A stretch of DNA of 64,000 nt, taken from Symbiodinium natans. Lineage: Eukaryota > Sar > Dinophyceae > Suessiales > Symbiodiniaceae. The notes below the pieces were generated by a model. It was not told where the DNA came from. It saw only the letters and a program-made list of their open reading frames with translations, and searched no databases. The stretch is from assembly GCA_905221605.1 (NCBI GenBank), contig CAJNDS010000413.1, forward strand, positions 410,010 through 474,009, in the 5' to 3' direction. Shown one piece after another: positions 1-64,000 of the stretch; the first letter of the stretch is position 1, and each line of letters starts with the position of its first letter. Both the position numbers and the translations under genes were made by a program.

Positions 1-430
1 ACCCGCAGGAACACCAACAACAAGCAACTTGAAGGTTGCTCTCCTAATTTTTTGGGCGTCCTTTATGTAAGGAAGCCTCCTGTTTTTTTAAAAACCAAGT
101 CATACCGGAGGGAACCCCTACACCCAAAACCCTGTTGGGGAATGAACTCCGACTTAAAGTTGAAGTTTTAAAGCGTGGTTTGAGGTCGTTTTTTTTTGTA
201 GTTTTTAGAATGTGTATACCCGAAGGCTTGAATTCATCTTAGTTAAGCTCAAGTGTTTTCAGCTGTTGAGTCATACGGTTCGGGGAATCCTGGAATAGAA
301 AATCCAGGATTCAACTTTCAAGGTCTTTTCGTATGCCTTGAAGAACAGTTTCAAAAAGGATATGTAGGGTTTTCGTTTTCAAAGCAAATGTTGCTGTAAG
401 AAGAAGGGTCGATCCCTGTGTCCTGCGTTT
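1..430. other. Left flank, no gene seen
   Basis: AT/GC-mixed sequence with no convincing coding frame, no hairpin element and no telomeric array. A short homopolymer T tract occurs near 190. I see nothing assignable here. Confidence 0.5.
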
Positions 431-435
431 GTGCA

Positions 436-845
436 TCCCCTAAACCCCCTAAACGCCCTAAACCCCCTAAACCCCCTAAACCCCCTAAGCCCCCTAAACC
501 CCCTAAAACCCCTAAACCCCCTAAACCCCGTAAACCCCCTAAACCCCCTAAACCCCCTAAACCCCCTACACCCCCTAAACCCCCTAAACCCCCTAAACCC
601 CCTAAACCCCCTAAACCCCCTAAACCCCCTCAACCCCCTCAACCCCCTGAACCCCCTAAACCCCCTAAACCCCCTAAACCGCCCAAACCCCCTCAACCCC
701 CTCCCCTAAACCCCCTAAACCCCCTAAACCCCCTCCCCCCTGACCCCCTGAACCCCCTGAACCCCTGAACCCCTAAAACCCCCTAAACCCCTAAAACCCC
801 CCCTAAACCCCCCTAACCCATAAACCCCCCTAAACCCCTAACCGC
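436..845. repeat. 9-bp telomere-like array (CCCCCTAAA)n
   Basis: About 45 near-perfect copies of CCCCCTAAA, a two-base expansion of the telomeric CCCTAAA unit. Toward its right end the array decays into mixed CCCCTGAA and CCCCTAAAA units, then ends in a C homopolymer. Because the unit is nine bases, all three frames stay open on both strands, which produces spurious proline/lysine- or asparagine/leucine-rich ORFs. These are not genes. Confidence 0.9.
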
Positions 846-846
846 C

Positions 847-945
847 CCCCCCCCCCCCCAGTTTCCTAGGTTCCCCCGCATAATTGAGGCTACTTAGGGA
901 TCGCTCAGGGGAACCCAGGTGGCGTGGGTGGTAGTAGGAAACCCA
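847..945. mobile_element. Hairpin element, family A (poly-C/poly-G arms)
   Basis: A C run, then a CCTAGGTTCCCCC arm, a short AT-containing loop, then GGGGAACCCAGG and GGTGGTAGTAGGAAACCC. It matches the better preserved copy at 61,906-62,011. The left arm is truncated by the poly-C of the neighbouring array. It looks like a non-autonomous inverted-repeat (MITE-like) element. Confidence 0.5.
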
Positions 946-999
946 TGGAAGCAGGTCTCTGTTTTTAAAGAGGGGACGAGAGGCTTGCGGTTTCCGCCT

Positions 1000-1143
1000 G
1001 GAGGTTCATGGTACTTATTAAGTTATGAACCAATTATGACTGTACTTATACCCCACTTATAAGCCCCTTAAGTGCTTAATTTCGTTGTAAGTACAGTTAG
1101 AAGTACAGTCATAATTGGTTAATCAGTACCATGAACCTCCAAG
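1000..1143. mobile_element. Hairpin element, family B
   Basis: The terminal inverted repeats read GGAGGTTCATGGTACTTA at the left and TCAGTACCATGAACCTCC at the right. Internal inverted blocks (AACCAATTATGACTGTACTT and its complement) make almost the whole unit one long hairpin. Related copies lie at 1411, 12224, 26476, 46890 (half) and 61226 (half). No coding capacity. Confidence 0.75.
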
Positions 1144-1160
1144 TGGGGTTTGATTCCAAG

Positions 1161-1199
1161 CTTGCCTCTGTGCCGGCGCAAGACGAGCAAGTGCAGCAG
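1161..1199 (+). CDS. Candidate short exon
   Basis: A GC-rich island directly after hairpin family B. After an AG it reads LASVPAQDEQVQQ in one frame and meets a GT donor (CAG|GTGGGT). Only 13 codons, so the coding call rests on composition and splice-like borders. Product unknown. It could be chance sequence between two hairpin elements. Confidence 0.22.
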
Positions 1200-1217
1200 G
1201 TGGGTCGAGATCTGTTA

Positions 1218-1345
1218 TAGGGTTCTTAAGAGAGGGGGCTTCATGGGGGGTAGGTGTCTAGGGAGCCTTAGGGAAGCTCGGGGAGCCTTAGGAGTAGTGG
1301 GGAGTATGAGGGAACCTTGGGTTACATACCCCCCTGAAGCTTCCA
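1218..1345. mobile_element. Hairpin element, family E
   Basis: The left arm contains GGTTCTTAAGAGAGGGGGCT and the right part GGGAACCTTGGGTTACATAC. It matches two fuller copies at 11,137-11,276 and 37,044-37,165, which end in CCCTTAAGAACCCTA, complementary to the left end. Non-coding, MITE-like. Confidence 0.65.
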
Positions 1346-1410
1346 ATCCTTCATATCCTTTGTGGCTAGGGCACACTCCAAATCCGGTGTGAAGACAGTA
1401 GAGGATACCC

Positions 1411-1531
1411 TACTTGGAGGTTCAGGGTACTTACAACCCCAATGATAACTGTACTCATATGCCCCTAAGTCCTCTAAGTAGCTTATGAGCAGACTTATAA
1501 CTGGGGGTATAAGTACCCATGAACCTCCACG
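1411..1531. mobile_element. Hairpin element, family B (diverged)
   Basis: Begins TACTTGGAGGTTCAGGGTAC and ends GGTACTTATACCC-type sequence followed by ATGAACCTCC. The middle also contains complementary stretches. Same family as 1000-1143 with more substitutions. Confidence 0.65.
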
Positions 1532-1554
1532 TGAACTCTCAAGCTTACACGCTA

Positions 1555-1637
1555 ACCCTAAACCCTAAACCCGAAACCCTGAACCCTGAACCCTGAACCC
1601 TGAACCCTAAACCCTAAACCCTAAACCCTAGACCCTA
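1555..1637 (-). repeat. Interstitial CCCTAAA array
   Basis: About 11 heptamers, with CCCTGAA variants clustered in the middle. The array ends 15 bases before the exon candidate at 1652, so it would form the 3' part of that intron. Confidence 0.85.
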
Positions 1638-1651
1638 AACTACCCCAGAAG

Positions 1652-1740
1652 GACTCTCCGCACGCTGGACGGCTTGGAAGTTGCGGCTCGCCTCCGTTGC
1701 GTACTGCTGGTGCGAGCCTCGGATCCCCAGAAGCTTTGGG
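1652..1740 (+). CDS. Candidate exon of an unknown gene
   Basis: A GC-rich island between a CCCTAAA array and a TTTAGGG array. Assuming an AG|G acceptor, one frame reads TLRTLDGLEVAARLRCVLL and continues open to a GT (GGG|GTATAT). The exon is 89 bases and leaves phase 1. The amino-acid composition looks like real protein, but I recognise no family. Another frame (..GLSARWTAWKLRLASVAYC) is also open, so strand and frame remain tentative. Confidence 0.4.
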
Positions 1741-1757
1741 GTATATGTATTCAGGGT

Positions 1758-1830
1758 TTAAGGTTTAAGGTTTAGGGTTTAGGGTTTAGGGTTTAGGGTT
1801 TAGGGATTAATTAGTATGTGTGTGTGTGTT
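1758..1830 (+). repeat. TTTAGGG array followed by (TG)n
   Basis: About six telomeric heptamers (1758-1806) in the orientation opposite to the array upstream of the exon candidate, then a short TG microsatellite near 1817-1830. Confidence 0.8.
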
Positions 1831-1942
1831 TTATGGGGGTTTCCCCGAAATCAGGGGTACCGTTTTAGGGTCCGGATCATAAGGGGATCCTACTAGTTGG
1901 GGGTCGATTTAGGGGTCCCCTATCTTCGAAACCCCCACATAT
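1830..1942. mobile_element. Hairpin element, family G
   Basis: Left end GGGGGTTTCCCCGAAATCAG, right end TCTTCGAAACCCCC; the ends are inverted repeats. Related copies are at 26770, 45995, 48225 and 62125. A TA-rich microsatellite follows immediately. Confidence 0.6.
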
Positions 1943-3113
1943 ATATATTATATTATAAAAAGTTCAGGTGTTTTGGGGTTTAGGTTTCAGGGCTTTGGAC
2001 TATCAGCGTTTACTTGGGTTTGGTTGGGGCTTAAGTGTTTAGGGACAATACTATAGACCCTATGGCTACCATATGAATACCGTGAGGATGTGTCTCTTTC
2101 TCTCCCTTGTTGAAGAAGAGGAGCAGAGTTTGAATATGTTTCTTCCATGCGGTATGACGTGCCGATGCATGATCCCGACTGTCTGGTGGGGCGGTCTGCA
2201 GTGACCCTAAGAACCTTCGTAGTGCAACCCCATGGGACAACTTGGGTACGAATGAGTACGTTGTGTAGATAGGTGGGCTCTACGGTCTGTCTTAAGTCTC
2301 CCGGAGTTCAGGGGCACCTACTTAGGATGTTTCTTCTAAATGGCCAGCCTGGGTGGTTAAACAAAAGGCTACCTGTGCACAGGGGTTTAAAACCTATCGC
2401 GTAAAGCTAAACCCTGACTATTCGCACCTTCGTCGAACCCTCAACTTTCAAGCCGAGCCAAAATGGGTGTTTCCAAGATAGGGGAACCCGCTTTGGGGTT
2501 CACTGTATAGGGATTATGCTTTTCGGGGCACATAAGGCGGCTCAGTGTGCCGTCTTCATGCGTAAGACCCTTTCATGATTGTTGTAGGGGTTTAGGAAGG
2601 GGGGGGGGGGGGGGCGGACTTTTGGGATTTAGGGATGTGTTGGATTTAGGGTTTAGGGTTTAGGGCAGTTTAGGGTTTCGGGGTTAGGGGGTTATGGGAT
2701 TTGTGGGTTGAGGGACTGAAGGACGTAGGGGCCGAGGGTATTTGCTGGCAGGACCGCTGCTGCAGCCTGCTGCTGTGGGGCATCGCGGAAGGCCGCAGAG
2801 GGGATTTCTCCCTCTTTTTTTTTTTTTTGGGGGGGGGGGGGGGGGGGTGTAAGGGCTTAGGGTTTAGGGTTTGGGGTTTGGGGATTACGCCGATGCCAAA
2901 GCCCTAAAAATTCTAAGCCCTAGCCCCTGAGCCCTCGTATCAGAAAGGGTTGGTGCAAAGGCAACTGGCCGGCGGCTGCTCTGCCAATGCTGTTCCAATG
3001 CTGTTGCCTTGGCGACATACTATCATAGTTCCCATTAAGGTATATGAACCCTAAACCCTCTACTATACTTCCCATTCAGGTACATGGACCCTTAACCCTC
3101 ATGACTGCTACAG
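1943..3113. other. Repeat-rich stretch, no clear gene
   Basis: Contains two long G homopolymers (near 2600 and 2830), short TTTAGGG tracts (2645-2690, 2855-2880) and a GC-rich island at 2752-2805 after an AG (CTGGCAG|GACCG). The island is open in several frames and may be an exon, but the frame cannot be chosen. A 12-base match to the dinoflagellate spliced leader is on the minus strand at 2455-2466. Confidence 0.4.
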
Positions 3114-3263
3114 CGGCTGCATCGTGATTTGGGACGATGCTCGTAAGTGGGACGCGCTGCAGACTTCGCAGACTATGACAGCCATCGCCGACGATGCACG
3201 GCTTCGCTTCCCAGCGGTGACCCAATGGCCTTCAGCTATCATTCTCCAAGGCGCACAGCCCCG
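3114..3263 (+). CDS. Candidate exon before a hairpin-element intron
   Basis: After GCTACAG the sequence reads GCIVIWDDARKWDALQTSQ and stays open for 49 codons to a GT donor (CCCCG|GTGGGT). The following 146 bases, to the next AG, consist mainly of hairpin family C. A second frame (..ADFADYDSHRRRC..) is also protein-like, and it would keep phase with the next candidate at 3410. The frame is therefore undecided. No family recognised. Confidence 0.35.
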
Positions 3264-3304
3264 GTGGGTCTCATCAACCTTCCGGAACCTATATACAATA
3301 GAAC

Positions 3305-3408
3305 CTTGGGATGTTCTCCCTTAACGCTAACAGCCCTTAATAGGGATGATCGTACCCCCTACTATCATCCCTATTAAGGACTGCTAGTATAATGGGGGAA
3401 CATCCCCA
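3305..3408. mobile_element. Hairpin element, family C
   Basis: Terminal inverted repeats are GGGATGTTCTCCC at the left and GGGGGAACATCCCC at the right. Inner inverted blocks are CCTTAATAGGGATGAT and ATCATCCCTATTAAGG. Other copies are near 3715, 7784, 8625, 8805, 27505 (half) and 35445 (interrupted). The right end abuts a candidate acceptor AG at 3408-3409, so the element may be (part of) an intron. Confidence 0.8.
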
Positions 3409-3409
3409 G

Positions 3410-3489
3410 ATAGCACCCGTCTGGAGCTGGGGCGACCCCCCAAACTGGGAGGCTCTGGTCCGCCAGAATCCGTCGAAGATAGACATCCT
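3410..3489 (+). CDS. Candidate exon after a hairpin-element intron
   Basis: Starts straight after the family C hairpin (CATCCCCAG|). It reads IAPVWSWGDPPNWEALVRQN and on to a GT (ATCCT|GTAGGC). Eighty bases, phase 0 in. It joins in phase only to the alternative frame of the preceding candidate exon. Product unknown. Confidence 0.3.
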
Positions 3490-4410
3490 GTAGGCGACCG
3501 TCGGTCACCCACAGCATCCAGAGGGTTTAGGGTTTAGGGTTTAGGGTTTAGGGTTTAGGGTTTAGGGTTTAGGGTTTGCCCTGTGGCAGCAAAATGGCAC
3601 GGGACTAAAGGCGTGACCCTTATGAGGGACCTCCGGGGTTACTAAGCCCTAAGCCCTAAATCCCATAGAAATGGCATGGTGTCTCAACCCTTGACCCCTC
3701 CCCCTCTTTCTAACAGTCCTTCATAGGGTAGCCCCCTATTACAATCCCTATTACGGACTGCTAGTATAAAGGGGAACATCCCAACCTGAACCCCCAAAAT
3801 GGCCTGCCTTCAGATTTTCCACGCGCTATGCCAGGGCCAGGAACGTGCTCTTTTTGGTGGGTTTAGGGTTTAGGGCTTGGCCTGCCCGAGTTGCAAGCCC
3901 CCACAGGCTTCATGTTCACCATGCCTAAGCCCCAAACCCTCAACCCTAAACCACAAACCCGAGAGCCCGAACCCCCGAGCCTGAACCCTTGGCCCTAATG
4001 GAGTCTAGCATCTTTACTCGTAGCCAGCGCAGGCTGAACTCCTTGCCCTAAACCCTTCAACTGAAAAGCCCTAAACCCCTAACCCCTAAAACCCTAAACC
4101 CCCTAGACCCTCAACCCCTCAACCCTAAACCCTAAACCATAAACCCGAAACCCTAAACCCCTCAACCCGAAACCCTAAACCATAAACCCTAACCCCTAAA
4201 ACCCAAAACAAGTAAACCCTAAACCCCAAACCCTCAACCCTTAACCCTCAACCCTCAACCCTAAACTCTAAACCCTAAACCCAAAACCCTCAACCCTTAA
4301 CCCTCAACCCTCAACCCTCAACCCTCAACCCGAAACCCCAAACCCTAAACCCTAAACCCAAAACCCTCAACCCTCAACCCTAAACCCCTTCTTGCTTTGG
4401 CGGTTGAGAG
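3490..4410. repeat. Telomeric arrays and hairpin C copy
   Basis: Holds a TTTAGGG array (3521-3577), a diverged family C hairpin (about 3715-3782), and a long degenerate CCCTAAA/CCCTCAA/CCCAAAA array (4040-4387). A small GC-rich island at 3813-3860 could be a further exon (open as IFHALCQGQERALF), but this is weak. Confidence 0.6.
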
Positions 4411-4470
4411 GAGCGGGGGCTGCCTGGCTGCTCGCTCGGCTCCTACAGGAGGCGCCGGCACAAGGAGCCC
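4411..4470 (+). CDS. Candidate exon, chain 1 of 3
   Basis: AG|G acceptor (GAGAG|GAGCGG), then AGAAWLLARLLQEAPAQGA, then a GT donor (GCCC|GTTTAT). Sixty bases, flanked by a CCCTAAA array upstream and a TTTAGGG array downstream. It leaves phase 1. This matches the next candidate if that one starts at 5322, and the one after that ends in a stop. Product unrecognised. Confidence 0.38.
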
Positions 4471-4498
4471 GTTTATACCCCCTGAAGCAAGGAAAATA

Positions 4499-4582
4499 TA
4501 GGGTTTAGGGTTTAGGGTTTAGGGGTTTAGGGTTTAGGGTTTAGGGATTTAGGGTTTAGGGTTCAGGGGTTTAGGGTTTGGA
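4499..4582 (+). repeat. TTTAGGG array with TTTAGGGG slips
   Basis: Eleven or so telomeric heptamers with occasional extra G. It is followed to 5010 by AT-rich unique sequence with repeated TTAACTAG-like words and no coding frame; I see nothing else there. Confidence 0.85.
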
Positions 4583-5010
4583 TACCTTAAAGCTTACTAA
4601 GGATCCCTGTTCTTTGGGTCTGCCATGTTACAGGGCTTGGGATTTGGGGCTGTAGCCCAAAAACCTGATTTCTGTGGGTGAAGTTGTTGGCTCCACTTGA
4701 AGGGCGTGTACACAAACAATTAAGGAATTGGTTGAACATGGCGAAAGTTCTTCAAACATGATTCAAGTTAAGTAAATTAACTAGTACAAGCTAAGTGAAG
4801 TCGAATGAAACTAGTTAAAGTTAAATTGCTGGCGATTAACTCCTATTACAATGACACACGCTTTCTAAAATTAACTAAAGAGACTGTTCGAAAACAAATT
4901 CAATTGAACATAATTTTAGAGGCATGAATTGTAAAGCTGTTGAAACATAGTCAAGAACTTGCCGACAGCAACTGAGTTAAACTATAAATTCCTTTGACTA
5001 GTTGAAACGC

Positions 5011-5319
5011 TAACCCTAAACCCTAAACCCTACCCTAAACCCCAAACCCTAAACCCTAAACCCTAAACCCTAAACCCTAAACCTAATGGTGCATGGTTGA
5101 GGGCTTCGTTGGGTTCACGGAAAAAGGCATCGTGGCATGATCAAGCGGTATTGGGCTTTCTGGGTCTCATGGACGTGTTTTTATCCAAGTTGGACAAATT
5201 GCTGGGGGTTACTTGGGGTTTAGGGCGACGCCTGCTTTTTGAACCCTAAACCCTAAACCCTAAACCCTAAACCCTAAACCCTAAACCCTAAACCCTAAAC
5301 CCTAAACCCTAAACCCTAT
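5011..5319 (-). repeat. Two CCCTAAA arrays with a unique spacer
   Basis: Arrays at 5011-5084 and 5240-5319 separated by about 155 bases. The spacer includes a half copy of the family D hairpin end (CGGTATTGGGCTTTCT, near 5145). The second array ends at a TATAG acceptor for the next exon candidate. Confidence 0.85.
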
Positions 5320-5321
5320 AG

Positions 5322-5416
5322 AGGTCTGTGGCTGCGCCCCGCAGCCTGCAGCGCCGGGTGTGGAGGCCAAGCTGTCATCGACATCCCCGCCGCCAGGGCC
5401 AGAGAAGGCAGCTATG
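5322..5416 (+). CDS. Candidate exon, chain 2 of 3
   Basis: From TATAG| the frame reads VCGCAPQPAAPGVEAKL and further P/A/S-rich residues, ending KAAM at a GC donor (ATG|GCTTCA). Starting at 5322 it accepts phase 1 from 4411-4470. It leaves phase 0, which fits the terminal candidate at 6091. Low-complexity composition lowers certainty. Confidence 0.38.
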
Positions 5417-5418
5417 GC

Positions 5419-5775
5419 TTCAGGGCTTAGGGCTTAGGGCTTAGGGCTTAGGGCTTAGGGCTTAGGGCTTAGGGCTTAGGGCTTAGGGCTTAGGGCTTAG
5501 GGCTTAGGGCTTAGGGCTTAGGGTTTAGGGCTTAGGGCTTAGGGCTTAGGGCTTAGGGCTTAGGGCTTAGGGCTTAGGGCTTAGGGCTTAGGGCTTAGGG
5601 CTTAGGGCTTAGGGCTGAGGGCTGAGGGCTGAGGGCTTAGGGCTTAGGGCTTAGGGCTTAGGGCTTAGGGCTTAGGGCTTAGGGCTTAGGGCTTAGGGCT
5701 TAGGGTTTAGGGTTTAGGGTTTAGGGCTTAGGGCTTAGGGTTTAGGGTTTAGGGTTTAGGGTGTAGGGTTTAGGG
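5419..5775 (+). repeat. Variant telomeric array (CTTAGGG)n
   Basis: Around 45 copies of GGGCTTA, with a short GGGCTGA sub-block (about 5613-5632) and reversion to TTTAGGG at the right end. Each variant occurs in runs, which indicates local unit amplification after the variant arose. G-rich on the + strand. Confidence 0.92.
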
Positions 5776-5935
5776 TTTTGGCTGTAGGGTTCAAGGCTAC
5801 GCCTTAAAGCCTAGACCCCCAACACCCTGAACCCTAAAGTTTAGGGTTCAGGAGTTTGGGTGCTGAGTCGGCTGTGCACCCAAACTGCCCCAAACCCAGA
5901 ATCCTCAACCCCCGGAACCCGGACTTAGCAAGCAG

Positions 5936-6032
5936 GTTTAGGGTTTAGGGTTTAGGGTTTAGGGTTTAGGGTTTAGGGTTTAGGGTTTAGGGTTTAGGGT
6001 TTAGGGTTTAGGGTTTAGGGTTTAGGGTTTAG
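5936..6032 (+). repeat. Perfect TTTAGGG array
   Basis: About 14 uninterrupted telomeric heptamers, preceded by unique sequence carrying scattered CCCTAAA-like words and followed by the terminal-exon candidate at 6091. Confidence 0.9.
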
Positions 6033-6090
6033 GGCTGCTTAAAGCACCCCCAAAAGGGAGGCCCAACCACAGAACCTCCTGTCCCTGCAG

Positions 6091-6168
6091 GCCTACCTCT
6101 CATTGGGCCCTCCCACTGGGCTGCCTGCTGCGGATGGGGAGGATGCGCCCTCGGCCACAGAGGCCTGA
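6091..6168 (+). CDS. Candidate terminal exon, chain 3 of 3
   Basis: CCCTGCAG| acceptor, then AYLSLGPPTGLPAADGEDAP and SATEA before a TGA at 6166-6168. Phase 0 in, matching the preceding candidate. The acidic, alanine-rich end is a plausible C-terminus. Family unknown. Confidence 0.42.
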   Translation, partial: AYLSLGPPTGLPAADGEDAPSATEA

Positions 6169-7171
6169 TCTAGTTTCTTTTTGGTTTAGGGCTTAGGGTT
6201 TAGGGTTTTTCGGGTTCAGGGTTGGGAATATCAGGAAGTGGCTACAAAGAAGAGTTATAAGAAGGGCGTTTTCTACATAGGAGCCCACCCTTGCTGCACT
6301 TACCACCTGTAGGGTTTGATGGGGTGCCCCCAACACCCTACAACCCTGGGCCGGGTTTTGGGGTCTCCCTAAACCCTAAACTCTAGACCCTAAACCCTAA
6401 ACCCTAAACCCTAAAGCCTGAAACCTAAACCCTAAAGCCTAAACCCTAAACCCCAAACCGAAGCATCCCTTACAAGCAAAGCCTCACACAGGCACCGGCC
6501 ACCGCCGCTGCCGAGGCACGCGTGCCCTAAGCCATCCTAAAGTCTAACGCCTCCCTAACCCTCAACCCTAAACCCTAAACCCTAAAGCCTCAACCCTACC
6601 CTAAACCCTAAACCCTCAACCCTCAACCCTCAAGCCTAAACCCGAAACCCTAAGCCGTGAACTCTACCCTGGGGGCGCAGGGCTTGCCCCCCAATCCGAC
6701 TTCCAGTTCCCTGGAAACCTCTATCCCTAAACCCTACACCTTATAAAACATCAAGGTGTCTGGGTTTTGAGACAGCTCAGAAGTCAGGAAGATGTGTAGA
6801 ACCCTAGGCCCCAAACCCAGGTGTTAGAAGATGATAGCTGCGTAGGACCCCCTAGGAGTCGCCCCGCAGACGAAGGGACCATTGCCGGGTGCTTGGGGTC
6901 ACTCAGTTTGCTGCTGCTGTTTGCTCAGGAACCAGGGAGCCCAAAACCCCTTAGTTAAGGAGTTTACCTTAAATTGTAAAGGGACTCTTATTGTGATTTA
7001 ATGAATCGTCTGTAATTAAGTGGTATTGGGCTCTTTAAAAAACTCCCTGGGGGTTGGAGGATGGCGGTTCGGCTTATCACTGCGGAGTAGCCGCGAGGTA
7101 CACCCTGCATCTCTGAGTCTAGAGCCTAAGCCTTCAACACTAAGCCCTATACTACTACAAATAAGTAACAG
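6169..7171. other. Degenerate telomeric tracts and a family D hairpin
   Basis: CCCTAAA-like words fill 6367-6470 and 6545-6660, around a short GC-rich island after an AG (6478-6530, reading APATAAAEARV). A family D hairpin lies at about 6952-7036 (CCCCTTAGTTAAGGAGT ... AATTAAGTGGTATTGGGCTC). No full gene seen. Confidence 0.5.
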
Positions 7172-7329
7172 ATGCTAAATACTCAGATATTGTATTCTCA
7201 TCTTATGAGAACAAGGAATCATCTGGAGGTTCCGGGTGGCGAGTCCGAAGCGTATGAACTAGCGGGCGGGCACTTTTGGGACTTGGGGGGGTCATTCCCG
7301 ATGTGCCGCTTGCTGCTCCTACCCAAAGC

Positions 7330-7590
7330 TTGCGGAAGTGCGGCTCTTGCAACGCAAGCTTCACACCGCTGGCCGGGTGTGGGACGTATGCTCTGGGTTA
7401 TCCATGGGTGGGCATGCCCATCCACTGCGGTCCTTGTTGGCCAGCCCCTGCTTCGCACTTGGCAGATGACAGTGAGGCGATGCGCAAATGCGCTCACTGG
7501 GGGACTGCGGAAAGCATGAGGGGTTCCTCATCCGCACTGGTTGCCGAGACAGGTGGGGAGGCCGCAAGGCATGCTTGGTTTCCAAGCTCG
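7330..7590. repeat. Segmental duplication, copy 1 (array-free)
   Basis: Shares long stretches with 7915-8260, for example TTGGCCAG, CTTCGCACTTGGCAGA, GACAGTGAGGCGATGCGC and GGGGGACTGCGG. Where copy 2 carries a TTTAGGG array, this copy has only a few bases (CCCCTG) at about 7446. Several small ORFs here on both strands are not conserved as protein between the copies. Confidence 0.75.
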
Positions 7591-7783
7591 GGGGGACCCT
7601 AAACTCTAAACCCTAAACCCTAAATTGACACAGAAGCATGTCCGCTTGGCTTTGCGTGCACCTTGGCCCCATTGCATGCGGAGTGTCCGGCGCATTTGGG
7701 TCCATGGACCGAGTTATGGTTTCTGCAGGTGCGTGAGCGAGAACGTTCTTTGCTGTAGGCAAGGTTTAAAGTTCCACTTTTGT

Positions 7784-7882
7784 GATGTTCCCCTTCTACT
7801 CATAGGCCTTCATCGGGATTATAATAAGGGGGGGTACTGCAATCCCGATTAAGGACTGTCAGTAAAAGGGGGGAACATCCCA
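7784..7882. mobile_element. Hairpin element, family C
   Basis: Left end GTGATGTTCCCCTTCTACTC, right end CAGTAAAAGGGGGGAACATCCC. Inner inverted blocks (CGGGATTATAAT / TGCAATCCCG) are only partly preserved. It lies between the two copies of the local duplication. Confidence 0.7.
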
Positions 7883-7914
7883 AAAGTGCACTTGATCATG
7901 TTGAGGTGCAGCTT

Positions 7915-8260
7915 GGGGGCCTTTGCCAGAGGTTGCTGAAGAGCGGCAAGTGCGAAGCAAACTTCACACCGTTGGCCGGCTGTGGGGCCCACCCTCACAC
8001 AATGTGCACGCGCATCCATTGCAGTCCTTTTGGCCAGGGTTTAGGGTTTAGGGTTTAGGGTTTAGGGTTTAGGGTTTAGGGTTTAGGGTTTAGGGTTTAG
8101 GGTTTAGGGTTTAGGGTTTAGGGTAACTTGCTTCGCACTTGGCAGACGACAGTGAGGCGATGCGCTAACGCCCTCGCTGGGGGACTGCGGTACGCATGAG
8201 AGGTCCATCAGCCGCATTGGTTGCCGGGACAGATGAGGAGGCCGCTCGCGATGCGTAGAT
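7915..8260. repeat. Segmental duplication, copy 2 (array-bearing)
   Basis: Homologous to 7330-7590 on both sides of an inserted telomeric array. Downstream the copies diverge after GAGGCCGC. The pair acts as a natural empty-site/filled-site comparison. Confidence 0.75.
8037..8124 (+). repeat. TTTAGGG array inserted in a duplicated segment
   Basis: Twelve perfect heptamers placed between TTGGCCAG and CTTGCTTCGCAC. In the array-free paralogue these are separated by only about four bases. No target-site duplication is evident at this insertion. Confidence 0.88.
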
Positions 8261-9188
8261 TGCCGTGGCGTTTTCTGCACCTTTCCTGTTGGGGGGGGGG
8301 GGGGTCTTCATGGAGGTCTCCCAAACAAGAGACCAAAACCCACAGCGGTGCTGTAAACACGCCCAAAGCTCTGGTATTCAATTTTTTGCCACTTTACACA
8401 ACATGCCTCATAAGGATATTTACGCTTCTGGAACAACACGCGGTGTCACAAGCGTTCATGCCATTTGCGAGCATGCCTAAGAACGCTGCTGTTGTTTCCG
8501 CCTTTTTTGTGCCCTTTTTTCAAGATACTGCAAAAGAATGTTTGATGTTTCTGCAACAAGACACGTTCTCAGTGAGCGTGCCTCAAGCACAGCTATCTGA
8601 CAGCATTTTTTACCTCTTTAAATTGGGATGTTCCCCTTGTACTAACAGTCCCAAGTAGGGATCATAGTAGCCCTATTATAATCCCCAGTAAGGGCTGTTA
8701 GTATCACGGAACATCCCAATCTTTGAACAACATCCTGCGTAAGGATGGTTGCTGTGTCTGGAACAAGACATGCTGTCACGAAAATGCAAGCATCTCTTTT
8801 AAGTTGGGATGTTTTCCAGGCATTATGGTCACCCCTATGATAATTCATATTAAAACTGTAAGTATAAGGGGCAACATCCCAACTCTTATGTGCCAACTTT
8901 TACGGGTTCCCCTGCATAGTTCAAAGTAGGTCGGAGCGGTTTCTGAAGGGTGCGTTTCCGCTCTTGAAAGCTTCCGAAATGTGAAAAACACCGGCAGGCG
9001 CAAGGGTAGACAGAGCAAGAGCGTCCACGGACGGAACACCCTCAACCCAGACCCCTGGGAGGATCCAAAAAGTACATCCGCTGAAGGGTTCCTAAGAATG
9101 GCCCAATAATTGGATAGGGTACGATTTGGGGGTTCTACCTTGTTGGATCCTCCAAAGGGGTTTGGGTAGGTACCGTTGTATCTGACCC
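8261..9188. other. Two family C hairpins in unique sequence
   Basis: Hairpin C copies are at about 8625-8722 (GGGATGTTCCCCTTGTACTA ... GGAACATCCC) and 8805-8882 (GGGATGTTTTCC ... GGGGCAACATCCC). The stretch 8340-8620 is open for 145 codons (8221-8658), with repeated motifs such as FTLLEQHAV and CLMFLQQDTF. I recognise no domain and do not call it a gene. Confidence 0.5.
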
Positions 9189-9345
9189 TAACCCTAAACA
9201 TTAAGCCCTAAGCCCTAAGCCCTAAGCTCTAAACCCTAAACCCCAAAACAACCCAAACCCTAAACCCTGAACCCTGAACCCTAAACCCTAAACCCTGAAC
9301 CCTAAACCCTAAACCCCATACCCTAAACCCTAAGCCCTAAACCCC
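9189..9345 (-). repeat. Mixed CCCTAAA/CCCTGAA/CCCTAAG array
   Basis: About 22 heptamers with blocks of variants. It lies directly upstream of the exon candidate at 9358. Confidence 0.85.
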
Positions 9346-9357
9346 CCAAAAGTGGAG

Positions 9358-9424
9358 GCCCGAGCTGTGCTGTCTTATCGGCTTCTGCGCTTCTTCACCA
9401 CACTGCCGCCCCTGGGCTCGGCAC
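9358..9424 (+). CDS. Candidate exon of an unknown gene
   Basis: AG|G acceptor (GTGGAG|GCCCGA), then ARAVLSYRLLRFFTTLPPLG, then a GT donor (GCAC|GTCCGT). Upstream a CCCTAAA array, downstream a TTTAGGG array (9451-9500). The basic, hydrophobic segment looks like genuine protein but matches nothing I know. Confidence 0.4.
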
Positions 9425-10322
9425 GTCCGTACCCAGAGAGCCCCTTATACCAGGGTTTAGGGTTTAGGGTTTAGGGTTTAGGGTTTAGGCTGTAGGGTTT
9501 AGGCTTAAGAACCCCCAAGAAAAGAAAAAAGAAATAGTCCCCTGAATTACCCCTTTTCAGGAGGCATATTGTGTTTTTTTAATTTTGGGGGGGCTTCTTA
9601 AGCAAACAGTAGATACCCTTGAATTATGGAACATACCTTGAAGCATTTTAGGGTCTACGGCTTGGAGTTTAGCGCACAACCCCTGTGAGAAGTACACCTT
9701 AACTTCTATAGCTATCCTGAAGATGGTTGAAGGCATTGTTTTTTTTGTTTGGGGGGGGGGTTTAGGGTTTAGGGTTTAGGGTTTAGGGTTTCGGGTTTAG
9801 GGTTTAGGGTTTAGGGTTTCGGGTTTAGGGTTTAGGGTTTAGGGGGGGGGTGTTGGGCTCTTTGATGCTCTTTGGTTCTTTCGGGGCTTTATCCCCTTAA
9901 TCCCGAAACTGGAAGCCTGGCCCTCCATGCCCCAAGATTTCCAGATAACCTCAACCCTAGACCCGAGACCCCAAAGCGCAAACCCTAAACCCTAAACCCT
10001 AAACCCTAAACCCTAAACCCTAAACCCTAAACCCTAAACCCTAAACCCTAAACTCTAAACTCTAAACTCTAAACTCTAAACCCAAACATCCAAAAGCAAC
10101 CCTACAACTCCCCGAGCCGAAGTTCTCAAACCGTGGCAGCTCGTCCTTCCTGAAATCTGAAGGTAATATTTTCGGGGTTACTACAAATAAGGTTTAGGGT
10201 TTAGGGTTTACGGTTTAGGGTTTAGGGAGCTTAAGGCTTTGTTTTTGGAGAGGGTGCTAGGGGGTCCTTATGTGGGAGACACCCTGAATCCTCAGCCCTG
10301 GCCGAGCGCCCTCTCCACCCAG
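9425..10322. repeat. TTTAGGG and CCCTAAA arrays with unique spacers
   Basis: Arrays at 9451-9500 (TTTAGGG), 9757-9850 (TTTAGGG with periodic TTTCGGG), 9979-10050 (CCCTAAA) passing into CTCTAAA units (10050-10085), and a short TTTAGGG tract at 10188-10230. Near 9530-9560 are paired CCCCTGAATTACCCC-like words that may be a hairpin D remnant. No gene seen. Confidence 0.75.
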
Positions 10323-10377
10323 GACGCTGTCGCCCCTCCACGCCGGGCTTCTCGTGGCCGCGACAGAGGACCGGTTC
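10323..10377 (+). CDS. Candidate exon of an unknown gene
   Basis: After CCACCCAG| the frame reads TLSPLHAGLLVAATEDRF and meets a GT donor (GGTTC|GTGGGA). Eighteen codons, phase 2 in, phase 0 out. The sequence is strongly protein-like. A TTTAGGG array follows at about 10,397. Family unknown. Confidence 0.42.
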
Positions 10378-11958
10378 GTGGGAGTAAATCAATACTGTAG
10401 GGTTTGGAGTTTAGGGTTTAGGGTTTAGGGTTTTGGGGGTTATGATAGTATAAGTATAAAGGAGCCACACGGGAATGCTACTAGTAGTTATTCCGACCCC
10501 TATATTAAGTTGCCCAGACGGTGACGAATGGAGTTTCCTTCTTATGGCAGGTACACTCGTCCCGCGAATACGTTGATTGCTATTTGGTAATTATGGACCT
10601 TCGCTTTGGTAGCTTTCTCAGGTAACGTGGAATATACTTGCATGCTCCCTGACGGTGTTTGAGAGCAGTATATCTTGGAATATTTTCAGAGAGTAGGACA
10701 ACCCTAAGCCCTAAACTGTAGTCACTTTATCCCAGAGAGGCAAGTCAACGACCCCGAATACAGGAGCAAACCTTAAATCACAGGAAGGATCTCAATGTGA
10801 TTTATGGTATGTTCCTCGGCTAAGGGGTATTGGGCACTCTGGGAAGTTCCTGAACCCGAATTGAACCCTAAACCCTAAACCCTAAACCCTAAACCCTATA
10901 CCCTATACCCTATACCCTATACCCTATAAACCCTAAACCCTACAACCCCGACTCCCGGCTCCTCCGTTGGGCGCAAGAGGCTGGGGATTCCATGAAGATT
11001 TTTTGTTTTTATTTTGGGGCGGGGGTTGGCATCTGGGGCGTTTGTTAGACTAGGGCTTGGAGTTCAGGGCTTATGAGGTTTAGGGTTCAGACAAGTATCT
11101 GCAAGGGATCCCCAAGCGGGTTGACAGCGTTTATAGGGTCCTTAAGGGAGGGGGGTTCATGTGGGGTAGGTACCTAGGGGGCCTTACGGAAGCTTAGGGA
11201 GCAGTGGGGAGTAAAAGGGAACCTTGGGTTACATACCCCGTCTTGAACCCCCCCTCCCTTAAGAACCCTACAGTCCTTGGGTGCTTAGGGTGCGCTTTTG
11301 CGGCCTCGGTCGCATGTCTAGGGTACTTACTTGGTCCCTTCGTATGGGCTCTTAAACATAGGGACCCTTATATATACCCGATAAAGCCTAAGGGCCTACA
11401 GCACTTCAGAACCCTCTAAAGAAGGTAGGGGACCTATCAAGGGACCACGTAACCCCTGAATACCCGAAGCCCTGATCCTTAAACCCTACACCCATGTGAC
11501 TACCCTTCGAGAAAGGCCTTCTTCGCGACTCGGATGTATGCCGTCGCCACCAGCGACAGCGCCTTGCTTTCGTTAACACACCTTTGGGCTTTGGGGTTTG
11601 GGGCTTTTGGGTCCCAGGGTTTAAGGTCTAGGGTTTAGGGCTTAGGGTTTGTGCGAGTTTAGGGTTCTGTGGGTTTAGGCTTTAGGCTCTGAGGCTTTCA
11701 GGGTTTACAGGGTTACCTCCCTGCAGAACCTCCAGCTCCAGGCCCCAAGTACCCAAAGAGACCAACACCCCTGAATTAAGGGAAATACCTCAGATCACAT
11801 GAAGGATGCCTATATAAGCTAAAGTAGATTCCTCGGTTAAGGGGTATTGGGCTGATTCCTAAGCCCTAAACCCTCAACCCTAAAACCTGAAACCCTAACC
11901 CTAAGCCCTGAGCCCTAAACCCTAAACCCTAAACCCCAAACCCCAAACCCGCAAGCAG
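10378..11958. other. Hairpin families D and E, CCCTATA array
   Basis: Contains family D hairpins at about 10,748-10,832 and 11,763-11,850 (both end GGGGTATTGGGC), a full family E hairpin at 11,137-11,276 (GGTCCTTAAGGGAGGGGGGT ... CCCTCCCTTAAGAACCCTA), and a CCCTAAA array turning into CCCTATA (10,864-10,945). Two weak GC-rich islands (10,950-10,990; 11,512-11,580) may be exons. Confidence 0.6.
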
Positions 11959-12039
11959 GCTCGAAGCCAGCCGTGCTTCCCGCCGCGATGCGTGCGGCGC
12001 GATTCGCCTGTAGCCGGCTCATGGATGCCAAGGCCGGAG
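11959..12039 (+). CDS. Candidate exon of an unknown gene
   Basis: AAGCAG| acceptor, then SKPAVLPAAMRAARFACSRL and further open codons to a GT donor (GGAG|GTGCTT). CCCTAAA array upstream, TTTAGGG array downstream. Phase 1 in and out. Alanine/arginine-rich; no family recognised. Confidence 0.4.
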
Positions 12040-12056
12040 GTGCTTAGGGCGGTTGG

Positions 12057-12135
12057 GTTTAGGGTTTAGGGTTTAGGGTTTGGGGGTTTAGGGTTTAAGG
12101 TTTAGGGTTTAGGGTTTAGGGTTTAGGGTTTAGGG
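12057..12135 (+). repeat. TTTAGGG array
   Basis: About ten heptamers with a TTTGGGGG and a TTTAAGG variant. It starts within 20 bases of the preceding exon candidate. Confidence 0.85.
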
Positions 12136-12223
12136 GTAGTCTGGGTAGTTTAGGGTTGAGGGTCTACGGCCCAGTGTAGGGTTTAGGGTTTCGGGAACAC
12201 GCGGGATGCATACAAATCCAACC

Positions 12224-12376
12224 CTACTTGGCGGTTCAGGGTTTAGTGTTTGGGGTTTAGGGTAACCCAAATTTTCATGCAGTTATAACCCACTCATAAG
12301 CCCCTGAACTACCCTAATGGGGTTATAGTTGGGTTACAAGTACAATTGGGTTACTAAGCACCATGAGCCTCCAAGT
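12224..12376. mobile_element. Hairpin element, family B (old copy)
   Basis: Left CTACTTGGCGGTTCAGGG, right CACCATGAGCCTCCAAGTAC. The inner inverted CCCACTCATAAGCCCC region is recognisable. A second element (family H: TATGGTCCCTTACCC ... AAGGGCCCTTATAATATACC) follows at about 12,437-12,505, then a TA microsatellite. Confidence 0.55.
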
Positions 12377-12560
12377 ACACCCTAAGGCCCTGAGGCTTCC
12401 AAAAAAAGGGCGTTTGGTCTGAGGTTGGAACCATTGGCCCTTCGTATGGTCCCTTACCCTTGTTTCTAGGGATCCGAAGTAAGGGCCCTTATAATATACC
12501 TTTATACACATATATATATATATATGTATATAGAGTGCATGTATGGGTTATATGACCCTT

Positions 12561-12705
12561 AACCCGAGACCCTAAACCCTAAACCCTAAACCCTAAACCC
12601 TAAACCCTAAACCCTAAACCCTAAACCCTAAACCCCTAACCCTAAACCCTAAACCCTAAGCCCTAAACCCTAAACCCTAAACCCAAAACCCTAAACCCTA
12701 AACCC
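12561..12705 (-). repeat. CCCTAAA array
   Basis: About 20 heptamers with few variants, ending just before the exon candidate at 12,748. Confidence 0.9.
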
Positions 12706-12747
12706 ACATTAGGGGCCCCTACTTGGAACCCTACAATGAGGGTCGAG

Positions 12748-12820
12748 GGCTCCGTTTCCCTGGCTGCGCCAGGCGGCCCTGTGCTCGCATGGCCTGGACG
12801 CCGCGGAATTGCAGATGAAG
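12748..12820 (+). CDS. Candidate exon, first of an in-phase pair
   Basis: AG|G acceptor (GTCGAG|GGCTCC), then APFPWLRQAALCSHGLDAAE and LQMK, then a GC donor (AAG|GCTTGG) running straight into TTTAGGG-type repeats. The residues look like a helix-rich protein. It leaves phase 0, matching the next candidate. The same donor context (AG|GCTTGGGGTTTAGGG) occurs at 36,329. Confidence 0.45.
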
Positions 12821-12824
12821 GCTT

Positions 12825-12975
12825 GGGGTTTAGGGTTTCGGGTTTGGGGTTTAGGGTTTGGGGTTTGGGGTTTAGGGTTTCGGGTTTGGGGTTTAGGGTT
12901 TAGGGTTTGGGGTTTGGGATTTGGGGTTTGGGGTTTAGGGTTTAGGGTTTGGGGTTTGGGGTTTGGGGTCTAGGT
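12825..12975 (+). repeat. Mixed TTTGGGG/TTTAGGG array
   Basis: Around 20 heptamers alternating TTTGGGG, TTTAGGG and TTTCGGG in small blocks. It forms the 5' part of the putative intron between 12,820 and 13,377. Confidence 0.88.
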
Positions 12976-13376
12976 TTGGGGTGAGGGCTCGGGGTTCAGG
13001 GACCTCGAGACACCGAAGTGTTTTGCCCGGCTTGGGGTTTTGGGGTTTCGGGTTGGGGCTCTTATGTTGGGAGTTTGTTAAGAGCCCCCAAACACGGGTG
13101 CCTCTTGATTGCTTTTTGCCGAGAGGGTTCAGAGTTGAGCGGGTGGGCGTCGCTTGGATACGTTTCGGGGTTCAGGAGTTGCCCCGACGCAAGCTCCCAG
13201 CTCAAGGTCTGGATTTAGGGTTTAGGGCTGAGGGTTTCCCCTAAAGCCTAACCCTAGCCCCTAAATCCCAGAACCCTAATTCAAGGATTAGGATTCTCTC
13301 AGGAAGCTTGTTCCCGAACTCCAAAATCATAAACCCTAAGCCCTAGACCCTCGACCCTAAACCCTAAACCTGCCAG

Positions 13377-13429
13377 GTGATGAGGTGCGTGGCCGCGGCG
13401 CTGCTCGGGGGGCCGCACGGGGACTCCTG
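13377..13429 (+). CDS. Candidate exon, second of an in-phase pair
   Basis: TGCCAG| acceptor, then VMRCVAAALLGGPHGDS, then a GC donor (TCCTG|GCCTTTAGGG). Phase 0 in, phase 2 out. Very GC-rich. Family unknown. Confidence 0.38.
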
Positions 13430-15371
13430 GCCTTTAGGGTTTAGGGATTCGGGTTTGGCCCAATACCCCTTAATTCAGGAATCTAACTGCAATTATGTAG
13501 GGATCCTTGATATGATTTGAGGTGTATTCTTCAATTACGGGCGGAGTAGGAGCTTTTGGTTTTTAGCGTTTATGGTTTGGGGTTTGGGAGCCTTTGGGTC
13601 TTCAGGCCTTGGGGTTTTGGGGTTTAGGAGCTTTTGGGGTTTCAGGGCTTGGGAAGTGAGGGGAAGCTTTTGTGTTTTTCAGGGCTTAGTAATTTGTTTT
13701 CAGGTATTGTTTCATTGTTCTTTGTGCTGTTTTGAGGTTGAGGTTGCTATTTTTCTCATAGCATATTTTTGGTGTTTCAGCAGGTTTCAGGGGCAGATGC
13801 TAGTAGGGCATGTGTTGGCCAGAGCGTCACGGAGTGCAGGGCCCCTAAAGCCTAGGCTCATTATACCCTAAACCCTAAACCCTCTAATTAGGGGTGCAGG
13901 GGGTGTAGGGGTTTCTTTGCAGGCTTGGGTTCAGGGTTTAGAGTTCAGGGTTTAGCGTTGGGGGTTTAGGGTTGAGGGGTTAGGGCTTCGGGCTACAAGG
14001 AGTAGAGGTGTAGGCCTATGGATGTGCTGGGTTGACGTCGGGGAGTTTTTGATTTTTTGTTTTTGCGGGGCTTCCGTGACTGTTTTGCAGTGACCTTCTC
14101 AGATCTTTCCCCTATACCCCAGAAGCCGTCAAACCGAAAGCCCTTAAAACCCTAAAGCCTGAAACCCACATGAGGCCTTAAAGCCTGGAGCCCTAAGTAA
14201 AGCCCCACACTTCCTGCACGGGTCCCACGCAGGTCCCGTGCGGGTTCATTTTAGAGTGCGCGGGTCCCACACACCGTTTGGGTTTTTAGACATTTTCGTA
14301 AGAACAGAGAGAGAGGGCCCAGAAAAAGTCCAGTACTTGAAATGTGTAGGTGATTGCTGTACAGCGTTGTAGTTCGGATCCTTCTCTAGATGGGAGGATG
14401 GCTTAAACTGAGCACGCGGAGCAAGCAGGTGAAGCGTTGGCTCGTGCGATGAGAACACCTGAGCACAAAGGGGCGCACTTTAGGGGAAAGAGCCCAATGC
14501 CTCTTAATGACGGAATATACCCCAAATTCTATAGTATAGTGATCCTTAGTATGCGTGGGCTCTCTGTGCCTGAGTCCTATAAAACAGAAAACCTTTCTTT
14601 CTTATGCATATTCAAAGGATATTTGAGTTCCTCAACAGGATACTTGTTCCAGTTCCGGCCATCTTCCCGGTCACTTTGGCCCGGCCGAATTCGGGTTTAG
14701 GGTTTAGGGTTTAGGGTTTAGGGTTTAGGGTTTAGGGTTTAGGGTTTAGGGTTTAGGGTTTAGGGTTTAGGGTTGAATTCCCTTTTCTGGGCCGAAACCG
14801 GACATTTGTCCGGGCAAAAATAGGGGTCGCAGTAATTCCTAACTAACAATGACCCCTTGCGGTCCCTACATAAATATTCTATACTGACCCCAAAACCCTA
14901 TTACAAACTATTGAGGCCCGTATATTAATTTTGAAACAGGACGCTTTTTCGGGCCGAGTTCCGAAATCCTCTTTGGGGCTCCTAGCAGGGCTCCTGTTTA
15001 GAGTTCTTCTCAGGATTTAGGTTTCAGGATTTAGGGTTTAAGGGTTTGGGGGTTTCCATTTGGAGTTCTCTGCTTTGGGGGGGGGGGCCTCCTTGGAGCC
15101 TTTATAGGACTTAGTAGCTCGGGAAGATGAAGGGGGCGTCAGTGTAAGGAGGGCTCCGGAGGAAACATGAATTAAGTGTTCCAAATGTAGGGGAAGTCGA
15201 CGGCGAGCTGCTTGACTAGCGCTGCGTAGTAGCTGAGTCGATGACCTTTAAACCTCTGGGGGTACATACCATCCTACCAGAATTGAAATTTGAACCTTTT
15301 TTGGGCCAGGGTACTTCGCAACCAGGGTAAGCTAGAACATGAGATGCTGAACCATAAGCCCTGAACCCTAG
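13430..15371. other. Hairpin D copies, unique sequence, TTTAGGG array
   Basis: Family D hairpins at about 13,457-13,540 and a half copy near 14,488-14,540. 13,560-13,860 is G/T-rich with an open frame but no recognisable domain. A perfect TTTAGGG array (14,693-14,774) is bracketed by GAATTC-containing inverted sequence (GGCCGAATTCGGG / TTGAATTCCC), as if it entered a palindrome. No gene called. Confidence 0.5.
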
Positions 15372-15453
15372 ACCCGAAACTGCTGACGCCGAGGAGTCCA
15401 AGGCCATGGCTGACGCCCTGGGCGCCGCGGTGGTTGCTGCAGCAGAAGGCCAG
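15372..15453 (+). CDS. Candidate exon of an unknown gene
   Basis: From CCCTAG| the frame reads PETADAEESKAMADALGAAV and further alanine-rich codons to CAG|GTGG. Codon composition (GCC/GAC/AAG/GTG-rich) is typical of coding DNA. Degenerate CCCTAAA precedes it and TTTAGGG-type sequence follows. The acceptor is provided by a CCCTAG unit of the repeat. Family unknown. Confidence 0.42.
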
Positions 15454-15469
15454 GTGGTTTTAGGCTTTA

Positions 15470-15810
15470 TAGGGTTTAGGGTTTAGGGATTAGGGTCTTT
15501 AGGATCTATAGGGTCTATAGGCTCTATAGGGTCTATAGGATCTATAAGGTTTATAGGTTTTTTTGGCGTTAGGGGTTTGCAGGGTTTATAGGTTTTTAGG
15601 TTTCATGGTGGGGGGGGGGGGGTAGGCTTTATAGGCTTGAAAGGTTTTCGGCTTGATAGGGTTTATAGGGTTTAGAGGGTTTACAGGGTTGACAGAGTTT
15701 ATAGGGTTTATCGGGCCATAGGGTTTATAGAATTTATAGGTCTTGCAGGGTTTATGGGGTTTATGGGGTTCATAGTGTCTATAGGGCTTGTAAGGTTTAT
15801 ATTATAGGGT
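15470..15810 (+). repeat. Degenerate TATAGGGTTTATAGGG array
   Basis: A diverged telomere-derived array in which TTTAGGG has become TTTATAGGG/TCTATAGGG. It is interrupted by a G12 homopolymer near 15,612. Confidence 0.75.
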
Positions 15811-16128
15811 TTAGGGTCTGATACGGGTGGCTTGGGTTGTGGGGGGTGGGGGGTGGGTGGGGAGGGTGGGAGGGTGGGGGGGAGGGTTTAGGGTTTGGGG
15901 TTCAGTGTGTGTGTGGGGTTTACTACGTTAGGGTCTAGGGTTGAAGTGCAGGGCTGTTTGGACCTAGTCGCCCTCAACCCTCAACCCACATGCCATTTCC
16001 TTCCTTCCTTCCTCCCGAGAAAAATCCTAAAGTCCCCCTCCTGGAGCCTAAACCCTAAACCCAAAGCCCTAAACCCCCAAACCCGGGTTTAGGTTTAGGG
16101 TTCTGAATTCCGAGACCAAACCGTGAAG

Positions 16129-16177
16129 GTGGTCCGCCTTTCGACTGGGCCGGCGACAAGGCTCGAGTGAAATCTGA
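16129..16177 (+). CDS. Candidate short exon
   Basis: GTGAAG| acceptor, then GPPFDWAGDKARVKS and a GT (CTGA|GTTAGG). Fifteen codons. The mixed charged composition looks coding. Immediately downstream (16,202-16,240) is a small perfect-looking hairpin, CCCTGTATAATCCC paired with GGGGATAGTATACGGGG. Confidence 0.32.
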
Positions 16178-16379
16178 GTTAGGGAACGAAGGAATGCGGC
16201 ACCCCTGTATAATCCCTTAAAGGGGATAGTATACGGGGATATAGTAGGTTTCGAATTCCCCTACTAAGAGCCAGCAGGCTGCGCAGCTAGCATCTTCTCT
16301 GGTCTGAGGCCCCCCGCTCGCTGTCCCCCCCACCCTAAATCCTACCACAGAGGGTTTAGGGTTTAGGGCTTAGGGTTTA

Positions 16380-16605
16380 TGACGGTCCGAAGATCCGCCA
16401 GGCTCCCCTACCCCCATTCCAGTAGCCATTGCTGCGAGCGATGTGACGTGTCTTCCCTTTTTCAACGCACAACCAAGCTGCTGTGAGTGTTGCCTATCGG
16501 CATGCTGTGGTTTTCGCATGCTCGTGCCCATGCCTGTACTTCGAGCCTCGTGGGCTCCGGTAGCGGAGGTTCCTCTCCACACCTTGGCTGCATGGGGCTT
16601 CATCA
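16380..16605 (-). repeat. 3' LTR of copia-1
   Basis: 226 bp, identical by eye to 26,031-26,256. The ends are TG...CA on the + strand (TGACGGTCCG ... GCTTCATCA), the canonical LTR termini. Confidence 0.95.
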
Positions 16606-16614
16606 CCCCTCCTT
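16606..16614 (-). other. Polypurine tract of copia-1
   Basis: On the element's sense strand AAGGAGGGG abuts the 3' LTR, the expected place and composition for plus-strand priming. Confidence 0.7.
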
Positions 16615-16723
16615 GAGCATGCCGTTAGGCCTTGCTCACATCCATAACCCACTTTTACATGGGCTATAGGCATTTCCATGCCCTCCAGGCTATGGAAGAA
16701 ATAACTTCTATACATCATGGCCC

Positions 16724-17251
16724 TCATCCCGTTCGAGCTTGCCGAAGTCGCCGTCCTTGATCCGGGTAGAGCGAGTTCCCACCACCATCTCTGCAGCAGG
16801 AGCAAAGCGTCCGTTGGGTCGTTGAGGCCACGTTCCTCAATCCCCAGCAGTCTCTGTAGCGATGATAGCAATCACCGCTGGTTGCCAGGAAGATCGGCCC
16901 CTCGAACGGAACTTCCACAATCTGGGGAACTCTCACCACTTCCTTTTCCGGCTCGAAGTTCGTCTGGGCCTCTGCATCCCTCTTCATTGGTCTCGTCGAA
17001 GTGGTTGTAGAGCTCGATGTCGAAGTAGTTCCCCCCTTTTCATCACGTGGGAGGTGCTTTGTTGCCAGAGCTTGAAGCCTTTCTTCTTCTCCAGCTGTGC
17101 GATTTCGGGCCAAAAGCGCCAAAATCTCCCGATGCTCATCCTTCTCTTTTGCCTTCACGCTCAAGGCTTTCAGGACCACCACTTGCTTTGCCGATCCTTT
17201 CACACATTCCCAGGCTGCAATGAGGGCGATGGCGACCGCCAGAAACATCAT
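16724..17251 (-). CDS. 3' ORF of copia-1: membrane segment plus Cys/His module
   Basis: 175 codons in the same frame as the RNase H tail, separated from it by a single TGA. The N-terminus (MMFLAVAIALIAAWECV) is a strong membrane segment. Then a coiled, charged region, a serine/threonine stretch, and near residues 129-158 a CYH...C...LCSCC pattern that could bind metal. It sits where some retrotransposons carry an extra env-position ORF. The in-frame stop may be a point mutation of a longer polyprotein or a read-through site. Function unknown. I associate a similar Cys/His tail with other dinoflagellate copia polyproteins, from memory and unverified. Confidence 0.55.
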   Translation of the reverse strand: MMFLAVAIALIAAWECVKGSAKQVVVLKALSVKAKEKDEHREILALLARNRTAGEEERLQALATKHLPRDEKGGTTSTSSSTTTSTRPMKRDAEAQTNFEPEKEVVRVPQIVEVPFEGPIFLATSGDCYHRYRDCWGLRNVASTTQRTLCSCCRDGGGNSLYPDQGRRLRQARTG

Positions 17252-17716
17252 TCACATGTCCCAGTCAGACTCCAGTGCCTCCTTCACGTTCGATCCCGCC
17301 TGGGCCTCACCCTTAACCCCACACACTAAACCACAAGAAGTCATTAGCTGCATCACCCTTTCCAGAGTCCTAGCAAGCTTGCTCGTTACCTGCTTGTTGC
17401 TAGCTGCTGCTTCTTCTGCTGGTGCTTGGTGCGGGTGCTTGTCCTCCTCCTTGACGATGACGGCTGCCTTAACTTCCCGAGCTCGCCTCAGACCCCACTC
17501 TTCCATGATCTGCGACATTCTTGATGCAGCGACCGGCTTGGTGAGGACGTCGGCCAACTGATGTAGCCCCGGCTGATGTTCCAACACCAGGGTGGAGTTC
17601 ATCACCTGCTCACGAATCCAGTGATAGCGAAGCTTCAAATGTCGTGTTCTCCACGACCCTCCTTCTTCTCCACTCATCACCGAAATGGCAGAGGTGCTGT
17701 CGATTCGTATCACCAA
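17252..17716 (-). CDS. RNase H C-terminal part of copia-1
   Basis: No ATG; it continues the RNase H domain out of frame from the ORF at 17,710. Near its start it has IDSTSAI, the third-aspartate motif of copia RNase H, then RTRHLKLRYHWIRE and LADVLTKP, the standard copia C-terminal signature. One base is missing relative to an uninterrupted frame at about 17,714. Beyond residue 75 it runs into a charged linker and ends at a TGA directly followed, in frame, by the membrane/Cys-His ORF. Confidence 0.75.
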   Translation of the reverse strand: MVIRIDSTSAISVMSGEEGGSWRTRHLKLRYHWIREQVMNSTLVLEHQPGLHQLADVLTKPVAASRMSQIMEEWGLRRAREVKAAVIVKEEDKHPHQAPAEEAAASNKQVTSKLARTLERVMQLMTSCGLVCGVKGEAQAGSNVKEALESDWDM

Positions 17717-20271
17717 TCTTTGAGGTCATTCAGGGTCGTTTCCACCGCCTTGAGCATCTGTGCCCCTTCCGTTATTGCAATGACCTCCGACTCCGCTGAG
17801 GATAGGGTGATCATACTTTGCCTCCCCGATTTCCACGCCACAACCACCCCTCTCCACACCACAAGGTATCCGCTATGTGAGCGAGTGCCTTGCGGGCTGA
17901 AGCTGGCGTCCGTGTACAGGACGAGGTCTCCAGGGTTCTCGACCACCTTGGGATAGTGAATCTTCGCATCGATGGAGTCCTTGACGTAGTTCAGCATTTT
18001 CTTTCCCAGCTCCACCGCTCGCCCAGGGTCCTTCGAGACCGTCGAAGACATCACTGCCATGGCATACGACAAATCGGGTCTGGACCTTTGCGAGGCCCAT
18101 AGCAGCTCACCGCAACGTTGTTGGGCCTCTTTGAGCTTCACGGGATCCACCTGCGATGATTTGTCACTAGGGCTCTCGTCCACAACCGCAGCATCCTTTG
18201 CAATTGGGATCTTGCTGTGGCCATTCACCTGGTGGATTCTAAGAAGCTCCTCCAAGTAGCCCTGCTGTCCCACACAGAACTCACCCTCCTCATTCACGCT
18301 CAGCTCAAGACCAAGAAACCTGACAGGAGGTCCGCCGGCACGAACATCTTCCCTTCCACTAGTTTCCCAATGCTCTCCAAGCCATCCAAAGAAGCCATCC
18401 AATGTAGTAGGCGACCCCACCACAAGGATATCGTCCACATAAAAGACGACGTAGCCCATCAGCTCCTTTTCCTTTCCAGGGCTCGGCTGCATCCAGATCT
18501 TGAAAAGGTTCGCATCGGTCTTTGCCATCTCCAACCAGCACTCTCGGCCTTCATCATCATGCCACTTTGCCTCCTTGGCCACAGAATTGCGGAATACTGT
18601 CCACCACTTTGGTGACTTCTTGAATCCGTACACTGCAGCATCAATGGCCCATAGCTCGCCCTCTTCAGCCAGCCCGATTTTGATGGCTGCCCTCGGAGGC
18701 TCCATTGCATACTGTCCCTTCCCATCTCCTTGTTCCAAAGGGGCAGTCAGGAATGCATTCTTGATGTCGTCGGTGGCGGCGTTCCACTTCTTGTAGTTGG
18801 CCTCGGCGAGAACGGTTCGCACAGCATCTATTGATGCTCCCGCAGCATAGAGATCCCCAAAACCATTTGGGCCCTCCTCCTCGAAGTTCCCACATGCCAC
18901 GGCTCGTACTCGTCGTCGGAACAGACCATCTGCCTCCTTACTTGGTGGCTTCGCTGTGTAGACTAGCTTGGAGGGAACGATGACTGCATTCGTCCTTTCT
19001 CGAAACTGCTTCGCCTCTTTTCCTTTCAAGCGCCTAATCGCCTTCATGTCCACCATCGCATTGATCTCCTTCTCCAAAGCTCCCTTCCAGGACGACAAGT
19101 TCCTCGAAGCTTCTCGGGGATCACAGGTGTGGACCACTTGCAAAGGGGTTTTCAAGGCTTGCAGGATCTCCTCCAAGTTGTCAGTGTATAGCTCTTGAAC
19201 ATTGGCCTTTTTCACCACAGGCTCCACAACTGCAGCAACATCCACCTCCACGAAGTAGGCCTCTGCTTGGTCTAGAGCCTCGAAGGAAGGCTCCTCCACT
19301 CTCATCGTCGCCAAATGTGGTTCACCAGGGTCTTCCGGTCCATTTCTTCTCATTGGGATTTGCACCAGTGGTCTAGGAGGGTCCATTGGTACAACTCGTC
19401 TGACTTCCCAAAACAAGATGAACTGCTCCTTCTGAAGGATCCGGTTGTTGATTCTCGCCACGGTGATTCTTTCGCCTTCCAGGTCGCCATTCTCGTAGCT
19501 CCCAACCAGGTCCACGGAGTGAATCGCCAAGACTCTCGCAAGGTGAAGAAGACTCCCATCGTTGGCTACCATCAGAACATCAGGCTCTTCGAACCAATCT
19601 CGCTCCAGGTCTTGAAAGATTGTGCTGGGAATCCAGGTGTCCGGCTCGTTGTCCAGGGGGGCAATCGCTCGCCATTGCTCCTCAAGGCCCTCCGTCATGT
19701 TGTTTTCATCCCGAGTCATAACCCCTCTCCACGCGGCCCATTCTTCAGGCTCCATTCGTAGGTGGGTCACATCTACCCTCAGCATGAGGTTGGGAGGATC
19801 TTGTTGAGGTGGTGGTTGAGTTGGATCTGGACCAGTGAGCTTCTTCAGAACCACCTCCTTTTGATGTCCAGGAGAGTTGGGAGGAACGTGAAATCCAAGG
19901 TCCATCAAGGTCTCGGCGTCCCGAAAGTTCATCCTCTCAAAGTTCCGGACATTGTAGACTGCCACCACCAAGCGTTCACCCTTCCATGGCATCGTAGCAT
20001 GTTTTCGCCTCGGAAGAAACTCAATTGCCCCCTTTTCCCCATTCACCTCCGGAAAGTCCACAACATGACCTTCCATCCCCTTCATGACTACCACCTCCTC
20101 GCCGTCCTTCTTCCCCTCAATCCACAGTCCTCCGTCATCGAAGCTGCTGACAGGAAGGAGGTACGATGGCTTTGTGGCTGTCGCTATGAGGACCAGTAAG
20201 GATGTTCTTGAAGAGGGAAAAGGTCGTCCAAGTGGGATCCATATTCTCACCCGCTGGCAACTTTGAGGCAA
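17710..20271 (-). CDS. copia-1 oxygenase-like tail, reverse transcriptase and RNase H
   Basis: 853 codons. Residues about 30-105 hold the back half of a 2OG/Fe(II)-oxygenase-like domain (SFDDGGLWIE, then FLPRRKHATMPWKGER with the second iron His near 91 and the Arg near 100). The first half (H-x-D) is in the preceding ORF. The reverse transcriptase spans about residues 400-720, with DDIKNAF (palm A) and FYVDDILVV near 610. RNase H starts LYTDASFS near 782 and SSAESEV near 826, and is cut off by a frameshift at the third aspartate. It replicates the element's RNA into DNA. The frame break to the integrase ORF overlaps by 137 bases. Confidence 0.88.
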   Translation of the reverse strand: MPQSCQRVRIWIPLGRPFPSSRTSLLVLIATATKPSYLLPVSSFDDGGLWIEGKKDGEEVVVMKGMEGHVVDFPEVNGEKGAIEFLPRRKHATMPWKGERLVVAVYNVRNFERMNFRDAETLMDLGFHVPPNSPGHQKEVVLKKLTGPDPTQPPPQQDPPNLMLRVDVTHLRMEPEEWAAWRGVMTRDENNMTEGLEEQWRAIAPLDNEPDTWIPSTIFQDLERDWFEEPDVLMVANDGSLLHLARVLAIHSVDLVGSYENGDLEGERITVARINNRILQKEQFILFWEVRRVVPMDPPRPLVQIPMRRNGPEDPGEPHLATMRVEEPSFEALDQAEAYFVEVDVAAVVEPVVKKANVQELYTDNLEEILQALKTPLQVVHTCDPREASRNLSSWKGALEKEINAMVDMKAIRRLKGKEAKQFRERTNAVIVPSKLVYTAKPPSKEADGLFRRRVRAVACGNFEEEGPNGFGDLYAAGASIDAVRTVLAEANYKKWNAATDDIKNAFLTAPLEQGDGKGQYAMEPPRAAIKIGLAEEGELWAIDAAVYGFKKSPKWWTVFRNSVAKEAKWHDDEGRECWLEMAKTDANLFKIWMQPSPGKEKELMGYVVFYVDDILVVGSPTTLDGFFGWLGEHWETSGREDVRAGGPPVRFLGLELSVNEEGEFCVGQQGYLEELLRIHQVNGHSKIPIAKDAAVVDESPSDKSSQVDPVKLKEAQQRCGELLWASQRSRPDLSYAMAVMSSTVSKDPGRAVELGKKMLNYVKDSIDAKIHYPKVVENPGDLVLYTDASFSPQGTRSHSGYLVVWRGVVVAWKSGRQSMITLSSAESEVIAITEGAQMLKAVETTLNDLKDW

Positions 20272-23200
20272 TGAACTGATTCACCGCCCGTGTCGTGTAT
20301 GGGTACTTCCGAGTGTTTTTCTTCAAGCCCAGGATTCCCCCATGCACAAACGCCCCAGCCGACCACAACGTTCGGGAAACACTACCCTCTTCTTTCTCCT
20401 TGTCGTTCTCGGCCAAGTTTCGTGAGGCTTGTGTTGTAGGGATCATGTCGTACAACTTGGCGATGATCTCCTCGTCTATCTCTAGCTCCTCATAGAGAAC
20501 TTCTCGGGCAAATAGTTCAGGATCATTGAGGTCTTCTTCCTCCTCGCCAGGTTGTAGACCAAGGACCTTCACACTGGTCTTCTCCCGAAGTCGTCGTCTC
20601 GTTCCCTTGGATTCTTCCTCTTCAATCACCAAGGGCTCCTTGGATACTGGAGGCCCAGGATCCACCAAGTCTTTCACTGGACGAATGCTCCGGGTATGAA
20701 GGAAGGTGCCGTCGACATAGACCAAGTGACCCTCATCAACCTGGTCGCTAAGCCCCATGTATATTCCTTCCCTCCACCTCGGCTCGAACTCCATTCTCAA
20801 AGGAAGTCTCTTATCGGCGTACTTCTTCTTCTTGACGAAGACTTTGGTGCCAAAGGTTGCAGCAAGCTTCGTGACCTGGTTCAAAGTCTTGGCCCTCTCC
20901 TGAGCAGTCACTGCCATCGCTGCCATCGGCCAAAACTCCTCTCCCAAGCCCGCTGCGCCCAACATCGTCCTCGTTTTCTGCTTCACATTCTTGACTGCAT
21001 TCTCGGCGACTCCATTTCCCTGAGGTACACCGGGAACGCTCGTTGAGACTCTGATTGACTCCTTGTGGAACCACTGGACCAACTCCTTCGAGGTGAACTG
21101 AGAAGCTCGATCGGAGTGAAAACGAAGCACAGGGATGTTCAGGTCTTTCAAGTACAGGACGATCTTCTGCACCGCGTTGGTTATGGTGGGACCTTTCACA
21201 TCAGGTAACGGAATTGCAAAGTTCAAGACCGCTCGTTCTGGTGCCAGGAAATCATCGGGTAGGCCCTTCTCTAGAGTCTCGCCCGTGACCTCCGCCACCT
21301 CTTTCTTTGCCGGCTTCAAGACCACTTCCCCAATGGGGTCTTGTCCAAGGCTCACCTTGTCCAACCGTTCCATGAGGTCGTCATCATCGTCGTCAATGGG
21401 TCTTGTACCGGACAGTGGGAGAGCTTCTTCCCCTTCATCCCCGAGCAGTTCCTCCTCCTCGCTCATCGAGTACTCCGGGTTGTCCTCGTCTCCAGCAAGA
21501 ATCTCCTTCATGAAGTCGCCGAGATCCTCCTCCTCTTCTTGAAGGCCATCCAGTGGCGGGGTCGGATCCCACACCCCGGTGACATAAGCCTTTGGCAAGG
21601 TGAATCTCCCCACCATCATGCGCTTCATCTTGGCATTTTTTCGCTTGTCACCCCTGGCGTTATGGTTGAGGCCCTCCTGTTTGAAGGGGCCAGAGACATC
21701 AGCTGTCAAAACGAACAACGACTGATGCTCAATTCGGGAGTGCTTATGCCCTGTCGCCCCGTGGGTGAAGCACTGGAGGCAATCTCTTCTCCGTGGGTAG
21801 TGAGAGTTTCGAACATGTTCCTCCCACTGCTCCTTCGTCATCTTCTTCATCTCCGGGGCGGCCTTTACGAAGATCTGCTCCCGGATCACATTCTTGATTT
21901 GTTGGAGCAACTGGGGGGCACCTCCGAGGCCTAGGGCTCCTTCTCTAGCGTTCCCCTCCTCGGATGGTTGACGATGCCCATGAAGATGTCGCAGGTCGTA
22001 ATTGGTGACGAGGTGTGTTGGCCTTTTTGAACAGGAACCAAAAGCGCCCTGGTCAAAGCCCGCTTCTACCATTCCAGTGAGGCTGACGAAGCTCTTCAAG
22101 ACCTTAGCCTCCATTGCTTCCAACTTTTCCTCCTCGGGACCAAACCAAGAAAACCCCGTCCTTGAAGTAGGCCTTGCAAAGCGAGAGATCACATAGAGGA
22201 GAAGGACCTGGGCCAGCTTTTGAGTCCTCGTGGTAATGCTGCCTGGGGCATTTGCCCCCGAAGCCATCACCACCTCCACTCTTCCCGTAGCCGCGCCCCA
22301 AAGAAGTGTCCTAAAGACTTCACGAGGAATCGCTCCTGCAACCGTGATCACAACCATCCCCTCTCTTTCCAGGTCCTTGAGGCCTTGACCCTCTTCTTCA
22401 TGAACGGGAAGGTGCACAAGCCAGCGATATGATCCAAGGAGAGCTTTCCTCTTTCTCCTTGTCCATGGAGTTGCCTTCATGGTCTCCCACCCTTGACCCA
22501 ACTTCACATCGAGGGGAAGATAATCTCGTAGGGCGGGATCAAAGTCCTTCAAGAACGACCCCTCAATCACCTTCCATAGGTCTCCCCGATTTCCAGACTT
22601 CACGAATTTCTGGGCATTCTCGGTCCAGTGCTCCGTCTCCTTCGCCATCATGAAGTCCAACTTTACCGCAAGGTCAATGGTGCTCGCCTTAAAGTCCTTC
22701 AACTTCTCGGCTTCGATCTGGTCGATGAGGTTCTTAGCCTGCTCAACCGCCAACTCAGGACATCCCGATCTCAAACTCGTCTTCAGGGTTCCCAACGTTG
22801 GATGGCGAATGCGAAGGCCTTTCTTTCCCCAAGTGACTTCACACCCAACCCTCACCAAGTCCGACATGGGGAGCAGTGGCTGGATGTCCTCAGACGAAGC
22901 AAGGATAGAACCCGCCGAAGTCTGGTACAATTGAGCCTTCTGGTTGTCCGCGAGAACGACATTCACCTGGGTGGCCGAGTTCCATTCATCTGGGGATTTC
23001 GGGGGCCTCATGATGTTGGTGGCTCCGGAGTCTATCAAGACAGTAGGCTGGGGTAGGTCCTTTTCCATCGCCCTCGCATCAAGTGCCCTGCTCAAACTCC
23101 AAGTTGATGAATCGTGTGCCACCGTCATAGCCCTCAATCTCAGCTCATCCAACTGTCGCTGCAGACCTTCAAGAGTTGGTCTATCTCCCATTCCAGGACC

Positions 23201-24268
23201 TTGTCCAATCATGGACCTAAGGGCCTGTGCTGCTTCACTCATAGCCGCCTGCATCTCGCTGGCCGTGGCTGCCGTTGTTGATGAGGTGGTAGGAGACACT
23301 GGTTGTGGTTCTGGTTCTTGAAGTTGCCCACCCTGAACCCCCGATGCCTTTGGAACTTCTACCTTGGCCGCCGACGGAGATTTCGGAGTGGTAGCCCGTG
23401 ATGTAGTCCCCTCCTCCGACTTGTTCTTGGTCTTCGTAGGGCACAAGGCAGCCATGTGTCCTTCACCTCCACATTCCAGACATTTTCCTTTCTTGCTGAT
23501 ACCCTCAAAGGAGTGCTTGAAGCGACACCTCCGGCCAAACTTGCACCCGTCCTGGACCTTCGCGAAGTACTGACAGACCTTCTGCTCTTGCTCCTTCGTG
23601 TCGTTGTCGACTTTGCCCTTTCCTTTTCCCCTTCCCTTTGGCTTTTCCCCACCAGGAGGTTCTTCTGCACGAAGTGGTTTGGCCTTGGGATCAGGAGTCG
23701 AAGGTTTCGTAGGCGGAGCAGAAGTCTTCGGGGTCGTCATTGTCAGCAACTCCATTTCAGCTCGAAGGTGTTGATGGAACTTGAGGGTATTCTCAAGGGT
23801 GGGGTTCGTGTCGACCTGAAGCGTGTTGCGAATCAGGTTGGTGCGGAACTCGGACTCTGGAAACTTGCCGAGGACTTCGCTGACAATCTGCGACAGACCC
23901 CTACACAACACCACCGGGTCCGGGCACATCAACGAAAGATCCTGAGTCCGCTTCACCCACTTTTCCCAGTGCCTCAACGACTTTGCTGCTCCCTCAGGAT
24001 CTGCGCAACGGGCCGGCTCTGTCAAGGACCTGAGGATATGGGTTTTTTCCTTTTCACCTCCAGGAGCATACAGAGTGTAGACCCGGTAGAGGATTCCCAA
24101 GGCGCTTTTTGTGCACTGCCGAGACACCATTTCCCTTTGAACTTCTTCTGTCAAGGCGCTCAGCAACATCCCAGCGGCTCTCATATTGACCCGGGCGTAC
24201 TTTCCAAGCTCCAGTTCACCTGGTACAGGATCAGCAAGTAGAAGCCGGTTATACGGCGTCGATGACAC
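20135..24268 (-). CDS. copia-1 Gag C-part, zinc fingers, protease, methyltransferase-like module, integrase
   Basis: 1377 codons. Residues 1-200 continue Gag. A CCCH-type finger (C..F...DGCKFGRRCRFKH) lies near 230-250 and a CCHC knuckle (CLECGGEGHMAALC) near 260. Protease is VLIDSGATN near 407. Residues 610-760 align in layout with C5-methyltransferase-like modules of related polyproteins (WLVHL, VEVVMASGANAPGS, FDQGAFG...RPTHL), but the PPC catalytic motif is absent. Integrase: HVRNSH...CLQC near 819-832, first Asp near 853, then a long acidic insertion, second Asp in FHSDRASQF near 1049, Glu in NGVAENAV near 1084. The last residues (GPHSDSHK) are an H-x-D oxygenase motif lost to frameshift. 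The start follows a frame break at a T4/A4 run (24,273-24,276), so the ATG-less N-terminus is not a true start. Confidence 0.88.
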   Translation of the reverse strand: MSSTPYNRLLLADPVPGELELGKYARVNMRAAGMLLSALTEEVQREMVSRQCTKSALGILYRVYTLYAPGGEKEKTHILRSLTEPARCADPEGAAKSLRHWEKWVKRTQDLSLMCPDPVVLCRGLSQIVSEVLGKFPESEFRTNLIRNTLQVDTNPTLENTLKFHQHLRAEMELLTMTTPKTSAPPTKPSTPDPKAKPLRAEEPPGGEKPKGRGKGKGKVDNDTKEQEQKVCQYFAKVQDGCKFGRRCRFKHSFEGISKKGKCLECGGEGHMAALCPTKTKNKSEEGTTSRATTPKSPSAAKVEVPKASGVQGGQLQEPEPQPVSPTTSSTTAATASEMQAAMSEAAQALRSMIGQGPGMGDRPTLEGLQRQLDELRLRAMTVAHDSSTWSLSRALDARAMEKDLPQPTVLIDSGATNIMRPPKSPDEWNSATQVNVVLADNQKAQLYQTSAGSILASSEDIQPLLPMSDLVRVGCEVTWGKKGLRIRHPTLGTLKTSLRSGCPELAVEQAKNLIDQIEAEKLKDFKASTIDLAVKLDFMMAKETEHWTENAQKFVKSGNRGDLWKVIEGSFLKDFDPALRDYLPLDVKLGQGWETMKATPWTRRKRKALLGSYRWLVHLPVHEEEGQGLKDLEREGMVVITVAGAIPREVFRTLLWGAATGRVEVVMASGANAPGSITTRTQKLAQVLLLYVISRFARPTSRTGFSWFGPEEEKLEAMEAKVLKSFVSLTGMVEAGFDQGAFGSCSKRPTHLVTNYDLRHLHGHRQPSEEGNAREGALGLGGAPQLLQQIKNVIREQIFVKAAPEMKKMTKEQWEEHVRNSHYPRRRDCLQCFTHGATGHKHSRIEHQSLFVLTADVSGPFKQEGLNHNARGDKRKNAKMKRMMVGRFTLPKAYVTGVWDPTPPLDGLQEEEEDLGDFMKEILAGDEDNPEYSMSEEEELLGDEGEEALPLSGTRPIDDDDDDLMERLDKVSLGQDPIGEVVLKPAKKEVAEVTGETLEKGLPDDFLAPERAVLNFAIPLPDVKGPTITNAVQKIVLYLKDLNIPVLRFHSDRASQFTSKELVQWFHKESIRVSTSVPGVPQGNGVAENAVKNVKQKTRTMLGAAGLGEEFWPMAAMAVTAQERAKTLNQVTKLAATFGTKVFVKKKKYADKRLPLRMEFEPRWREGIYMGLSDQVDEGHLVYVDGTFLHTRSIRPVKDLVDPGPPVSKEPLVIEEEESKGTRRRLREKTSVKVLGLQPGEEEEDLNDPELFAREVLYEELEIDEEIIAKLYDMIPTTQASRNLAENDKEKEEGSVSRTLWSAGAFVHGGILGLKKNTRKYPYTTRAVNQFIASKLPAGENMDPTWTTFSLFKNILTGPHSDSHKAIVPPSCQQLR

Positions 24269-25526
24269 CCACTTTTGGTCGGTAAAGGACCTGTGCTTTG
24301 TCCTTCACCATCGCCCACCAAGTCACACTGGTGTCGGAGATGTCAGAGAGGGGGCCATCGATGAGCTCGACCCAATCTTGGACTGCCACGGCGCTATCCG
24401 GACTTCCTGGTGGTGGAAGCGAGGCGAGGGATGAAACGCCAGGTTTCACCTGCTCAGGTGCCTCGTCTCTCCTAGTCATCATCGCCATCTGGGCCTGCTG
24501 AAGTTGTTGCATTCCACTCACCAACGTTTCAAGGATTGTGGAGCCACTCTTTTCCTTGCCATCCATAGGTCCAGCAGTCTTCGATCCGGGTGGATGTGAA
24601 TCTCGAGGGTAAGACTGCCCTGGCACCGAGGGAGGCGGAGAACTGTGACGAGGATGTTGTCCTGGTTCTTGAGGCACATCACCTCGACCTGGATGTTGAG
24701 GTAGTCGACGATTTCGATCCCAGCCCTCCCCATATCCCCGGCCTGGTAATGCAGCTCCTCGGAAACCCTCACGATGGGAACCTAGATCCCGATCAGGTAC
24801 GCCAAGGAATGGGTCCCCTTGAACCCCTTGACCTAGGATTGGAGGACCTCGAAGATCACCACCATGAGCTCCAAGGCCTGGTGGTACTGAACCATGTAGA
24901 GCCCCCTGTTGCTGGGAACCCCACGGCATAGGAGCCTGCCTTGTTCCTCCTTCCAACTTGTTCGCCAAGGCTTTCACCTGCTCTCTCAGGATTTCCACCT
25001 CAGACTTCGTCTCTTCATGCTGAACTCTGTAGTAGTCGGCCAGCTTTCGTTGCGCCTCGATTCTCAACTCTGAGGACTCCGTGGAAGTTTGACCTGTCGA
25101 TCCTTGGCCCCGACGTTCTCCTGGTCCGTAGAGCAAGGGTGCAGCTTCCTGCGACTGCCTCATCTGATCCAAGGCTGACTGGTCGAACAAGGGCTGCATG
25201 TGTTGTTGCTCAGGAATGTGCCACACAGGAGATGGAATTTCTTCTGGAGGAGAGAAAGGTTGTGGCGGGGACCGTCTTCTCTGCTGCGGTGTGCTGCGGT
25301 GACTCTGGTGAGGTGATGCAGCTAAAGACCCCAAAACCCTATCCCCTAACTCCGAAGATCCAAGGGCGGTGTTCATGCGGAGGAACTCAGTGAGACGTGT
25401 CATCCAGCGAAAAACACTCGGTCCACCAACTCCGGACTCCACCACTTGGTACTGCATCTCCAGGTCCCTAGCGGCCACGCCAGGTTGGTTCGCAGAAAAA
25501 TCCTGTCGTTGAGAAATTCCTCCCAT
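24249..25526 (-). CDS. copia-1 Gag N-terminal part
   Basis: 425 codons, ATG start. Begins MGGISQRQDF, then proline/glutamine/glycine-rich low-complexity sequence with a charged segment (LADYYRVQHEETKSEVEILR) predicted as coiled coil near residues 155-200. The final 40 residues (VQDWVELIDGPLSD ... SVTWWAMVKDKAQ) lead into the Gag core of the next ORF, which continues after a one-base shift at an A run on the sense strand. Likely the structural protein of the virus-like particle. Confidence 0.65.
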   Translation of the reverse strand: MGGISQRQDFSANQPGVAARDLEMQYQVVESGVGGPSVFRWMTRLTEFLRMNTALGSSELGDRVLGSLAASPHQSHRSTPQQRRRSPPQPFSPPEEIPSPVWHIPEQQHMQPLFDQSALDQMRQSQEAAPLLYGPGERRGQGSTGQTSTESSELRIEAQRKLADYYRVQHEETKSEVEILREQVKALANKLEGGTRQAPMPWGSQQQGALHGSVPPGLGAHGGDLRGPPILGQGVQGDPFLGVPDRDLGSHREGFRGAALPGRGYGEGWDRNRRLPQHPGRGDVPQEPGQHPRHSSPPPSVPGQSYPRDSHPPGSKTAGPMDGKEKSGSTILETLVSGMQQLQQAQMAMMTRRDEAPEQVKPGVSSLASLPPPGSPDSAVAVQDWVELIDGPLSDISDTSVTWWAMVKDKAQVLYRPKVGVIDAV

Positions 25527-25542
25527 TCCGAGCTGTGGTCCA

Positions 25543-25992
25543 TCACCCAGCCAACATCATCTCTGCAGGCTGTCTTCCCGGATCCACCACACGCTGTTGT
25601 GAGTCATTGATGACGGCCTCCATGGGAACCTCCACCGCATTCATTTGCAGTCCACCACTTCCCACAGCAGTTGCCAAAGGTCCAGCGATCGGAGGCCTGA
25701 CTTCCAAGGCTCCGGTTCGATTCACCAGATCCAAACCACCATTTCCAGCAGCTGCAGCAGAGACTCCTTCCATACGAACCTCCCTTCCGGAAGTGCCAGC
25801 TCCACTTGCCAGGTCCAAACCACCATTTCCAGCAGTTGTCGTTGAGGATCCAGCCATTTGGGAACCTTCTCCCGGGACACCAGTTCCATTCGCCAGTTCC
25901 AAGCCACCACATCCAGCGGCCATTCCACCAGCTGCTGAGCCCTGCCTGCCCACCGCCCCATACGGAGGTCCACAAGCTTCACCTTGAAGCAA
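25543..25992 (-). CDS. Leader ORF of copia-1
   Basis: 149 codons beginning 26 bases after the primer site. It contains three diverged copies of a G-N-G-G-L-D-L repeat. No known domain. It ends 16 bases before the Gag ATG in another frame. It may be a Gag extension, an upstream ORF or non-functional. Confidence 0.4.
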   Translation of the reverse strand: MLQGEACGPPYGAVGRQGSAAGGMAAGCGGLELANGTGVPGEGSQMAGSSTTTAGNGGLDLASGAGTSGREVRMEGVSAAAAGNGGLDLVNRTGALEVRPPIAGPLATAVGSGGLQMNAVEVPMEAVINDSQQRVVDPGRQPAEMMLAG

Positions 25993-26017
25993 CGGAGTTG
26001 AGAAAAAAAACGGGGTT

Positions 26018-26030
26018 TGGGCTCATAACC
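26018..26030 (-). other. Primer-binding site of copia-1 (half tRNA-iMet type)
   Basis: Sense strand GGTTATGAGCCCA directly after the 5' LTR. It is complementary to the anticodon arm (CUCAUAACC) of initiator tRNA-Met rather than to a tRNA 3' CCA end. It closely resembles the Drosophila copia site (GGTTATGGGCCCA), where a cleaved 5' half of tRNA-iMet is the primer. Confidence 0.75.
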
Positions 26031-26256
26031 TGACGGTCCGAAGATCCGCCAGGCTCCCCTACCCCCATTCCAGTAGCCATTGCTGCGAGCGATGTGACGT
26101 GTCTTCCCTTTTTCAACGCACAACCAAGCTGCTGTGAGTGTTGCCTATCGGCATGCTGTGGTTTTCGCATGCTCGTGCCCATGCCTGTACTTCGAGCCTC
26201 GTGGGCTCCGGTAGCGGAGGTTCCTCTCCACACCTTGGCTGCATGGGGCTTCATCA
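26031..26256 (-). repeat. 5' LTR of copia-1
   Basis: 226 bp, identical to the LTR at 16,380. It would carry the element's promoter; no defined TATA or dinoflagellate TTTT-box is obvious to me. Confidence 0.95.
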
Positions 26257-26345
26257 GTTTAGGGACCCAACTGCCGACTCCCGAAAGTCCAGCAAAGACC
26301 CGCCAAACACCCTATTGTTGGAAGACCCACCCTGAAACCAGCATC

Positions 26346-26452
26346 TATCCAACGAGCCCAATGCCCCTCAATTAAGGCAGACTCCTTAACTCACAATATG
26401 GATCCGTGCATCATTTAAGATATTATTCCTTAATTAAGGTGTATTGGGCTTT
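26346..26452. mobile_element. Hairpin element, family D
   Basis: Left AGCCCAATGCCCCTCAATTA, right TTAATTAAGGTGTATTGGGCT, nearly perfect inverted repeats; the interior carries ATGGATCCGTGCAT. Other copies are near 6952, 10748, 11763, 13457 and 47527. Confidence 0.8.
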
Positions 26453-26475
26453 ATGGGTATCGCTTTTCGAACCAG

Positions 26476-26628
26476 CACTTGAAGGTTCATGGTACTTACT
26501 AACCAATTATAACTGGGCTTATCACCCTACTTATAATTGGGATAACCCCTATAAGGCCCTTTAGGGGTATTATAAGTAGGGTTATAAGCACAGTTATGAT
26601 TGGTTAAGAAGTACCATGAACCTTCAAG
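26476..26628. mobile_element. Hairpin element, family B (well preserved)
   Basis: CACTTGAAGGTTCATGGTAC at the left and GTACCATGAACCTTCAAG at the right, with internal AACCAATTATAACTG / CAGTTATGATTGGTT. The right end is followed immediately by CAG and the exon candidate at 26,632, so the hairpin end and splice acceptor nearly coincide. Confidence 0.85.
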
Positions 26629-26631
26629 CAG

Positions 26632-26750
26632 GCACACTATGTCCGCGAAGCTATCCGTGCGCTGTTGTGGGACTGGTCGCCGGCCACCACTGCCCGAACT
26701 GCGACGGCCCTCCTGCAACGTGGCAGTATAGCTTCCCTGGATTATTGGGT
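26632..26750 (+). CDS. Exon candidate with GTAAGT donor, chain 1 of 3
   Basis: CAAGCAG| acceptor at the edge of hairpin B, then AHYVREAIRALLWDWSPATT, further open codons ending SLDYW, and a consensus donor (GGGT|GTAAGT). 119 bases, phase 2 out. Of all the islands in the window this has the clearest splice sites. The next candidate keeps phase. Helical, mixed composition; family not recognised. Confidence 0.55.
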
Positions 26751-26769
26751 GTAAGTGGACCATATGTAG

Positions 26770-26878
26770 GAATCTGGGGGGTTCTGAAAATAGGGGTGCC
26801 CTTTTTGGAGGGTCTCTTTAAGGGGATTCTGTTCTAATTGGGGGTATAAACGGGGTACCCCCGTTTTGGGACATGCCC
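26770..26878. mobile_element. Hairpin element, family G, filling an intron
   Basis: CTGGGGGGTTCTGAAAATAG at the left and GGGGTACCCCCGTTTTGGGA at the right. It occupies about 109 of the 141 bases between the GTAAGT donor at 26,751 and the acceptor at 26,890-26,891, as expected for an intron created by insertion of a transposable hairpin. Confidence 0.55.
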
Positions 26879-26891
26879 GTATCTTTCAGAG

Positions 26892-35764: not shown

Positions 35765-36245
35765 GGGTTTAGGGTTTAGGATTTTAGGGTTTAGGGTTTA
35801 GGGTTTAGGGTTTATTGCGCCGCAAGCTGCCGCCGATGCGCTTTCCCGATCGACTTAAACCAGTCCCTGTCCTCACGGCCCCCAACCCCCACCCTAGACC
35901 CGACACCCTAGGCCCCCCTGTACTACACCCGTTTGGTGACCATAGGGGCCTAAGCCCTAAACCCTAAACCCAATTAAATCCTTAAGCAAATAGGAGTGAA
36001 GCCCTCACCCTAACCCCTATGAAACCCTTTTCGTATCCTTCGAAAAAAAACTCTAGAAGCGGGCCTAGAGACCTCGAAGAAGGTTCTAGAACCCGCTTCA
36101 AACCCCTAAAAACCCTGGTGAGATCCCAAAAGAAGTATCAAACGCCCTGAACCCTTAACCCTTAACCCTTAACCCTTAACCCTAAACCCTACACCCTAAA
36201 CCCTAAACCCTAAATCTTAAACCCTAAACCCTAAACCCTAAACCC
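35765..36245. repeat. TTTAGGG tract, unique spacer, CCCTAAA/CCCTTAA array
   Basis: TTTAGGG at 35,765-35,812. A spacer with AGGTTCTAGAACC-like inverted words (36,050-36,095). Then CCCTTAA units (36,150-36,185) changing to CCCTAAA up to 36,245. Confidence 0.75.
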
Positions 36246-36247
36246 AG

Positions 36248-36328
36248 GCGATGCCTCGTGCCTGCCGAATCGGCGCATGGGGTACTGGCAGCCGAGGGCT
36301 CCGACGTCCGCGCCGGCGCCGACAGGAG
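36248..36328 (+). CDS. Candidate exon with GC donor
   Basis: ACCCAG| acceptor, then RCLVPAESAHGVLAAEGSDV and RAGADR, then a GC donor (GGAG|GCTTGGGGTTTAGGG), the same donor context as at 12,820. A second frame (GDASCLPNRRMGYW) is also open. CCCTAAA upstream, TTTAGGG downstream (36,333-36,430). Family unknown. Confidence 0.4.
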
Positions 36329-36332
36329 GCTT

Positions 36333-36430
36333 GGGGTTTAGGGTTAGGGTTTAGGGTTTAGGGTTTAGGGTTTAGGGTTTAGGGTTTAGGGTTTAGGGTT
36401 TAGGGTTTAGGGTTTAGGGTTTGGGGTTTA
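36333..36430 (+). repeat. TTTAGGG array
   Basis: About 13 heptamers, near perfect. It is followed to 36,640 by G-rich unique sequence with an open frame but no domain. Confidence 0.9.
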
Positions 36431-36688
36431 CTTGGGGGTCTTCGCGGGGGGCTTATGGGGCTTCGGCGGGTTTTAGGGGGGATTGGGGCCATGGGGTTTT
36501 GGAGGTTTGGGGTTTTGGGGTTGAGGGGTTTGGAGTGTTTCAGGGTTCTGAGCTTCAGGTCGGGTTCTCTTGGTATGTAGGGCTTTGGGAGAGCCGGCTC
36601 TTAGGGGGGTTCTTAGGGGGAGTCTTTTGGAAGGGTATACTCTGAAGGTAGTGACATGCTCCCTTAGTATGCGCCCTTAAATGGGTAG

Positions 36689-36752
36689 TTTCCCTGGGGT
36701 CTTGGGTTCTATGAGGGATATAATAACCCAAGACCCCATGGAAACTACCCTT
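36689..36752. mobile_element. Compact hairpin element, family F
   Basis: GGTAGTTTCCCTGGGGTCTT at the left and AAGACCCCATGGAAACTACC at the right, with a loop of about 20 bases. No other copy noticed in this window. Confidence 0.6.
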
Positions 36753-37043
36753 AGGTATATGGCTGCCTCTTGGTAGCCAATTGTCGGTTGTGGGCTCCCT
36801 GACTGACTTGGTAGCCTAATAGTACCCTTTTGCCCCCTCTTTTTGCCTTGAGGTTCCCTTGTAAAGTAGCCAATCCCAAAAAGGGTACCCTTATCATAAT
36901 ATGGTTAAGTTTACGACCCACCCTCCAAGTATAAACCTTGCGAGTATGGTCTTTGCAATACTTAGAACACATTAGGGAGGTGTTCTATTAGGGGGGGGGG
37001 ACGGGTTCGGGTTTCAGGGGAGGGTTCGGGGACAGAAGCTTTA

Positions 37044-37165
37044 TACGGTTCTTAAGGGAGCTGGGTTCACAGGGGAACCATAGGGAAGCTTAGGGAGTCT
37101 TGGGGAGTAGTGGGGAGTGTTAGGGAACCTTGGGTTACATACTCCCTTGAACCCCCGACCCCTTA
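37044..37165. mobile_element. Hairpin element, family E
   Basis: GGTTCTTAAGGGAGCTGGGT at the left, CCCCTTAAGAACCCTATG at the right. The body shares AGGGAACCTTGGGTTACATA with the copies at 1218 and 11,137. Confidence 0.75.
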
Positions 37166-37341
37166 AGAACCCTATGAAGTTTTTGCTGTGAGGGTGTGAG
37201 CCCTTGAGGGACCCTACATCCTCAGCCCTAAAGCCCCAACCCTAAATCCCAAATCCTAAGCCCCATATCCTAAACCCAACTCAAAGCCCTAAATCCTAAA
37301 CCCTAAATCCGAAATCCTAAGCGCTAAGCTGCGTGGTCCAG

Positions 37342-37427
37342 GCCTTGGTGAGGAGGCCCAGGAGGTTGAGGAGGACGAGGAGGAGGAGGCTTCGGAGGTC
37401 GAGGACGCAGACGCCAGGGGGGTTTGA
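37342..37427 (+). CDS. Candidate terminal exon encoding an acidic tail
   Basis: GGTCCAG| acceptor, then LGEEAQEVEEDEEEEASEVE and DADARGV before TGA (37,425-37,427). Long glutamate/aspartate runs are typical of C-terminal acidic tails of nuclear or chaperone-type proteins, but could also be a purine-rich repeat read by chance. Degenerate CCCTAAA words lie upstream. Confidence 0.4.
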
Positions 37428-38170
37428 GGGCCTTCTGGGCTTAGGCTTTGGAACCCTGCAACCCCAACCGCCCAAATCTCAAAATCCTAACCGCCCCCGC
37501 CCCGCCCCCCGCCCCCCGCCCCCCAAAGTTACGGCATCCTAAACTTTTTAAACCACCCAAAATGAACCCCCCCCCAACATGGTACCCTAAGCCCCTCGTG
37601 CCTATAGACGAAGCCTCCACACGATCTCTAAGGGTAGGGTCTGGAGGTTCGGGGGGGGTTTAGTTTGGGGGCGTCTCGGGCGCTGTTCTTGATGTCCCTT
37701 CTACTTAAAACGTGCAAGGCTTTGCCTTCAAGTGCTTGGCTAAGGGTTTAGGGTTTAGGGTTTAGGGTTTAGGGTTTAGGGTTTAGGGTTTAGGGTTTAG
37801 GGTTTAGGGTTTAGGGGAGGTGCCTATGTCCTGCAAAAGGATGAGAGCCGGAGGGGATAGAAGCAACAGCGCATGACCCAGGGCAAGGTTACTCTGTCTT
37901 AGTTGGGTAACATTTTAGATTTTTCAGGATGCTTAAACACAATAAGGAAAAAACATTTGAAATTTAATGCTATCCCAACCATGAATCAGGTGAGTAGCGC
38001 CAGCTCAGAGGTCACTTATCTGTGGCATCAGGCTTGCCGAGGGGAAGATACATCGTCAACATCATGGTGCCCCTTTTGTTGGGTACCCTAAGCATTATGT
38101 AGCAGAAAGCCCCCCCCCCCCCCCCCCCCCCCCCCCCCGCCCCCCAAAAGGGACCATAACTTGGAGAAGT
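37428..38170. other. C-rich tract, TTTAGGG array, poly-C run
   Basis: C-rich CCCGCCCC words near 37,500-37,525, a ten-unit TTTAGGG array at 37,745-37,815, an AT-richer unique stretch, and a C29-type homopolymer at about 38,110-38,140. No gene called. Confidence 0.6.
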
Positions 38171-38242
38171 GGCCATATGCTCTGCTCACTCCGCATCGCC
38201 ATGATGGCCTCCCAGGCCGGCGCCCAAAATGAGAAGCAATAG
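38171..38242 (+). CDS. Candidate terminal exon
   Basis: After GAGAAG| the frame reads through CSLRIAMMASQAGAQNEKQ to TAG (38,240-38,242), which abuts a TTTAGGG array. Acceptor uncertain. Family unknown. Confidence 0.3.
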   Translation, partial: GHMLCSLRIAMMASQAGAQNEKQ

Positions 38243-38389
38243 GGTTTAGGGTTTAGGGTTTAGGGTTTAGGGTCACGGCCCCTTGTTCCACCCGCCCCTC
38301 AGCTCGAAGCCCGAAGCCCTCCTTGAGCCCTGAATCCCCCGACCCACACTGTAGGCTTTAGGGTTTAGGGTTTAGGCCTCTGCCAACAG

Positions 38390-38437
38390 GACGAGCTGGT
38401 CAAGCGGTGGGAGTTGATCGACAAGGCCGCCGAAACC
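38390..38437 (+). CDS. Candidate exon fragment
   Basis: GCCAACAG| acceptor, then DELVKRWELIDKAAET, then C-rich repeat-like sequence without an obvious donor. The orientation of flanking arrays is reversed here (TTTAGGG before, CCCTAAA after), the only such case among the better candidates. Strongly helix-like charged composition. Family unknown. Confidence 0.4.
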
Positions 38438-39439
38438 CCAAGCCCCAGACCCTAAACCCGAAAAACCCCTAAATCCTAAACCCTAAACCCCTTAACCCCT
38501 TAACCCCTAAACCCTAAACCCTAAACCCTGAACCCTAACCCCCAAACCCAAGATCCCAAAAACCCTGAACTAACTCTAGGTCCACACTCTGGGGATGTCT
38601 TCGCCCCGAAGTGGCTCAGGGCCTCCACGAGGGCCCTGCTTGTGAGACCCTGAATCATCTGACTCAGGGAGTGAAGGTATGGTTCAAAGTTAGGGTTTAG
38701 GGTTTAGGGTTAGGGTTTAGGGTTTAGGGTTCAGGTCTGAGGAGTTGGGTTGAGTGCTTAGGGTTCACAGGTTGTGGTGTCTTTTCGCCTGCTAGAGACG
38801 TGCCCAGAATTTCTTGTCCGCTGTTGCCACCACCGGGCGAAGATTGCACATCTAATTCATTTCCACGTATTTGTAGTTCGCTTTCATAAGGTGTTTTCGT
38901 TCATCTTCTTTGTAATATTGGATGACACCCAACCTTTACATCATCAGTCTGCATTCTTGTATTAGTCTTCTCTGATTGAACTGAATGTATGTCTCTCTTC
39001 ATTTAGCGCACAAGCGTGTGAGGCACCAACGACTGGAGGCTCTTGACTCGGTTTACAAAAGCCCGCTGTCCTAAGCCGTATTCCCCAGATGAACCCTAGA
39101 AGTCTCTACCTCAAAGGGACCCCCCCCCCCGGCCCCTCCCCAATGGGATTCTCCTACGGGCCTACTTACCACCCTAACCCTTAAACCCTAAACCCCAAAC
39201 CCCAAACCCTAAACCCTAAGCCCTAAACCCTAAACCCTAAACCCCTCGCTTATTGGGCGATTTGGCGGTGGATACCAAAGTCCCCCCCCCCCCCCCAAAA
39301 AAAAAAAAAAAAAAACAAAACCCAAACCCACAACCCAAAGCCCAACACTCAAAACCCAAAACCCAAAACCCTTAACCCTAACCTTAAACCCAAACCCTAA
39401 ACCCCCCCCCAAACCCCCGCCCCCCCCCCCGTGTGCAGC
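38438..39439. other. Telomeric tracts and unique sequence
   Basis: CCCTAAA words to 38,560, TTTAGGG at 38,690-38,735, an AT-rich unique stretch with an open frame of 63 codons (38,774-38,965, no domain), CCCTAAA at 39,180-39,240, and adjoining C15/A19 homopolymers near 39,280-39,315. Confidence 0.55.
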
Positions 39440-39548
39440 TTAAATAGGGTCTATTTGGAAGCTGGGAATCGTATTTACAAGAGGAAAACAGGCCCCAAAA
39501 CGTATACTTATTCACAAGAGCCATGTTCCAAATAGACCCTATTTTAGG
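39440..39548. mobile_element. Hairpin element, family I (left edge of satellite block)
   Basis: GCTTAAATAGGGTCTATTTG at the left and CCAAATAGACCCTATTTTAG at the right. A single arm of the same sequence recurs inverted at about 45,774-45,805, at the other edge of the satellite block. Confidence 0.65.
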
Positions 39549-39579
39549 TCCTGTAGGGTTGCACAGACAGAATTTAATT

Positions 39580-40400
39580 CATTAAATTCCTTAATTTCCA
39601 CTTTCCCCCTGGAATTTAATGAATTTAATGAATTTAATCAATTAATTCAATTAATTCATTTATTTCCAAAGGGGGGGGGTGGAATTAATTGAATTAGTTG
39701 AATTAGTTGAATTAATTGAATTAATTGAACCCCCCCCCCCTTTGGAAATAAATGAATTAATTGAATTAATTGAATTAATTGAATAAATTGAAGTAATTGA
39801 ATTAATTGAATTACTTCAATTAATTCAATTAATTCCACCTCCCCTTTGGAAATAAATGAATTAATTGAATTAATTGAATTAGTTGAATTATTTCGATTAA
39901 TTCAATTAATTCAATTAATTCATTTATTTCCAAATGGGGGGGATTCCCCAGCACCCAACCCCTCACCCCTTGGAAATAAATGAATTAATTGAATTAATTG
40001 AANNNNNNNNNNNNNNNNNNNNNNNNNNNNNNNNNNNNNNNNNNNNNNNNNNNNNNNNNNNNNNNNNNNNNNNNNNNNNNNNNNNNNNNNNNNNNNNNNN
40101 NNAAATGAATAATTGAATTAATTGAATTATTTGAAATAATTGAATTAATTCAATTAATTCAATTAATTCAATTAATTCATTTATTTCCAAAGGGGGGGGG
40201 GTGGGGGCTGGGGAATCCCCCCCATTTGGAAATAAATGAATTACTTGAATTAATTGAAATAATTGAATTAATTCAAATTAATTCAATTAATTCAATTAAT
40301 TCCACCTCCCCTTTGGAAATAAATCAATTACTTGAATTAATTGAATTAATTCAATTATTTCAATTAATTCAAGTAATTCATTTATTTCCAAATGGGGGGT
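39580..40400. repeat. AT-rich 9-mer palindrome array (GAATTAATT)n
   Basis: Repeats of AATTGAATT in both orientations, arranged as inverted arms separated by short C8-C10/G8-G10 blocks and TTTGGAAATAAATGAA boundary words. It could fold into large cruciforms. ORFs here (ELI/QLI tripeptide repeats) are artefacts of the 9-bp period. Interrupted by a 100-N gap. Confidence 0.88.
40003..40102. other. Assembly gap (100 N)
   Basis: Exactly 100 N inside the AT-rich palindrome, so the true length of the array is unknown. Confidence 1.
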
Positions 40401-40404
40401 GGGG

Positions 40405-40785
40405 GCTGGGGCATCCTCCTCCCCCCAATACTAAACCACGAGCCCGGGCCTCCCCCCAATACTAAATCACGAGCCCGGGCCTCCCCCCAATACTAAATTA
40501 CGAGCCCGGGCCTTCCCGCAATACTAAATCACGAGCCCGGGCCTCCCCCCAATACTAAATCACGAGCCCGGGCTAAATCACGAGCCCGGGCCTCCAAATT
40601 ACGAGGCCGGGCCTCCCCCCAATACTAAATCACGAGCCCGGGCCTCCCCCCAATACTAAATCACGAGCCCGGGCCTCCCGCAATACTAAATCACGAGCCC
40701 GGGCCTCCCCCCAATACTAATTTACGAGCCCGGGCCTCCTCCCAATACTAAATCACGAGCCCTCCTCCCCCCAATACTAGGGCAC
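40405..40785. repeat. 31-bp minisatellite
   Basis: About 12 copies of a unit containing AATACTAAATCACGAGCCCG followed by GGCCTCCCCCC. It includes truncated units near 40,573-40,605. Each unit carries the palindrome GCCCGGGC. Confidence 0.9.
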
Positions 40786-40787
40786 AG

Positions 40788-43090
40788 TTTTTGCTCCAAA
40801 AAGTGACATCGCAAGCCCTGGTCCCTAAGATTTTGAGCTCATTTCTTGCCCCAAAGAGTAACATCGCAAGCCCTGGTCCCTAAGATTTTGGGCTCATTTC
40901 TTGCCCCAAAGAGTAACATCGCAAGCCCTGGTCCCTATTATTTGGGGCCCAGTTTTTGCTCCAAAGAGTCAAATCGCAAGCCCTGGTCCCTAAGATTCTG
41001 GACTCAGTTTTTTGCTCCAAAGCAAGCCCTGGTCCTTAAGATTTTGGGCTCATTTCTTGCTCCGAAGAGTCAAATCGCAAGCCCTGGTCCCGAAGATTTC
41101 GGGTTCAATTTTTGCTCCACAGAGTCAAACCGCAAGCCCTGGTCCCTAAGATTTGGGGCACAGTTTTTGCTCCAAAGGGTCAAATCGCAAGCCCTGCTCC
41201 CTAAGATTTTGGGCTCATTTCTTGCCCAAAAGAGTGACATCGCAAGCCCTGGTCCCTGAGATCTTGGGCCCAGTTGCTCCAAAGAGTCAAATCGCAAGCC
41301 CTGGCCCCTAAGATTTTGGGCCCAGTTTTTGCTCCGAAGAGTCAAATCGCAAGCCCTGGTCCCTAAGATTTTGGGTTCAATTTTTGCTCCAAAGAGTAAC
41401 GTCGCAAGCCCTGGTCCCTAAGATTTGGGGCCCAGTTTTTGCTCCAAAGAGTCAAATCGCAAGCCCTGGTCCCTAAGACTTTGGGTTCAATTTTTGCTCC
41501 AAAGAGTGACATCGCAAGCCCTAGTCCCTAAGATTTGGGGCCCAGTTTTTGCGCCAAAGAGTAAAATCGCAAGCCCTGGTCCCTTAGAATTTTGGTTCAA
41601 TTTTTGCTCCAAAGAGTGACATCGCAAGCCCTGGTCCCTAAGATTTGGGGCCCAGTTTTTGCGCCAAAGAGTAACATCGCAAGCCCTGGTCCCTAAGATT
41701 TTGGGCCAAGTTTTTGCTCCAAAGAGTCAAATCGCAAGCAATGGTCCCTAAAATTTGGGGCCCAGTTTTTGCTCCAGAGAGTGACATCGCAAGTCCTGGT
41801 CCCTAAGATTTTGGGTTCAATTTTTGCTCCAAAGAGTGACATCGCAAGCCCTGGTCCTTAAGATTTTGGGTTCGTTTTTTGCTCCAAAGAGTGACATCGC
41901 AAGCCCTGGTCCCTAAGATTTGGGGCCCAGTTTTTGCTCCAAAGAGTCAAATCGCAAGCCCTGGTCCCTAAGATTTTGGGTTCATTTTTTGCTCCAAAGA
42001 GTGACATCGCAAGCCCTGGTCCCTAAGATCTTGGGCCCAGTTTTTGCTCCAAAGAGTCAAATCGCAAGCCCTGGTCCCTAAGATTTTGGGTTCAATTTTT
42101 GCTCCAAAGAGTCAAATCGCAGGCCCTGGTCCCTAAGATTTTGCATTCATTGTTGCTCCAAAGAGTGACATCGCAAGCCCTGGTCCCTAAGATCTTGGGC
42201 CCAGTTTTTGCTCCGAAGAGTCAAATCGCAAGCCCTGGTCCCTAAGATTTTGGGTTCAATTTTTGCTCCAAAGAGTCAAATCGCAAGCCCTGGTCCCTAA
42301 GATTTGGGGCCCAGTTTTTGCTCCAAAGAGTCAAATCGCAAGCCCTGGTCCCTAAGATTTTGGGTTCATTTTTTGCTCCAAAGAGTGACATCGCAAGCCC
42401 TTGTCCCTAAGATTTTGGGCCCAGTTTTTGGTTCAAAGAGTCAAATCGCAAGCCCTGGTCCCTAAGATTTTGGGTTCAATTTTTGCTCCAAAGAGTCAAA
42501 CCGCAAGCCCTGGTCCCTAAGATTTGGGGCCCAGTTTTTGCTCCAAAGAGTCAAATCGCAAACCCTGCTCCCTAAGATTTTGGGCACAGTTTTTGCTCCA
42601 AAGAGTCAAATCGCAAGCCCTGGTCCCTAAGACTTTGGGTTCAATTTTGCTCCAAAGAGTGACATCGCAAGCCCTGGTCCCTAAGATTTGGGGCCCAGTT
42701 TTTGCGCCAAAGAGTAAAATCGCAAGCCCTGGTCCCTTAGATTTTTGGGTCGATTTTTGCTCCAAAGAGTCAAATCGCAAGCCCTGGTCCCTAAGTTTTC
42801 GGGGTCGATTTGTGCTCCACAGAGTCAAATCGCAAGCCCTGGTCCCTAAGATTTCGGGGTCGATTTGTGCTCCACGGAGTCAAATTGCAAGCCCTGGTCC
42901 CTAAGATTTTGGGCCCAGTATTTGCTCCAAAAGGTGAAATCGCAAGCCCCGGTCTTTAAGATTTTGGGCTCATTTCTTGCTCCAAAGAGTAACATCGCAA
43001 GCCCTGGTCCCTAAGATTTTGGAATCGATTTTTGCTCCAAAGAGTCAGATCGCAAGCCCTGGTCCTAAAATGTTGGGCTCAATTTTTGCT
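40788..43090. repeat. 55-bp satellite array
   Basis: About 42 tandem copies. The core is CGCAAGCCCTGGTCCCTAAG, then ATTTTGGG, then either CCCAGTTTTTGCTCC or TTCAATTTTTGCTCC, then AAAGAGTCAAAT or AAAGAGTGACAT. Measured spacing between AAGAGTCAA words is 55 bases. The two variant sites tend to alternate, suggesting a higher-order unit near 110 bp. ORFs here are repeats of the unit in three frames and are not genes. Confidence 0.92.
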
Positions 43091-45720
43091 TTTCCCTTCT
43101 CTTCTGCTTCCTTTTAACTGATAAAACACAAGAAAGGAACTCATATGATAAAGCAGTGGAAAGGTAAGCAGAGGGTGACTCCTTGCGCGTGAGCCTTTCC
43201 ATAATACTCCATCATATTCATCCTCTCGGCCTATCTCTTCTGTTCCTTTCCTTACTCTTCTCCTTCTCATAGTTCTTCCTTTTTGTTTTTCTCATTTCGA
43301 AAAGAAAGAGGGAAGGGAGAAACAAGGGAGAGAGAATAGATAAAGAAGAGTGCCATCTTCTCTGCGCCTTGTTTTGTCTCTCCCTCTTCTCTATTCATCT
43401 GTCTTCTATTCTCTTCCTTGCTCTTCCCATTAAATATGCAATCCTTGGTATCTCTCCTCTCTCCTTCTCTCTTCCTCCAACAGATGTGCTTTTGGATCGT
43501 TTTCTGCATCTTCAAGCGAGAAAAAAGGACACAGACTGCGATTAAAAGGGACGCCCATGTTGGATTGGCAGCAAGCCCAGCTGATGCTCATGATTCTCTC
43601 TCTTTCCCTACACATGGGCGATGGAACGGGTGTCCTTTTCAATCGTTTTCTGCATCTTCAAGAGAAACAGGGACACCCCACAAGAAGGAAAAGCAACATA
43701 AGAGATAGGGAGGGAAATTGACCCTTTCCTCTCTTCTTATCTGCTATTTTTCTTATTCGCTTCAAAAAGCAACATAAGGGAAAGGGGATTTCCTGAAGAG
43801 GAGAGAGGGAACCTATCTGTGAAAAGCAAGAATGGTTTTTTCTAGTTCGAAAGGGAATAGGGAGAGACAAGGGAGAGATGATATGTACAGCTTTGCGCCT
43901 TATTTTGTGATTCCGTCTCCTTGCTTCCTGTCTCTTCTATTCCTTGCAGCACGCTTCGGGAAACATAGCATCCTTGTTATCTTTCCTCTCTCACTTCCCT
44001 TTCCCTTCTCTTCTTCCGCTTCCTTTTAACTGATAAAACACAAGAAAGGAACTCATATGATAAAGCAGTGAAAAGGTAAGCAGAGGGTGACTCCTTGCGC
44101 GTGAGCCTTTCCATAATACTCCATCATATTCATCCTCTCGGCCTATCTCTTCTGTTCCTTTCCTTACTCTTCTCCTTCTCATAGTTCTTCCTTTTTGTTT
44201 TTCTCATTTCGAAAAGAAAGAGGGAAGGGAGAAACAAGGGAGAGAGAATAGATAAAGAAGAGCGCCATCTTCTCTATTCATCTGTCTTCTATTCTCTTCC
44301 TTGCTCTTCCCATTAAATATGCAATCCTTGGTATCTCTCCTCTCTCCTTCTCTCTTCCTCCAACAGATGTGCTTTTGGATCGTTTTCTGCATCTTCAAGC
44401 GAGAAAAAAGGACACAGAATGCGATTAAAAGGGACGCCCATGTTGGATTGGCAGCAAGCCCAGCTGATGCTCATGATTCTCTCTCTTTTTCCCTACATAT
44501 GGGCGATGGAACGGGTGTCCTTTTCAATCGTTTTCTGCATCTTCAAGAGAAAAAGGGACACCCCACAAGAAGGAAAAGTAACATAAGAGATAGGGAGGGA
44601 AATTGAAGAACTCCTCATTGTACTTGGTCATTCCCTTTCCTCTCTTCTTATCTGCCCATTTTCTGTGCGCCTTGTTTTGTCTCCCCCTCTTCTCCCATCA
44701 TCTCTCTTCTGGTCTTTTCTTTGCTCTTCCCATTAAAAATGCAACCCTTTTTATGTCTCCTCTCTCCTTCTCTCTCCCTCCTCTTCTCCTGTTCCCTTCT
44801 AAACGACAAAAACGCAAGAAAGGAAGAATAAGAGGGGAATGGAGGCCCTGTTCCTTTTCCTCTTTCAATGGATGGGGGAAGTGGGCGGAGTTGGCCCCTT
44901 GCCCGTACACCCTCCCCATGCTTCAGCAAACCCCTCCTCTCGCCCTATCGCCTCTGTTTTTTTTCCTTGTGCCCAAACGGAAAACGAAAACGGGTTCCTT
45001 TATATGTTCATTGTCCTTCCTTTTGTTTTTTTATTTCACAGGGAAAAGAACCAGAGAAGAGGAAGATAAGAACGAGAGGTGAGATGAAAACGGCACCATC
45101 TTCTCTTTGCCTTATTTTTGCACCTCCCTCTCCTGTCTTAATTTCTCTTCCACTCTTTTTTTCCATTGCTCTTCCCATAATATTGCATTCCTTTTGATAA
45201 CTCACAGGAAATTAAAATGGCCTCCTTGTTGTCTCTCCTCTCTCACTTCCCTTTCCCTTCTCTCCTTCTGTTTCCTTTTAATTTTAACTGATAAAACACA
45301 AGAAAGGAGCTTGTAAAATCAAGCAGTGGAAGGGTAAGCAGAAGGTGACTCCTTGTGCGTGGACCTTTGCCGTACTTCACCATACCCCTCTTTTCGGCCT
45401 ATCTCTTCGGCTCTTTTCCTAACCCTTCTTCTTTTCATCTTTCTTTTTGTTTTTCTCATTTCGAAAAGACAGAGGGAACGGAGAGATAAGGGAGAGAGGA
45501 TAGATAAAGAAGAGTACCATCTTCTTTGCGCCTTGTTTTATCTCTCTTCTATTCTTTTCTTGGCTCTTCCCATGAAAATCGTGTTCCTCTTATCTTTCCC
45601 TCCTTCTCTCCCTTCTCTTCTCCTCACGAGAGCCTTCGACTTTAGGATTGAGGAGAAAAAGAGAAGAGAAAAGAGGAACTACCTGGTTCTTGTTCCTGAG
45701 GCCTCCATAGTACGACTGAC
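43091..45720. repeat. Pyrimidine/purine-rich tandem duplications
   Basis: A segment beginning near CTTTTAACTGATAAAACACA (43,112) recurs about 912 bases later (44,023) at high identity for more than 600 bases, and again more diverged near 45,285. Strand asymmetry (CTTCTC/GAGAAG-rich) is extreme. ORFs are conserved only because the DNA is duplicated; no domain is visible. Confidence 0.8.
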
Positions 45721-45762
45721 GTGACAGCAGCGTACCCTCGTGGAAACGTGTATGGCTATAAG

Positions 45763-45832
45763 AAAACCCAAGTCCCAGCTTCCAAATAGACCCTATTTAA
45801 GCCACCCACGCCCCCCCCCCCCCCCCCCCTTC
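45763..45832. repeat. Inverted copy of family I arm, then poly-C
   Basis: CCCAGCTTCCAAATAGACCC and TATTTAAGC, the reverse complement of the sequence at 39,443-39,472. Followed by a C20-type run. Confidence 0.7.
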
Positions 45833-45939
45833 CCCCGCAATGAAGCAGGCCGGGCTGCGCGTGGCGCTAGTGCCGCGAGGGGGCGGACTCGTCGCGCCTC
45901 GCCAAGAGTTGCTCGTAAACCCCAAACACCTAAGGGTTA

Positions 45940-46300
45940 GGGTTTAGGGTTTAGGGTTTGGGATTAGGGTTTAGGGTTTAGGGTTTAGGGTTTGGGGTTT
46001 CCGATATTAGGGGCTACCTTATTGGAGCCCTTTTTAGAAACGGGAATCCTACGGTTTGGGGGTCTACTTTTAGGGGCACCCTTTTTTCGTAAACCCCCAA
46101 GTGGGGCAGTTCTCGAAAATTAGGGTCCTTTTTGGGGGGTCCTCTTTGTAGGGGTGCCGTACAAGAGAAGGTACCCAGAAAAGGGACCGTACTTTACAGG
46201 ACTGCCACAACTCCCTATACGCCATAAGGGAGACCTGAAGCGAATGTCGAGTGATCATTCCTGCCCGACCCTAAACCCTAAACCCGAAACCCTAAACCCC
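45940..46300. mobile_element. TTTAGGG tract and family G hairpins
   Basis: TTTAGGG at 45,940-45,995. A family G hairpin at about 45,995-46,100 (GGGGTTTCCGATATTAGGGG ... CGTAAACCCCC). A related half unit to about 46,200. A short CCCTAAA tract at 46,265-46,305. Confidence 0.55.
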
Positions 46301-46574
46301 AAACCCGAAACCTGTACAGCTTAGATCAGGCCGAGGCTGGCGCGATTCCAGGTTGATGGTCTTGCCGTTTAACCCTTACCCGAAGAGCTTTTTAAACCCC
46401 CTTCATTAAAGCGAATGTTAACCTTACTTTATATACAGGGGTTATTAATATGATTCAAGGGAAGTTCCTTAATTAAAGTGAATGGTCACCTTACTTTATA
46501 GGGGTCCTTAACATGGTTTAGGCGAAGTTCCTTATGGGGCCCCTTGGGTAGGGCCTCGACTGGCCTATATACCC

Positions 46575-46742
46575 TGGTCCCCGCCTCCCCCCCACCCCCC
46601 CCCCCCCCCCCCCCCCGCCCTCCCCCGCCCTCCCCCTCCCTCCCTCGCCCTCCCTAGCCCTCCCTCGCCCTCCCTCGCCCTCCCTCGCCCTCCCTCGCCC
46701 TCCCTCGCCCTCCCTCGCCCTCCCTCGCCCTCCCTCGCCCCC
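46575..46742. repeat. 10-bp C-rich minisatellite (CCCTCCCTCG)n
   Basis: About 13 units following a C20 run. The complementary strand is G-rich (GGGAGGGCGA) and could form G-quadruplexes. Confidence 0.92.
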
Positions 46743-49560
46743 ACATTGCGGCTGCTTGATTCGGTGGCGGCAAGGTATCTTCAGTTGCAACCGTACTGAA
46801 AGCCAGGCGGATCCTACTTACTTCTATCCATGGAATTGGGCTGGAAGGGAACCTGCCCTAACCCTAAACCCTAAACCCTAAACCCGAAACCCCTACTTGG
46901 AGGTTCAGGGTACTTATAGCCCAATGATAACTGCACTTACCTAAACCCTAAACCCTAAACCCTAAACCCTAAACCCCAAACCCTAAACCCTATACCCACC
47001 TGGTAAGCCAGAACTCTTCAGGTAGGGCGCCATCCGAGCTGCTGGGTCGCCTTTGGCCAGCCCAGAACCCGAAGATCCATAGGGGGCTTTCCCAACACCA
47101 GGGTAGTTTAGGGTTTAGGGTTTAGGGTTTAGGGTTTACAGTAGGGTTTAGGGTTTAGGGTGGTGTACCCTGCTTGAGGTTCCTATAGGGGTCACTTAAG
47201 AAGGATTGTAATGTGTTCTTGGAAAAAGTATGGGGTGCCCCTATTTCGGTCAGTTCTCCAAGTTCTTGACCGTTTGCAGGTGGCCTATACAAGTCCACAA
47301 AAAGGGACCCAATTTAGAGAACTGCGCATATCTCAGCGACTACCCCCAACCATGTTTACCTCCTCTGTGTTTTTAAGTCTATATCGCCAGCACTACCTAC
47401 TCTCAGTGGAACTCGTAGGGAAGAACCCTTTCAAAATCCAGGTAAACCTCGACCAACCGTCTTTCACGGAACACATCCCAATAGCACTATACCTAAGCAG
47501 AATGGGTTAGGATAAGTATCTTCCCAGAGAGCCCAATACCCCTTCATTCAGGAATATACCTTAAATCATAATAAGGATCCTTTATAATCTAAGATATATT
47601 CCACATTAAGGGGTATTGGGCTCTCTGGGGTTAAGCATGTAGGATTGAAGCCCTTTCCCATTTGTGGAGCGACACTCTCGCGCATGACCTCACGCCAACA
47701 ACATTGAGCACAGCCTAAGGGACAGATCTACAAGGGGACGGCCGGGTCTGTACATGAACTGCCCCTTAAACTCGAAACCCTGATCCCCTAAACCGAAAAC
47801 CCCAAACCCCAAACCCCAAACCCCAAACCCCAAACCCCAAACCCCAAACCCCAAACCCCAAACCCCAAACCCCAAACCCCAAACCCCAAACCCTAAACCC
47901 TAAACCCTAAACCCTAAAGCATTGTGAGGCCTTTTTTGGCGCCACTTCGGGTGGTTTAAGAAGACTCTATACCAGGGTTTTTTTTTCTTCGCCCACGTGA
48001 CAATTCCCGTCCTGGGTGGTGTTAGATCATCGGAGGGTGCAGGGACTTAAGGTGCTCTTCAAGTCTGTGCCCTGACACCCGTTTTAGCCCCGACCTTTAG
48101 CGACTTGGCCGCTGCGCGACCAGGTTGCGATGTGTGCGTGCCCTTGCCTGCGGTGAGCACCCGCCATTGTGTGCTCTCCTGCCTGGCGGCAAGTGGGGAC
48201 AAGGACCGATTCAAATGGGTATTTCGCAAAGTGGGGGCACCCTTAATATACCCCCAAAATAGTATGGCAGGATTATAGGAGCCCCCAAAAAAAGGGTACC
48301 CCTATTTTCGGAAACCCCCAAATCGCTCGGGTTTGGGGCTTGCGTTGCGGGCGGTCATGGAGAGTCACAAAAGGAACCGTGGCCGTGCCTTAAGAAAACG
48401 CAATGAATGCCGTGACGGCTTCGCAGATCCCCAGGAAGGTTGCAGGGAAGATACTGAGCTCCAAGCCGTCGCCCCCAAACCCTGAACCCCAAGCCCGAAA
48501 CCCGGAACCCCAGACTACCCCTAAACCCCTAAACCCGGAACCCTAGACCCTAAACCCCGAACTCTGAACCCTAAACCGTTTACTCTAAACCCTAAACCCT
48601 AAACCTTGAGCCCTGAACCCAAAACTGAACAAAAACCCTAAGCTTTGAACCCTAAACCCTAAACCCTAATCACCCCCAATCACCCCCAATCACCCCCAAT
48701 CACCCCCAATCACCCCCAATCACCCCCAATCACCCCTAATCACCCCTAATCACCCCCAATCACCCCAACAGCCACCGGGGGCTTGCTGAAAGGAGTCCCT
48801 TGTCCTCAGAGACCTTGGCAGCTCCAATGGCGCCCCTACAGAGTTTAGGGGCGGGTGGATGAGCTTCAAGCTCAGGTTTAGGGTCAAGTCGATTGAGCTT
48901 GGCTGGGGTTGCTGTTTTTGTGAGTTGCGCCCCTGGAAGCCCCAGAACCTAAGCCGCAAACCCTGAACCCTAAACCCTGAACCCGACTCACCCTAAACAC
49001 CCTAATCACCTTAATCAACCTAATCACCCTAATCACCCTAAACACCCTAATCATCCTAATCACCCTAAACCCTTGATTGCCCAAAGCCCTAAACCCTAAA
49101 CCCTAATCACCCTAAACACCCTCATCATCCTAATCACCCTAAACCCTTGATTGCCCAAAGCCCTAAACACCCGAATCCAAAGCCATAGAAGCCAAACATG
49201 CTACGTCGACTCCATCGTCCCCAAGCTTAGGGTCTTAGGGTAGTTTCATGGGGTTTAGGGTTTAGGGTTTAGGGTTTAGGGTTTAGGGTTTAGGGTTTAG
49301 GGTTTAGGGTTCAGGGTCTGAATATGGTCCCTTACCCCCGTTAAAGGGTTCTGATGTATGGGCCCTTAATTTGTATAGGGTAGAAAAAGGGGTATACGAG
49401 GGTTCCCCTTTAAGCACCTATATATATATATATATATGTATATATATTAAGGGACGATGTAACGAGCCTGAGACAGGATGTTTGAGTTCGGGTTTTAGGG
49501 GGCGTGGATTGTAGAGGGTATAGGAGTGTATAGGATTTAGAGAATAGGGCTTAGGAACCT
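46743..49560. other. Arrays, hairpins and unique spacers
   Basis: Half of a family B hairpin (46,890-46,940). CCCTAAA at 46,942-46,992. A weak exon-like island at about 47,020-47,090. TTTAGGG at 47,106-47,160. A family D hairpin at 47,527-47,622. A (CCCCAAA)n array at 47,785-47,895. A family G hairpin at 48,225-48,332. A ten-unit CACCCCCAAT array at 48,668-48,768. CCCTAATCA words at 48,985-49,130. TTTAGGG at 49,255-49,315. A family H element with TA microsatellite at 49,318-49,450. No gene called. Confidence 0.65.
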
Positions 49561-49564
49561 GGGG

Positions 49565-49640
49565 CCCTAAACCCTAAACCCTAAACCCTAAACCCTAAAC
49601 CCTAAACCCTAAACCCTAAACCCTAAACCCTAAACCCTAA
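49565..49640 (-). repeat. CCCTAAA array
   Basis: Eleven units leading to the ACTGGCAG acceptor of the next exon candidate. Confidence 0.9.
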
Positions 49641-49648
49641 ACTGGCAG

Positions 49649-49715
49649 GTACTTTTGTGAACGGCATCCACGTCCAAGGGGGCGAGCTGGGCCTGAGCCA
49701 GGGCCCGCAGACAGG
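49649..49715 (+). CDS. Exon candidate, chain 1 of 4
   Basis: ACTGGCAG| acceptor, then TFVNGIHVQGGELGLSQGPQ and T, then a GT donor (ACAGG|GTTTCA). 67 bases, leaves phase 2, which the next candidate accepts. Residues such as VNGIHVQGGE look like a beta-strand/turn segment. Family unknown. Confidence 0.45.
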
Positions 49716-49721
49716 GTTTCA

Positions 49722-49855
49722 ACCCTAAACCCGAAACCCTAAACCCTAAACCCTAAACCCTAAACCCTAAACCCTAAACCCTAGACCCTAGACCCTAGAC
49801 CCTAGACCCTAGACCCTAGACCCTAGACCCTAGACCCTAAACCCTAGACCAGGAC
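49722..49855 (-). repeat. CCCTAAA then CCCTAGA array
   Basis: About eight CCCTAAA units followed by ten CCCTAGA units. The variant is confined to one run, implying local amplification. Confidence 0.92.
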
Positions 49856-50035
49856 TGGGAGTTGCAGTCTAGGCTCTTAGGTCTTTAGCGTACCGTAAAC
49901 CCTGGGGTTCAGGGTTTAGGGTCTAGGGTCTAGTGTTTAGGTTACTCCGTTGGCCTAGAAGACTATACATGTTTTTTGGGCGGGGCTCTTTATGAGTAGA
50001 CCGGAGTTCTGCCCTGAGACACTGAGGTTGATAGG

Positions 50036-50208
50036 GTTTGGGGTTTAGGGTTTAGGGTTTAGGGTTTAGGGTTTGGGGTTTAGGGTTTAGGGTTTGGGGT
50101 TTGGGGTTTAGGGTTTGGGGTTTAGGGTTAGGGTTTGGGGTTTAGGGTTTAGGGTAGGGCTTAGGGTTGAAAAAGGGAATCAGGGCCGTTGGGGGTAAAG
50201 GGGTTTAG
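50036..50208 (+). repeat. Mixed TTTAGGG/TTTGGGG array supplying a splice acceptor
   Basis: Heptamers to 50,158, then a short spacer and a last TTTAG at 50,204-50,208 directly before the exon candidate at 50,209. Confidence 0.8.
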
Positions 50209-50296
50209 GGTGTCAGACGCCGCCCGTAAGCCCCCGGAGCTGAGGCGGCGGAGACGCGATTTCGCTGGCAGCCCGCGATGGGCGCTTGGGATGCAA
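50209..50296 (+). CDS. Exon candidate, chain 2 of 4
   Basis: GGTTTAG| acceptor from the repeat, then VSDAARKPPELRRRRRDFAG and SPRWALGMQ, then GT (CAA|GTTAAC). 88 bases; accepts phase 2 and leaves phase 0. The arginine-rich stretch is nuclear-localisation-like. The following putative intron contains the whole copia-2 element. Family unknown. Confidence 0.45.
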
Positions 50297-50528
50297 GTTA
50301 ACCCCCAGCCCGAAACCCGGCAACTCCCATTTGAAAAACCTATGCTGTGTATGTAGTAAGTGTTTGATGCGTTATTCATCAGGCTTGATTTATTGTGAAC
50401 AGTTGATTTTCTTTGTTAAAACTAGTAACATCTGACTTACTCAACTTGCCCAACAAATATTCAGTTTGTGTAAATTGGATCCGTCCAAACCCTAAACCCT
50501 AAACCCCTGGCCCTCAAAGCCTAGATCT

Positions 50529-50854
50529 AGTTCAAAGGTAGGTTCCCCGATGACTCCGAGGTACACTGGCCATCGACAGTATCTTCTTCTTCTTTAACTT
50601 CCACTCGTGTCTTTGGCCGCTGCATTCAAGCCTCGAGGCAGTATAGATAATTAACGACCATCAGGTACGCATATTGCGAATTGGATCTCTGAAGACATTT
50701 TGTCCATTGATCATCTTGCTGGACTGAACATACTTTTAGTGCAGTGACTGAAGAATGCATCGCAGAGCTACCGCCATGGAAAAGGGAATCGCTGCTTGTG
50801 AACGTGATGTTCGCCTTGATCGTGGAGTGTCAGACAGGAATCGCAATCTCAACT
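50529..50854 (+). repeat. 5' LTR of copia-2
   Basis: 326 bp, identical by eye to 60,889-61,214. Termini are AGTT...AACT rather than TG...CA. An ATG inside (50,755) opens the Gag frame. Confidence 0.95.
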
Positions 50855-53800
50855 TGGTAGCGGAGCTGTCAGGTTCGATGGGACATTGTCGTGCTTGTTG
50901 CCAGAGGCTGCAGTGGATGGTCATGGGAATGAGTTTTCTCTTGGCCTTTCTTGTTCTTTGGGATTTTTCAGAACAAAGATTCACAGTAGATGAGCTCGCC
51001 GATGAGACGTTGGTGCGTGAGATGCTGCCAGAGCTAAAAGCTCTTCTGCGTGAATTGGAGGGCGAAGGCAGCGACGTCAATTCCAGCCGAAAGTTGACGC
51101 TGTCAAGCTCGATGTCCTTGTCTGGGAAAGTACCTCGGCAGTACCCCGGCTGGACACTATCGACTTTGAGGGCATGGACGAATTTGAGAGCTGGAAACTC
51201 AGTGCTTGAGAATGGCAGCGCTGTGGATGTTCGTGCTCAGTATTCAGAACCGCAGTTCATTCGACGTGCTCCAGATCCACATTCTTTCAACAAATCTGTG
51301 GGAGCGTTTCGTCGTTGGCAGGACAAGAACATGCACCATCGTAACACAAGCTCTGGGCGAAAGGAGGCTCGACGTCGAAGACGGTTGCAAACCAAAGCAG
51401 GGAGAGCAACGAGACCACGCACTTCTTGGCTTTTGGCAAAGATACTGGCGTCGGCATTCCTACTCATGTCAGTGGTGAGTTGCATGATTCCAGGCGGGAT
51501 GCGTGGACACGCGCCCCGCACAAATGCTCACATTGGCGACGCAGGTCCACCCTTTATTGGGACTGCAACTCTCAAAGTCCCACCTGCCTGGAGCGTCGAA
51601 CGCTCTGAGCACTACAGTTTGCGAGCTTGGGTGAGCGATCTAATACTATGGAGTACAGCCACTGATCTTGAAGCACATCGTCTAGGACCAATAGCAGCTT
51701 TACAAGTGAATGGCTCAGCCCGAGAATTGGTACGCGAGCTCACGCCAGATCAGCTCGCCAATGGTGTACAGGACCCTCAAAATGGGCAACACATCACCGG
51801 ACTCATGTTGCTTGTTAGAACCTTGATTCAAAGGTATGCGCCACTTGACAATGAGATATCTACAAAGGCTGTTTCAGAGTTTTTGCAGTTTGCTCGTATG
51901 CCGGGTGAGTCCGTGGATAGTGTGCTCGTTCGTTTTGATGTGCTGCGAAATAGGGCAGCCCAGCGAGGTGGTCTAGGATTAAACCATACAGGCCTTAGCT
52001 GGATACTGTTTCGAGCACTTAACTTGCCCCCTGAACTCATGGACCGAGCACTGTCGCCCTTCAACGGACAGTTGCCTCAGAATGAAGCGCAACTTGTGGA
52101 ACTAATGAGCCGAATCAGGCGTCAAGGCCACTTGTACGAAGGCAAGTTTCGTCCAACAGGGCAACAAGGCGCCACAGGTGACACTGGAGCCTACTTCACC
52201 GATGGTCCTCATGTCAATAGTCAGGGCAGTGCCGAGCCCCAACAACAGCCCTGGGTTCCCTCTGCGCCAGCTTCTTCAGCCTTCACGTCTGCTGCAGTCC
52301 CACCGTCCGCAGACTATCATGCACAGGGTTTCGCGGGTGAAGCTTGGAGTGCTTGGGATGCACCGCAGTGCGCGCCAGATGTTCGATGTTCAGCTTGCGG
52401 GGTGTATTTCGGCGACGATGATCTTTCCTCTGCAACAGACACTGATGACAATGAGCCAGATGAAGGCGCTCATGTGTATGCTCAGGTAGAGGTTGACGGG
52501 CAGTGGAGGTCAGATGATGAAGCCATAGGCGAGAAGCTGTATCTAGAGTACATCGTTGCTAAGCGTCGCTGGAGACGATTCTCCAACAAACCTCCCAGGC
52601 GATATCGTAAATTCCCGAATCGTTTTCGTGCACAAGGCAAAGGTAGCAGGAATCCATACTCCTCAAGCTTTGCATCTTTCTTGCCCGCGAACGCATTCGC
52701 TGGAGGCAAGGGTGCAGGCAAGGGTGCAGGCAAGAGTGGCAAGGCGTCCAACAAGGGTAAAACGAATCCTCGTGGCAAGGACGGACGTCCGTTGAAATGC
52801 AGCAAGTGTGGCTCAACGGAACACTTGTGGAGGCGTTGTCCGCAGGTTGTGCAGAATCAGAGTGCTCCAACTGGTGGAGCTTCGCACTTTGTGAATGCAG
52901 GGCCGCAGCCTGCACTCACGCTTCACACCATTCGAGCACATGATGCCCATGAGACCTCCGTTGATGAAGGGTTGGAGTCTGTTGTTGCTGATAGGCTGCT
53001 TCCCAGTGTTTCTTTTGCCGGATTCACTTCAGCAAGGAGCGATGTGAGTGTTCGCACGGGTTTTGAAGCTGAGATGGAAGCCTTGAGTCAGGTGTCGTCA
53101 GGTTCTGCCCGCAATAAGCGCAAGAAGGACATTGAACGTGACATTGACAGCCCCAAATGTGATCCTCCTGCGTGGGAGCCTGGGCTACCGTCCTCAGTCA
53201 GGCCAGATGATTCTGCGTCGCAGGTTGGATCAGTTGAGGCTTTGATTCCAGGCGTTGGTGCTCCTCGGTTTCCACCCCCAGCGCATGAACCCGAATTGTC
53301 GCCTGCTCTTCAGTTGCCACACGCTGCTACCTCAGACTCTCCTTTTTCAGGGTCAAATTCTCAAGACCGGATAGCGCAGGCAAAGGCCAAAAGTGCAGCG
53401 GCAAGAAGACAGGCGACGTTGCAACTTTCCAACTTGTTGTTTCCTTGGTGGGAGACAGAAAGTCTTGACAACGTGTTGACCAACGCTTGCTCGGGCATGT
53501 ATCATCTTCGCACACGCATTGCTGGCAAAGTTGGATTGTTGGTGGACCCAGGAGCGCATGACAATCTTATTGGAGGCAATACTGCGCAACTGCTCGAGAA
53601 GCAGTGCGGCGCTAAAGCCACCATGAGTGCCCTCACGTCCACCTTGAATGTTGCTGGAGTTGGAAAGGAAGGTCAAAGTACCGACCAATCGTTGAGCGTT
53701 GATCTTGCTGCGTGTGATGAAGTGACTGGCGGTTATGTTCGCTGCTCATTTAGAGCTCCAGTCATTGAGAACAGCGATTTACCGCCGTTGCTTGGCTTGA

Positions 53801-54123
53801 AGAGTCTGCGTCGCATGAATGCCGTGGTTGATTGTGGTCAGCAGTTGCTTGTGTTGCCAGGCCCTGGAAGTTTGAAGCATGAGTATCCGCCTGGCACTGT
53901 CGCATTGAAACTGGAGATGAGTCCTTCTGGGCATTTGATTCTCCCAGTGAGCTCCAGTCAAAAAGTTGTTGGACAGAGCGGTCAGGTGCTTGATTTCATG
54001 CATCAACGTGCTCAGGCAGATCCTAATGCTGCCACATCTTCCACTTCCAAGCCTTATGTAGCCACGTCCCTTGTGCCCAATTCCTTTGCAATGTCTCGGG
54101 AAAGCCCTAGCGTGCACCAATAG
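50755..54123 (+). CDS. copia-2 Gag and protease
   Basis: 1122 codons from an ATG inside the 5' LTR. A Met near residue 42, just after the primer site, may be the real start. Two hydrophobic stretches (MVMGMSFLLAFLVLW near 54-70; LASAFLLMSVVSCMI near 230-246) are unusual for Gag. The Gag core spans about 290-470 (LARMPGESVDS-like FLQFARMPGESV; LFRALNLPPELM). A glycine/lysine-rich patch precedes a CCHC knuckle (CSKCGSTEHLWRRC) near 681-695. The protease active site is LLVDPGAHDNLIG near 930, with Pro in place of the usual Ser/Thr of DSGA/DTGA. It would package the RNA and mature the particle. Confidence 0.85.
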   Translation: MHRRATAMEKGIAACERDVRLDRGVSDRNRNLNLVAELSGSMGHCRACCQRLQWMVMGMSFLLAFLVLWDFSEQRFTVDELADETLVREMLPELKALLRELEGEGSDVNSSRKLTLSSSMSLSGKVPRQYPGWTLSTLRAWTNLRAGNSVLENGSAVDVRAQYSEPQFIRRAPDPHSFNKSVGAFRRWQDKNMHHRNTSSGRKEARRRRRLQTKAGRATRPRTSWLLAKILASAFLLMSVVSCMIPGGMRGHAPRTNAHIGDAGPPFIGTATLKVPPAWSVERSEHYSLRAWVSDLILWSTATDLEAHRLGPIAALQVNGSARELVRELTPDQLANGVQDPQNGQHITGLMLLVRTLIQRYAPLDNEISTKAVSEFLQFARMPGESVDSVLVRFDVLRNRAAQRGGLGLNHTGLSWILFRALNLPPELMDRALSPFNGQLPQNEAQLVELMSRIRRQGHLYEGKFRPTGQQGATGDTGAYFTDGPHVNSQGSAEPQQQPWVPSAPASSAFTSAAVPPSADYHAQGFAGEAWSAWDAPQCAPDVRCSACGVYFGDDDLSSATDTDDNEPDEGAHVYAQVEVDGQWRSDDEAIGEKLYLEYIVAKRRWRRFSNKPPRRYRKFPNRFRAQGKGSRNPYSSSFASFLPANAFAGGKGAGKGAGKSGKASNKGKTNPRGKDGRPLKCSKCGSTEHLWRRCPQVVQNQSAPTGGASHFVNAGPQPALTLHTIRAHDAHETSVDEGLESVVADRLLPSVSFAGFTSARSDVSVRTGFEAEMEALSQVSSGSARNKRKKDIERDIDSPKCDPPAWEPGLPSSVRPDDSASQVGSVEALIPGVGAPRFPPPAHEPELSPALQLPHAATSDSPFSGSNSQDRIAQAKAKSAAARRQATLQLSNLLFPWWETESLDNVLTNACSGMYHLRTRIAGKVGLLVDPGAHDNLIGGNTAQLLEKQCGAKATMSALTSTLNVAGVGKEGQSTDQSLSVDLAACDEVTGGYVRCSFRAPVIENSDLPPLLGLKSLRRMNAVVDCGQQLLVLPGPGSLKHEYPPGTVALKLEMSPSGHLILPVSSSQKVVGQSGQVLDFMHQRAQADPNAATSSTSKPYVATSLVPNSFAMSRESPSVHQ
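50855..50866 (+). other. Primer-binding site of copia-2
   Basis: TGGTAGCGGAGC immediately after the LTR, complementary to a tRNA 3' end of form GCTCCGCTACCA. This is the standard full-tRNA type, unlike copia-1. The tRNA identity is not resolvable here; initiator Met is possible. Confidence 0.65.
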
Positions 54124-54161
54124 GCAATAGCCCCAAACACGCGAATCGTGGACCTCAGAAC

Positions 54162-57100
54162 GTGGTTCAAACCGCTTGGATCCTGAATGACCAGGGTGGT
54201 GATAGACAAGCTGTGTTTCAAGCATTGGGTTTCACGACAACGCACTACCAGCATGATCTCCACAGCAAGGGTCATGTTCGTTACCTGTTAAATAAGCTAG
54301 AAGTAGAGGTTCCTTCAGTTATCTGGGTTAGACTAGGCGGCCCAAATTGTGGAACAGGTAACAAACATGACACCTTGCGTGCAGAACATCTGTGTTCTCT
54401 TGCCGAGAGACAGCAACGTGATGGTAGGTTGGTTGTGTTGGAGGCCAATGCCAAAAACTTGGCATGGAATCTGCGCAGCATTCAGCGTCTCGTGGAGGGA
54501 CTGAGTGTGACAGAGCATGCTTGGTGTGCTCATGAAAAGACCTTAGGCGCAGGTTCCATTCCTTGTAACAGCCTCATTCGCGTTGCCACTAATGGTGATC
54601 TCCACGCTGGATTCAGATGCAAGTGCCCCCAAGATATGACGCACATCCATATGAGAAAAATGACAGATGCGGAACGCACAGCACGCTATTCAGTGGTCCT
54701 CAGAAGTCTTGTTTGGACGGTGTTGCAGCGGTCGGTTAATATACCGACGTACACTCAGCGAACGGCTGAGAATGCACGCGTGAAAGCTAACAGTACAGCC
54801 CCAATGCACACGCAACCCGAGTCCATTTACCTTCCAAAGAGACTTCAGGTTGATGGGATACGGACGGATCGTGAAGATATGTTGGTATCTCATGCAGCCG
54901 TGGATTCTGAGACCATGGCAAAGCGTGCACGTCTTGATGCCCAGTACGATTTTCAAACATGTTTGCAACTGTTATCCTTATGTAAGTTCGTGAAAAGTGC
55001 TAGATCACGTGCAGCCTCCAGCGACAACGCACATGCTGATGCGGGGGTATACGTTTTCGGTTTGTACAAGCACGGAAACTACATAGGGGTAACTAGCCGA
55101 ACATACGAGCATAGTGAACTTGTGAGATATTTGAATGCCTTTTGCAAGAACCATTTTGCCGAAGCGCCCTGGACCAGCATATCGCTGAACGACAACGTGC
55201 AGCTTCGTTTGCATCGTGACAGCCGAAATCTCTCCTCGTCCAGTAACCAACTCATAGGGTTAGGTGGTTATAGGGGTGGGGAGATTTGGGTCGAAACAGA
55301 TGCATTGGTAGCGCAAACTATCAATTCCAAAAACCTTGTGTACAAGCAGCTCGATGATGGAACAGTTGTTCCAGGCCAGCTAGTCTCATGCAAGCATCGC
55401 ATGATCAGCTTCAGTCCGCGTCTCTTGCATTGCACTGAGCCTTGGGACGGCCAACGCATCACCGTTGCACTTTATTGTAATCGGGCTATTGTTGAGTTGA
55501 AGGGTGAAGAAGTCAAGTTCTTGGCCAGCTTGGGATTTCCATGTCAACAGACAGTTGACCAGCACCTTCAAATAGAGACTCTGGAACCTGGAAGCAGCTT
55601 TCCTACCGAAGGAGCCATTCGATACAAAGAAATGTTGAAGGCCGGACATAAACCCAAGTCAAAAGTCAAACGCGTAGAGCAGCATAAAGATGACCTGGGA
55701 GACTGTTTGGATTCAATCCTTGCATGCGTGGAATGCACAGGATGGACAGCTTCCTTGCTAGGGTCTGTGTCCGAGACTGCAACATCCTTGAATGCAGTCC
55801 CCTTCTCAAATCTATCAGGTTTGTATTTTTTTTGGGGTAACCGCAGGGATAGCCCGCCGGACTCTTCAGTGACCGAATCCTTTCCCCTCACCCGTGAGGC
55901 GCAACGTGGAGCGGTTATTCATGTGATCGAGTTGTTTGGTGGGGAAGGTCGTACTTCTTACTTATGTTCAAAGCTTTATGGGTTAAATACGGGTGAGAAC
56001 TATGATGCAGTTAATGGCTACGACCTTTCCGACCCCAAAGAATTAAATGCAGTTCTGAACTACATTGCGCAAAATAAACCGCTCGTAGTGGTGATGTCTC
56101 CTCCTTGTGGGCCCTTTGGACCAATAAGTAGGCTTAACAGAGTAATCAATCCCCAAACCTGGCAAAACTCGAGAAGAGAGGGATCGCATTTAGCTGCAGT
56201 CTGTGCAAAAGTAGCTGAAATTCAGATTGCTGCGAATAGGCACTACCTGATCGAACAACCAAAGGGTAGTGATCTTTGGAAACTGCCAGAGTGGACAAGT
56301 CTGGCGGCGAAGCATCCTCCTTTCAAGGTGTCGTTTGATCAATGCATGCTTGGCCTTCGCATGCCGGTGCACCCTTTTCTTCCGATTCGCAAACCTACCG
56401 AGGTCTGGGCCTCGCATCAGTACCTGATTGCCAGACTGCAAGACAAGCAATGCAGTCAGAACCACGAACACGCAGGTGTGTCACGTTTGTCCGATCGCAA
56501 ATTCGGGATTCCAAGTTCTCTTGCTCAGGTTTGGCCCCTGAAGTTTTGCAAAGCCATTGCTGTCGGAATTGCTGATCTGGCAGCAGGGGCCTTTGCCTCA
56601 ATGTTTCCTTCTGCGTCCAGCTCATCTGCAGATACACGCGCCTTGGAATGCCCCGGGTGCAGATGGCACAAACGAAAGGATGACCCTACGCACATCAGGG
56701 TTGGTGATTGTAAGTATCCCGGGGTAGAACCTAAGATTTGGGGTTGCGTAGGATGCAAAAACAGTAGACCTCGTGTGCATGCTGACCACACTCTTGATGA
56801 CACATGTCAGTGGGCAGTTGCCCGTTCTATGCCCGAGGGTGCAGTGCGCGAACGCATGGGTCAGCATCCGCGTGATCCCAGAATTGCCTCGGCGCGTGAG
56901 CCCACTGCTGCAGCCAGGTTAAGTAGCGAACGTTCCCGCAAGCCTTCTAGGGGCGGTCGTGAAAATTCCGGTGGTTCAGGTCCTGCGCGACGTGATGGAG
57001 TTGCGCAGGTTGTGGAAGGAGGAGCTGGGCCCAGTGCTCCAGCCATTCCGGTTGTTGACGTCGCTCCTGTTGCAGCAGATGTCGCAGCTGCTGATGGGGT

Positions 57101-57833
57101 AGTCGATGCTGTCGGTGTGCAGGCCGATGTTGCTCCCGACCCGGAAGCGGGGTGGACACGGTTTGATCTCGGACATGCCTTGCAAATGCTAAGAAGCGTG
57201 CGTGAAGCAGTGGTGCGCAGAACCTTGCGCAAGCTTCACATTCGATGGTATCACTGCAGTAGTGCCAAAATGAAAGCGCTCTTAGCTGCAGCTGGTGTAG
57301 ACTCCAAGATTTTGGCCCTTGTGCCAGAAATTGTTGACACTTGCGCGGTGTGTCGCGCCTGGGCCAGACCAGGGCCGAGTGCAGCGGTATCCACACGCCT
57401 CCCTGTTGCCTTCAACGAGGAAGTCCAAGTTGATCTACTTTTCATAGAACGTAAAACAATCATTCATATGATCGATGTATGTACCCGCTTCACAGTGGCT
57501 CATGTAATTCCCACAAAAGAAACCGATGATCTCTTGACAGCAATACAAAAGTTCTGGGTTGGACTTTATGGTCCACCATCGAAAATAGTTGCTGATCAAG
57601 AAGGAGGTTTAAACTCTCCCGATGCTGCCGCGTGGTTGAGCGCTCGTGAGATTGTCTTAGAGCCAAAGGCCAAATATGCGCACGCAAACGTCGTGGAAAG
57701 GCATCACGAGATCCTGCGAAGGCAGGTGCATTTACTTAAGGATCAGACCTTATCGGATGGAGTTCGGATAAGCTTTGATTCCATCCTTGCAGAAAGTGTG
57801 TTTGCCAAAAAATGCTTTGTTCAGGGTCGGTAA
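54162..57833 (+). CDS. copia-2 methyltransferase-like/2OG-oxygenase/C5-methyltransferase-like/integrase polyprotein
   Basis: 1223 codons; starts at a GTG by convention, and the frame is open upstream, so it is probably joined to ORF1 by frameshift. Residues 1-190: degenerate methyltransferase-like module (VIWVRLGGPNCGTGN near 54, LVVLEANAKN near 90, C-x-C...HIH near 153). Residues 285-450: 2OG/Fe(II)-oxygenase-like domain with H351-R-D353, GGYRGGEIWVE, H423 and R432 (HCTEPWDGQR). Residues 585-800: C5-methyltransferase-like domain with VIELFGGEG (motif I), MSPPCGPFGP with Cys649 (motif IV), LIEQPKGS with Glu698 (motif VI), and CSQNHEH. Then a Cys finger near 830-870, a proline/alanine linker, and integrase: H1026, H1031, C1061, C1064, D1091, D1145, E1179. 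Truncated by a +1 A in an A6 run before the integrase C-terminus. Confidence 0.85.
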   Translation: MVQTAWILNDQGGDRQAVFQALGFTTTHYQHDLHSKGHVRYLLNKLEVEVPSVIWVRLGGPNCGTGNKHDTLRAEHLCSLAERQQRDGRLVVLEANAKNLAWNLRSIQRLVEGLSVTEHAWCAHEKTLGAGSIPCNSLIRVATNGDLHAGFRCKCPQDMTHIHMRKMTDAERTARYSVVLRSLVWTVLQRSVNIPTYTQRTAENARVKANSTAPMHTQPESIYLPKRLQVDGIRTDREDMLVSHAAVDSETMAKRARLDAQYDFQTCLQLLSLCKFVKSARSRAASSDNAHADAGVYVFGLYKHGNYIGVTSRTYEHSELVRYLNAFCKNHFAEAPWTSISLNDNVQLRLHRDSRNLSSSSNQLIGLGGYRGGEIWVETDALVAQTINSKNLVYKQLDDGTVVPGQLVSCKHRMISFSPRLLHCTEPWDGQRITVALYCNRAIVELKGEEVKFLASLGFPCQQTVDQHLQIETLEPGSSFPTEGAIRYKEMLKAGHKPKSKVKRVEQHKDDLGDCLDSILACVECTGWTASLLGSVSETATSLNAVPFSNLSGLYFFWGNRRDSPPDSSVTESFPLTREAQRGAVIHVIELFGGEGRTSYLCSKLYGLNTGENYDAVNGYDLSDPKELNAVLNYIAQNKPLVVVMSPPCGPFGPISRLNRVINPQTWQNSRREGSHLAAVCAKVAEIQIAANRHYLIEQPKGSDLWKLPEWTSLAAKHPPFKVSFDQCMLGLRMPVHPFLPIRKPTEVWASHQYLIARLQDKQCSQNHEHAGVSRLSDRKFGIPSSLAQVWPLKFCKAIAVGIADLAAGAFASMFPSASSSSADTRALECPGCRWHKRKDDPTHIRVGDCKYPGVEPKIWGCVGCKNSRPRVHADHTLDDTCQWAVARSMPEGAVRERMGQHPRDPRIASAREPTAAARLSSERSRKPSRGGRENSGGSGPARRDGVAQVVEGGAGPSAPAIPVVDVAPVAADVAAADGVVDAVGVQADVAPDPEAGWTRFDLGHALQMLRSVREAVVRRTLRKLHIRWYHCSSAKMKALLAAAGVDSKILALVPEIVDTCAVCRAWARPGPSAAVSTRLPVAFNEEVQVDLLFIERKTIIHMIDVCTRFTVAHVIPTKETDDLLTAIQKFWVGLYGPPSKIVADQEGGLNSPDAAAWLSAREIVLEPKAKYAHANVVERHHEILRRQVHLLKDQTLSDGVRISFDSILAESVFAKKCFVQGR

Positions 57834-60759
57834 CATGACGCCTTACCAAGCCTTGTATGGAAGGATTCCTCCTCTGTACGACGTCCTAACAGCCGAACAC
57901 GGTCAATCCATCAGCGACGCCAACGCAGATGTGTTGAGAAACCGGGCCATACAAGCTATGGTTCAAGCAACTGCTGAGGCTAAGATGGGCAGAGCTGATC
58001 GCACGAAGACTCGGGCAGCAGCAGAACTTCTTGAACTGGCAATCGGGGATCAAGTTGACATTTTTAGAAAAGGTAACACGAAGGATGTCGCCGGTTGGTT
58101 TGGCCCCGGTGTGGTTTGTGACCTAACGCAATTGTCAGAGGGACAAGTAAATGTTAGGTTTCAGGGTAAGGTTTTGCTGTGTAGAATCCAAGACATAAGG
58201 AGATCCCTAATGTTCACGGTGTTTTTGGCTAGAGAATCCAGCAACTCGCCTGTGTCCGTCATGCGTGAGGCCGCCGAGTCTCATGACAAAATGGCTGTAA
58301 GGATAGGTTGGTTTAAACAAAATGGAAAATGGCGCGCACTAGAATCAAACCCCAAATATCCCCGTGAAATTATTGCAGGATTGCACCTCGCCGCGTGCAA
58401 TTTGCATTTCAACGGAGTAGTTTCCATGAGGTTTGGTTGTAACGTGAACTCTTTGTCGGGGGTGATGTGTGACGAAAGTCTGTTAATATGGTGGAACCGA
58501 GGAAAGCAGGGTGAATGGTTTCATGCGTTCATTTCAGGCACACAAAGCGTGAACTTTGAGCGGCTCTGCTCGAAGGAACTTTCCAATGTTGCCTTTCTGC
58601 AGTTTTTCTCTGAGGACTCAGAGTCTGTAGCCGTGCTGCGTGAAACGGTCGTTGAGGTTCCCAATCTCGGCGGCGTGTACGAGCCAGCGCTTCCACCGTT
58701 GAGGGATGTCACAGAACAAGTAGAGAGAAGGAGAGCACTCAGACAGCTGCAGGATGCTGTGCCAGTCAATGCCCCTGAGGAGTATGACATCGGCACTCCC
58801 ACGGATGAGCAGTCCGAAGAACAGCAAATGTCTGAAACTTCCTCTAGCCTTCAGTCAGACTTTCCCATATATCAAGCCTCGCCTCCAGAGGTATGCGTTG
58901 ATGCTGCGCCTGAAGCAGTATTTCTATATGAACACGATGATTTCTATTCCGAGCCACCGCAGTTAGCCTTCGATGAGCGCAGCGCAAAGTTCCTCAGCAC
59001 GTTTGAACAAAAACTGCAAGCAAACGAAATGGTAGTGTTTAATTTTGCATCTACGCAAACTGCAGTCATCGAACGTGTGAACAACATAATCACGCGTGCA
59101 GAGGCGCTCGCCAACGTGGATCGCTGTCGCGAAGCAATGGTAAAGGAGTTGTTGAGGTGGCACAAACATGACGCGTGGCGCCGCGGACCTAGAAGCAGTG
59201 CAACAAATCCTTTAACTAGCAAGTGGGTTTTAAAATGGAAAAACATGTCCGGTGTCAGGGATGTGAAGGCAAGACTAGTCGCGCAGGGTTTTAAGGACTT
59301 GCAGTCCGTGGAAAACTATTCCCCTACGACGTCTAGGTGGGGTCAGCGTTTATTGACAGTGCTAGCTGTTCAATTTAATTGGAAGGTGGCCTCTGCTGAC
59401 GTGTCGGAGGCGTTTCTCAGAGGGCTAACCTTTGAAGAGCTTCACAAGACTGGTCATGATGCAGTCTTGCGCGAAGTTCAGCTGATACTGCCAGCTGGCT
59501 CTCTTGAGCTGGTAAAATCACTCCCTGGAATGTCGGATTTTGATCCAAGCACCGAAGTTTTACATCTCTTGAAGCCTGGTTTCGGTTTGAAGGATGCACC
59601 CAGATTATGGAACCTGGCACTCCAGAAAGTGCTGAAGAAACTTGGTCTGGTTGCAACTCAGGCAGATCCGCAGTTTTTCATTCGTCACAATGAGCATGGA
59701 CAACTGGTGTTGGCCATGACGACTCACGTTGATGATCTTAAAATTACGGGCCATGATGCCGAAATTGCCAAAGTCATCAAGGGGTTAGAAGAAGCTTTCG
59801 ACACACTGAAACTTGAATACGACAATTTCGAGCATTTGGGACTTAGGCACACCCTCAACAAGGATATGTCTAGATCCATAAGCCAAAACCACTATATTGC
59901 TGAACTCAAACCAATTGCGGACGCCGATATTCGCTTGATGAATCCCGAACAAGCTGTGGACGACACTCTTAAAGCTCAGTTTCAATCCCTTTTGGGCGGT
60001 GTAGCATGGGTAGCGCAGACACGCCCTGATGCTGCTGTCTTCATATCCGCATTGCAGAGAAAACTTAAGGAGCCAACAGCTAAAGATGTCCTCAATCTCA
60101 ACCGTGTCTTGAAGTACCTCAAAGTGAAACCCTTAAGTCTTACCTTCAAGCGTGTTGAAAGACCATGGAGGCTTGTCGCTAGCAGCGATTCAGGATTTAA
60201 GGGAGAGGGGCAGGACTGTTTAGCTGTTCGTTCGGGCATAATAGGGTTGATTGATAGAGAGGGGCCGGTTAGGGGCGAAAACACACTACAGATCTTGGAA
60301 TTCGTTTCGAAAAAGCAGTCGAAAGTCTGTCGTTCCACGTTTGCCGCTGAGTTGCACAGCGCCTTGGATCTGTCAGGCCTTGCTTTAACAATCAACAGCG
60401 TTATGACCGAAGTGCTTCAAGGACCGTGCAGCGCAACGAAGCTGCTTGAAAAGCAGGAGTCTATGAGCCACGCATTGCAAGTCAGCCTGGTCATCGACGC
60501 CTTGTCCGTGTATACCTCAGCAGCGGGTGAAGAGACCACATGCACAGATCAAACCATGTTGCTCCATATGCTGTCGTTGCGGCAATTGCTACGCACCAGC
60601 ATACAAAGACTTGTGTGGTGCGACACCAGATACTTGGTATGCGATGGGTTGAATAAGGGTGTTGTAGATAGGCAGCCCTTAAGACTTTTGGCCGAGCAGG
60701 GTCTTTGGAAGATAGATGCAGAGATGAAGCAACACTGCGTTGCTGGTCGTCAAGCTTGA
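57775..60759 (+). CDS. copia-2 integrase C-terminus, reverse transcriptase and RNase H
   Basis: 994 codons. The first 35 residues repeat integrase sequence in the correct frame after the A-run shift (NMTPYQALYGRIPP). GDQVDIFRKGNTKDVAGWFG near 100 is the integrase C-terminal fold. Reverse transcriptase lies at about 470-760: KARLVAQGF, ASADVSEAFLRG (palm A), LLKPGFGLKDAPRLW, and THVDDLKI with D653/D654 (His replaces the usual Tyr of YVDD). RNase H: SSDSGF (D805), STFAAELHSA (E859), LVIDALSVY (D908). All catalytic acids are present. It makes cDNA from element RNA. Confidence 0.93.
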   Translation: MIPSLQKVCLPKNALFRVGNMTPYQALYGRIPPLYDVLTAEHGQSISDANADVLRNRAIQAMVQATAEAKMGRADRTKTRAAAELLELAIGDQVDIFRKGNTKDVAGWFGPGVVCDLTQLSEGQVNVRFQGKVLLCRIQDIRRSLMFTVFLARESSNSPVSVMREAAESHDKMAVRIGWFKQNGKWRALESNPKYPREIIAGLHLAACNLHFNGVVSMRFGCNVNSLSGVMCDESLLIWWNRGKQGEWFHAFISGTQSVNFERLCSKELSNVAFLQFFSEDSESVAVLRETVVEVPNLGGVYEPALPPLRDVTEQVERRRALRQLQDAVPVNAPEEYDIGTPTDEQSEEQQMSETSSSLQSDFPIYQASPPEVCVDAAPEAVFLYEHDDFYSEPPQLAFDERSAKFLSTFEQKLQANEMVVFNFASTQTAVIERVNNIITRAEALANVDRCREAMVKELLRWHKHDAWRRGPRSSATNPLTSKWVLKWKNMSGVRDVKARLVAQGFKDLQSVENYSPTTSRWGQRLLTVLAVQFNWKVASADVSEAFLRGLTFEELHKTGHDAVLREVQLILPAGSLELVKSLPGMSDFDPSTEVLHLLKPGFGLKDAPRLWNLALQKVLKKLGLVATQADPQFFIRHNEHGQLVLAMTTHVDDLKITGHDAEIAKVIKGLEEAFDTLKLEYDNFEHLGLRHTLNKDMSRSISQNHYIAELKPIADADIRLMNPEQAVDDTLKAQFQSLLGGVAWVAQTRPDAAVFISALQRKLKEPTAKDVLNLNRVLKYLKVKPLSLTFKRVERPWRLVASSDSGFKGEGQDCLAVRSGIIGLIDREGPVRGENTLQILEFVSKKQSKVCRSTFAAELHSALDLSGLALTINSVMTEVLQGPCSATKLLEKQESMSHALQVSLVIDALSVYTSAAGEETTCTDQTMLLHMLSLRQLLRTSIQRLVWCDTRYLVCDGLNKGVVDRQPLRLLAEQGLWKIDAEMKQHCVAGRQA

Positions 60760-60888
60760 TCGCCAACTGACCGCGCTCAGTCATCCACTGTCTCCTTCGC
60801 CTGCCTTTCTGTTGCACATTCCAATTGCCATCATGCCTTTCCAGAAGGTTGGTCAGCCCCACACGCAAAGCGTGGCACACACAACCCG
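60760..60888 (+). other. copia-2 3' untranslated region
   Basis: 129 bases between the RNase H stop and the 3' LTR. No polypurine tract is evident next to the LTR (the last bases are CACACACAACCCG), so plus-strand priming would use an atypical site. Confidence 0.6.
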
Positions 60889-61214
60889 AGTTCAAAGGTA
60901 GGTTCCCCGATGACTCCGAGGTACACTGGCCATCGACAGTATCTTCTTCTTCTTTAACTTCCACTCGTGTCTTTGGCCGCTGCATTCAAGCCTCGAGGCA
61001 GTATAGATAATTAACGACCATCAGGTACGCATATTGCGAATTGGATCTCTGAAGACATTTTGTCCATTGATCATCTTGCTGGACTGAACATACTTTTAGT
61101 GCAGTGACTGAAGAATGCATCGCAGAGCTACCGCCATGGAAAAGGGAATCGCTGCTTGTGAACGTGATGTTCGCCTTGATCGTGGAGTGTCAGACAGGAA
61201 TCGCAATCTCAACT
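60889..61214 (+). repeat. 3' LTR of copia-2
   Basis: Identical to 50,529-50,854. ORFs in it duplicate the Gag start and are not separate genes. Confidence 0.95.
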
Positions 61215-61225
61215 GATCTGAGGCT

Positions 61226-61290
61226 CTACTTGGAGGTTCATGGTACTTACTCACCCAAGTATAGCTGTACTTACAACCAAGCCTCCCAGG
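61226..61290. mobile_element. Hairpin element, family B (left half)
   Basis: CTACTTGGAGGTTCATGGTA then CTTACTCACC; the right arm is missing. It may have been cut by earlier rearrangement. Confidence 0.5.
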
Positions 61291-61462
61291 CACTAGTGTT
61301 TGGGGCTGAGGGTTCCCAATCACTACCCCTACCGACGTCAATGGCTGTCGTCCCAAAACCCCGACACTCTTGAGGGTTTAGTGTAGGGTTAGAGGGTTTA
61401 GGGTTTAGGAGCAGAGGGTTTAGGGTTTAGGGTTAGAGGGTTTAGGGTTTAGGGCTTCGGAG

Positions 61463-61549
61463 GGTTTCCGGGGCGAGAGGTACTTCTTCACGGTTCGCCT
61501 CAGCCGCGTCGCGCCGTCGCTGGCGTCGCCGCAGCGCGGAAAGCGCCCG
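61463..61549 (+). CDS. Exon candidate, chain 3 of 4
   Basis: CTTCGGAG| acceptor after TTTAGGG tracts (61,372-61,455), then GFRGERYFFTVRLSRVAPSL and ASPQRGKRP to a GT donor (CCCG|GTGGAG). 29 codons, phase 0 in and out, matching its neighbours. If the donor is skipped the frame stays open (VEEAGLIW). Well-formed beta-strand-like sequence; family unknown. Confidence 0.45.
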
Positions 61550-62385
61550 GTGGAGGAGGCCGGCCTAATATGGGGGTCGGATTAATTTTGAATATTCTTC
61601 CCTGCTGGTTCCTATTAAAATCATACTTTATTGCCCCACCCCCCCTCCCAATAACCCTGTTCTTATTATCAAGGCCCCTATAGTAGTGAGATTAGAGTTG
61701 AAGGTCTACCCTAGGCTAAGGGTAGTTTCATATGGCCCCTAGCCACCTTTGCAGGGCTCCGATGTATGGGCCCTTAGTTGATGTAGGGTATATAAGGGGT
61801 GTATAGGTTTAGAGTCGAAGGTGTACCCTAAACCCTATAGTGTGTGCTTAGTGAGTTTTTCACGGCTTTGGTGCACGGTCAGGGTCCAAATACCAGGGTT
61901 CCCTTACTACCCCCCCCCCCCCCCCTTCTAGGTTCCCCCCCAGAATTAAGGCCATTTCGGGGTTATTTAAGGGGGGAACCTAGGCGGGGGGGGGGGGGGG
62001 GGTGGTAGGGAACCCATGATGCAGGGTCCCTATGGTTTGGGCTTGTGGGGCATCATCTTGAAATCCTGGATAAAAACGTTCGCTCTCGTGGAAATTGTAT
62101 CAAGATGTGCATGAGTCCATTCATATGAGGGTTTCCGAATTTAGGGGTGCACCTTCTTGGGGTCCATAATGTACGGGTATCCTACAATTTGAGGGGTCGA
62201 TGTTGGGGGTCCCTTATTTGCATAAACCCCCATACTGTATAATTAACCTTTGGTAGTGAGAGTACTGGTAACATTATCTGTTTGGGCTTCCTTTGGGTCC
62301 TGTGGAAGGAATACCGGATGGTAGATAAACCCTAAACCTTAAACCCTAAACCCTAGATAGAGACCCTGGCTGTCAGGATCAACAG
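61550..62385. other. Hairpin families H, A and G
   Basis: Family H at about 61,720-61,805 (ATGGGCCCTTAGTTGATGTA). A full family A hairpin at 61,906-62,011, with GGTTCCC...CCTAGGTTCCCCC and its complement flanked by C16 and G18 runs. Family G at 62,125-62,232. A short CCCTAAA tract at 62,328-62,355 precedes the next exon candidate. Confidence 0.65.
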
Positions 62386-62460
62386 GACTCTTCTGGCCAG
62401 CGCAACGTGCGCCCTCGGACGGAGGACCTGGCCTGCGGACCGTGTCTGGGCTCGGGCTGA
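62386..62460 (+). CDS. Terminal exon candidate, chain 4 of 4
   Basis: CAACAG| acceptor, then DSSGQRNVRPRTEDLACGPC and LGSG before TGA (62,458-62,460). Phase 0 in, consistent with the preceding candidate. Family unknown. Confidence 0.42.
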   Translation, partial: DSSGQRNVRPRTEDLACGPCLGSG

Positions 62461-63298
62461 AGGAGGGCCCCTAAACTTTTAGGTCCAGCCTAAACCCCAA
62501 GCCCTGTAGACCACCTTGAACCCACAATAATTTCAGAACCCTTAGCCCAAAACCCTTCTACCTTCGCTCCTAAGCCCTAAACCCTACTTCAGACACTAGA
62601 CCCCCAAAATCCCAGAACCCTAAGCCTGCAGCTTTCGCACTTTGAGCCCTTTAAACCCTAAAGCCTAAACCCTAAAGCCTAAACCCTACATGGCAAGGCA
62701 AGAACCCGGGACTGGTTTTCAACCCTCCTGATTGGCCCATATCAGCCTCTGAAAAGGGCCCACAAACCTAGACCCCCAAAACCCTGAAACCTTGAGGGGT
62801 TGCCTAGAACCCACATCTTGGGTCTCCGGCCCTCAGCCCCCCAAACCTTACCTGGGGAGGCCCTGGGGATACTTGGGTGTGTGTATGTATATATCTTGAT
62901 TTGTTTAGAAAGAGAGGGTTTAGGGCGTTTAGGGCTTAGGTTTTAATTAGAGCTTTTGCGATATTTTCTCTTTTGCCTGTTGGGAGGATCATGTTCAGGC
63001 CTGTTTTCAGAATATTCAAGGGGCCGGCCTAGAAAGCCCAAACGCCAAACAATTCCAAGCAGCACCCTAAGCCCTAAACTACGTTGCAAAACTCCAGTTG
63101 GCCCCCAGAATTCTCGTGCCCCCCCCCCCGCCCGCTCCCCCCCAAGTTGTGAGACCCTAAGCCCGAAGCTCTACGCCCGAAGCCAAAAGCCCTGCGCCCT
63201 AAGCCCTAAGCCCTAAGCCCTAAACCCTAAACCCCACTCCTAAAAGAGGGAGGCTTGGGGTTTAGGGTTTAGGGCTTGGCGACTCGACTCCTCGCCAG
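62461..63298. other. Degenerate CCCTAAA words and unique sequence
   Basis: Scattered CCCTAAA/CCCTAAG heptamers (62,575-62,690; 63,185-63,235), a poly-C/G-rich patch near 63,120, and an 86-codon open frame at 62,956-63,216 that runs into the repeats and has no domain. A TTTAGGG tract at 63,256-63,275 precedes the next candidate. Confidence 0.5.
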
Positions 63299-63364
63299 GA
63301 GAGTGCGGCCGGCCAAGAGGTTGCTGAGCAGCCGGTTCACGAGGCGCCCATGGTTGGGGTCTGA
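63299..63364 (+). CDS. Candidate terminal exon
   Basis: CTCGCCAG| acceptor, then ESAAGQEVAEQPVHEAPMVG and V before TGA (63,362-63,364). Composition (E/A/V/Q) is typical of a disordered C-terminus. It would belong to a different gene from the chain ending at 62,460. Family unknown. Confidence 0.42.
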   Translation, partial: ESAAGQEVAEQPVHEAPMVGV

Positions 63365-63677
63365 GCTGTCTCCAAACCCTAGAATTCCTAGAACACAGCA
63401 TAGGATACGCTAGTTGTAGGCCTCCTTGAGGGTAGAACGCCCAAACCACTCGGGTGATTCGGGACCTAGAAGCCCTTAACCCTCAGGAGAGGCCTGCTCG
63501 GTGTATTGCCTTTGTGGCGTTCTTTCCGCGACCCGATTTCAGGTGGCCAGCGTGATTCGGGGCAATTGAAATCCCTGAGTCACCTTGAAGCAACACATCT
63601 GGGTAGGCTCTTTGGGCAAACTTTTTTTAGAGGAAAGGGCCAAGCCAGTTAAGGATCCGGAATGCAATTCAAGGTGA

Positions 63678-63990
63678 CCCTAAACCCTAAACCCTAAACC
63701 CTAAACCCTAAACCCTAAACCCTAAACCCTAAACCCTAAACCCTAAACCCTAAATGAAGGCCCATTAAGGGTTCTTGCGCGCCCAAACGGGGGCTTGGGG
63801 TTCAGGATTTCGGGAAGCCCTCACAAGGTATGGGGGTCAGCGAAGCCCTAACCTTGAAACACCAGTATAGATAAGGTTTAAATATAGGGTTTAGGTTTAG
63901 GGTTTATAGGGTTTAGGGTTTAGGGTTTAGGGTTTAGGGTGTAGGGTTTAGGGTTTAGGGTTCAGAGTTCAGGGTTCAGGGTTTAGAGGT
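63678..63990. repeat. CCCTAAA array then TTTAGGG array
   Basis: Perfect CCCTAAA heptamers at 63,678-63,752 and mixed TTTAGGG at 63,875-63,990, in convergent orientation around about 120 bases of unique sequence. No gene seen between them. Confidence 0.88.
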
Positions 63991-64000
63991 GATTACTGGA

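Follow-up and report, generated by a model that had tools for sequence, protein, structure and literature searches.

The 64-kb window (the whole stretch of DNA that was analysed) contains a young Ty1/copia LTR retrotransposon at positions 50529-61214, an element whose borders were absent from the first-pass annotation. Its 326-bp LTRs are identical and it is framed by a 5-bp target duplication. The element has the LTRs, primer binding site, target-site duplication and Gag-protease-integrase-reverse transcriptase order with RVT_2 that are expected of Ty1/copia, the protease being assigned by position. The copia label holds because ORF2 contains an integrase core (rve, E = 1.4e-4) and ORF3 a match to RVT_2 (E = 1.2e-21). 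The stretch directly after the 5' LTR, TGGTAGCGGAGC (50855-50866), resembles what we take to be a primer binding site of the initiator-Met type. The features, including a related domain elsewhere in the window, are as follows.

50524-50528, no strand: target-site duplication GATCT, left
50529-50854, + strand: 5' LTR, 326 bp, identical to the 3' LTR, ends AGTT...AACT
50855-50866, + strand: likely primer binding site
50755-54123, + strand: ORF1, Gag-protease; weak zinc knuckle at residues 681-697 (E = 0.033), protease by position only
54162-57833, + strand: ORF2, MT1-oxygenase-MT2-integrase, 1223 codons
54162-54701, + strand: MT1, methyltransferase-like unit, homologue of MT2 (ORF2 residues 1-180)
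55047-55541, + strand: TET/JBP-like 2OG-Fe(II) dioxygenase domain (residues about 296-460)
55212-55220, + strand: H351-R-D353, first two iron ligands, predicted by alignment
55428-55457, + strand: H423 (third iron ligand) to R432 (2-oxoglutarate arginine), predicted by alignment
55917-56591, + strand: MT2, C5-methyltransferase-like unit (FGGEG 592, C649, E698, KPT 744)
57237-57674, + strand: integrase, HHCC-like zinc motif from residue 1026, rve core 1085-1171
57775-60759, + strand: ORF3, rest of integrase, reverse transcriptase and RNase H region
60889-61214, + strand: 3' LTR
61215-61219, no strand: target-site duplication GATCT, right
19891-20356, - strand: homologous oxygenase domain of a second, divergent copia element, between integrase and reverse transcriptase

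The first-pass annotation had described an ORF at 54162-57833, between Gag/protease and integrase, with oxygenase-like and methyltransferase-like motifs. That placement was borne out, with ORF1 on one side and the rve match on the other, and the motifs lie where they had been reported (H351, D353, GGYRGGEIW at 368, H423, R432, FGGEG at 592, C649 and E698). Counting from the starts of the printed motifs, which also gives R432, H423 falls within HRMISFSPRLLH (from 412), C649 within SPPCG (from 646) and E698 within IEQP (from 697). The ORF2 frame is open from 54111 and is -1 relative to ORF1, and the domain order across the element is MT1-TET-MT2-integrase-RT. In the window copy, a frame change between ORF2 and ORF3 occurs inside the integrase, at an A run (57807-57812). 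The 64-kb window has no match to the dinoflagellate spliced leader.

The window copy is not unique, as the combination of methyltransferase-like units and oxygenase recurs in all seven close relatives that were read. Each of the seven also has an ORF1 homologue and matches integrase and reverse transcriptase in one open frame (in L148, the first 104 reverse transcriptase residues only); frames are broken in one relative, L145, as well as in the window copy. A search of the 64 kb with a DNA pattern for the oxygenase core gave two sites, one in ORF2 and one in the second copia element, and none in shuffled windows (mean 0.00, n = 100). A frame change at 20177/20178 divides the second-element domain, which was recovered by tblastn with ORF2 (E = 1e-9) and with the oxygenase domain alone (E = 1.6e-10). 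Genome-wide, the domain was stop-free in all 150 scored matches, window copy included (1,543 candidates). Judged by these sequences, several copia lineages in the genome carry it.

Relationship of the oxygenase domain to TET/JBP enzymes

The proposal that ORF2 encodes a TET/JBP-like oxygenase found support in a PHROG match, a masked-motif HMM, a profile-profile comparison, a fold search and residue conservation; the Pfam family PF12851 fails to recognise the domain. When the whole PHROG library was scanned, without prior selection, family 6059 matched the oxygenase domain (E = 3.9e-4). Three viral proteins of this family in turn match Pfam Tet_JBP (E = 1.5e-12, 3.2e-8 and 6.4e-5), the first alone above the cut-off. 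In a single BLASTP comparison, the oxygenase and the viral protein L006 share 28% identity over 127 columns (E = 6e-10). Profiles of 21 copia copies and 22 viral proteins aligned by hhalign with a probability of 99.1% (E = 7.9e-19), and none of 60 shuffles scored as well.

In the masked test, all nine residues of the search pattern were hidden. An HMM built from the three closest viral relatives (L006, L012 and L014) still recognised the masked focal domain with 16.1 bits (E = 4.8e-4; best of 500 shuffles, 5.6), ranking it second among 1,325 sequences, after its own unmasked copy. Larger viral profiles gave E = 4.5 (47 rows, with L012 present twice) or did not list it (44 rows). The first piece of the second copia element, once masked, went unrecognised (E = 17). 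A viral profile restricted to the segment after HxD, with 48 members kept from 123 at a 70% redundancy threshold, missed the focal ORF (E = 7.2). Neither piece of the second element had a match in PHROG.

PF12851 gave E = 0.21 against ORF2, over the wrong stretch, and this match was dropped; with the oxygenase domain scanned alone it gave just an unrelated chance match. Across the whole genome it had no matches (32 candidates), and the control genomes were also without one. The same model barely sees the closest viral relatives, with E = 0.11 for L006, 0.014 for L012 and no Tet_JBP match for L014. Since the PF12851 cut-off is a detection threshold and not a biological trait, we label the domain TET/JBP-like. 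NCBIfam had no match to the domain, and single-sequence searches of Pfam, NCBIfam and the PDB gave nothing useful. A tblastn search of phages with the oxygenase yielded just five matches, to internal virion proteins (E = 0.2-0.3). Copia proteins searched against viral contigs found no relatives, and L006 found L006 alone in the viral contigs and nothing in phages.

The viral TET/JBP proteins (PF12851 and PHROG 6059 phages; L006, L012 and L014) share with the copia domain the core NxN-x5-HxDxxN ... GG ... H ... R. Across 128 viral loci the core pattern had 127 matches in open frames, 125 of them keeping the later H...R/K. L003 and L005, though counted among the 125, were set aside as chance matches that by eye are an unrelated repeat-rich protein, and L004 was rejected as not open. 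Two of the three closest viral relatives (two ORFs were scanned in L012) lie near a TET-associated glycosyltransferase gene (PF20691, E = 1.1e-9 and 4.2e-8). The viral proteins are single genes, some near glycosyltransferases, whereas the copia ORFs had no glycosyltransferase match.

The AlphaFold2 model of the oxygenase had core block means of 68-91, with one block at 48 and a whole-model pLDDT of 49.9, and is a predicted double-stranded beta-helix nearest to TET. Foldseek ranks 1-12 were CcTet (best E = 9.3e-5) and ranks 13-16 human TET2, with low TM-scores (0.12-0.17 of the query). AlkB or a prolyl hydroxylase as the nearest class was rejected, as these ranked below TET (prolyl-4-hydroxylase 4j25 at 17, human ABH2 3bu0 at 31). 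The fold result is not independent of the sequence comparisons, because the underlying alignment (25 rows from the 128 loci, from which the 22 hhalign rows were also drawn) is the viral set picked by a pattern from the oxygenase domain itself; prediction with three rows and without the viral set failed (36.8).

Conservation was assessed in 21 copia copies of the same genome, the focal one and 20 loci picked by hand out of 150, including the near-identical groups L144/L145, L146-L148 and L151/L156/L162. Seven core residues were invariant in all 21, down to about 30% identity. Among them, H351, D353 and H423 align with 25 viral proteins, and R432, also kept in every copy, lies in a column at least 90% conserved across 26 rows. 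The family-wide loss of the HxD and distal histidine residues that would have spoken against the oxygenase was not seen in the copies read. The domain had dN/dS values of 0.05-0.29 in six of seven pairs and 0.57 in the seventh, from only 3-13 differences per pair between related copies.

Methyltransferase-like units flanking the oxygenase

The assignment of the second domain to the C5-cytosine methyltransferases is weakly supported: the motif order is right and most copies retain the catalytic Cys and Glu, but ORF2 and MT2 have no match to PF00145 and the profile probability is low. Motif I reads FGGEG at 592 in the window copy; by eye, among the 18 copies with this stretch, 5 have the full FxGxG and 15 its first part, [FCY][GAS]G. 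In motif IV the Cys is present in 20 of 23 copies, PC in 12 and strict PPC in 8. Loss of PPC, which had been named as grounds for doubt, was found in part, with the Cys absent in two of eight close copies (L143 and L149). The motif VI Glu is kept in 22 of 23, mostly as EQP, ENP or EHP. No motif VIII RxR, TRD or motifs IX-X were seen by eye in the MT2 copies, which have a KPT-type stretch instead.

A profile of 23 MT2 rows aligned with canonical C5 enzymes at a probability of 6.6% (score 27.1; best of 40 shuffles, 19.4); with 11 rows, 4 of 60 shuffles did as well. The smaller set came from 21 rows, focal included, after redundancy reduction, and the larger added 12 hand-picked for spread among 142 genome matches. 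A tblastn search of phages with MT2 had no match, a search for bacterial C5 loci found none, and the genome match lists of MT2 and PF00145, compared by eye, shared no place among the matches listed. In the viral loci, a strict regular expression for C5-methyltransferases found 0 and a looser one 2 in the 128, these loci being parts of contigs so that farther gene neighbours fall outside the counts. In one of them, L096, a PF00145 gene (E = 4.1e-7, above the cut-off) adjoins the TET-like gene.

MT1, which the first-pass annotation did not mention, is homologous to MT2 (hhalign probability 93.5%) and gave 9 genome matches from 12 candidates, window copy included. The two units flanking the oxygenase are a tandem pair. 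In seven of eight copies MT1 has no Cys at the aligned position, and its role is probably binding or folding, not catalysis. MT2 may have kept a methylating activity or may just guide the oxygenase to DNA.

Possible roles of the captured domains

Seen in the sequence are the domain itself, its kinship with viral TET/JBP proteins and the invariance, across the copies read, of the residues predicted to bind iron and 2-oxoglutarate. On balance we favour the reading that a copia Pol polyprotein captured a TET/JBP-class 2-oxoglutarate/Fe(II) dioxygenase that oxidises a 5-methylpyrimidine, thereby altering a host silencing mark. The oxygenase would be freed from the polyprotein, or would act while still joined to integrase or reverse transcriptase in the particle. 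The likeliest target would be the methyl group of 5mC in element DNA that has just been synthesised or inserted, with thymine as a possible further one, and the oxidation would change or dilute the mark that the host uses to silence the element.

Copia elements travel as an RNA-protein particle, and the oxygenase would travel with it. Its substrate could be RNA or protein, for example if it demethylated element RNA or hydroxylated a host or Gag protein. An orchid Ty3/gypsy element with an AlkB-type 2-ODD that acts on m6A RNA in vitro offers a precedent in the available text of PMC9289625, and the Foldseek list includes the prolyl hydroxylase and ABH2. We consider this fairly unlikely, however, as TET/JBP proteins are nearest in both sequence and fold (AlkB and P4H being compared by fold search, not profiles) and two of the three closest viral relatives have TET-associated glycosyltransferase genes nearby. 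It is unlikely that an active MT2 makes 5mC, which the oxygenase then converts to 5hmC, so that the element hypermodifies its own DNA. The retention of the motif IV Cys and motif VI Glu, an MT2 alignment better than all 40 shuffles and the L096 gene pair would fit such a sequence of steps, as would a phage trio of C5-methyltransferase, TET/JBP and glycosyltransferases in the part of PMC12730594 at hand. Against it stand the low alignment probability and the shuffles that equalled the 11-row profile, the missing PF00145 match, TRD and RxR, the incomplete PPC with Cys lost in two copies, an MT1 that looks mostly dead, and the near absence of C5-methyltransferases from the viral loci.

Broken frames in the window copy and in L145, together with the catalytic residues lost in MT1 and some MT2 copies, might instead suggest that the family is decaying and carries the captured domains as passengers or structural linkers, with no enzymatic role. 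The invariant oxygenase residues, the 150 stop-free copies, dN/dS below 0.3 in six of seven pairs and the identical LTRs make this very improbable.

The favoured reading, a captured TET/JBP-class dioxygenase, has several partial counterparts. TET/JBP enzymes are known in fungal DNA transposons and Helitrons (Kyakuja, Plavaka, ESTA and others), likewise mobile elements for which a role against methylation silencing has been proposed, and 'no retrotransposon' is the wording in the available portion of PMC12730594. In those elements the TET is a gene, whereas the present one is a domain within the Pol of an LTR retrotransposon, with methyltransferase-like flanks. SymbioLINE-Dnmt and SymbioDIRS-Dnmt3 are retrotransposons with a captured cytosine methyltransferase, and the accessible text of PMC5890265 has Symbiodinium copia without any DNMT domain; excerpts of PMC12344493 report DNMT3 in LTR copia, citing streptophytes and dinoflagellates jointly for copia and DIRS. 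As far as these accounts go, such elements carry DNMTs of known families, whereas MT2 is missed by PF00145 and an oxygenase is added. The orchid elements are also LTR retrotransposons with an extra 2OG-Fe(II) dioxygenase, but, as PMC9289625 presents them in part, they are gypsy with a separate ORF of AlkBH5 type, whereas the present element is copia, with a TET/JBP-type domain in Pol.

In dinoflagellates, 5hmU is enriched on repeats, according to the available section of PMC11071213, and a review, in the portion at hand, calls its biological reason unknown and attributes its generation generally to the TET family (PMC6723414). Given the dinoflagellate host, the oxygenase is a specific candidate, open to testing, for the enzyme that oxidises bases to give 5hmU. 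We think it quite improbable that the enzyme responsible for oxidised pyrimidines in dinoflagellate DNA comes from copia elements and not from a host gene, with at least 150 TET/JBP-like loci hydroxylating thymine (to 5hmU) or 5mC at repeats; were this true, the mark that dinoflagellate chromatin depends on would be of retrotransposon, and ultimately viral, origin. The element may show how retrotransposons manage, or even create, unusual host DNA marks.

A complete copia element and its reading frames

The ORF in which the first-pass annotation had placed an oxygenase and a C5-methyltransferase belongs to a copia element that is both complete and young (50529–61214), and every ORF2 residue that it named was found at its assigned position on a check of the sequence. 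The target-site duplication GATCT lies on either side of the element, and the LTR termini are AGTT...AACT, a departure from the usual TG...CA.

50529–50854, 5′ LTR, 326 bp, identical to the 3′ LTR
directly 3′ of the 5′ LTR, likely primer site TGGTAGCGGAGC
50755–54123, ORF1, assigned as Gag-protease from its position, zinc knuckle weak (E = 0.033)
54162–57833, ORF2, frame open from 54111, with integrase at its end (rve, E = 1.4e-4)
57775–60759, ORF3, containing RVT_2 (E = 1.2e-21)
60889–61214, 3′ LTR, 326 bp, identical to the 5′ LTR

ORF1 followed by a first methyltransferase-like unit (MT1), the oxygenase, a second such unit (MT2), integrase and reverse transcriptase (RT) is also the order in all seven close relatives read from the same genome (L143–L149). 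MT1 to integrase forms a single open frame in six of these; in L145 the break falls between the oxygenase and MT2. In the window copy (54111–54123) and, judged from offsets, in six relatives (L144–L149), the two ORFs overlap, ORF2 being in the −1 frame relative to ORF1, an arrangement that resembles programmed frameshifting; in L143 the two ORFs share a frame, with a stop in between. The window copy has a second frame change, at a six-A run inside the integrase (57807–57812), which could be damage to this copy or an artefact of the assembly. It is absent from all seven relatives, in which integrase and RT match in one open frame (for L148 over the first 104 RT residues only, and with some matches ending with the fetched stretch).

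Short tandem arrays, among them interstitial telomere-like ones of CCCTAAA/TTTAGGG, lie beside the element (46200–50200 and 63850–63995), and the window contains 288 CCCTAAA and 257 TTTAGGG heptamers. Remnants of a non-LTR-type element with RVT_1 and RNase H matches lie at 27610–30888 (−). The dinoflagellate spliced leader was not found in the 64-kb window.

The oxygenase domain and its relatives

Three sequence comparisons uphold the proposed TET/JBP-like oxygenase and indicate that the ORF2 domain is real: a PHROG 6059 match, a masked-motif test with a three-member HMM and a profile–profile match. Pfam scans of ORF2 and of the oxygenase domain did not recognize the oxygenase. PHROG 6059 matched the domain with E = 3.9e-4 against the whole library, and residues 332–386 of the complete ORF2 with E = 0.0036. 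Its label, 'queuine tRNA-ribosyltransferase', is probably a mislabel, because the three viral members scanned match Pfam Tet_JBP (E = 1.5e-12, 3.2e-8 and 6.4e-5, the first alone above the Pfam cut-off).

A core DNA pattern (W-T ... N-x5-H-x-D) occurred at two window sites, the focal element and a second copia element, and at none in 100 shuffles. In viral contigs, its strict form gave 10 loci, 7 of them such oxygenases, and a relaxed form at least 120; the downstream H...R/K was kept in 125 of 127 open-frame matches (128 viral loci among the matches listed). Two loci counted among the 125 (L003 and L005) were rejected by eye as chance pattern matches. The closest viral relatives, L006, L012 and L014, matched Tet_JBP poorly (E = 0.11, 0.014 and no match, respectively), and in a one-to-one BLASTP comparison L006 and the focal domain shared 28% identity over 127 columns (E = 6e-10).

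Because the viral set had been picked by the focal domain's own pattern, we ran tests with the pattern masked or cut away. With the nine pattern positions masked, an HMM of the three closest relatives recovered the focal domain (E = 4.8e-4, 16.1 bits) as the 2nd of 1,325 sequences, behind only its own unmasked copy; the best of 500 shuffles scored 5.6 bits. The masked domain was unrecognized by a combined 47-row phage-type profile (E = 4.5) and absent from the matches of a 44-row one. For the second element's oxygenase, the first piece gave E = 17 when masked. Tested alone, the focal tail after the motif was unrecognized by a 48-member viral profile (E = 7.2) and barely recognized by the three-member profile (0.012). 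Far stronger evidence comes from the profile–profile comparison, in which 21 copia copies matched 22 viral proteins of the same pattern-chosen set with 99.1% probability (E = 7.9e-19, score 117.5; maximum of 60 column-shuffled profiles, 22.5).

The AlphaFold2 check proposed in the first-pass annotation is consistent with the oxygenase and left the methyltransferase part at low confidence (blocks of 23–74). Window rows alone gave no usable fold (mean pLDDT 36.8). A second model covered residues 253–850 with 25 viral relatives added (whole-model mean 49.9), and part of its fold comes from that viral alignment. Across the oxygenase core (model residues 81–190), ten-residue blocks averaged 68–91, with one block at 48, and the succession of strands was that expected of a double-stranded beta-helix. 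In a Foldseek search of the PDB, ranks 1–12 were CcTet chains (best E = 9.3e-5) and ranks 13–16 human TET2, followed by a prolyl-4-hydroxylase; TM-scores were low because the query contains much unfolded sequence.

A first look through the genome from which the window comes (759 Mb, 2,543 contigs) yielded 1,543 oxygenase candidates, and all 150 scored, the window copy included, matched with E ≤ 1.1e-22. None had internal stops, and many lay inside open frames of 2,000–4,800 codons. H351, D353, N356, G373, W376, H423 and R432 were identical in 21 of 21 copies (the focal one and 20 read, some of them near-duplicates). Nei–Gojobori dN/dS for pairs with usable dS was 0.05, 0.09, 0.14, 0.24, 0.29, 0.29 and 0.57, resting on 3–13 differences per pair. 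Where integrase was recognized (12 of 20 loci), the oxygenase preceded it in 11 and lay between integrase and RT in one (L150). The latter position is also that of the homologous oxygenase in the second, divergent copia element (17710–25526, −), where a frame change at 20177/20178 interrupts the oxygenase and a methyltransferase-like stretch lacks the PPC motif by eye. That different lineages carry the domain at two sites within Pol suggests that it is old, mobile between positions or repeatedly captured.

Among the closest viral relatives, L006 and L014 lie near TET-associated glycosyltransferase genes (PF20691); the third was scanned in part. An N6/N4 methyltransferase separates the TET-like gene from the glycosyltransferase in L006, and the other long ORFs of L014 resemble, by eye and without Pfam support, those of a small eukaryotic DNA virus. 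In another viral locus (L096, 1644–3117), a short C5-methyltransferase gene (PF00145, E = 4.1e-7) is the immediate neighbour of a TET-like gene; viral contigs contain at least 598 confirmed relatives of this stretch.

Two methyltransferase-like units

The C5-methyltransferase proposed in ORF2 is weakly supported, by its motifs. MT2 (residues about 586–810) has C5-type motifs in C5 order, and by eye 20 of 23 rows keep the motif IV Cys (12 as PC, 8 as PPC) and 22 the motif VI Glu. In the close group of the focal copy and seven relatives, Glu is present in 8 of 8 and Cys in 6, being missing from L143 (a deletion) and L149. Genome-wide there were 369 MT2 candidates, and 142 of 150 scored matched, with E up to 8.7e-4. 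PF00145 gave no match to the MT2 copies scanned, and among the matches listed we saw by eye no genome place common to PF00145 (117 matches) and MT2 (142). Against seven canonical C5 enzymes, hhalign gave a probability of 6.6% (E = 0.0055) and a score of 27.1, which none of 40 shuffles reached (maximum 19.4); with a viral C5 set the probability was 6.4%, and 0 of 40 shuffles were as good. An earlier comparison with 11 rows showed no excess over shuffles. Because of the missing PF00145 match and low hhalign probability, we call MT2 C5-methyltransferase-like by motif, outside formal C5 membership.

MT1 (residues 1–180, 54162–54701), at the start of ORF2 and absent from the first-pass annotation, is homologous to MT2 (hhalign 93.5%, E = 2.3e-7, 0 of 40 shuffles as good). 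It was found at just 9 genome loci (12 candidates). The window copy alone among eight has Cys at the aligned position; in L146–L148 a Cys stands one residue before it, and in L143, L144, L145 and L149 there is none at that place. MT1 is probably non-catalytic.

Proposed base modification and the element's own DNA

Passages of earlier work place DNMTs in Symbiodinium LINE and DIRS elements and state that Symbiodinium copia 'lacks any DNMT domain' (de Mendoza 2018, PMC5890265). Another source mentions LTR copia and DIRS elements in which DNMT3 members are embedded, with reference to streptophytes and dinoflagellates (PMC12344493), and an orchid Ty3/gypsy is described as carrying an AlkB domain (PMC9289625). 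Among the open-licence PMC papers listed by our searches, none was seen to describe an LTR retrotransposon with a TET/JBP domain.

In dinoflagellate DNA, 5hmU is described as replacing 12–70% of thymine for an unknown reason, its generation being likely by TET-family enzymes (PMC6723414). The boldest reading, an improbable one, is that copia elements supply the enzyme making these oxidised pyrimidines. In passages on Breviolum minutum, 5hmU is enriched on repeats and a primary role concerning them is 'quite possible'; the repeat class to which the conclusions draw attention is Maverick rather than copia (PMC11071213), which argues against that reading. The 5hmU argument for the copia oxygenase depends on a dinoflagellate host, which is plausible: the CCCTAAA and TTTAGGG heptamers of the window and the 759-Mb genome are in keeping with one, but the window lacks the spliced leader.

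At the level of sequence, the oxygenase in the element's polyprotein is TET/JBP-like and conserved, and a methyltransferase-like unit lies on each side of it. The glycosyltransferase neighbours of two of the three closest viral relatives point to DNA base hypermodification, and the oxygenase would act on 5-methylpyrimidines in DNA. If the host marks repeats, oxidation may change or dilute the mark on the element's own DNA, with MT2 either providing 5mC, to be written and then oxidised, or merely steering the oxygenase.
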